This document shows, in pieces, positions 1 through 32,269 of a DNA stretch of 32,269 nucleotides; the first letter of the stretch is position 1, and each line of letters starts with the position of its first letter. Origin of the DNA: Bacteroidetes bacterium GWF2_33_38 (GTDB lineage: Bacteria > Bacteroidota > Bacteroidia > Bacteroidales > GWF2-33-38). The stretch covers positions 1 through 32,269 of the forward strand of contig MEOF01000014.1 in NCBI GenBank assembly GCA_001769505.1, in the 5' to 3' direction. A program made the position numbers and the translations under genes. Below the pieces are notes generated by a model that saw nothing but the letters and a program-made list of their open reading frames with translations, ran no database searches and was not told where the DNA came from.

Positions 1-24
1 TTCTTTTTTAAGGTGAATTTGTTA

Positions 25-101
25 GTGGTCAACTTCGACTGCTTGAAGTGGTCAATTTAAATTGGATTTAGGTGGTCTATTTGGTCGGAATTTACAATAA
101 A
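25..101. mobile_element. Putative IS21-type terminal repeat remnant
   Basis: The hexamer GTGGTC occurs at 25-30, 48-53 and 72-77, spaced 23 and 24 bp, each followed by a similar AT-rich tail; the last unit continues into a TTTGGTCGGAATTTAC stretch. Regularly spaced multiple terminal repeats with a GTGGTC start are typical of IS21-family (istA/istB) ends in Bacteroidota. No transposase gene is visible, so this is either the end of an element lying left of the window or a solo remnant. The rest of 102-236 holds no gene I can support; GAATTGATC is repeated there at 183-191 and 212-220. Family assignment is from memory of such ends and is not verified. Confidence 0.4.
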
Positions 102-236
102 TCGTTAAAATTGGCTTTTTATAGAATTCCTCATAGGTTACAAATTAAATTCTCATGGCTGATAAAATACTTAATCAAAACAAGAATTGATCGCCCAATC
201 AACCAGAATGTTGAATTGATCCCAAAACTGTGTGCT

Positions 237-276
237 AAAAAGAAAAAGACCTTGTAAAGTTCTTATTTACAAGGTC
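237..276 (-). terminator. Rho-independent terminator of tRNA-Lys
   Basis: An 11-bp perfect inverted repeat (248-258 with 266-276, arm GACCTTGTAAA, 7-nt loop) is followed on the minus strand by a T-rich run (247 down to 237). It lies 16 nt beyond the 3' end of the minus-strand tRNA-Lys, so it most likely ends that transcript. Confidence 0.85.
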
Positions 277-292
277 TTGAGACTCATGGTCG

Positions 293-365
293 TGATCCCT
301 CTGGGGCTCGAACCCAGGACCCCAACATTAAAAGTGTTGTGCTCTACCAGCTGAGCTAAGAAATC
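293..365 (-). tRNA. tRNA-Lys (anticodon UUU)
   Basis: The minus strand folds into a 73-nt cloverleaf. The acceptor stem GATTTCT/AGGGATC contains two G-U pairs, the D arm is GCTC...GAGC, the anticodon arm is CAACA-CTTTTAA-TGTTG giving anticodon TTT, and the T arm is CTGGG-TTCGAGC-CCCAG. The discriminator base is A and the 3' CCA is not encoded. It has its own promoter (389-420) and terminator (237-276), so it is a single-tRNA transcription unit. Confidence 0.95.
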
Positions 366-388
366 GTCCGTTTTTGTGAAACGAGGTG

Positions 389-420
389 CAAATATAGACA
401 TCTTAAATTTATTTTTCAAA
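389..420 (-). promoter_or_regulatory. Bacteroidota-type promoter of tRNA-Lys
   Basis: On the minus strand TTTG (417-420) and TATATTTG (389-396, an exact TAnnTTTG) are separated by 20 nt, matching the -33/-7 consensus used by the Bacteroidota primary sigma factor. The -7 box ends 23 nt before the mature tRNA 5' end. Confidence 0.75.
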
Positions 421-529
421 TCTGAATTACTTTTTTTTTCATTTTTACATCATTTATTTTTTAAAACACAGAAATTTAGATATTTACATCGCAATAAAAT
501 TATATATTAATATTTAAGATTTATATAAT

Positions 530-537
530 TACTTTTG
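530..537 (+). promoter_or_regulatory. Candidate -7 box for the SDR gene
   Basis: TACTTTTG is an exact TAnnTTTG match 34 nt upstream of the ATG at 572. I see no TTG at the usual distance upstream, so only the -7 half is supported. Confidence 0.45.
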
Positions 538-571
538 TAAAAAATATTGTTTTAGAAGAATAAATTTACCA

Positions 572-1381
572 ATGAAAGGAAAAGTAGTAATCATAACTGG
601 TGCATCTTCAGGAATCGGTTTAGCTTGTGCTAATGAATTCGCTAAACGAGGAGCAAAATTAGTGCTAGCTGCACGAAATATTGAAAAATTGGAAGAGGTA
701 AGAAAATCAATTGAAGTTTATTCTTGCGAAGTTTTAATCGTAAAAACCGATGTAAGCATTGAAGAAGATTGTAAAAATCTAATCCGTAAAACCATTGAAA
801 AGTTTAATGGAATTGATATTTTAATCAACAATGCAGGAATATCTATGCGGGCACTTTTTGCCGATTTAGATTTATCGGTAATAAAACAATTAATGGATAT
901 AAATTTTTGGGGAACAGTTTATTGCACAAAATACGCTTTGCCATATTTACTAAACAGCAAAGGAAGTGTTGCCGGAATTTCTTCAATAGCTGGTTATAAA
1001 GGATTGCCGGGTCGAACAGGATATTCAGCATCAAAATTTGCTATGCATGGATTTTTAGAAACGTTACGAATCGAAAACCTTAAAACGGGTTTACATGTTT
1101 TGATTGCAGCTCCTGGTTTTACAGCCTCCAATATTCGAAAAACTGCATTAGCTTCTGATGGTTCAATGCAAGGAGAAACACCTCGAAATGAAGATAAAAT
1201 GATGCCTGCCGAAGAAGTTGCAAAGCACTTGGCAAATGCAATTGAAAAACGAAAACGTACATTAATACTTACTATGCAAGGAAAAATGACGGTGCTTTTA
1301 AATAAATTTTTTCCAAAATTTATGGATAAAATGGTATATAATCACATGGCTCAAGAACCAAATTCGCCATTTCAAAAATAA
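572..1381 (+). CDS. Short-chain dehydrogenase/reductase (SDR)
   Basis: This 269-residue cytoplasmic protein is a classical SDR: NAD(P)-dependent oxidation or reduction of an unidentified alcohol or carbonyl substrate. The cofactor motif TGASSGIG is at residues 9-16, NNAG at 86-89, and the catalytic set is S138, Y151 and K155 (YSASK), with the normal 13- and 4-residue spacing. An Arg about 20 residues after the glycine motif (ARNIEKL) is compatible with an NADP preference, which is inference. The C-terminal part, with its GKMTVLLNKFFPKFMDKMV segment, resembles the DltE/YqjQ-like group of Bacteroidota SDRs that may act on acyl chains. The neighbouring acyl-CoA thioesterase gene 117 bp downstream would fit lipid metabolism, but the substrate cannot be read from the sequence. 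Confidence 0.9.
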   Translation: MKGKVVIITGASSGIGLACANEFAKRGAKLVLAARNIEKLEEVRKSIEVYSCEVLIVKTDVSIEEDCKNLIRKTIEKFNGIDILINNAGISMRALFADLDLSVIKQLMDINFWGTVYCTKYALPYLLNSKGSVAGISSIAGYKGLPGRTGYSASKFAMHGFLETLRIENLKTGLHVLIAAPGFTASNIRKTALASDGSMQGETPRNEDKMMPAEEVAKHLANAIEKRKRTLILTMQGKMTVLLNKFFPKFMDKMVYNHMAQEPNSPFQK

Positions 1382-1445
1382 TTTGAAGAAAATTGAGTTA
1401 TTAGTTGCGAGTTGACGGATTACAAGGATTTTAGCTTTTGCTTCC

Positions 1446-1491
1446 CCTAAATTCTAATATTCTAAACTCCTAACATTCTAAACTTCTAAAC
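1446..1491. repeat. Degenerate TTCTAAAC tandem array
   Basis: Five imperfect units of about 7-9 nt (ATTCTAAT, ATTCTAAAC, TCCTAAC, ATTCTAAAC, TTCTAAAC) lie head to tail immediately before the thioesterase start. It is visible low-complexity sequence; no function is assigned. The sequence just upstream (1394-1427) has the low-complexity gagttattagttgcgagttg style that recurs after the DUF4249 gene. Confidence 0.5.
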
Positions 1492-1498
1492 AAAAAAA

Positions 1499-1903
1499 AT
1501 GATTTCAAACAAAACAGAAATACGAATAACCTACGCCGATACCGATAAAATGGGATATTGCTACTATGGAAACTATCCTCGATTTTACGAAATAGGAAGA
1601 ACCGAATTGATGCGAAAGTTAGGATTATCGTACAAAGAACTTGAGGAAAGCGGAATCATGATGCCTGTATTATCGCTAAATATAAAATATATAAAACCAG
1701 CATTTTATGATGATATTATTGTTGTTGAGACATTTATAAAAGAAATTCCAACGAGTCGAATAGTATTTGAATACGAAGTGAGAAATCAGTATTCCGATTT
1801 GATAAATAAAGGAGAAACTGTTTTGGCTTTTGTCGATGATAAATCGCGAAAAGTTGTAAGAGTTCCTGATATATTGTTTGATAAAATCAGTAAACATCTT
1901 TAA
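1499..1903 (+). CDS. Acyl-CoA thioesterase, 4HBT/YbgC type
   Basis: This 134-residue cytoplasmic hotdog-fold protein should hydrolyse acyl-CoA or a related thioester. The N-terminal segment ITYADTDKMGYCYYGNYPRF carries the family's DTDxxGxxYYxxY signature with the likely catalytic Asp at about residue 16, followed by the ExxRxE-like helix (EIGRTELMRKLG). The length is normal for the family. The start is the first ATG after the repeat array, with an A-rich run (aacaaaaaaa) in front rather than a Shine-Dalgarno sequence, as is common in this phylum. It follows the SDR gene and precedes the TonB receptor by 11 nt. Acyl specificity cannot be deduced. Confidence 0.9.
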   Translation: MISNKTEIRITYADTDKMGYCYYGNYPRFYEIGRTELMRKLGLSYKELEESGIMMPVLSLNIKYIKPAFYDDIIVVETFIKEIPTSRIVFEYEVRNQYSDLINKGETVLAFVDDKSRKVVRVPDILFDKISKHL

Positions 1904-1914
1904 TATAATTTTTA

Positions 1915-4320
1915 ATGAGAGTAATTTTTGTAATTCTAGGCTTGTTTTGTTTAGTTAATATATCTTTCTCACAGAAAAATCTTACCATAAGTGGGTATGT
2001 TACAGATAAAAATTCAGGCGAAAAAATGATTAATGCTTCGGTTTATGATGCATATACTATGAAAGGTACCATTACAAACGAATACGGTTTTTATAGTTTA
2101 ACACTAAATGCCGAAAAAGTTAAGTTAATGATCTCGTATGTTGGATATAAAACGATTGAAAAAGAAGTTGAACTTACCGGAAATGTAGCTTTAAATTTCA
2201 AAATATCGTCAACTATTGATTTGGCTGAAGTAACCATCATTGGTCATAAAAACGAAGACCCGATAAAGGCATCACAGATGGGAATAATTGAAATTCCTTT
2301 ACAAAAAGTGAAAAGTTTACCGGTTTTGTTAGGAGAAAAAGATATAATTAAAACCATTCAATTGTTACCGGGCGTTCAATCGGGTTCAGAAGGTACGAGT
2401 GGATTGTACGTTAGAGGTGGCGGTCCCGACCAAAATCTTATCTTACTCGATGGTGTTCCGGTTTACAATGCCGACCATTTATTCGGATTTTTCTCGGTTT
2501 TTAATCCCGATGCCATTAAAAATGTTACTTTAATTAAAGGAGGCTATCCTGCTCGATATGGAGGACGATTATCGTCTGTACTCGATATTCGAATGAAAGA
2601 TGGAAACAATCAACAATTATCAGGGGAGGTTTCAATAGGATTAATTGCTTCGAAACTTACGCTCGAAGGACCAATTATAAAAGATAAAACTTCGTTTATT
2701 GTTTCGGCTCGCAGAACCTATGTCGATGTGCTGGCTCTTCCAATTATTAAAGCTGCCGCAGCTTCGTCGGGAGTAAAAACTTCAGCAGGATATTATTTTT
2801 ACGACTTAAATTTAAAATTGAATCATAAATTTTCGGATAGAAGTCACTTGTATTTAAGTTCGTATATTGGCGATGACCGATTGTATGTGAAAACCAATAC
2901 CGATTACACTTACGATAATGTTTATTTCGAAGACATCATGAAAATGAAAATGGGCTGGGGAAATATTACTTCTGCTTTGAGATGGAATTATAAAATAAAC
3001 GACAAATTATTTAGCAATTCAACTCTGACATATAGTCGTTACAATTTTTATGTCGGAAACGAGATGATAAACAACACTACCGAAGGGAATGTTACTAATT
3101 CGATGGAAACAAGTGTTGTGTACGATTCAGGTATTGACGATGTTACTGGCAAAATCGATTTCGATTATTTACCCAATCCAAATCATTATATACGTTTTGG
3201 CATGGGAAATACTTATCATAGTTTTAATCCGGGAATTACGTACATAAAATATATGTCCGATTTTGAGACATCAATTGGAAGCGACAACATTCGAGCAAAC
3301 GAAATGTATTCATACATCGAAGATGATATAAATATAAATACGCAACTTAAAGCAAATGTCGGCTTACATTTATCGGGTTTTTATGTAAACGATAAGTTTT
3401 ATAAATCGATACAGCCAAGAATATCTTCACGATATATGGTTAATGAAGATTGGTCGGTAAAAGCAGCATTTACCAAAATGGATCAATACGTGCATTTGCT
3501 TACATCGTCGAAAATAAGTATGCCAACAGATTTATGGCTTCCGGTAACCGATAAAATTTCGCCTCAAACAGCTTATCAATACGCAGTTGGAACTTTTCAT
3601 AACATCAAAAATAAATTCGATTTCAGCTTCGAAGCATATTTTAAAACTATGAGTAATTTGCTCGAGTATAAAGAAGGAGCAGGCCTATTTTCGCAAGCAG
3701 CTTCGTGGGAAGACAAAGTTGAAATGGGAAAAGGCTGGGCATATGGTGGCGAATTTTTGTTTCAGAAAAATGAAGGTAGAACCACAGGTTGGATAGGTTA
3801 CACGCTTTCATGGTCGATGAGACAATTTGACAATCTTAATTTTGGAGAAACATTCCCATATCGTTACGATAGGCGACACGATATAAGTGTTGCGATAACT
3901 CACAAAATAAACGACCACGTAGATATTGGTGTTGTGTGGGTTTTTGGAACCGGAAACGCTGTTTCGTTGGCTGTAGAACAATATATGGGAAATCAATTTT
4001 TCGATTATAAAGATCCTTACAATGATGATTACTTTTACTATACAGATGTTGATTATTATAAATCAAGAAATGATTTTAGAATGCCCTCGTATCATCGATT
4101 AGATTTAGGAATAAATTTTCATAAAGAAATTAAAAAAGGACACCGAACACTAAGCATCGGGATTTATAATGTTTACAATAGAAAAAATCCGTTTTTTCTT
4201 AATTTTGAAAATCAAAATGGTCATACAAATTTGGTTCAGTATAGCTTATTCCCATTTATTCCATCGTTATACTATAGTATAAAATTTGGAAAAAAATCAG
4301 AAGAAATTAATATCGAATAA
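1915..4320 (+). CDS. TonB-dependent outer-membrane receptor with carboxypeptidase-like domain
   Basis: This 801-residue protein starts with a signal peptide (residues 1-19, ending FSQ) and a carboxypeptidase-regulatory-like beta-sandwich (about 22-105, starting ISGYVTDKNSGEKMINASV). A plug domain follows (about 120-230; GLYVRGGGPDQNLILLDGVPVYN and KGGYPARYGGRLSSVLDIRMKDG are typical), and the remainder is a 22-strand-type barrel rich in aromatic alternating segments, ending near IPSLYYSIKFGK. Such receptors import a bound ligand across the outer membrane using TonB/ExbBD energy. At about 800 residues it is shorter than SusC proteins, and its partner gene, 2 nt downstream, encodes a DUF4249 lipoprotein rather than SusD. 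The pair is therefore a non-SusCD uptake couple. The ligand is unknown; no glycan-degrading enzymes or metal genes are adjacent. Confidence 0.92.
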   Translation: MRVIFVILGLFCLVNISFSQKNLTISGYVTDKNSGEKMINASVYDAYTMKGTITNEYGFYSLTLNAEKVKLMISYVGYKTIEKEVELTGNVALNFKISSTIDLAEVTIIGHKNEDPIKASQMGIIEIPLQKVKSLPVLLGEKDIIKTIQLLPGVQSGSEGTSGLYVRGGGPDQNLILLDGVPVYNADHLFGFFSVFNPDAIKNVTLIKGGYPARYGGRLSSVLDIRMKDGNNQQLSGEVSIGLIASKLTLEGPIIKDKTSFIVSARRTYVDVLALPIIKAAAASSGVKTSAGYYFYDLNLKLNHKFSDRSHLYLSSYIGDDRLYVKTNTDYTYDNVYFEDIMKMKMGWGNITSALRWNYKINDKLFSNSTLTYSRYNFYVGNEMINNTTEGNVTNSMETSVVYDSGIDDVTGKIDFDYLPNPNHYIRFGMGNTYHSFNPGITYIKYMSDFETSIGSDNIRANEMYSYIEDDININTQLKANVGLHLSGFYVNDKFYKSIQPRISSRYMVNEDWSVKAAFTKMDQYVHLLTSSKISMPTDLWLPVTDKISPQTAYQYAVGTFHNIKNKFDFSFEAYFKTMSNLLEYKEGAGLFSQAASWEDKVEMGKGWAYGGEFLFQKNEGRTTGWIGYTLSWSMRQFDNLNFGETFPYRYDRRHDISVAITHKINDHVDIGVVWVFGTGNAVSLAVEQYMGNQFFDYKDPYNDDYFYYTDVDYYKSRNDFRMPSYHRLDLGINFHKEIKKGHRTLSIGIYNVYNRKNPFFLNFENQNGHTNLVQYSLFPFIPSLYYSIKFGKKSEEINIE

Positions 4321-4322
4321 TT

Positions 4323-5249
4323 ATGAAATCAAAAAACGTACTACTGCTTATTTTATTTCTGATAACAATATTTTCCTGTCGAAAAATTATTGATTACAAA
4401 ATTCCTGATAGCGGACGTAAACTCGTTGTTAATAGTTTTTTCAATTCGGAAGATACAATAAAAATTAATTTAAGCAAAAGCCTTCATATTCTTGATGATG
4501 CTGAATACGAATTTATTAATGATGCTGTCGTTAGTATTTATGAAGATGATCAGTTTGTTGAAAACTTGACTTTTACAAGTAATGGCAATTATACATCGAA
4601 TTATTTTATTCCTTCGCAAGGTAAAAATTATAAAATTGTTGCTTGGAATGATGATTTTGACGAAGTATCAGCAATCGATTATGTTCCAAATTCAGTTTTA
4701 ATTAATTCAGTCGATACTGCTACCACAACTTTCGTTTCTCAAAATGGAACTCTTAACAATACCATTGAAGAAAATGTTTACGAATTTAACATAAATTTCG
4801 ATGACCCATCTGGCGACAATTATTACATGATTAAAATGCAGTACATCTATAAATATCAATATGAAGGCGAAACATTTACTTATCTATATGATATTTATGA
4901 TCTTAAATACAATGATGTAATAATCGAAAAGTTTTTATCCAACCAAGGAGCAGTTATTTTTTCTGACGATTTATTCGAAGGTGAAAACTTAAATTTATCT
5001 TTATTTGTCAGTAAATATAATTTTTACACACTGCAAACCCCTGTTATTATTTCACTTTATTCTATTTCTGAAGCTTTTTACAAATATTCTATTTCGTTGG
5101 ACGAGCAACAAAATGTTGCCGGAAATCCGTTTGCAGAACCAGTACAAGTTTACAACAACGTAACTGATGGATATGGAATTTTTGCTGGCTATTCTGTCGA
5201 AAAATTTACCGTATTTGTCGACGGCGAAGAAACGTATTACATTGAATAG
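4323..5249 (+). CDS. DUF4249 family outer-membrane lipoprotein
   Basis: This is a 308-residue lipoprotein. A short positively charged start and hydrophobic stretch lead to the lipobox IFSC, with the acylated Cys at residue 19. The mature part opens with KLVVNSFFNSEDTIKINLSKS and continues in beta-rich segments, the pattern of DUF4249 proteins. In Bacteroidota these are regularly encoded directly after a TonB receptor with a carboxypeptidase-like domain, and here the gap is 2 nt. By analogy with SusD it may act as a surface lid or ligand-capturing partner of the receptor at 1915-4320; that role is inference. The protein is acidic and Asn-rich. The ligand is not evident. Confidence 0.85.
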   Translation: MKSKNVLLLILFLITIFSCRKIIDYKIPDSGRKLVVNSFFNSEDTIKINLSKSLHILDDAEYEFINDAVVSIYEDDQFVENLTFTSNGNYTSNYFIPSQGKNYKIVAWNDDFDEVSAIDYVPNSVLINSVDTATTTFVSQNGTLNNTIEENVYEFNINFDDPSGDNYYMIKMQYIYKYQYEGETFTYLYDIYDLKYNDVIIEKFLSNQGAVIFSDDLFEGENLNLSLFVSKYNFYTLQTPVIISLYSISEAFYKYSISLDEQQNVAGNPFAEPVQVYNNVTDGYGIFAGYSVEKFTVFVDGEETYYIE

Positions 5250-5261
5250 GGAAGTTGTAAA

Positions 5262-5292
5262 TAACGAGTAAAAAATTAAAAGTTACTCGTTA
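5262..5292. repeat. Intergenic hairpin TAACGAGTAA/TTACTCGTTA
   Basis: A perfect 10-bp inverted repeat (5262-5271 and 5283-5292, 11-nt AT-rich loop) lies 12 nt after the DUF4249 stop. No T-run follows on either strand, so it is a weak terminator candidate. It could instead protect the 3' end of the receptor/lipoprotein mRNA. The rest of 5293-5407 shows nothing recognisable. Confidence 0.55.
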
Positions 5293-5407
5293 CTAATGCG
5301 AATCAAGGATAGAAATGCAAATTTAAAACGAATGCAAACATTTGGCAATCAATAAAATAAGCGCACAAAACTTAACATATAGCCTAATATTCAGTACTTT
5401 ATGTGAA

Positions 5408-5438
5408 ATAAAAAAGCGAACAAAAAACTTTGTCCGCT
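5408..5438 (-). terminator. Rho-independent terminator of tRNA-His
   Basis: A 10-bp stem (5415-5424 with 5429-5438, one G-U pair, 4-nt loop) is followed on the minus strand by six T (5415 down to 5410). It begins 5 nt past the tRNA-His 3' end. Confidence 0.8.
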
Positions 5439-5442
5439 TTAG

Positions 5443-5517
5443 GGTGAATGATGGGATTCGAACCCACGACCTCCTGAACCACAATCAGGCGTTCTAACCG
5501 ACTGAACTACAATCACC
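5443..5517 (-). tRNA. tRNA-His (anticodon GUG)
   Basis: The minus strand forms a cloverleaf with anticodon arm CCTGA-TTGTGGT-TCAGG (anticodon GTG) and T arm GTGGG-TTCGAAT-CCCAT. The extra G at position -1 opposite C73, the identity element of tRNA-His, is present; counting it, the gene is 75 nt. The 3' CCA is not encoded. The acceptor stem GTGATTG/CATTCAC has a U-U mismatch at pair 5:68. A terminator (5408-5438) and a -7 box (5530-5537) make it a single-gene unit. Confidence 0.95.
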
Positions 5518-5529
5518 ATTTTAAGACTG

Positions 5530-5537
5530 CAAAGATA
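5530..5537 (-). promoter_or_regulatory. -7 box of the tRNA-His promoter
   Basis: On the minus strand TATCTTTG matches TAnnTTTG exactly and ends 12 nt before the tRNA 5' base. No TTG occurs at the normal 17-23 nt spacing, so the -33 part is unclear. Confidence 0.6.
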
Positions 5538-5635
5538 TAAAAAAAAATTATTGTTTTATAAAATCAATTGAAAAAATTTAAGACACAAATAATAATTAAA
5601 ATTAACTATTTTCGTTCAATATATTTATATTCATT

Positions 5636-6964
5636 TTGCATACCAAATTGCTAAAATTAAATAACATATCTGGGCTTCAATTATTTCAGTTTTTTCGCTA
5701 CGGAAGTTTAATGCTTGTGAGCATTCTATTAACAAAATTCGGGCTTAGTATCCAAGAAATTGGGCTTTATGAATCTTTGCTTTTAGTAGCTGGCTTTATC
5801 AGTTTTTTTTGGATTTCAGGAATCATTCAGACTCTGCTTCCTCTTTTTCAAAACAATAAAACATTTACATTATCAAGCAAAAAATCACCCGAAATTTTCA
5901 ATGCCGCAATTTTACTTTTTCTTTTTAGCTTTCTCTCGGCAATTGTGCTTTATACATTTAAAAGTCAAATTATTAATTTGATTTCAGACAATACAAACAT
6001 GCAATATTTCAATTTGTTTATATTGTATATGATAGTTGCAAGCCCTACTCACTTAATCGAATACATATATTTATTAAAAAATAAAGCTAAGCAAATAGTT
6101 TATTATGGCATCATTAACTTTTTACTGCAAGTTATTTTAGTAGCTATTCCTTTAATCCTAAATTTTGAGTTTGTGTATGTTTTGTGGGCAATGATTATTT
6201 GGATGTCATTTCGCTTAATTTGGTTATTTTTTTTATTACGAAAATATGCTCAGTTTACCATTTCAATAAAATTCATTATAGAACATCTACAAATTGCCTT
6301 TCCTCTCATTTTAAGCACGTTGCTTAGTGGAAGTGCTCAATATATTGACGGGATTATTGTTACAAGCTTTTTCGACGAATCTGCATTTGCAGTTTTTAGA
6401 TACGGAGCAAGGGAATTTCCTATTGTGCTACTTATGGCAAATGCATTTAGTAATGCAATTATTCCTGAGTTTTCACAACAAGAAAAAATTGAAACTGTGC
6501 TTGACAAAATCAAAAAAAATACAAAAAATTTTATTCACATTTTATTTCCGTTAACAATCATAATATTGATTATATCTAATTTTGCGTTTCCTATTATTTA
6601 TAATAGAGATTTTACGTTGAGTGCAAAAGTTTTCAATATATACTTATTATTAATTATAAGTCGATTAGTTTTTCCTCAAACCATTTTGATTGGATTAAAA
6701 AAAACAAAAATTATTCTACTTGCAGCACTCATTGAAATAATATTAAATATTTCGTTGAGTATATTACTCGTTTATTTTTATGGAATTATTGGAGTCGCTT
6801 TTGCCACAGTAATAGCATACTTTTTCGAAAAACTTTTTTTAATCATTTATCTTCAAACTAAATCAATATCTTTAAAAACATACATTCCTCTTGGAATATA
6901 TACATTTTATTCACTAGTTTTACTGTTGGTTTATATAATTATCGATTATGTAATTTATATTTAA
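5636..6964 (+). CDS. Polysaccharide flippase-like membrane protein (MATE/Wzx superfamily), non-ATG start
   Basis: This integral inner-membrane protein of up to 442 residues has about 12-14 hydrophobic helices covering nearly all of it. It resembles Wzx/RfbX-type lipid-linked oligosaccharide flippases of the MOP superfamily: the N-terminal FFRYGSLMLVSILLTKFGLSIQEIGLYESLLLVAGF segment and the central ISTLLSGSAQYIDGIIVTSFFDESAFAVFRYGAREFP region are characteristic. It would flip a glycolipid or similar amphiphile across the membrane; the substrate is unknown and no glycosyltransferase cluster surrounds it. No ATG exists before residue 26, which is already inside the first helix. Translation therefore probably starts at TTG 5636 or TTG 5648; I chose the longer form without strong evidence. 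It is very AT-rich, and it is flanked by the tRNA-His unit and the aminotransferase gene. Confidence 0.8.
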   Translation: MHTKLLKLNNISGLQLFQFFRYGSLMLVSILLTKFGLSIQEIGLYESLLLVAGFISFFWISGIIQTLLPLFQNNKTFTLSSKKSPEIFNAAILLFLFSFLSAIVLYTFKSQIINLISDNTNMQYFNLFILYMIVASPTHLIEYIYLLKNKAKQIVYYGIINFLLQVILVAIPLILNFEFVYVLWAMIIWMSFRLIWLFFLLRKYAQFTISIKFIIEHLQIAFPLILSTLLSGSAQYIDGIIVTSFFDESAFAVFRYGAREFPIVLLMANAFSNAIIPEFSQQEKIETVLDKIKKNTKNFIHILFPLTIIILIISNFAFPIIYNRDFTLSAKVFNIYLLLIISRLVFPQTILIGLKKTKIILLAALIEIILNISLSILLVYFYGIIGVAFATVIAYFFEKLFLIIYLQTKSISLKTYIPLGIYTFYSLVLLLVYIIIDYVIYI

Positions 6965-7052
6965 TTTCTCACTCATATTAATGGTAATCATGTTAACTCA
7001 AAACCTAATACAATTTAAAAAGTGAATTCGTTTTTAAAGAGTATAATTATAT

Positions 7053-7060
7053 TATTTTTG
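7053..7060 (+). promoter_or_regulatory. -7 box upstream of the class V aminotransferase
   Basis: TATTTTTG fits TAnnTTTG exactly and ends 37 nt before the ATG at 7098. The upstream TTTTTAAAG stretch (from about 7031) is only a poor -33 element. Confidence 0.45.
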
Positions 7061-7097
7061 TGAATCTTAAATTTGAGAAAAAACGAGTCATTAAAAA

Positions 7098-8573
7098 ATG
7101 AGAAGCAATCTTGAAAATCATTTTTCTAAATTTAGAAAAAACACAATTGGAATAGAAACATCTTTTGAATCTCCGTATGGATTACAAAAGATAGTGTATG
7201 CCGATTGGATTGCCAGCGGTCGGTTGTATAATCCTATCGAAAAACGAATTCAAGAAGTCTTTGGTCCCTTTGTTGCAAATACTCATACCGAAACTAGCGA
7301 AACCGGAACTCGAATGACGCATGCATATCATTATGCACAAAAAATCATAAAAAAACATGTAAATGCTGGTTCGAATGACGTTATAATTACCACCGGTTCG
7401 GGTATGACAACCGTCATCAACAAACTTCAACGAATTTTAGGATTAAAAAGTTGTGGGTATGTTACCAAAAGCAAATGCATTCGAGAAGAGGAAAAACCAG
7501 TTGTTTTTATTACCCATATGGAGCACCATTCTAATCACACTTCTTGGTATGCAACATCAGCCGAAGTTGTGATAATTGAACCAAATATAGATTTAGAAGT
7601 TGACTTAAACGATTTAAAGAATAAATTAGAACTATATAAAGACCGAAAATTTAAAATCGGAGCCTTTTCGGCTTGTTCAAATGTTACGGGAGTTTACACT
7701 CCTTATTACCAAATGGCAAGACTAATGCACGAATATGGAGGAGTTTGCTTTGTCGATTTTGCAGCATCAGCCCCATATGTAGATATAAATATGCATCCCG
7801 AAAATCCAATGGAAAAATTAGATGCAATTTACTTTTCACCCCATAAATTTCTCGGAGGACCAGGCTCATCTGGAGTTTTGATTTTCGACTCAAACATGTA
7901 TCATCTAAGCATTCCTGATAATCCTGGTGGAGGAACAGTGGAATGGACAAACGCTTGGGGAGAATATAAATTTATCGACAATATCGAAATTCGAGAAGAT
8001 GGAGGAACTCCCGGTTTTTTGCAAGCAATTAGAATAGCATTGGCAATTGATTTAAAGAATCAAATGGGTGTTGAAAATATAAAAAAAAGAGAAGACGAAT
8101 TACTCGAAATTGCTTTTGCCGAATTCGAAAAAATTGACGGAATTCACGTCCTTGCAGATAATATTAAAAAACGTTTGGGTGTAATTTCGTTTTATCATCT
8201 AGAAATTCATTACAATTTATTTGTAAAGTTATTAAATGATAAATTTGGGATTCAAATGAGAGGCGGATGTGCTTGTGCAGGTACATATGGACATTACTTA
8301 TTAGAAGTAAGCCACGATAGGTCTAAGGAAATTACAGACAAAATTAACTCTGGCGATTTATCTGAAAAACCAGGCTGGGTAAGACTGTCGTTACACCCAA
8401 CAATGACCAATGACGAAATTTATTTCATAATGAACGCTATTAAGCAAATAGTAGTGAATAAAACGGATTGGATTAAAGATTACATTTACGACTCACGAAA
8501 AAACGAATTCTATCACAATCAGAAAAGGAACAATTCATCTGAAATAATTAGAAATTGGTTCGTTTTAGATTAA
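7098..8573 (+). CDS. Class V aminotransferase, cysteine desulfurase-like
   Basis: This 491-residue PLP enzyme belongs to the fold-type I class V aminotransferases. K250 in SPHKFLGGPGSSG is the Schiff-base lysine, and the TTGSGMTTVINKL (about residues 98-110), MEHHSNHTSW and DFAASAPYVDIN segments line the cofactor pocket as in Csd/SufS and selenocysteine lyases. Near the C-terminus GGCACAG places cysteines at 391 and 393 where desulfurases carry their persulfide Cys, so sulfur or selenium transfer is possible. However, the protein is about 80-90 residues longer than SufS/IscS and no Fe-S assembly genes are adjacent. The GNAT-like gene begins 11 nt downstream, suggesting co-transcription. The enzyme class is secure; the substrate is not. 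Confidence 0.88.
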   Translation: MRSNLENHFSKFRKNTIGIETSFESPYGLQKIVYADWIASGRLYNPIEKRIQEVFGPFVANTHTETSETGTRMTHAYHYAQKIIKKHVNAGSNDVIITTGSGMTTVINKLQRILGLKSCGYVTKSKCIREEEKPVVFITHMEHHSNHTSWYATSAEVVIIEPNIDLEVDLNDLKNKLELYKDRKFKIGAFSACSNVTGVYTPYYQMARLMHEYGGVCFVDFAASAPYVDINMHPENPMEKLDAIYFSPHKFLGGPGSSGVLIFDSNMYHLSIPDNPGGGTVEWTNAWGEYKFIDNIEIREDGGTPGFLQAIRIALAIDLKNQMGVENIKKREDELLEIAFAEFEKIDGIHVLADNIKKRLGVISFYHLEIHYNLFVKLLNDKFGIQMRGGCACAGTYGHYLLEVSHDRSKEITDKINSGDLSEKPGWVRLSLHPTMTNDEIYFIMNAIKQIVVNKTDWIKDYIYDSRKNEFYHNQKRNNSSEIIRNWFVLD

Positions 8574-8584
8574 TAAAAAAAGAC

Positions 8585-9781
8585 ATGAAACTAATTGAAG
8601 TTAACGATAACATTACAAAAAAGGAATTTCTTGAAGTTCCTAAAATTCTTTACAAAGACGATAAAAATTGGATTTGTCCACTTGATGTAGAAATCGATGG
8701 AACTTTTAATCCAAAAAATAATTCCTGCTTTAATTTCGGCGAAGCTATTCGCTGGATTCTTAAAGATGAGAGTGGGAAATTAATTGGACGCATTGCAGCA
8801 TTTTACGATAATCGAAAAAAAAATCATTGTTATATTCCTTCGGGCAACATCGGCTTTTTTGAATGCATAAATAATCAAGAATATGCAAACATGCTTTTCG
8901 ACAAGGCTCAAGAATGGCTAAAGAGCAAGGGACTTGAAGCTATGGACGGAAGCACAAATTTTGGTGAAAATTTATTTAATTGGGGGGTACTTGTTGATGG
9001 ATTTGAACCTCAAGAAATTGGAATGCAATATAATTTTCCATACTACAAAGAGCTATTTGAAAATTACGGATTTAAAGATTATTTCAAACAATACAGCTAT
9101 CGAAAAGTTATGGCTGAAAAATGGCCTGAACGACAATATAAAATGGCTAAATTCATTGCTTCTCGCCCTGAATACACTTACGAACATTTTACTTTTGCAA
9201 ACAAAAACAAATATATCAACGATTTAGTTGATACATACAATACTGTTTGGGCTGATTTTCACGACGATTATACTCCCCTAAAGTTTGAAGAAATCAATAA
9301 AATGTTCGACGAGATTAAAACTTTTTTAGTTGAAGATTTTGTATGGTTTGTATATACCAACGGAAAACCTATTGGAATGGTAATCGTATTACCCGATGTG
9401 AATCAAATTATTAAAAAACTAAAGAACGGTAAATTGACATTATGGAATAAACTAAAATTTGCATACCTTTTAAAATATTCAAAAACGATGAACCGAGCGA
9501 GAATTGTTATGACTGGTGTTGTTCCTGAATTTCAATCAAAAGGAGTTATTGCAGGTTTATTTTATTACTTAATAAACTCGCTAGAGAAGCATAATTACAA
9601 ACAATTAGAACTTGCTTGGACAGGCGATTACAATCCAAATGTTTTAGGGATTTACGATAATATTGGTGCATTTTTAGCCAAAACTCACATTACTTATAAA
9701 TATATTTTTGATAAAAATTTCGAGTTTAAAAGATTCACTAATGAGCGAGGACATAAATCAAGAAGAAAAACAGATGAATAA
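8585..9781 (+). CDS. GNAT-like acetyltransferase family protein (large)
   Basis: This 398-residue soluble protein belongs to a Bacteroidota-type family usually labelled as an N-acetyltransferase. The C-terminal half contains a GNAT-like core: MTGVVPEFQSKGVIAGLFYYL carries the QxxGxx pyrophosphate-binding pattern after a strand, followed by ELAWTGDYNPNVLGIYDNIGA, the usual strand and helix before the last strands. The N-terminal half (KEFLEVPKILYKDDKNWICPL ... GSTNFGENLFNWGVLVDGF) suggests a second, degenerate GNAT-like fold. An upstream in-frame ATG at 8555 overlaps the aminotransferase by 19 nt; ATG 8585 is preferred because it clears the previous stop by 11 nt. The substrate is unknown; co-expression with the aminotransferase is likely. 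Confidence 0.75.
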   Translation: MKLIEVNDNITKKEFLEVPKILYKDDKNWICPLDVEIDGTFNPKNNSCFNFGEAIRWILKDESGKLIGRIAAFYDNRKKNHCYIPSGNIGFFECINNQEYANMLFDKAQEWLKSKGLEAMDGSTNFGENLFNWGVLVDGFEPQEIGMQYNFPYYKELFENYGFKDYFKQYSYRKVMAEKWPERQYKMAKFIASRPEYTYEHFTFANKNKYINDLVDTYNTVWADFHDDYTPLKFEEINKMFDEIKTFLVEDFVWFVYTNGKPIGMVIVLPDVNQIIKKLKNGKLTLWNKLKFAYLLKYSKTMNRARIVMTGVVPEFQSKGVIAGLFYYLINSLEKHNYKQLELAWTGDYNPNVLGIYDNIGAFLAKTHITYKYIFDKNFEFKRFTNERGHKSRRKTDE

Positions 9782-9785
9782 TTGT

Positions 9786-9816
9786 TTTGGAATTTAAAAC
9801 TATTGTTGTACATTTG
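9786..9816 (+). promoter_or_regulatory. Promoter of the L31 gene
   Basis: TTTG (9786-9789), a 19-nt spacer and TACATTTG (9809-9816, exact TAnnTTTG) form a full-consensus Bacteroidota promoter. It starts 5 nt after the preceding stop and gives a leader of roughly 25-30 nt before ATG 9851, so L31 can be expressed independently of the upstream genes. Confidence 0.8.
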
Positions 9817-9850
9817 CATTCCGAATAAAAAACGTTTAATTAAAAAGGAT

Positions 9851-10114
9851 ATGAAAAAAGATATTCATCCAAAAAAATATAGACTAGTGGTTTTCAAAGA
9901 TATGTCAAACGACTATACTTTTTTAACAAAATCTACCGTTAACACAAGAGACGTAATTGAACTTGACGGTGTAGAGTACCCATTGGTTAAATTAGAAATT
10001 TCTAATACATCACACCCATTTTATACAGGCAAGATGAAACTTGTTGATACTGCTGGTCGTGTTGATAAATTCTTGAACCGTTACAAAAACCATATGGATA
10101 ATAAGAAAAAGTAG
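9851..10114 (+). CDS. rpmE2: 50S ribosomal protein L31 type B
   Basis: This 87-residue protein ([19 protein letters not shown]...) is the type B form of ribosomal protein L31, which sits at the central protuberance and contributes to the bridge between subunits. It contains no cysteine at all, so it lacks the zinc-binding CxxC motif of type A L31 and is the zinc-independent form. An in-frame ATG at 9782 would add 23 residues but would include the promoter sequence, so the start at 9851 is used. It has its own promoter and terminator and is monocistronic. In other bacteria type B L31 is often zinc-regulated; no Zur-like operator is recognisable here. Confidence 0.95.
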
Positions 10115-10137
10115 TTTTTCTCTTTCAAAATATTTAA

Positions 10138-10170
10138 AACCTCGAAATTATTTTCGGGGTTTTTTGTTTT
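10138..10170 (+). terminator. Rho-independent terminator after rpmE2
   Basis: A 10-bp stem (10138-10147 with 10152-10161, one T-G pair, loop TTAT) is followed by TTTTGTTTT. It lies 23 nt after the L31 stop. Confidence 0.88.
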
Positions 10171-10182
10171 ATTTTATTTAAC

Positions 10183-10212
10183 TTTGATAAATAAAAAAAA
10201 ATAATAACCTTG
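10183..10212 (+). promoter_or_regulatory. Candidate promoter of the T9SS propeller gene
   Basis: TTTG (10183-10186), an 18-nt spacer and TAACCTTG (10205-10212, 7 of 8 to TAnnTTTG with one change) lie just upstream of ATG 10227. The implied leader is short, about 10 nt. Confidence 0.45.
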
Positions 10213-10226
10213 AAAATTAAAAAGAT

Positions 10227-12134
10227 ATGAAAAAAATTTTACTCGTTTCTTTACTTGCTATAGCAAGCTTTAGCTTAAAAGCTCAAACTTGCTACCTAAA
10301 TAACTTTGATACCACACAATTATCAAATAGCGTGTATGTAATTGCTGAAGATCACAACGAAAATATGTTTTTTGCATACGCATGGAATAATGGCGGTTTT
10401 ACAAAATATGATGGCGAAACATGGACAACCTTTGACACTACAAACACATCAGGCGGCTTGTTAAGCGATCAAGTAATCGATATTGTGTTCGATTATAGCG
10501 GAAATATGTACATTGGCACCAACCTTGGAATTTCAAAATTCGATGGAACAACTTGGACTGACATTACAAATGCAACAACTTCAGGAGGCTTGGCAAACAA
10601 CTACATAAACGACTTAATGTTGGATAATGCAGGTAATCTTTGGGTCGCACATAATATGGGACTATCTAAATTTGACGGAACTCAGTGGCACAGTTGGAAT
10701 GACATCAGTGTCCCAATGATGTATTATGTAAAAAAAGTAACCGAAGATAAAGATGGAAATATTTGGGTAGCATTCCCAAACGGAGTTGCAAAATATGATG
10801 GAGATACTACTTGGACTCAGTATAATCAAAGCAATGGATTGATAGGTTCAGACGTGAATGATATTCTTGTCGATAATGACGGATACATTTGGTTTATAAC
10901 AGGTTGGAATGGAATCTCAAAATTTGACGGAGATACTACTTGGGAAAGCTTTTTTTATGTAAATTCAGATTCATTGGTTGAATTACAAAATGCATCGTTC
11001 GATAAATTTGGCAACTTATGGCTAAGTAAGTTCATGGCTGGAGCTTATAAATACAATGGAACTGATTGGAAATTATACTCAACCAATGAAGGGATTCCAA
11101 CCGAAGTAAACTCTATTAAAGCATCAAAATATGGAAGTATTTGGCTAGGAACATCTAATGGAGTTACCGAACTTAAAGCAGAAGGAATTTTTTATATCTC
11201 ATCAACTATTCCCGGAGACTACTTTCAAGACGAAGAAGCTGAGGTAAACTTATATGAATTAGAACTTTCCGATACTTTTTCATTCCCTCAATTAATGTAC
11301 ACTACACCCGTTATGATAGAAGGCATTTCAAATTTTACAAATGTAAAAGTTGGAAAATACATTCTGCAAACTAAAATGATAAGCAATTCTATTCACCCTG
11401 ATATCATTACCTCTTATTTCAATGGAGATACAATTCCTAGTTATAAATGGGAAGACGCAACTCCAATATTTCTTGATTATTGTGCTACTTTATCGCCCGA
11501 AATTTTGATGCAGAAATTCAATATGCCAACTTTCGGATCAGGAACCTTATCAGGATACATTACTTATGTAGGAGGAAACAAAGCTTTAATGGGAGAACCC
11601 GTACCTGGAGCAGAAATTACACTTGAACAAGAGCCTGATGATGAGCCTATATGCAACACAACAACAGATATCTCTGGACACTATGAATTTGTAAATGTTT
11701 TAGAAGAAGGAAATACTTACAAATTAAATGTTGATATACCTGGTTTCCCTATGGAAAGTACTCACACAGGAATTGCTGTTGGAGATACATCTGGTTCGTT
11801 TAATTTTATTGTTGACACTGCTTCCGTTTCAGTTAATATGGTAAATGCTGTTAGTACTATCGAAACTCAAAATTTCATTTTAAGCATTTATCCAAATCCA
11901 TTTACAGATTTTATAAATGTCAATTTTACACTAGAAGAAAATGCTACAATTGAATTTAAAATATTTGATCAAATTGGACGTCAAATTACATTTATATCTT
12001 CTTCAGATTACTTGAAAGGTAATTACTTAAAAGCTCTGTATATTGATAGTAAAGAAAGTGTAAATGGGCTTTATTTTATGCAAATAAAAATTAACAACAC
12101 TTACATTTATAAAAAATTATTATTGGTAAAATAA
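10227..12134 (+). CDS. T9SS-exported beta-propeller protein
   Basis: This 635-residue secreted protein has a signal peptide (1-19, ending LKAQ). About six repeats resembling two-component-regulator propeller blades follow (residues roughly 30-320), with recurring units such as DNAGNLWVAHNMGLSKFDG and DKDGNIWVAFPNGVAKYDG. There is a middle region with a carboxypeptidase-like fold (GTLSGYITYVGG ... TTTDISGHYEFVNV, about 445-520). The C-terminal type A sorting domain begins ILSIYPNPFTDFINVNF and ends YKKLLLVK. T9SS would carry it through the outer membrane and the tail is normally removed or exchanged for a lipid anchor. Unlike hybrid two-component proteins with such propellers, it has no kinase or membrane segment, so the propeller probably works as an extracellular binding scaffold (inference). 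The ligand is unknown. Confidence 0.85.
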   Translation: MKKILLVSLLAIASFSLKAQTCYLNNFDTTQLSNSVYVIAEDHNENMFFAYAWNNGGFTKYDGETWTTFDTTNTSGGLLSDQVIDIVFDYSGNMYIGTNLGISKFDGTTWTDITNATTSGGLANNYINDLMLDNAGNLWVAHNMGLSKFDGTQWHSWNDISVPMMYYVKKVTEDKDGNIWVAFPNGVAKYDGDTTWTQYNQSNGLIGSDVNDILVDNDGYIWFITGWNGISKFDGDTTWESFFYVNSDSLVELQNASFDKFGNLWLSKFMAGAYKYNGTDWKLYSTNEGIPTEVNSIKASKYGSIWLGTSNGVTELKAEGIFYISSTIPGDYFQDEEAEVNLYELELSDTFSFPQLMYTTPVMIEGISNFTNVKVGKYILQTKMISNSIHPDIITSYFNGDTIPSYKWEDATPIFLDYCATLSPEILMQKFNMPTFGSGTLSGYITYVGGNKALMGEPVPGAEITLEQEPDDEPICNTTTDISGHYEFVNVLEEGNTYKLNVDIPGFPMESTHTGIAVGDTSGSFNFIVDTASVSVNMVNAVSTIETQNFILSIYPNPFTDFINVNFTLEENATIEFKIFDQIGRQITFISSSDYLKGNYLKALYIDSKESVNGLYFMQIKINNTYIYKKLLLVK

Positions 12135-12141
12135 GTTTAAA

Positions 12142-13329
12142 ATGAATTACATTTTATTTGACGATAACAGTAGGGGCAATTTGTTGCCCCTTACTTTTAC
12201 AAGACCAATTGCAGAAATTAGAATTGGAATTATCACGTTGAGAGAAAAATGGGAACATTATGTAAAATCAAAAATCTCATATAAAACTGAAAAATATTTA
12301 TCGCTAAAATTTCCCATTCAAATTAAGAAAATAAATTGCTTCATCAATGCATCAATAATTCCAACCCAAAAGCTTATCGAAAAAATTAAACTGCTTAACG
12401 AAAACGAAGTTCTAATCCAAGATAATATATTTATTGCCACTGTCTTAAATGAAGCAAATGCGATGCAATTCGATACTTCAGATATTAAAAATTACAATAA
12501 AATCGAATTTAAGGAAAAAATATTAAAAATTGATTTTCCTTGGCAAATTTTCGCACTCAATGGAGAAGCTATAGAACAAGACTTTCAATTAATAACAGAA
12601 GGTAGAAAATCAGAAAAATTAAGTTCCACGAATAACCTATTAGGGGAACATAAAATTTTCGTAGAAGAAGGTGTGAAAGCTGAATTTGTAACCATAAATG
12701 CAACAACAGGGTCGGTATATATTGGCAAAGATTCTGAAATAATGGAAGGTTCAGTTATTCGAGGACCATTTGCTATATGCGAACACTCAAGTTTAAAACT
12801 GCTTACTAAAATTTACGGACCAACAACCATTGGTCCTCATTCAAAGGTTGGAGGTGAGATAAATAATTCAGTTATATTTGGATATTCTAATAAAGCACAC
12901 GATGGCTTTTTAGGAAATTCTGTTATTGGAGAATGGTGTAATATTGGTGCCGACTCTAACAATTCAAATTTAAAAAACAACTATGCTCTCGTTCGTTTAT
13001 GGAACTATACCAGCAATAATTTTGTAAAAACAGACCTTCAATTTTGCGGATTAATTATGGGCGATCATTCAAAGTGTGGAATAAACACAATGTTTAATAC
13101 AGGTACTGTTGTTGGTGTAAATGCGAACATATATGGCTCAGGATTTCCTCGTAATTTTATTCCTGACTTTTCGTGGGGAGGAGCATCTGGTTTTACCGAA
13201 TTTGACATGAAAAAAGCAATAGAAGTCGCTCAAACAGTTATGAGCCGTCGCAATGTCGATTTGACAGACAAAGACATTGAAATTCTGCAATATATTTTTG
13301 ATTATACTGAACAATACAGAAAATTTTAG
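12142..13329 (+). CDS. GlmU-like sugar nucleotidyltransferase family protein
   Basis: This 395-residue cytoplasmic protein has an N-terminal nucleotidyltransferase-like domain of the NTP_transf_4 type (MNYILFDDNSRGNLLPLTFTRPIAEIRIGI, about 1-160). A C-terminal left-handed beta-helix follows (about 175-350; hexapeptide-type repeats around VYIGKDSEIMEGSVIRGPF, TKIYGPTTIGPHSKVGG and GVNANIYGSG). The overall arrangement is that of GlmU/RmlA-type NDP-sugar enzymes with acyltransferase-like helices. The usual GxGTRL nucleotide loop is replaced by a FDDNSRGNLLPLTFTRP segment, so activity as a classical uridylyltransferase is uncertain. The gene starts 7 nt after the propeller gene, and Lon follows after 84 nt. 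A role in cell-envelope sugar metabolism is inference. Confidence 0.82.
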   Translation: MNYILFDDNSRGNLLPLTFTRPIAEIRIGIITLREKWEHYVKSKISYKTEKYLSLKFPIQIKKINCFINASIIPTQKLIEKIKLLNENEVLIQDNIFIATVLNEANAMQFDTSDIKNYNKIEFKEKILKIDFPWQIFALNGEAIEQDFQLITEGRKSEKLSSTNNLLGEHKIFVEEGVKAEFVTINATTGSVYIGKDSEIMEGSVIRGPFAICEHSSLKLLTKIYGPTTIGPHSKVGGEINNSVIFGYSNKAHDGFLGNSVIGEWCNIGADSNNSNLKNNYALVRLWNYTSNNFVKTDLQFCGLIMGDHSKCGINTMFNTGTVVGVNANIYGSGFPRNFIPDFSWGGASGFTEFDMKKAIEVAQTVMSRRNVDLTDKDIEILQYIFDYTEQYRKF

Positions 13330-13413
13330 GTTTGGCATATCAATTGACTACTTACCCAGCCTAAATTTAAAAAATATTTTCTGACATAATGTCTCTTTAC
13401 TTAAAAGTTAATC

Positions 13414-15870
13414 ATGAATTATAGAGAAAGAAAAAAAGCCGTTGATTTATTGTTTTCAAATGTTTTAGATGAAAATTCTGATTTCATCTCCGTTGTATCT
13501 GACGAAAGCGACGAGGCAATCAATAAAACCGATATTCCCGAAATACTCCCCATATTACCCTTACGAAATACCGTATTGTTTCCAGGCGTGGTTTTACCAA
13601 TTACAGTTGGAAGAGATAAATCTTTGAAACTGATTCGAGATATTTATAAAAAGAATCGCTTGATAGGTACTGTGGCTCAAAAAGATGGACAAATTGAAGA
13701 CCCTGATTTTAAAGATATTTATGAAGTTGGAACTGTGGCAAGCATTATTAAAATTCTTGAAATGCCCGACGATACAACTTCCGTAATTATTCAAGGTCGT
13801 AAACGATTTAAAATTGATGAATTTCAATCAAATGACCCTTATTTTGTAGCCAAAATATCGCCATTAACAGATGAATCACCTCTCGATAACGATTCTGAAT
13901 ATCAAGCCTTGACAGGAGCTTTAAAAGATTTATCCTTAAAAATAATCAAGCTATCATCGAACATTGCTCCAGAAGCAAGTTTTGCAGTAAAAAATATCGA
14001 AAGCTCTACTTTTTTAATAAACTTTATTTCATCGAATAGCGAATTAAAAGTTGAAGAAAAGCAAGCCTTGTTAGAAAATAGTAATCTGAAAGAACGAGCT
14101 AAAAAACTAATGGAACATCTTACCAAAGAAGTTCAAATGCTCGAATTAAGAAATCAGATTCAACTAAAAGTTAAATCTGAACTTGATACACAACAACGCG
14201 AATACCTTCTTCATCAACAAATGAAAACCATTCAAGAAGAACTTGGAGGAAATCCCATTGACCGCGAAATTGATGAAATGCGAAAAAAAGGTAAAAAGAA
14301 AAAATGGAGCAAAAATATTGAACAAATATTTAAAAAAGAAGTAGATAAGCTTCAACGACTTAATCCTGCTGCAGGAGAATATTCAGTACAATTAAATTAT
14401 GTTCAAGCTTTATTAGATTTACCTTGGAACGAATATACGAAGGATAACCTCGAACTGCAACATGCCATTAAAGTTTTGGACGACGACCATTATGGACTTG
14501 AAAAAGTGAAAGAACGAATTTTAGAATATTTAGCAGTACTTAAGTTAAAAGGAGATTTAAAGTCGCCTATTCTATGTCTTTACGGACCTCCCGGTGTTGG
14601 AAAAACATCGTTAGGAAAATCAATTGCAAGAGCTCTAAATAGAAACTACATAAGAATGTCGTTAGGAGGACTTCACGATGAAGCTGAAATTAGAGGTCAT
14701 CGCAAAACATATATTGGAGCAATGCCCGGACGAATTATTCAAAATATTAAAAAAGCTAAATCGTCAAATCCTGTTTTTATTCTTGATGAAATCGACAAAG
14801 TAGGAAATGATTATAGAGGAGACCCATCAGCAGCATTATTGGAAGTACTCGATCCTGAGCAAAACAATGCTTTCTACGACAATTACCTCGAACTCGAATA
14901 CGATTTATCTAACGTAATGTTTATAGCTACAGCTAACGTAATTAGCAGCATAAATCCTGCTCTTCGCGACAGAATGGAAATGATAAACATTTCAGGATAT
15001 ATTGTTGAAGAAAAAATAGAAATAGCCAAAAAGCATTTAATTCCAAAACAACTCGAAGCACATGGAATTAGTCCTAAGCAAATAAAATTTTCAAAAGCTG
15101 TGATTGAATATATTGTTGAAAATCACAGTAAAGAATCAGGGGTACGCGAGCTCGACAAAAAAATTGCTAAAGTTGTACGTCGAGTAGCCAAAAAAATTGC
15201 TTTTGACGAAAAATATAATGTGAACATTACCCTTGAAGATGTAAAAGAATATCTTGGTTCAAACGAGTATAAAAAAGAAATTTATGCAGGAAACGAATTC
15301 GCAGGTGTGGTTACAGGTTTGGCATGGACTGCTCTCGGTGGCGAAATTTTGTACATCGAAACAAGTTTAAGCAAAGGAAAAGGAAATTTAACCTTAACTG
15401 GAAATTTAGGAGAAGTAATGAAAGAATCTGCAATTATTGCTCAAGAATATATAAAATCGCATTCCGATAAACTCGGTCTCGATTCTGATATTTTTGAAAA
15501 ATGGAATGTTCACGTTCATGTTCCCGAAGGAGCAATTCCCAAGGATGGTCCATCGGCTGGCATTACGATGGCAACATCTTTAGCATCTGCTTACACACAA
15601 CGTAAAGTAAAGAATGGTATTGCCATGACAGGAGAAATCACGTTGAGAGGAAAAGTTCTTCCAGTTGGTGGGATAAAAGAAAAAATTCTTGCAGCAAAAA
15701 GAGCTAACATAAAAGAAATAATTCTATCAATAGATAATAAAAAAGATATTGAAGAAATCAATGATTTGTATATTAAAGGATTAACTTTTCATTTTGTTGA
15801 AAACATTATCGATGTATTTAATATTGCATTGCTAAAACAAAAAGTTGAAAATCCACTGAAATTAAGTTAA
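13414..15870 (+). CDS. lon: ATP-dependent protease Lon
   Basis: This 818-residue cytoplasmic AAA+ serine protease degrades misfolded and regulatory proteins. Its N-terminal LON substrate-binding domain starts near residue 44 (LPILPLRNTVLFPGVVLPITV) and is followed by a helical region. The AAA module has Walker A GPPGVGKT at 391-398 and Walker B VFILDEIDKVG. The C-terminal protease domain has its catalytic dyad S714 (PKDGPSAG) and K757 (GGIKEKILAA), spaced 43 residues as in E. coli Lon. All key residues are intact and the length is normal for Bacteroidota Lon, which carries an N-terminal extension. A small unknown gene follows by 3 nt. No heat-shock-type operator was recognised in the 84-nt upstream gap. 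Confidence 0.97.
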   Translation: MNYRERKKAVDLLFSNVLDENSDFISVVSDESDEAINKTDIPEILPILPLRNTVLFPGVVLPITVGRDKSLKLIRDIYKKNRLIGTVAQKDGQIEDPDFKDIYEVGTVASIIKILEMPDDTTSVIIQGRKRFKIDEFQSNDPYFVAKISPLTDESPLDNDSEYQALTGALKDLSLKIIKLSSNIAPEASFAVKNIESSTFLINFISSNSELKVEEKQALLENSNLKERAKKLMEHLTKEVQMLELRNQIQLKVKSELDTQQREYLLHQQMKTIQEELGGNPIDREIDEMRKKGKKKKWSKNIEQIFKKEVDKLQRLNPAAGEYSVQLNYVQALLDLPWNEYTKDNLELQHAIKVLDDDHYGLEKVKERILEYLAVLKLKGDLKSPILCLYGPPGVGKTSLGKSIARALNRNYIRMSLGGLHDEAEIRGHRKTYIGAMPGRIIQNIKKAKSSNPVFILDEIDKVGNDYRGDPSAALLEVLDPEQNNAFYDNYLELEYDLSNVMFIATANVISSINPALRDRMEMINISGYIVEEKIEIAKKHLIPKQLEAHGISPKQIKFSKAVIEYIVENHSKESGVRELDKKIAKVVRRVAKKIAFDEKYNVNITLEDVKEYLGSNEYKKEIYAGNEFAGVVTGLAWTALGGEILYIETSLSKGKGNLTLTGNLGEVMKESAIIAQEYIKSHSDKLGLDSDIFEKWNVHVHVPEGAIPKDGPSAGITMATSLASAYTQRKVKNGIAMTGEITLRGKVLPVGGIKEKILAAKRANIKEIILSIDNKKDIEEINDLYIKGLTFHFVENIIDVFNIALLKQKVENPLKLS

Positions 15871-15873
15871 ATT

Positions 15874-16101
15874 ATGAATAAATACTCTGAAAAACTCGCT
15901 ATAAAAGTCGCAAAATTACTAGATATGAACCCTCCTGATTTAACAAATTTCGAGGTCGATATTATTGTAAAAGTTATTGATGAAGCTATGCATGAGCAGC
16001 GAATGGCAGACATTCGAGAAGTAAATAGCATCGAGCGAGACGAAAATGGAATGGTATATGCCGACCAAGTAATTGAAAAAATAAATGAAAACAAAATATA
16101 G
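15874..16101 (+). CDS. Small hypothetical protein downstream of lon
   Basis: This 75-residue acidic, probably all-helical soluble protein is not one I recognise. It has no signal peptide, membrane segment or Cys. The segments KYSEKLAIKVAKLLDMNPPDLTNFEVDIIVKVIDEAMHEQRM and NGMVYADQVIEKIN look like amphipathic helices. It begins 3 nt after the lon stop, so it is likely co-translated with Lon and could be a Lon-associated or stress-related small protein; that is inference from position only. The opposite strand has an ORF of similar length over the same bases, but its composition (Ser/Phe/Ile-rich) looks like a shadow. Confidence 0.65.
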   Translation: MNKYSEKLAIKVAKLLDMNPPDLTNFEVDIIVKVIDEAMHEQRMADIREVNSIERDENGMVYADQVIEKINENKI

Positions 16102-16282
16102 TGAATCATTTTGCAGTACTTATACCTTAAAATTTACATCTCGAAGACTGCCGTCACAAAAAGATAATTTCCTTTGTTTTAGGTCTTAATTCCCAAAAAA
16201 TTAAAACTAGAATTGCAGTTTAGGAAAATTCACGAATTATGATGGAATATCTTTTCTTAAAATGAAATAGTTACAGCTTTTT

Positions 16283-17431
16283 TTAATTGCTTGTAAGCAA
16301 TAATTTTTGAGAAGTAGATGCATTGTTCTGAATCAATTTTACGATGTACAACCCATTTTTAAGATTGGTATCTAATGTTACAAAATTTGCCCCTTTGATT
16401 GGTGAAATATATTCTGTAGAAACAATTTTCCCATTCATATCACTTACAATAATATTTAAATCGGTTAAACCTTCTGTTGATATTATCAGATTCAATTTTT
16501 CGACACTTGCATTAACTCCAATAAGTTTAAGCGACGAGTTTGATAATTTGCATAAAATACTGAGCATATCAAAATAAATATAGTTCCCATCTAAGTCGGT
16601 TTGTTTTATTCTATAGTATGTTGTTACTTCATTCGATTCTGAGTCGTTATAATAATACTCGTTAATATTGTTACTATTTATAGCACCGGCAATGGTTGAA
16701 ACAATTTTCCAGTTTATCAAATCGTTACTCTTTTCGATAGTAAAAAAATCGTTATCTGTTTCGGTAGCCGTTGACCATTCAATTAACGAGCCTGTTTTAG
16801 TACAAACAACTGTATAATCAATCAGTTTAACTGGTAATAAATTATCACATAAAATTTCTTTTGGTCCTATACCCTGCTCGTTTGAAAAGCCATAAGCCGT
16901 TCCCCAATTATTGTATTCTCCTGAAATATAAATTTTACCACAACCACCTATGTTTGAACCGTTTCCGTTATAATATTCTCCGCCAATATTTAGTGTTCCA
17001 TTTATCACAACTCCAGTTGTATTATTTTTGTTCTCGAAGTTGCTCAAAATATTTATGGTTACACTTTCGTCGATAATAATATCCGATGAGTTATTGAATG
17101 TAAGATTGTAGACTTGTAAGTTTCCATATACCTCGAGTGAACCTCCATTTTTAATTTCCAGACTTGATGTGTTCGATGTTAACGAGCCTATACTTGTAAC
17201 AATAAGCCTTCCAGTGGAGTGAATAACTATATCAACATCTAAATTTATATCGGTTTCGATGTAAATTATGTCAGATTGATTCGGAGTAAAATTTGTGGGC
17301 TTCCCCCCTGATGTAAGTGCCCATAATTGATTGGTTGACCAATTTCCATCTATAACTGAATAGTAAGTTGTCGAAAAAAGGTTAGAAGTGGTAAAAACTA
17401 CTATTATGCTGAGTATGATTATATGTTTCAT
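16283..17431 (-). CDS. T9SS-exported surface protein, function unknown
   Basis: This 382-residue secreted protein opens with a signal peptide (residues 1-20) and YYSVIDGNWSTNQLWALTSGGKPTNFTP. A parallel-beta-helix-like stretch follows (about 50-190; repeated short units such as GGSLEVYGNLQVYNLTFNN and NGTLNIGGEYYNGNG). Next comes a fibronectin-like module with the common Bacteroidota wording LIEWSTATETDNDFFTIEKSNDLINW and YYRIKQTDLDGNY, and a C-terminal type A sorting domain ending in NGLYIVKLIQNNASTSQKLLLTSN. The protein is thus probably exported by T9SS and surface-attached or released. It has no recognisable catalytic motif. The gene is monocistronic, with its own promoter at 17461-17491. 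Confidence 0.82.
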   Translation of the reverse strand: MKHIIILSIIVVFTTSNLFSTTYYSVIDGNWSTNQLWALTSGGKPTNFTPNQSDIIYIETDINLDVDIVIHSTGRLIVTSIGSLTSNTSSLEIKNGGSLEVYGNLQVYNLTFNNSSDIIIDESVTINILSNFENKNNTTGVVINGTLNIGGEYYNGNGSNIGGCGKIYISGEYNNWGTAYGFSNEQGIGPKEILCDNLLPVKLIDYTVVCTKTGSLIEWSTATETDNDFFTIEKSNDLINWKIVSTIAGAINSNNINEYYYNDSESNEVTTYYRIKQTDLDGNYIYFDMLSILCKLSNSSLKLIGVNASVEKLNLIISTEGLTDLNIIVSDMNGKIVSTEYISPIKGANFVTLDTNLKNGLYIVKLIQNNASTSQKLLLTSN

Positions 17432-17460
17432 AAATTATCTTTATTTAGATTAATTATAAA

Positions 17461-17491
17461 CAAAGATAATGTTTCAAAATGCCGAAGTCAA
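17461..17491 (-). promoter_or_regulatory. Promoter of the minus-strand T9SS protein gene
   Basis: On the minus strand TTG (17489-17491), a 20-nt spacer and TATCTTTG (17461-17468, exact TAnnTTTG) form a good Bacteroidota promoter whose -7 box ends 29 nt before the ATG at 17431. Confidence 0.7.
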
Positions 17492-17549
17492 GTTTTTTGA
17501 TGTTTTTATACCAATTCTATTTCCATATGACACATATGTAATTTTTTAG

Positions 17550-17569
17550 ATTCCCTTTTTCAAGGGAAT
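17550..17569. repeat. Palindrome ATTCCCTT/AAGGGAAT
   Basis: A perfect 8-bp inverted repeat with a 4-nt loop (TTTC) lies in the 304-bp gap 17432-17735 between two minus-strand genes. It is not followed by a clear T-run on the minus strand. Apart from this, the neighbouring palindrome and the promoter, the gap shows nothing recognisable. Confidence 0.6.
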
Positions 17570-17589
17570 GTACCTCAAGAAATTACTAC

Positions 17590-17609
17590 ATACCCGCAAA
17601 AGCGGGTAT
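17590..17609. repeat. Palindrome ATACCCGC/GCGGGTAT, copy 1
   Basis: A perfect 8-bp GC-rich stem with an AAAA loop. The same stem with a different loop recurs at 23143-23163, so it is probably a dispersed palindromic repeat rather than a gene-specific terminator. It lies 127 nt beyond the stop of the minus-strand MFS gene. Confidence 0.65.
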
Positions 17610-17735
17610 CTTATTTTTAAATTGTGTCGGTTACATTGAATCGTAATTGGTATTATTTAAAAAAATTGGTGGCTTAAGGCTTAATCAAATCATGGGTTAA
17701 GATTTTTATGAAGGAACACACTGCATAATTAAAAT

Positions 17736-18947
17736 CTACTTCAATCTCGAAATAGATTTTCGCGAAAACAAAAAGCTCAGCACAATTAGAATAGTTCCCA
17801 ACATAAATGGTGCACCAGGAAAATAAATTATATCGTTTTCTTTTGAAAAAAACGAAAACAAATTAGTCATTAGCAAAGGTCCAATGATTGAAGTTAAACT
17901 GATTAAACTAGTGATTGCTCCTTGCAATTCACCTTGTTCGTTGCTTGGAATTTCATTTGAAATAACTCCTTGCATCGCAGGTCCTGCAATTCCGCCCAAA
18001 CAATACGGAATCAAAAATGCAAACATCATCCAGCCTTCGGTTGCAAAAGCAAAAAGTGTCATTCCAATACCCCAAAATGCCATTCCAAAAAAAATTGATT
18101 TTTTAACTCCAAGCCTCGGTATTGTATATCGAATTAAAACTCCCTGAACAATTGCAACTAGTAACCCAACCAATCCTAACGAATAGCCAACCATTGTTTC
18201 GTTCCAATTGAATTTAAACATGGTGTAAAATGTCCAATTCGATTGAATAGCATGACCTGCAATATGTAGCATAAAAATTGCCAAAATTATTCCCGATACC
18301 ACCGGATATTTTCGCAAGTGAAATAATGAGCCTATCGGGTTTGCTCGCTTCCAAACAAAGGCTCTTCGATTTTCGGTAGGTAGTGATTCGGGCAATACAA
18401 AATAGCCATACAAAACATTTAGAAAAGCTAATCCAGCAGCAACAAAAAACGGTACGCTTACTCCCCATTTACTAAGCACACCGCCCATAACTGGACCAAT
18501 TATAAATCCTAATCCAAATGCAGAGCCGATTAATCCAAAATTTTGAGCTTTTTTATGAGGTTCGCTCACATCGGCAATATATGCAGTAGCCGTTGTAACA
18601 CTAGCACCGCAAACTCCAGCAAAAATTCGTGCAATAAACAACCAAAATATCGATGGAGCAAAAGCATGAATCAAATAATTAATTCCTAAACCAAACAATG
18701 ATAAAAGCAATACCGGACGTCGCCCAACTTTGTCGCTCAGACTACCCAACACTGGAGCAAAAATAAATTGCATAATAGCGTAGGAAAACATTAGCCAGCC
18801 GCCATATTTTGCTGCCTCAGCAATACCTGTATTTGTTAATTTTTCGATTAAAGAAGGAATAACCGGAATAATAATACCAACGCCAATAACATCAATCAGC
18901 ACGGTAACAAAAATAAAACCCAATCGGGCGTTGAATCGATTATTCAT
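17736..18947 (-). CDS. MFS transporter, TetA-like (DHA1) group
   Basis: This 403-residue inner-membrane protein has 12 predicted helices. The TM2-3 loop GSLSDKVGRRPVLLLS is the MFS signature GxLaDrxGrrxxl, and LIDVIGVGIIIPVIPSLIEKL at the N-terminus with AGVCGASVTTATAYIADVSEPHKKAQNFGLIGSAFGLGFIIGPVMGG (antiporter motif region) places it near the TetA/Bcr proton-antiport drug exporters. It would use proton entry to expel small molecules. Tetracycline resistance cannot be claimed, because many chromosomal Bacteroidota homologues have unknown substrates. It is transcribed away from the M3 peptidase gene; the starts are 94 nt apart. No TetR-type repressor is adjacent. Confidence 0.88.
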   Translation of the reverse strand: MNNRFNARLGFIFVTVLIDVIGVGIIIPVIPSLIEKLTNTGIAEAAKYGGWLMFSYAIMQFIFAPVLGSLSDKVGRRPVLLLSLFGLGINYLIHAFAPSIFWLFIARIFAGVCGASVTTATAYIADVSEPHKKAQNFGLIGSAFGLGFIIGPVMGGVLSKWGVSVPFFVAAGLAFLNVLYGYFVLPESLPTENRRAFVWKRANPIGSLFHLRKYPVVSGIILAIFMLHIAGHAIQSNWTFYTMFKFNWNETMVGYSLGLVGLLVAIVQGVLIRYTIPRLGVKKSIFFGMAFWGIGMTLFAFATEGWMMFAFLIPYCLGGIAGPAMQGVISNEIPSNEQGELQGAITSLISLTSIIGPLLMTNLFSFFSKENDIIYFPGAPFMLGTILIVLSFLFSRKSISRLK

Positions 18948-18965
18948 ATCGTATTTAAAGGAGCG

Positions 18966-18998
18966 TAAAAGTATATTTTTTTATGTTTATTTATTCAA
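18966..18998 (-). promoter_or_regulatory. Candidate promoter of the TetA-like MFS gene
   Basis: On the minus strand TTG (18996-18998), a 22-nt spacer and TACTTTTA (18966-18973, 7 of 8 to TAnnTTTG) lie 18 nt upstream of the ATG at 18947. Confidence 0.45.
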
Positions 18999-19041
18999 TC
19001 TATTCACAAAATCTAATATCTTTATTAAAAATTTATGTATT

Positions 19042-21093
19042 ATGGATAATCCTTTATTAAAGCCATTTGATAATCCTTTTGGAAGCATTCCGTTTGAGGA
19101 AATAAAACTCGAACATTACAAACCTGCTGTTGAAATAGCAATAAATCAAGTCAAGGCTGATATCGAAAATATTAAAAGTAATAACGAATCGCCTAACTTT
19201 AAAAATACCATAGAAGCCTTGGAGCGTTCAGGAAAATTGATAGACACAATTTCTAATATTTTTTTTAATTTGAATAGCTCGGCAACCAGCGACGAAATGC
19301 AAAAATTAGCTCAAGAACTCTCCCCTACTTTGAGCAAATATTCGAATGAACTTTTGATGGACGAAAAACTATTTGAACGCATAAAATCAGCTTATCAAAA
19401 CAAGCACTTGGAGCCATTAAACAACGAGCAAGAAATGTTGCTCGAAGAAACATATACAAGCTATATTGACGATGGTGCAAATCTGAACAAAACACAAAAA
19501 GAGAAACTAAAAAAAATAAATATCAGACTTTCGTCACTGAGTTTAAAATTTGGAAAAAATGTTCTTAAAGACTCTAATAATTTTCAATTACATATAACAA
19601 ATTCCAATGATTTAAAAGGCTTGCCCGACGATGTAAAAGATGCTGCTCGCATAACCGCAAAATCGAAAGGGAAAAATGAGTGTTGGGTTTTTACACTCGA
19701 TTATCCTTCGTATATTCCATTTATGCAATATTCAGAAAAACGGAATTTGCGAAAAATAATGTTTCTGGCATACGGTGCTAGAGCATTTAATGACAACAAG
19801 TTCAATAACGAAAAAATTGTAAAAAAAATCAGCGAATTAAAACTTAAAAAAGCAAACATACTAGGATTCTCTTCACATGCCAACAAAACACTACTACGAC
19901 GAATGGCACAAAAGACAGAAAATGTTTACCATTTGCTGAACGAACTCGAAGAATATGCAAGCCACATGGCAAAAAAAGAACTTGCCGAAGTTCAACAATT
20001 GTGCGATAAACTAAAAGGTCCAAAACGCATGCAACGTTGGGATTTTTCGTATTATTCAGAGAAACTAAAAAAAGAAAAATACGACATAGACGACGAAATG
20101 TTGAAACCATATTTTCAACTCGAACATGTTATTGATGGAGCATTTAAGACTGCAAATAAACTTTATGGGATTAACTTCGTTGAAATAAAAAACGTTCAAA
20201 AATATCACAAAGATGTAATTACGTACGAAGTTAAAGACGAAAAAAATAATCATTTAGCCTTGCTGTACGCCGACTTTTTTCCTCGCGAAAGCAAGCGAAA
20301 CGGAGCTTGGATGACATCATACAGAGGACAAAATAAGTACGATGGCAAAAATCAACGCCCACATATTTCGATTGTTTGTAATTTTACAAAACCAACCGAA
20401 ACTAAACCTTCACTATTAACATTTAACGAAGTTACTACACTTTTTCACGAATTTGGACACGCATTGCACGGAATTTTTGCCGATGGATATTACGAAAGTT
20501 TGAGCGGAACTTCAGTTTTTTGGGATTTTGTTGAATTACCATCGCAGTTTATGGAAAACTGGTGCTACGAAAAAGAATGCCTCGATTTATTTGCAAAACA
20601 CTATCAAACCAACCAAAGCATTCCTATTGACTTGGTTCAAAAAATAAAAAACGCAGGTAATTTTTTAACCGCTTATCAAACCATGCGTCAAATAAGTTTT
20701 GCTAGGTTAGATATGGCATGGCACGATTTAACAAAAGCGAGTCAGCTTTCGGTTTCGGATTTTGAAAAAAAATTAACAAAAAAATCCGACTTTTTCCCAA
20801 CAGTGAAAGGAACCAATATGTCGTGTTCGTTTTCGCATATTTTTCAAGGTGGATATTCTGCCGGATATTACAGCTACAAATGGGCTGAAGTACTAGAAGC
20901 CGATGCGTTTGAATATTTTAAAGAAACTGGAATATTTAATAAAGATACGGCTCAAAAATTCAGAAACAATATACTTTCGAAGGGCGGAACCGAACATCCA
21001 ATGGAATTGTACAAAAAATTCAGAGGAAAAGAACCTTCAACAAAAGCATTGTTGAAAAAAAGAGGATTGCTTGAAATTAAAAAAAATGAGTAA
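19042..21093 (+). CDS. M3 family oligopeptidase (Dcp-like)
   Basis: This 683-residue zinc metallopeptidase cleaves short peptides. The zinc motif HEFGH is at 469-473 (H469, E470, H473) and the third ligand is E498 in FVELPSQFMENW. The C-terminal GGYSAGYYSYKWAEVLEADAF is the family's substrate-binding Gly/Tyr loop. The N-terminal MDNPLLKPFDNPFGSIPFEEIKLEHYKPA is typical of dipeptidyl carboxypeptidase/oligopeptidase A relatives. No signal peptide is visible from this start, so a cytoplasmic role in peptide recycling is likely. An in-frame ATG at 18931 would run through the divergent promoter region and overlap the MFS gene; ATG 19042 aligns with the family start. The DUF6155 gene overlaps its end by 8 nt. 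Confidence 0.95.
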   Translation: MDNPLLKPFDNPFGSIPFEEIKLEHYKPAVEIAINQVKADIENIKSNNESPNFKNTIEALERSGKLIDTISNIFFNLNSSATSDEMQKLAQELSPTLSKYSNELLMDEKLFERIKSAYQNKHLEPLNNEQEMLLEETYTSYIDDGANLNKTQKEKLKKINIRLSSLSLKFGKNVLKDSNNFQLHITNSNDLKGLPDDVKDAARITAKSKGKNECWVFTLDYPSYIPFMQYSEKRNLRKIMFLAYGARAFNDNKFNNEKIVKKISELKLKKANILGFSSHANKTLLRRMAQKTENVYHLLNELEEYASHMAKKELAEVQQLCDKLKGPKRMQRWDFSYYSEKLKKEKYDIDDEMLKPYFQLEHVIDGAFKTANKLYGINFVEIKNVQKYHKDVITYEVKDEKNNHLALLYADFFPRESKRNGAWMTSYRGQNKYDGKNQRPHISIVCNFTKPTETKPSLLTFNEVTTLFHEFGHALHGIFADGYYESLSGTSVFWDFVELPSQFMENWCYEKECLDLFAKHYQTNQSIPIDLVQKIKNAGNFLTAYQTMRQISFARLDMAWHDLTKASQLSVSDFEKKLTKKSDFFPTVKGTNMSCSFSHIFQGGYSAGYYSYKWAEVLEADAFEYFKETGIFNKDTAQKFRNNILSKGGTEHPMELYKKFRGKEPSTKALLKKRGLLEIKKNE

Positions 21094-21592
21094 ACGAGAA
21101 CTAAAAAAATACATAGTAAATCTCACAAAAAATCAGCTCGAAGAACAGATTTTAGACTTATACAATCGATTTAAAAATGTAAAAGATTTTTACGATTTTG
21201 CATTCAATCCAAAAGAAGATAAATTGTTGGAAGAGTGTAAATTCAAGATTTCGAAAGAGTATTTTCCGGTTAATGGTCGAAAAGCTAAAATGCGACGTTC
21301 GACAGCCCATAAATACATTCGCCAATTCAAATTATTGGGAGTTGAGTCGTCGATTATTGCCGATGTTATGCTTTACAATATCGAAATTGCACAAACTTAC
21401 AGTTCAGAGCATTACATTAAACAAGAATCGTTTTATTTGAGTATTTTTAAATCTTACGACGAAGCAATCGGCTTTTTAAGAGAAAATCGTTTGCTTAACG
21501 AATTTAAAACTCGCATCGACAAAATTGTTGACGAATGTTATCGACAAAATTGGTTTAACAAAAACGGATTTCAACAGTTAGCGGAGTTTTAA
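21086..21592 (+). CDS. DUF6155 family protein
   Basis: This 168-residue soluble, lysine-rich, helical protein begins MSKRELKKYIVNLTKNQLEEQILDLYNRFKNVKDFYDFAFNPKED. I recognise it as a DUF6155-type protein; the molecular function is not known. ATG 21086 is preferred over the in-frame ATG at 21071 because it gives the usual MSKRELKKY start and an ATGAGTAA overlap with the M3 peptidase stop, suggesting translational coupling. Its 3' end overlaps the convergent MFS gene by 15 nt, so no terminator separates them. Function cannot be assigned; coupling to a peptidase may be coincidental. Confidence 0.8.
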   Translation: MSKRELKKYIVNLTKNQLEEQILDLYNRFKNVKDFYDFAFNPKEDKLLEECKFKISKEYFPVNGRKAKMRRSTAHKYIRQFKLLGVESSIIADVMLYNIEIAQTYSSEHYIKQESFYLSIFKSYDEAIGFLRENRLLNEFKTRIDKIVDECYRQNWFNKNGFQQLAEF

Positions 21593-22777
21593 ACTTAAAA
21601 ATAAACCCATAAAAAGCATCGCAATTACAATTATTATCAGCGGAACAAATCCCAATAAATTTAAAAGAAAACCGCCTGGGATTGAAAAAAATAAACCCAA
21701 CGAAGTTATATTATTTTGAATGGCGATGTAAACCGGACGTTTATCTTCGGTTGTGATAATCAAAATTAAATTGCTGAATGCAAGTTTAAATCCGTCGTTT
21801 GAACTACCAACGAGAAAAAATAATACACCATACCACCAAAAATTCTGAAAAATAATTGCTATAAAAAAAGCAACAATCATCAATGCAAACGAAATAATTA
21901 CAATTTGTTTGTTTAGATTTCGCTTTGCCATTCGAGCCCAAGCTAAATTACTAATCATGGCTCCGCCCATTTGTACCGAAAGTAAAATTCCGGCATCGGC
22001 TAAATTCATATGACTTTTTATGTTCAACACAACAAAAGGCAATGCAAACAAGTATGTGTACGAAATCAACATGATGATAATCTGAAACCGCAAATTTTTA
22101 TCGTATTTCAAAAATCTTCGAGTATTTCGTAAGAATTGCTTGAAACTTTTTTCACGAATCATGACTTTTTTCTTTGCGTCTTCTTTGATGCTGCCAAGGG
22201 CAAAATAACTAAAAACCATTATGATTGAACTCACAAAAAATAAATAGGCAAAGCTCATTGGTTTGTCAAATGTTCGCAAAAAATATGCGGATAAAAAACC
22301 ACTCAAAATCGCCGCCAATCCTGCAAAAAACTGTCGATAAGCCAATGTTTGACCACGGTACTCTTTGGTAAAACATTTTCCCATGAGTTCTTGAAAATAT
22401 ACCGTTCCGAATCCAGCCGAAAAAGAAAATAAAAACAAACCAATTCCAAAAAGTAATAAGGTTAAATCGGGGTTTGAGTTTCCGAAAAAATAAATGGATA
22501 ATCCGATGCTAAACCAAGCAGCAAAACGAAATATAAAAATGAATCGCAGGTAATTAATAACTCTTTCGTACCCTTGTGCATAAAAAGCTGCATACATTTG
22601 CATTACAACCGCTCCGCCTCGAAGTAAAGATGAAAAAATACCAACCAAAATATTGCTGGAGCTAAAATAATTTACAATCAATGGCAATACGGTAGAAGGT
22701 TCGGCTGTAGAAATGGCTCCGCTGTAAAAGAAACTGTGAATGATAAATTTATTTCGATTTGAGCGAAGATTAAGCAT
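21578..22777 (-). CDS. MFS transporter, unknown substrate
   Basis: This 399-residue inner-membrane protein has 11-12 hydrophobic helices. Residues FYSGAISTAEPSTVLPLIVNYFSSSNILVGIFSSLLRGGAVVMQMYAA form the first two helices, and the central loop SIKEDAKKKVMIREKSFKQFLRNTRRFLKYDKNLRF is the charged bridge between the halves typical of MFS proteins. QELMGKCFTKEYRGQTLAYRQFFAGLAAILSGFLSAYFL resembles the TM4-5 region of the family. The canonical GRR loop is degenerate (YAQGYERVINYLR). The substrate is unknown. The gene is convergent with the DUF6155 gene, overlapping by 15 nt, and lies on the edge of the AT-rich gap before the export cluster. Confidence 0.82.
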   Translation of the reverse strand: MLNLRSNRNKFIIHSFFYSGAISTAEPSTVLPLIVNYFSSSNILVGIFSSLLRGGAVVMQMYAAFYAQGYERVINYLRFIFIFRFAAWFSIGLSIYFFGNSNPDLTLLLFGIGLFLFSFSAGFGTVYFQELMGKCFTKEYRGQTLAYRQFFAGLAAILSGFLSAYFLRTFDKPMSFAYLFFVSSIIMVFSYFALGSIKEDAKKKVMIREKSFKQFLRNTRRFLKYDKNLRFQIIIMLISYTYLFALPFVVLNIKSHMNLADAGILLSVQMGGAMISNLAWARMAKRNLNKQIVIISFALMIVAFFIAIIFQNFWWYGVLFFLVGSSNDGFKLAFSNLILIITTEDKRPVYIAIQNNITSLGLFFSIPGGFLLNLLGFVPLIIIVIAMLFMGLFLSLKLR

Positions 22778-23142
22778 GAAACAAAATTAGATAAATATAT
22801 AGGTTAAATTAAAAAAAAATGGTTTTTAATTAATCAGTATTTGTTCAAAAAATCTTTTTCTAATTTTAACATGCAGTATTTATATCGATTAAACATCAAA
22901 ATGTCGCATACTTTCACTTCGCTTTATATGCTTGTTTTGCTTTAATATAGGAATTAATAATTGTACTTAAATTAGTTATTTAAAAATTGCTAAAGCGGTT
23001 TTTAATTTTTAAGTTTGCTATTGAAGTATAAAAATTTGAAAATCGATAGATATAAAAATGCAGCATTTACAAACCATAAAAATAGCAAATATTTGTTTAT
23101 GTGTTGATATTCAGAGACATATACAAAAAAGATATATTGAAG

Positions 23143-23178
23143 ATACCCGCAATATGCGGGTATACATATGTTGGCAAC
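23143..23178 (+). repeat. Palindrome ATACCCGC/GCGGGTAT (copy 2) joined to TATAC-N3-TGTTGGCAAC
   Basis: Arms 23143-23150 and 23156-23163 pair over 8 bp with loop AATAT; the stem is identical to that at 17590-17609. The 3' arm runs straight into TATACATATGTTGGCAAC (23161-23178), a motif found again in inverted orientation at 32066-32084. Confidence 0.6.
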
Positions 23179-23193
23179 AAGTGTAAAAAGACA

Positions 23194-23209
23194 GACGAAC
23201 AGACAGATA
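23194..23209 (+). repeat. 16-nt direct repeat, left copy
   Basis: GACGAACAGACAGATA; the right copy at 32037-32052 differs at one base (GACAAACAGACAGATA). The two copies bracket the nine-gene export cluster and may mark insertion boundaries. Confidence 0.5.
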
Positions 23210-23371
23210 CGATATTGACAAAATTGAAATAAGAAAGAATTTAGTTTTTTTGACAGGACAGTGCAAATTTGATGGCATTTTATTTTATTTTTTTCTTCCA
23301 ACCCACAAAAAAAAGAAGAAAGAATTTGACGAATTTTGTCATTTCTAATTTTAATGTAAGCTTTTACAAAT

Positions 23372-24403
23372 ATGATTTTTAGATTACAAAAAATAAATAA
23401 TTGGAAAATTGGTATTGTTTTTTCAGTTCTGTTATCAGCATTTAATTTACTAAACAACAGCCAATATTACTCTGAAACAAATCTTTTAAGTATTCTGCTT
23501 AGTTGGACTGCAACGTTCATTTTTCTTATCGCAAGTTGGTATATTATTTCTTTTCTGTTTGCTTTTTTTGAAAAATCGAATAAAAAAATTAGTAACCTGA
23601 ATAAGATTCTGATTTTAATCGTTTTTACCAGCATACTATTGGGTTTATTCTATATTATTGGTATTTATATAAGAAGTGAACTCAACATCATGGCTACCCG
23701 TAAAGAGAATGTGAGTTTTTTTATTGTTTTAAGAGGAGTTGTTAGTATTTTCTTTATTTGCATCTTTCAATATGCCCTTAACACTAATAAAAAGGCACAG
23801 GAAGCACTTTTACAGAATCAGAAACTCAAAACAGAAAATATTTTGGCTCAGTTTGAGATATTACGACAACAGGTAAATCCTCATTTTTTATTTAATTCTT
23901 TGTCTACTTTGCGGTCAATGATTCGGTCTAGTAATAAGAACTCTGAAATATTCGTCATCAAACTTTCTGAGATTTATCGCCAGTTATTATTAAAACGGGA
24001 AAAAGAAGTTGTTTCTTTAAAAGAAGAGCTTGACTTTATAAACGATTATATGTTTATGCTATTAGAAAGGTACGATACAATGCTTACTTTAAATATTGAT
24101 ATCCCCGGGCACTTACTGAAACTGAAAATACCTACATTCAGTTTGCAACTGCTTTTGGAAAATTGCATTAAACACAATGTTATTTCACAAGATAGACCTC
24201 TGAAAATAAAAATATTTTTCACAAATCCTGAAAGCCTTATTATTGAGAATAATTTTCAGCCAAAATTAACTCAAAGTGAAAAATCAGGTTTCGGATTACA
24301 AAATCTGGAGCAAAGATACAGTCTATTAGGTGAACCGGACGGAATTCATGTTTTTTCAGATGAATCGGTATTCAGAGTTAAAATTAAAATGCTCAATGTT
24401 TAA
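23372..24403 (+). CDS. LytS-type sensor histidine kinase
   Basis: This 343-residue inner-membrane kinase has four hydrophobic helices (about residues 12-30, 38-66, 73-97 and 110-130). A coiled region (ALNTNKKAQEALLQNQKLKTENILAQFEILRQQ) links to the His_kinase domain of the LytS/YehU class. The phospho-acceptor is H171 in QVNPHFLFNSLSTL, and the ATPase domain has an N-box LLLENCIKHNV and a G-rich motif GFGLQNLEQRYSLLG. It lacks a large sensory domain, so the membrane helices probably sense the signal or a partner. The response-regulator gene starts 3 nt after its stop, so the two form a two-component pair. The signal is unknown; control of the adjacent efflux genes is the natural inference. 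Confidence 0.93.
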   Translation: MIFRLQKINNWKIGIVFSVLLSAFNLLNNSQYYSETNLLSILLSWTATFIFLIASWYIISFLFAFFEKSNKKISNLNKILILIVFTSILLGLFYIIGIYIRSELNIMATRKENVSFFIVLRGVVSIFFICIFQYALNTNKKAQEALLQNQKLKTENILAQFEILRQQVNPHFLFNSLSTLRSMIRSSNKNSEIFVIKLSEIYRQLLLKREKEVVSLKEELDFINDYMFMLLERYDTMLTLNIDIPGHLLKLKIPTFSLQLLLENCIKHNVISQDRPLKIKIFFTNPESLIIENNFQPKLTQSEKSGFGLQNLEQRYSLLGEPDGIHVFSDESVFRVKIKMLNV

Positions 24404-24406
24404 AAA

Positions 24407-25174
24407 ATGATGAAAATATTAATCATAGAGGATGAACCCAAAACAGCTGATGTTTTAAAAGATATTATCTTACAGGTCCAACCCAAAACCGAAATTATAT
24501 CAATTATTGACAGTATTCAAAAATCAGTTGAGTTCTTATCAGTTATAAGTAATTCTCCTGATTTAATTTTTATGGATATCCAATTGGCTGATGGCCTTAG
24601 TTTTGAAATCTTTTCGAGAGTCAAAGTTAAATGCCCTGTTATTTTTTGCACTGCTTACGACCAATATGCCTTGCAAGCCTTTAAAACGAATGGTATTGAA
24701 TATATCCTTAAACCAATTAAAGAAGACGATGTTAAAGGGGCATTTGTGAAATTTGAAAACTTAAAACTGTCCATCAAACCGGAATCAGAAATACTGGATG
24801 TACTTAGAAATGTATTAAGTAATAAGAAAGACTTTAAAACAACTATTCTGGTTCGTCACAAAGAAAGTTATATACCTATTGTAATTTCAAGCATAGCACT
24901 TTTTTATTTAGATACTGAAATTGTTTATGCCTATACTTTCAATAATCAGAAATATGCGGTCTTTAAATCCATTAATGACATTGAAAATGATATTGACCCT
25001 TCTTTATTTTATAGAATAAATCGACAAATGTTAATAAACCGGACTTCCATTACAGAAATTCAGCCCTACTTCAATCGAAAGGTCATTATAAAAACCCATC
25101 TAAAAATAAATGAACAACTTATAGTTAGTCGCTTAAAAGTAACCGATTTCATGAATTGGATGGAAAAACCCTAA
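24407..25174 (+). CDS. LytTR-family response regulator
   Basis: This 255-residue cytoplasmic transcription factor has a receiver domain (1-120; acidic pocket EDE near residues 8-10, phosphorylated D57 in FMDIQLADG, conserved T/S and K in FCTAYDQYA and EYILKPIKEDD). A C-terminal LytTR DNA-binding domain follows (about 150-253; FKTTILVRHKESYIPIVISSIALFYLDTEIVYAYT and FYRINRQMLINRTSITEIQPYFNRKVIIKT). Phosphorylation by the upstream kinase should activate binding to direct repeats spaced about two helical turns; such a pair lies 4 nt beyond its stop at 25178-25210, ahead of the DUF2147-efflux genes. ATG 24407 is followed at once by a second ATG (24410); either could be the start. Confidence 0.95.
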   Translation: MMKILIIEDEPKTADVLKDIILQVQPKTEIISIIDSIQKSVEFLSVISNSPDLIFMDIQLADGLSFEIFSRVKVKCPVIFCTAYDQYALQAFKTNGIEYILKPIKEDDVKGAFVKFENLKLSIKPESEILDVLRNVLSNKKDFKTTILVRHKESYIPIVISSIALFYLDTEIVYAYTFNNQKYAVFKSINDIENDIDPSLFYRINRQMLINRTSITEIQPYFNRKVIIKTHLKINEQLIVSRLKVTDFMNWMEKP

Positions 25175-25177
25175 TCC

Positions 25178-25210
25178 TGTTCAATTCACATTTCTATTTG
25201 TTCAACTCAC
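25178..25210 (+). promoter_or_regulatory. Candidate LytTR operator (21-bp spaced direct repeats)
   Basis: TGTTCAATTCAC (25178-25189) and TGTTCAACTCAC (25199-25210) differ at one base and are 21 bp apart start to start, two turns of DNA, the known geometry of LytTR-domain sites. A weaker third copy (8 of 12) is at 25231-25242, 32 bp further. The repeats lie 35 bp upstream of the candidate -7 box of the efflux operon and directly after the LytTR gene. The binding role is inference. Confidence 0.55.
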
Positions 25211-25244
25211 TAACATTTTCATTTTTACCCATTTAAACTCGCTT

Positions 25245-25252
25245 CATCTTTG
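25245..25252 (+). promoter_or_regulatory. Candidate -7 box of the DUF2147-efflux operon
   Basis: CATCTTTG matches TAnnTTTG at 7 of 8 positions and ends 27 nt before ATG 25280. There is no TTG at the expected -33 distance, which would fit an activator-dependent promoter. Confidence 0.4.
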
Positions 25253-25279
25253 TGCCATAAATTTTAAAGCACAAAGAGT

Positions 25280-25702
25280 ATGAAGCGATATTTTTTTCTA
25301 ATGCTGGTTGTTTTGGTAAGCACAGCAATCAAGGCACAAACCCCGTCCGATAAAATAGTTGGGGTTTGGTTAAATGAGGATAAAACAACCAAGATTGAAA
25401 TTTTCAAAACGGGGAATACCTATTCTGGAAAAATTGTATGGTTAGCACAACCAGACGATGCTAATGGTAAACCACGTCTTGATAAAAATAATCCTGACCC
25501 AGATAAAAGAAATCAAAAAATCCTTGGTTTAACCATTATTTCAGAACTAAAGTATTCCAACAATAAATGGTCGGGAGGCATCTTTTATGGGCCGAAACGA
25601 GGACAATATGCAAACTGTTCCATTAACCTGAAATCAGGTCAACTTCTTATAACAGTATCAAAGGGCATCCTGTCGGAAACTAAAATATGGACAAAATCAT
25701 GA
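25280..25702 (+). CDS. DUF2147 secreted protein
   Basis: This 140-residue protein has a signal peptide (1-19, ending IKAQ) and a single beta-rich DUF2147 domain: IVGVWLNEDKTTKIEIFKTGNTYSGKIVWL, the PDPDKRNQKILGLTIISELKY loop and WSGGIFYGPKRGQYANCSI. Relatives are periplasmic or surface proteins of unknown biochemical role with a lipocalin/calycin-like look. It is the first gene after the LytTR operator, and its stop overlaps the TolC start (ATGA), so it belongs to the efflux operon. A role in envelope homeostasis or as a chaperone for the export machinery is inference. The single Cys in the mature chain offers no evident disulfide partner. Confidence 0.85.
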   Translation: MKRYFFLMLVVLVSTAIKAQTPSDKIVGVWLNEDKTTKIEIFKTGNTYSGKIVWLAQPDDANGKPRLDKNNPDPDKRNQKILGLTIISELKYSNNKWSGGIFYGPKRGQYANCSINLKSGQLLITVSKGILSETKIWTKS

Positions 25703-27006
25703 AAATAAAAGTAACAATCCTTGCATTTCTGATGATGCCGGTTATTCTACAGGCACAGCACGTTTTCAATTCATTAAATGATGTCTGGGAATATTCATTG
25801 TCAAATAATCCGGAAAATAATATTTACCGGTTGAAGATTGAACAGGCAGGTCAGGATAAAAAAACTGCCAACAGCTATTTGTACCCTAAGGTCGGGGCTG
25901 CTTTTTCGGGACAAAAAAACATCGAAATTCCTGAGACTCCTGTACCTGGTGAACTAATGGGAAAACCCGGAGAAACAGTCTATATGAAGTTTGGACAGAA
26001 TTATAGTTACAACAGCGGAATATCAGTTAGTAAAACAATACTTGATTGGCAGTCGATGGTTCAGGCAAAAATTGCTAAACTGAATGTTTCACTTAATCAA
26101 GCACAGAAAGACTACTTTGAGCAAACTTTAAAAGAACAGGTTGCACAGGTTTATTATGCTGCTATAACAGCAAACAAAGCAGTCGAGATTAGTAATAAGG
26201 ACTTAGAAATAGCTGATTCTTTATTCCTAATCGCACAAGGCCGTTTTGAACAGGGCTTAATTGACGGTTTAGTGTTTAACCAGGCTATAATTAATAAAAA
26301 CAATGTTATCAGAAACCTTGAACAAAACAAATTCTATCAAAGCCAATGGATGTATAACCTGAAATTGTTGCTGGGATTTGCAGCTACCGATTCATTAATC
26401 CTGACGGAGGATATAATAATCAATCGAATTAACGACCAATTTGATTACGGCCAGGTTTCAAACGAAAAATATACGAGGATTTATAACTTACAATCCGATA
26501 TTTCCGGGATTGAAACAAAAAGAGCTTTGGCAAGATTCGCCCCCAAAATGGAAGTTAACTATTATTTGGGCTCCTTTCAATATCAAAGTGATTTCACATT
26601 TTCTCTTAAGTCCGCCGATTGGAAACCAAGCAGTTATCTGGGCATCTCCGTTTCGGTGCCTCTTTTTACCGGGTTCGCAAATAAATCACAATACAGCTCT
26701 GCAAAAATTTCAAGAACAATAACGCAAATGAAATCTCAGGACGAAACCCGTAAATCAGCTATAAACGACAGCATCCTGTTAGCTAATTACTTTTCGTCAG
26801 TAAAACTTATTGAAATAACTTCTGAAACATATAAAGTTTCAGGGAATAACGTTGAGCTTGCATCTCAAAAATACGGACAGGGTTTAATAAGCCTTGATGA
26901 ATACCTGAAGGTATTCGACGATTACCTGGCGGTAGAAAACCAATATTTCAATTCGCTATCGGATTATTTAATAAACAAAGCAACAATAGAAGCACGAAAA
27001 AATTAA
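25699..27006 (+). CDS. TolC-family outer-membrane efflux protein
   Basis: This 435-residue protein starts with a signal peptide (MKIKVTILAFLMMPVILQAQ) and has the duplicated alpha-helical OEP repeat pattern: long helices such as IEQAGQDKKTANSYLYPKVGAAFSG, DYFEQTLKEQVAQVYYAAITANKAVEISNKDLEIADSLFLIAQGRFEQGLID and, in the second half, ASQKYGQGLISLDEYLKVFDDYLAVENQYFNSLSDYL. It would form the trimeric channel for substrates delivered by the adaptor and ABC transporter encoded next. An upstream in-frame ATG (25687) overlaps DUF2147 by 16 nt; ATG 25699 gives an ATGA stop-start overlap and a proper signal peptide, so it is chosen. The adaptor gene follows after 5 nt. Confidence 0.92.
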   Translation: MKIKVTILAFLMMPVILQAQHVFNSLNDVWEYSLSNNPENNIYRLKIEQAGQDKKTANSYLYPKVGAAFSGQKNIEIPETPVPGELMGKPGETVYMKFGQNYSYNSGISVSKTILDWQSMVQAKIAKLNVSLNQAQKDYFEQTLKEQVAQVYYAAITANKAVEISNKDLEIADSLFLIAQGRFEQGLIDGLVFNQAIINKNNVIRNLEQNKFYQSQWMYNLKLLLGFAATDSLILTEDIIINRINDQFDYGQVSNEKYTRIYNLQSDISGIETKRALARFAPKMEVNYYLGSFQYQSDFTFSLKSADWKPSSYLGISVSVPLFTGFANKSQYSSAKISRTITQMKSQDETRKSAINDSILLANYFSSVKLIEITSETYKVSGNNVELASQKYGQGLISLDEYLKVFDDYLAVENQYFNSLSDYLINKATIEARKN

Positions 27007-27011
27007 TAATT

Positions 27012-28100
27012 ATGAAAAAGAAACTTATCCAGTATTGTTTAATTGGAGTTACCCTCTTAACTGGTTGCAACCGCCCGGAAAAAATTCAGCCACAACGCAA
27101 AGACATTGTTGATGCTGTATTTGCAAGTGGAAGTATTATTACCGACGACCAATATTCGGTAACATCGCAGTCGGAAGGGTATCTTATAAATTTCTTAGTA
27201 AACGAAGGAGATACGGTAAATAAAGACCAGGCACTTTTCCATATTTACGACGATGCCCAAAAGGTGCAGCTCGAAAGTGCGACTGCCAACTATCAAAATG
27301 CGTTGGATAATGTTGGTTCAAACTCAGCCATATTACAACAGTTATATGCTCAACGTAACCAGTTAAAAAACAAACTTGTCAATGATTCATTAAACTTTAT
27401 CAGGTATAGTAACCTAGTTAAATCAAGTGCAGTCTCAAAATCCGATTACGATAAGTCTAAACTTGCATTTGATAATTCCAGACACGAATTACTGGCGATG
27501 GACAACCTTATCCGGGATACAAAGAAAAATCTTGAGTTGGAGCTGATAAAATCAAAGGCGAATCTTGTTTCGCAACAAAGTTCAAGCTCATATTATACAT
27601 TAAACAGCAAAAAAAACGGTGTAATATTACAAATATTCAAAACCAATGGTGAACTGGTAAAAAGGGGCGAGACTTTAGCCGAAATTGGTTCAGGCGATTT
27701 TATCATTAAATTGTTTATATCCGAAGATGATATTAATAGAATCTATACCGGTCAGGAAGTCTATGTTGAACTGAATACCGAAAAGAACAAAGGTTATAAA
27801 GCTACAATCTCAAAAATATACCCATCCTTCGATTCAAAAGAACAGTCATTTATTGCAGAAGCAAGGTTTGTTGAGCCTGTTACCAATTTGAAATCAGGAA
27901 CACAGCTTCAAGCAAATATTGTAATCCGGCAAAAAGAACGAGCATTGGTTATTCCTACAAATTATCTTCTCTCGCACGATAATGTAATCATCAATAATAA
28001 AAAAGAGAAAGTAAAAGTTCAGGTTGGAATAAGAACTACTGAGTGGGCTGAAATTATAAGCGGTTTGAATGAGACCACAACAATAGTACGTCCGAATTAA
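27012..28100 (+). CDS. HlyD/MacA-type membrane-fusion lipoprotein
   Basis: This 362-residue periplasmic adaptor has a lipobox LTGC with Cys at residue 19, so it is probably lipid-anchored. A lipoyl-like domain half (GYLINFLVNEGDTVNKDQALFHIYDD, about 50-80) is followed by a coiled-coil hairpin (about 85-185; LESATANYQNALDNVGSNSAILQQLYAQRNQLKNKL ... SRHELLAMDNLIRDTKKNLELELIKSKAN), the second lipoyl half (KKNGVILQIFKTNGELVKRGETLAEIG) and beta-barrel and membrane-proximal parts (about 225-360). It joins the ABC transporter to TolC. The C-terminus ends early (GLNETTTIVRPN), somewhat shorter than MacA; this may be normal for the group. The permease gene starts 11 nt downstream. Confidence 0.92.
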   Translation: MKKKLIQYCLIGVTLLTGCNRPEKIQPQRKDIVDAVFASGSIITDDQYSVTSQSEGYLINFLVNEGDTVNKDQALFHIYDDAQKVQLESATANYQNALDNVGSNSAILQQLYAQRNQLKNKLVNDSLNFIRYSNLVKSSAVSKSDYDKSKLAFDNSRHELLAMDNLIRDTKKNLELELIKSKANLVSQQSSSSYYTLNSKKNGVILQIFKTNGELVKRGETLAEIGSGDFIIKLFISEDDINRIYTGQEVYVELNTEKNKGYKATISKIYPSFDSKEQSFIAEARFVEPVTNLKSGTQLQANIVIRQKERALVIPTNYLLSHDNVIINNKKEKVKVQVGIRTTEWAEIISGLNETTTIVRPN

Positions 28101-28111
28101 AATTTGATTGT

Positions 28112-29359
28112 ATGAAAAAATCAGTTAATAATCAGATAGCCGGGGTTCATTTAACCTCAAGAATCGGACAAACTATTGTTGCCATTTTGGGAGTAACATT
28201 TGGCGTTTCCATGTACATCTTCATGAACAGCTTCATGAATGGAGTTAATAATGCGCAGGATGATATGGCCTTTAGCTCAATGTCCCATATACGCATTTAC
28301 AATGAGAATAATGAACAATCTTATAATCCAGTAGAAAGTTTTTTTAAATCACCTCAAACAATCTTTAATATAAGAAGCCATAAGATAATGCAATATACCG
28401 ATGGCATAAAAAATACGTCTGAAATTATCTCTTTCCTTGAAAATCAACAAGAAATAACAGGTATTGCATGTCAACTGAATTTTAATGTTTTTTTTCGAAG
28501 TGGTTCAAAAAAAATAAACGGGCTAATCTCAGGTGTTGAAGTAGCCAACGAGGACAAACTTTTTGATAATTCGAGTAAAGTTATATCAGGTAAATGGTCT
28601 GATTTAAGCTACCAAAAATCAGGGATTATACTTGGGACGAACCTAGCCGAAGACTTAGGAGTTAAAGTCAACGATAATATCAATATCCTGACCTCCGATG
28701 GAATTTCCAAAAACTTTATAGTAGTTGGGATTATTGAGACATCGGTAAAACAGGTAGATAAAACGAAAGCATGGCTTAATATTTCATCTGCTAGGCAATT
28801 GCTAAGCAAAAATCGGGATTACGCAAGCGATATTCTGATAAATATTAAAGAAAAAGATAATACGGAAGCCTTCTTAAAAAAAATCGAACCTGTTATACCT
28901 TACCAAATCGAAAGTTGGCAGGTGGCCAATCAACAATTGGTAGCGATGACACAAATCCGTAATATCCTGGCCATTGCCGTTTCACTTACTATTCTTTTTG
29001 TTGCTGGTTTTGGAATTTATAACATCATGACTATGACTATTAATGAAAAAATAAAGGAAATAGCCATTCTTAAAGCAATGGGATTTTCAGGGCACGATAT
29101 AACTGTAATTTTTCTATCTCAAGCCGCAATAATTGGATTTATTGGAAGTGTTGTTGGTGTTATTTTAGGATATAGCATATCAACTCTTGTTAACAAGGTT
29201 CCTTTTGAAATTGCCGGTTTATCAACCTTGCCAATTTTCTATCGGTATCAGGATTTCCTTTTGGCAATTGCATTTGGCATTACAACTACATTAATAGCAG
29301 GCTTTTTGCCTGCGAAAAAAGCTTCAAAAATTGACCCGGTAATTATTATTCGAGGATAA
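28112..29359 (+). CDS. ABC transporter permease, FtsX/MacB-type
   Basis: This 415-residue inner-membrane protein has one N-terminal helix (IGQTIVAILGVTFGVSMYIFMNSFMNGV, about 19-46), a large periplasmic MacB_PCD-like domain (about 50-285) and three C-terminal helices forming the FtsX core (AVSLTILFVAGFGIYNIMTMTIN, IIGFIGSVVGVILGYSIS and FLLAIAFGITTTLIAGFLPAKKASKIDP). The EKIKEIAILKAMGFSGHDI segment between the helices is the coupling region contacting the ATPase. This is the mechanotransmission type (MacB, LolC/E), in which the ATPase is here a separate gene 1 nt downstream. With a TolC and adaptor alongside, it probably drives export from the periplasm, not lipoprotein release. A single permease suggests a homodimer. 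Substrate unknown. Confidence 0.9.
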   Translation: MKKSVNNQIAGVHLTSRIGQTIVAILGVTFGVSMYIFMNSFMNGVNNAQDDMAFSSMSHIRIYNENNEQSYNPVESFFKSPQTIFNIRSHKIMQYTDGIKNTSEIISFLENQQEITGIACQLNFNVFFRSGSKKINGLISGVEVANEDKLFDNSSKVISGKWSDLSYQKSGIILGTNLAEDLGVKVNDNINILTSDGISKNFIVVGIIETSVKQVDKTKAWLNISSARQLLSKNRDYASDILINIKEKDNTEAFLKKIEPVIPYQIESWQVANQQLVAMTQIRNILAIAVSLTILFVAGFGIYNIMTMTINEKIKEIAILKAMGFSGHDITVIFLSQAAIIGFIGSVVGVILGYSISTLVNKVPFEIAGLSTLPIFYRYQDFLLAIAFGITTTLIAGFLPAKKASKIDPVIIIRG

Positions 29360-29360
29360 C

Positions 29361-30038
29361 ATGGAAAATATATCATTAAAAGTAAGGAACGTCATCAAGT
29401 ATTTTTATGACCCCGACACCTTTCAGGTCTTAAAAGGAGTTTCTTTCGACGTTAAAAAGGGAGAGTTTCTTTCAATCATCGGAAAATCAGGCTCGGGAAA
29501 ATCCACCTTGTTATATGTGCTGTCGTCTATGGATACCGATTACGAGGGTTCATTGGAAATTAACGGCGATTTGCTAACTGGTAAAACCCAAAACCAATTG
29601 GCAGTTTTCCGCAACGAACATATCGGATTTGTATTTCAGTTCCACTACTTGCTTCCGGAGTTCACATCCCTGCAAAACGTGATGTTACCAGCTTTAAAAC
29701 TTGGTAAATATTCCCCTCAGGAAGTTGAGCATAAAGCCTATGAAAGTTTACGATTGCTGGATTTGGAAGACCAGGCTATGAAAAAAGCAAATAAACTATC
29801 GGGAGGCCAGCAACAGAGAGTGGCAATTGCAAGAGCCCTAATTAACAACCCTTCAGTAATTATGGGTGATGAGCCTACAGGCAATCTTGATTCAAAGAAC
29901 GCAAGGGCAGTTCAGGATATCTTTAAAGACTTGGCGAAATCCTACGGACAAACAATAATTTGTGTTACCCACGACAACGACTTTGCCAGGAACACCGACA
30001 GAATAATCGAAATGCAAGATGGACTGATTGTAAGTTAA
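29361..30038 (+). CDS. ABC transporter ATP-binding protein, LolD/MacB-type
   Basis: This 225-residue cytoplasmic ATPase has Walker [10 protein letters not shown] (41-49), a Q-loop in [27 protein letters not shown] signature [15 protein letters not shown], Walker [14 protein letters not shown] and a switch-region CVTHDNDFA. These are the hallmarks of the LolD/MacB/FtsE subfamily (note the [16 protein letters not shown] wording). It powers the permease encoded 1 nt upstream. Its stop TAA shares an A with an ATG (30038) that could start the next gene, indicating tight coupling. All catalytic motifs are intact. Confidence 0.96.
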
Positions 30039-30085
30039 TGTACAATTATAAAAACCAAAATATACTTGACAATAATATATATTTT

Positions 30086-30838
30086 ATGAGAAATTGTTTC
30101 CTTTCACTTTTGACCGCATTTTTATTTGTAATCAATTCCACTCTATCAGCTCAGGAAAGGCATTATAAAACCCAGGCTGAATTAGAAATGGAGAAGTTTG
30201 AGAAATTAAAAACTCTCCGACATAGTTTCGCAATAAGTTTACATTACGGGCATTTTGAAATGTTACCGTTTGCTAAAGCCAGTGGTAATACAACCAATAT
30301 TGATATTAGTGATTACCACAATATGTTTAACATCGGGGCGGAATACTATCCTTACGAAAAAATAGCTGCCCTGCTTTCAGTTGGATTAATTATTATTCCC
30401 CAGGTACAGACCATTGATAGCATAACCTTTGAACCCGGTTCAGGTTTAGGGGGTATCAAGGTAAATGGCAGCGGTAAAGGGGGAGCAATCTTGCCAATGA
30501 CTTTCGGGGTTAAAAAGACTTTTCTGGATGGTCTAGCCCGCCCGTATGTATCGTTTTCGTCAGGCTTTTCATTTATTAAGATTGGGACAGGAACAGGTAC
30601 TGGAAGTATAAATGGAATTGAGAAGAATGTAGATTATCAATCACAACTTACATTTTGCTATCAGTTGGGTACTGGCATTCAACTTAGAGCAGGTAAGGTT
30701 GTGAGGTTTGATTTTGGTGTAAATTATAATGGAAGTCCAAAGTTTCCATCTTCTATTGGTGGGATTGATTCTTATCAGGGTTTGTATGTTTTTGGAGGAA
30801 TGAATTTTATATTAAATCCCAACAAGGTAAGCAAATGA
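30086..30838 (+). CDS. Outer-membrane beta-barrel-like protein, unassigned
   Basis: This 250-residue protein has a signal peptide (MRNCFLSLLTAFLFVINSTLSAQ), a short charged helix (KTQAELEMEKFEKLKTLRH) and then alternating beta-strand segments (FAISLHYGHFEM, YYPYEKIAALLSVGLIIIP, GGAILPMTFGVKKTF, RPYVSFSSGFSFI, VRFDFGVNYNG, GLYVFGGMNFIL) that read like an 8-10-strand outer-membrane barrel. I do not recognise a specific family. ATG 30038, overlapping the ATPase stop, would add 16 residues before the signal peptide; ATG 30086 gives a cleaner export signal and is chosen. The following gene overlaps its stop by 4 nt (ATGA). Its position in the efflux operon suggests an accessory role in export; this is inference. 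Confidence 0.7.
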   Translation: MRNCFLSLLTAFLFVINSTLSAQERHYKTQAELEMEKFEKLKTLRHSFAISLHYGHFEMLPFAKASGNTTNIDISDYHNMFNIGAEYYPYEKIAALLSVGLIIIPQVQTIDSITFEPGSGLGGIKVNGSGKGGAILPMTFGVKKTFLDGLARPYVSFSSGFSFIKIGTGTGTGSINGIEKNVDYQSQLTFCYQLGTGIQLRAGKVVRFDFGVNYNGSPKFPSSIGGIDSYQGLYVFGGMNFILNPNKVSK

Positions 30839-31794
30839 GCATCTATTATAAAAGAAGGATATTGTTCTTTATTTTATACATTATTTTGCTGCAATTACCT
30901 GTCATGACATATAGCCAACCGGGCTCTCCTCTTTCATTGTCATTGAATTATATTCCTGCAAAAAATGAAAGCACACCTTTTTTCTTAAACTTTAATTTGT
31001 CAATAAACTTTCCGGCTTATAAGGATTCCTTAATCACCGGGCTAATTGGAACTAATTTCAAATATTATCGGTTCAACTTTCAAAACGATTCACTGGATAT
31101 TCACAACCTATATTCGTGGTCGGTTCCTATTACATTCTTATATAAAACATCCGAAATCAGATACTTTGCCATGATGTTTGAACCTTCGCTAAGTTCAGAT
31201 TTTAAGGATATAAGCTCTTCAGACCTTAGGTATAATCTTGCCATGTTTTATGTAAAGAAAAAAGATTTAAACTCATCGTTTGGAATCGGTATTGCCATTT
31301 CGAAAAGATTTTCCGGATTTCAAATAGCCCCCTTTTATTTAATTAATATGCGGTTTCGAAATAAATGGATTCTTTCGGGAAACATTCCATTCAAATCAAA
31401 ATTAGCGTACGAAATTAACGGTAAAAAAAAAGTGGGAATCAGTTTCGGTGCGAATAGTAACTCATTTCGCCTTTCTGAGAAAGATAACAACAATTACATG
31501 GATTATCAGGCAATCGAAGTTTCTTTATTCTATCACCAGCCTGTTTTAAAACACTTCAAGTGGAATATTAACTTTGGAATGCAATCAACACAAACAGAAG
31601 TCTATAGTAAAAATCAGACTTTTCCCTTAAGTTTATTTCTTATATCTAGGAAAAAATCAGGGAATTCGCTAGAGTCATTTAAAAACAAGGGAATGTTGCT
31701 ATTTCAAGTTAATTTTTCATATGCGCCTTTCGAGAAGTATTCATCATTAAAATTTTCAAAAATTAATAAAAAAAAGATACATTGCAGATATTAG
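30835..31794 (+). CDS. Putative outer-membrane protein, last gene of the export operon
   Basis: This 319-residue protein starts MSIYYKRRILFFILYIILLQLPVMTYSQ, a signal peptide of about 28 residues. Many short beta-strand-like segments follow (FFLNFNLSINFP, FKYYRFNFQNDSLDIHNLYSWSVPITFLYKTSEI, RYFAMMFEPSLSSDF, NKWILSGNIPFKSKLAYEING, IEVSLFYHQPVLKHFKWNINFGMQ) and a final aromatic-containing strand (LLFQVNFSYAPFEKYSSLKF) before a basic tail. This composition suggests an outer-membrane barrel; it resembles the broad group of Bacteroidota DUF6268-like proteins, but I cannot confirm that. It overlaps the preceding barrel gene by ATGA, so the two are translated together. No function is known, and no terminator is obvious immediately after the stop. 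Confidence 0.65.
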   Translation: MSIYYKRRILFFILYIILLQLPVMTYSQPGSPLSLSLNYIPAKNESTPFFLNFNLSINFPAYKDSLITGLIGTNFKYYRFNFQNDSLDIHNLYSWSVPITFLYKTSEIRYFAMMFEPSLSSDFKDISSSDLRYNLAMFYVKKKDLNSSFGIGIAISKRFSGFQIAPFYLINMRFRNKWILSGNIPFKSKLAYEINGKKKVGISFGANSNSFRLSEKDNNNYMDYQAIEVSLFYHQPVLKHFKWNINFGMQSTQTEVYSKNQTFPLSLFLISRKKSGNSLESFKNKGMLLFQVNFSYAPFEKYSSLKFSKINKKKIHCRY

Positions 31795-31828
31795 TTCTTA
31801 CAATATGCACTTATTATGATGACTTGTC

Positions 31829-31990
31829 CAACGCACAGTCGTAAGCACATTTGCAACCCCGCACGAGCCAACCCTCAAACCAAAGGCTTGCAAAAGAGCT
31901 TCCGCCTCTCCTGCCCGAATAACCGCCTTTCAGGACGGTTTTAGGATTCCCCACGCTCAAAAAAACAAAATAAATTTGTGCTTCGTGGAT
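31829..31990. other. GC-rich structured intergenic element
   Basis: Between the last gene and the window end, 31829-31950 is distinctly richer in G and C than everything around it and keeps no good reading frame. It contains a hairpin at 31921-31940 (AACCGCC/GGaCGGTT, one bulge) and a nested pair, CCACG (31951-31955) with CGTGG (31984-31988), enclosing ACAAA (31965-31969) with TTTGT (31975-31979). From memory, similar stretches recur between genes in Bacteroidota genomes, but I could not search. It may be a dispersed repeat or a structured RNA. Confidence 0.4.
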
Positions 31991-32036
31991 AGGTTGGTGC
32001 AGTTTGATAATGACTTGAAAATAAAGCTAAATAAAT

Positions 32037-32052
32037 GACAAACAGACAGATA
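32037..32052 (+). repeat. 16-nt direct repeat, right copy
   Basis: GACAAACAGACAGATA, 15 of 16 identical to 23194-23209. It lies 243 nt after the last gene of the export operon and just left of the inverted-repeat element. Confidence 0.5.
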
Positions 32053-32065
32053 TTAATGAACACCA

Positions 32066-32186
32066 GTTGCCAACACGCGGTATAGTTAATTGCCGGTGCA
32101 GTGCGTATTCTATCGGCACAGCTCGTATCAAAAGTAGTTGTAACTTGATAGGAAAGTGCTTCGAAATCGGCAACTAACCATACCGC
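32066..32186 (-). repeat. Long inverted repeat with inverted TATAC-N4-TGTTGGCAAC motif
   Basis: Arms 32077-32095 and 32168-32186 (19 nt, 17 perfect) are separated by 72 nt containing a smaller hairpin (TATCAA 32126-32131 with TTGATA 32145-32150). The two non-perfect positions become G-U pairs when read as minus-strand RNA, giving a complete 19-bp helix, which hints at selection on minus-strand structure. On the minus strand the 3' arm runs into TATAC-CGCG-TGTTGGCAAC (32084 to 32066), an inverted partner of 23161-23178. The remaining 32187-32269 shows nothing recognisable. Confidence 0.55.
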
Positions 32187-32269
32187 CAAACGTCAGACTG
32201 TCTAATAACCCCAAGTGTTAATAAAAGTTTAAGTTATTAACAATCAGCAACATATCGTATTTTAAATTT

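Follow-up and report, generated by a model that had tools for sequence, protein, structure and literature searches.

A LytTR-linked Bacteroidota operon coupling a Lol/MacB-like permease and ATPase, TolC and a DUF2147 protein behind a predicted operator

The window, the whole stretch of 32,269 nucleotides analysed from Bacteroidetes bacterium GWF2_33_38 (contig MEOF01000014.1), contains nine plus-strand ORFs at 23372-31794, whose order and Pfam families agree with the preliminary description (Table 1). The LytS and LytTR genes are separated by 3 nt and followed by a gap of 105 nt. From DUF2147 through the ATPase, the tight spacing described earlier was recovered on measurement, with an ATGA overlap of DUF2147 and TolC (provided that TolC starts at 25699) and gaps of 5 nt (TolC/adaptor), 11 nt (adaptor/permease), and 1 nt (permease/ATPase). 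The ATPase and barrel 1 are 47 bp apart, a gap wide enough for the barrels to be transcribed separately, and the two barrel genes again overlap by ATGA. Conserved motifs were found in the ATPase (Walker A, signature, and Walker B), the adaptor (lipobox), and the two-component pair, where the H-box and N-box of the kinase and the Asp motif of the receiver agree with the family assignments.

Table 1. Genes and predicted regulatory features of the locus
Feature	Position	Strand	Evidence or description
LytS-type histidine kinase	23372..24403	+	PF06580 His_kinase 2.3e-19 (Pfam)
LytTR response regulator	24407..25174	+	Response_reg 5.6e-12, LytTR 1.2e-15 (Pfam)
Predicted LytTR-type operator	25179..25209	+	Direct repeat GTTCAATTC-N12-GTTCAACTC, period 21 bp; predicted -78 to -48
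Predicted Bacteroidota -7 promoter element	25245..25252	+	CATCTTTG; consensus TANNTTTG
DUF2147, secreted	25280..25702	+	PF09917 1e-23 (Pfam)
TolC-family outer membrane channel	25699..27006	+	OEP 2.2e-41 (Pfam)
HlyD/RND-type periplasmic adaptor, lipoprotein	27012..28100	+	HlyD_3 4.8e-17 (Pfam); lipobox LTGC
Lol/MacB-type permease, nearest LolCE/LolF	28112..29359	+	PF02687 FtsX 1.6e-22, PF12704 MacB_PCD 5.5e-16
Separate LolD-like ATPase	29361..30038	+	ABC_tran 7e-33 (Pfam)
Barrel 1, secreted	30086..30838	+	No Pfam family above cut-off
Barrel 2, DUF6268	30835..31794	+	PF19783 2.7e-14 (Pfam)

The exporter genes resemble MacAB-TolC in that an FtsX/MacB_PCD permease, an HlyD-type adaptor (TIGR01730, 118.9 bits, above the cut-off), and TolC are encoded in one operon. 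In contrast to MacB, the ATPase is not fused to the permease, and both proteins score higher with Lol models. The best NCBIfam match of the permease was lolCE TIGR02212 (178.3 bits, below the cut-off of 362) and that of the ATPase LolD TIGR02211 (248.2 bits, below the cut-off of 308), compared to 51 and 191 bits, respectively, with MacB NF007826, the cut-off of which (966) is set for the fused protein. The permease is thus closer to LolF, LolE, and LolCE, and the ATPase to LolD, than either is to MacB; the former typing as MacB/LolD holds for the FtsX and MacB_PCD domains, but LolCE and LolD outscore MacB. LolCDE and LolF-LolD, the closest sequence relatives, differ from the window in that its proteins fall under the curated cut-offs and have adaptor and TolC genes attached. 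Other Lol-like permeases of the same genome were also under the lolCE cut-off (239.6 and 169.7 bits). A further difference from MacAB-TolC is the presence of DUF2147, DUF6268, and the LytS/LytTR pair with its predicted operator. Helicobacter HP1486-HP1489 was set aside as a relative because PMC9570263 lists its permeases as ABC-2 family.

The DUF2147 protein scored 84.5 bits with PF09917 (gathering cut-off 27), and its profile matched the Helicobacter pylori protein HP1028 (PDB 4inn) over 107 positions (E=1e-7), by which the window protein is a distant relative of this lipocalin-fold protein. A probable lipocalin-like partner, the adjacent adaptor and TolC genes, and the LolCE/LolF- and LolD-like pair are all consistent with surface export of lipoprotein or lipid, in which the pair would extract an acylated protein or lipid and the adaptor and TolC would pass it to the surface. 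Such a mixture of LolCDE-like and MacAB-TolC/T1SS-like parts is described for the Escherichia coli Aat system (AatPABCD; PMC7943197), and the window likewise combines Lol-like with MacA-TolC-like parts. It differs from Aat in the predicted LytTR operator and DUF2147. The recurrent neighbour clusters with an identity assigned (all but c13, c14, and c18-c22) included neither an acyltransferase of the Lnt/AatD type nor a small secreted protein present throughout, and the lolCE model reaches the permease from residue 82 only. An Aat-like function is considered improbable.

The LytS protein has three hydrophobic segments (residues 36-68, 72-102, and 112-137) and, by simple hydropathy, no large periplasmic domain. 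The operator predicted 71 bp upstream of DUF2147 conforms in sequence to the LytTR-site rule of 9-11 nt repeats with 11-13 nt spacers given in PMC4847170. YpdB-type LytTR sites in the same source share the layout, a direct repeat of ~9-10 nt with an 11-13 nt spacer; they differ in the half-site, GGCATTTCAT compared to GTTCAATTC here, and the promoter element of the window is of the Bacteroidota type. For the latter, the -7 consensus and position numbering were taken from PMC6847099, and the transcript is predicted to start at ~25257. Scans for sigma-70 promoters and terminators gave no more hits than in shuffled sequences.

In a genome-wide motif search, the site at 25179 was the only exact match to the operator. 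At three mismatches, 80 matches were obtained versus 48 for the reversed control, so the exact match alone was used genome-wide. The single one-mismatch match lies inside a long ORF, presumably a restriction-enzyme subunit. Since the operator precedes DUF2147 and none with up to three mismatches precedes LytS in the window, the self-regulation previously attributed to the module is unsupported here. In locus L009, a three-mismatch site was present ahead of LytS but had no -7 element at its normal spacing. Co-transcription of LytS/LytTR with the exporter is conceivable in several other genomes, where the pair follows the exporter genes.

The core of the locus, DUF2147-TolC-HlyD-permease-ATPase together with LytS/LytTR, recurs across Bacteroidota. 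Retrieval via the permease alone gave 32 loci in which this gene order was kept, barring truncation at contig ends and occasional insertions, and the arrangement is therefore more than chance. The LytS/LytTR pair varies in position, being found upstream, downstream, or on the opposite strand. In a FastTree phylogeny that excluded L016 and L024 with cut or frame-split permeases, the core permeases formed one clade with support of 1.0. DUF2147 was present in 30 of the 32 permease-found loci, the exceptions (L014 and L023) being contig ends, and in 33/35 core loci, both exceptions being contig cuts, versus 2/45 sister loci of the wider family. TolC and/or LytTR occurred in 12 sister loci, as counted with HMMs from core loci, which divergent TolC or LytTR proteins may escape. 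The seven core families co-occur across Bacteroidota, and for them the idea of one conserved system was upheld, in which a tripartite ABC exporter is joined by DUF2147 and its own two-component regulator and so goes beyond a plain MacAB-TolC operon; the two barrels, counted in the original nine, are optional. No description of such an export system was found.

Barrel 2, formerly listed as unassigned, belongs to DUF6268 (PF19783, 53.3 bits, gathering cut-off 22.8) and is the sole DUF6268 gene in the genome at E ≤ 0.001. It gave no sequence matches to solved structures and was modelled as an OmpG/CymA-like barrel among the families compared. Barrel 1 had a nonsignificant Pfam match to PagL (0.055) and matched solved structures at E of 0.11 or worse. 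Its longer homologue from L013, 22% identical in the alignment, was modelled as a barrel of ~8 strands of the OmpA/OprF/OmpW/PagL type (among the families compared) with an extra N-terminal domain, for which no enzyme function is claimed because the model is of low confidence there. The barrel 1 family was found in 11/32 loci and DUF6268 in 16/32. The exporter thus often occurs without the barrels, which weakens their place in a nine-gene system and their proposed role as specialised accessories.

This optional occurrence would also suit an ordinary exporter neighbourhood, in which DUF2147 and the barrels are envelope genes with no tie to the exporter that share its operon by chance, as would the wider distribution of DUF2147, which was found in 103/395 Bacteroidota genomes (145 genes) with only 6 of the genes ≤10 kb from this permease family. 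DUF2147 is in part independent of the transporter, the pattern that the preliminary description named as grounds for refuting it, with 139 of the 145 genes lying away from the exporter family, yet its near-constant presence in core loci and the position of the operator in front of it in most of them make a chance assembly very unlikely.

The operator was detected in 25/35 core loci versus 0/45 sister loci, and its reversed pattern in 0/80. The 10 core loci without it at up to three mismatches include L023, whose upstream region lies off the contig. A -7 element TT[TC]G was located 38-39 nt downstream of the operator at 29/32 sites, and at 15/18 after dereplication, and was missing from this place at 3/32. 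The operator tracks the LytTR tree, occurring with 23/24 regulators within one subclade versus 0/11 listed outside, a table that stands apart from the LytTRs of L113, L115, and L130 and paralogues, which are in the tree. Binomial and Fisher values computed alongside the -7 and subclade counts ignore shared ancestry. Proteins of <200 residues were left out of the tree, among them those of L019 and L032, two loci that do have the operator. The window LytTR falls inside the operator-bearing subclade (support 0.944), and in L033/L039, where the permease and LytTR trees conflict, the operator goes with the LytTR tree. Gene set, conservation in one permease clade, and operator-promoter layout are in this way evident from the sequences.

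Elsewhere, the operator precedes a TonB receptor/DUF4249 pair and an alpha/beta-hydrolase gene, and in L015, a PagL gene lies behind the operator or in the operon. Additional candidate sites (L188, L189, and L190) were dropped as weak or for want of a convincing gene context, judged for L189 and L190 without a gene listing. Tandem arrays similar to the operator half-site were observed in contigs C9 and C56 of genome G399.

The tripartite anatomy, a dedicated kinase without a large periplasmic domain, and a two-component pair that changes place and yet is retained would also fit inducible antimicrobial or multidrug efflux of the MacAB-TolC kind. In BceAB-BceS modules, the permease assists the kinase in drug sensing, and the permease here may similarly help the loop-poor LytS to sense a drug. 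In Flavobacterium johnsoniae coevolved with an antibiotic producer, a LytTR regulator or histidine kinase was mutated in 5/5 lines (PMC10197871), though these are not known to correspond to the window pair. The permease is, however, closer to LolCE than to MacB, and in our judgement, a drug pump would not usually come with a constant DUF2147 gene and with receptor, barrel, and hydrolase genes as accessories, so that efflux is regarded as doubtful.

The recurring operon and its common LytTR switch look like a real export system. It is best explained, with somewhat better than even confidence, as an amphiphile exporter of Lol/MacB-like type, activated by LytTR and linked to TolC, for which DUF2147 serves as lipocalin-like carrier. 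No evidence for a peptide was found, out of the envelope-stress molecule or peptide first suggested as cargo; the signs pointing to an amphiphile are circumstantial, namely fold analogies and the accessory genes of other genomes. For the exporter so understood, we infer that LytS would sense an inducer within or close to the inner membrane, and phosphorylated LytTR would bind the 21-bp direct repeat and activate the promoter with the predicted -7 element. This would yield the periplasmic carrier DUF2147, the TolC channel, the lipoprotein adaptor, the LolCE/LolF-like permease, and the LolD-like ATPase, and probably, by read-through, the two barrels, which may modify outer-membrane permeability. 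Permease and ATPase would work as a pump like MacB: an amphiphilic small molecule or lipid would be picked up from DUF2147 or from the inner membrane's outer leaflet and would leave the cell through the adaptor and TolC. More tentatively, DUF2147 might fill the place of LolA beside the LolCE/LolF-like permease in a pathway for lipids or amphiphiles that sends its cargo via the adaptor and TolC to the surface or out of the cell; the dedicated LytTR switch may in some species also govern barrels, receptors for uptake, and enzymes that cleave lipids or esters.

Generic annotations are thereby turned into one testable system with a precise predicted operator, a predicted transcript start, and a promoter for reporter fusion to find the inducer. 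The operator also provides a rule for finding more regulon members in other genomes, and DUF2147, a family without an assigned function, gains a proposed role. The transfer of lipids and lipoproteins to the surface is poorly understood in Bacteroidota, and a Lol-like pump tied to TolC and a putative lipocalin-like partner is therefore worth testing.

The preliminary description had read the cluster as nine co-directional genes, namely LytS, LytTR, DUF2147, TolC, an HlyD adaptor, a permease, an ATPase and two barrels, and nine plus-strand ORFs of these families were recovered, with all catalytic and phosphorylation motifs looked for. LytS and LytTR are spaced by 3 nt, followed by a 105-nt gap before DUF2147. 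The ATGA overlaps or 1-11 nt gaps claimed from DUF2147 through the ATPase were confirmed as an overlap between DUF2147 and TolC, provided that TolC starts at 25699, and gaps of 5, 11, and 1 nt between the following genes. The ATPase and barrel 1 are 47 nt apart, and barrels 1 and 2 share an ATGA overlap. Both barrels had been called unassigned, but barrel 2 belongs to DUF6268 (2.7e-14).

Coordinates of features in the window, in homologous loci (L-numbers) and in other genomes (G-numbers)
Feature	Location	Position	Strand
Nine-gene cluster	Window	23372-31794	+
Intergenic region before DUF2147	Window	25175-25279	
Predicted operator	Window	25179-25208	
Predicted transcript start	Window	near 25257	
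Barrel 1	Window	30086-30838	+
Barrel 2	Window	30835-31794	+
tRNA-Lys	Window	292-365	-
tRNA-His	Window	5442-5516	-
Second, paralogous LytS/LytTR pair	L009	14715-18117	
Second, paralogous LytS/LytTR pair	L016, L024	about 2629-5840	
PagL-family lipid A deacylase gene (6e-11) between TolC and HlyD	L015	3813-4541	
DUF2147 gene pair about 1.5 kb apart, 256-codon ORF between, identical operator before each	L034	4565-6497	
Operator, TonB receptor/DUF4249 pair	L013	12430-15667	
Operator at contig end	L014	4942	
Two operator copies	L187 (G077)	8918-11367	
Short tandem array, 21-bp period, like the operator half-site	G399, contig C9	64925-64997	
Short tandem array, 21-bp period, like the operator half-site	G399, contig C56	82448-82499	

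The family assignments of the permease (FtsX/MacB) and ATPase (LolD/MacB) held, but the MacB naming did not, as the permease scored best with lolCE (178 bits, under the NCBI cut-off; MacB, 51 bits) and the ATPase with LolD (248 bits, also under the cut-off; MacB, 191 bits). The solved structures closest to the permease were LolF (82.8 bits), LolE (61.2 bits), and MacB (57.9 bits). The five other permeases tested from the same genome scored best with lolCE (two, 239.6 and 169.7 bits) or MacB (three), every lolCE/MacB score being below the cut-off. By these sequence-based membership tests, the window system classes neither as MacAB-TolC, because its permease and ATPase are unfused and nearer Lol, nor as LolCDE, because its proteins score below the cut-offs and its genes are accompanied by TolC and the adaptor. 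Its mode of action would be a mixture of the two.

Relatives sought by the permease alone comprised 32 loci, whose best segments were 49-92% identical and whose source records name either Bacteroidota or unclassified bacteria. DUF2147 was present in 30/32 (L014 and L023 are cut by contig ends) and LytTR in 31/32 (L014 is cut). The gene order DUF2147-TolC-HlyD-permease-ATPase was maintained, with occasional insertions. The window shares with many relatives a position of LytS/LytTR upstream of the exporter, but the pair lies downstream in, e.g., L027-L032 and L034, and on the opposite strand in the Muricauda/Flagellimonas loci. Of the nine families proposed to co-occur, the five-gene core and LytTR recurred, whereas the barrels were optional (barrel 1 family, 11/32 loci; DUF6268, 16/32). 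Other neighbors, named from one or a few members apiece, were DUF6515 (8 loci), TonB receptors (6), and DUF4249 (4). The paralogous LytS/LytTR pairs, located beside or inside the system, are accompanied by proteins of two clusters, c9, which is lipoprotein-like and recurs, and c17.

At E ≤ 1e-90, profile A1 of the wider permease family had hits in 45 of 395 evenly drawn Bacteroidota genomes, the window's own included. The 48 further hits retrieved, with L153 cut by a contig end, split by score into L109-L111 (589-676), all with DUF2147, TolC, and LytTR, and 45 sister loci (344-437). Among the sister loci (L112-L156, HlyD-permease-ATPase), DUF2147 was found in 2, TolC in 10, LytTR in 6, TolC and/or LytTR in 12, and barrels of either family in none; in the remaining 33/45, HMMs built from the core loci detected neither TolC nor LytTR. 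The 35 core loci, defined by a permease score > 500 plus frame-split L024, carried DUF2147 in 33, TolC in 34, and LytTR in 33 cases above the score limit, and contig cuts account for the missing genes. Their permeases formed a single clade with FastTree support of 1.0 (34 leaves including the window; L016 and L024, cut or frame-split, are omitted), next to L112, L120, L156, and L123. The core type occurred in 4/395 sampled genomes, window counted.

Independence of DUF2147 from the transporter, which had been named as evidence against a single system, was seen for the family at large, because DUF2147 was present in 103/395 sampled genomes and 6/145 of its genes lay within 10 kb of any permease hit (49 in total); within the core clade no such independence was seen. 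A profile of 18 DUF2147 members matched Helicobacter HP1028 (PDB 4inn) at E = 1e-7. HP1028 is classed as a lipocalin (PMC9570263), and 4inn, with hexaoxaicosane-diol bound, is one of the structures reported to match a calycin (PMC7521688).

Structure prediction of the barrels alone, as had been proposed, gave a good model for barrel 2 (pLDDT 81). Against known barrels, its Foldseek TM-scores over the query did not exceed 0.43, a modest value, and the nearest structures by VIA-align were OmpG (Z 15.9, rmsd 3.5, 201 aligned), CymA (15.6), and then TodX/FadL (13.8 and 13.6). Barrel 1 was modelled via its longer homologue in L013, the C-terminal half of which forms a barrel of about eight strands resembling OprF (Z 19.5), OmpA (18.5), OmpW (17.8), and PagL (17.7); the N-terminal domain, modelled at low confidence, is missing from window barrel 1. 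Such fold likeness carries no functional proof.

The predicted operator upstream of DUF2147 is a direct repeat, GTTCAATTC-N12-GTTCAACTC, the form of which fits published LytTR sites, in which a spacer of 11-13 nt separates two repeats of 9-11 nt (PMC4847170). The source genome (3.93 Mb, 70 contigs, 99% complete) contains no other exact match to GTTCARYTC-N12-GTTCARYTC, and its one 1-mismatch match lies inside a long ORF. Using 20 specified positions and ≤ 3 mismatches, at least one site was found in 25/35 core loci (all except L020-L023, L025, L026, L033, L036, L039, and L110) and in 0/45 sister loci; the reversed pattern was found in 0/80 loci. Across 22 core-bearing genomes, 0-1 mismatch matches were the loci's own by sequence, except one extra in G077. 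TT[TC]G of the Bacteroidota -7 promoter element followed the repeat after 39 nt in 27/32 sites and 38 nt in 2/32, a set including L029:6071 with 4 mismatches; it was missed at L009:4158, L027:6025, and L111:6340, and was at the fixed distance in 15/18 dereplicated sites. From this distance and the numbering of the -7 consensus TANNTTTG with its G at -5 (PMC6847099), the window transcript start was predicted, and the operator would lie at about -78 to -48, which we infer to be a usual activator position. The supposed self-regulation is unsupported in the window, since no site with ≤ 3 mismatches precedes LytS. In L009 the operator precedes LytS, but the -7 element is absent at the usual distance.

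In the LytTR tree, one subclade (FastTree support 0.944) contained 24 regulators, 23 with the operator at their locus; the exception, L110, had 4-mismatch matches only. The operator was found at 0/11 listed regulators outside the subclade, the upstream region of L023 being not assessable. Operator presence follows the LytTR lineage, in counts that share ancestry and are not independent. Dyadobacter loci L033 and L039 are telling because their permeases cluster with operator-positive L030 (0.99) and their LytTRs with those of Muricauda loci (0.852), which like them are without the motif, so that its absence matches the regulator and not the permease grouping.

The same motif precedes other genes. 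A 3-mismatch operator, normally spaced from its -7 element, was found before a TonB receptor/DUF4249 pair in L013, and a similar site lies at the contig end in L014; one switch may be common to export and uptake. Operator and -7 element also precede a 178-residue ORF and barrel 1-family ORF unit in L029, the second DUF2147 copy in L034 and, on a contig of G077 other than the exporter's, genes for a lipoprotein-like, secreted alpha/beta-hydrolase and for a protein of 214 residues that matches no Pfam family.

The nearest published architecture found was Aat, a Lol-like permease and ATPase with an adaptor and TolC-like channel, the cargo of which is a glycine-acylated protein (PMC7943197). No description of the gene set or operator was found in open-licence literature, judged by title and abstract start. 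In coevolution of F. johnsoniae with the antibiotic producer Burkholderia thailandensis, FJOH_RS09515/RS09520 (LytTR or a histidine kinase with the adjacent locus number) was mutated in 5/5 lines, and the authors call the LytTR contribution unknown (PMC10197871); a link of this pair to the present system would be hypothetical.

The gene set, permease clade, and operator-promoter layout are observed, and the interpretation judged most likely is an amphiphile exporter activated by LytTR. We infer that LytTR would bind the operator and activate the exporter genes, DUF2147 would be the periplasmic carrier of the amphiphile, and the Lol/MacB-like pump would export it via the adaptor and TolC. The module is real and conserved, a variant of the Lol/MacB tripartite kind for which we found no description, and its operator renders the system directly testable.
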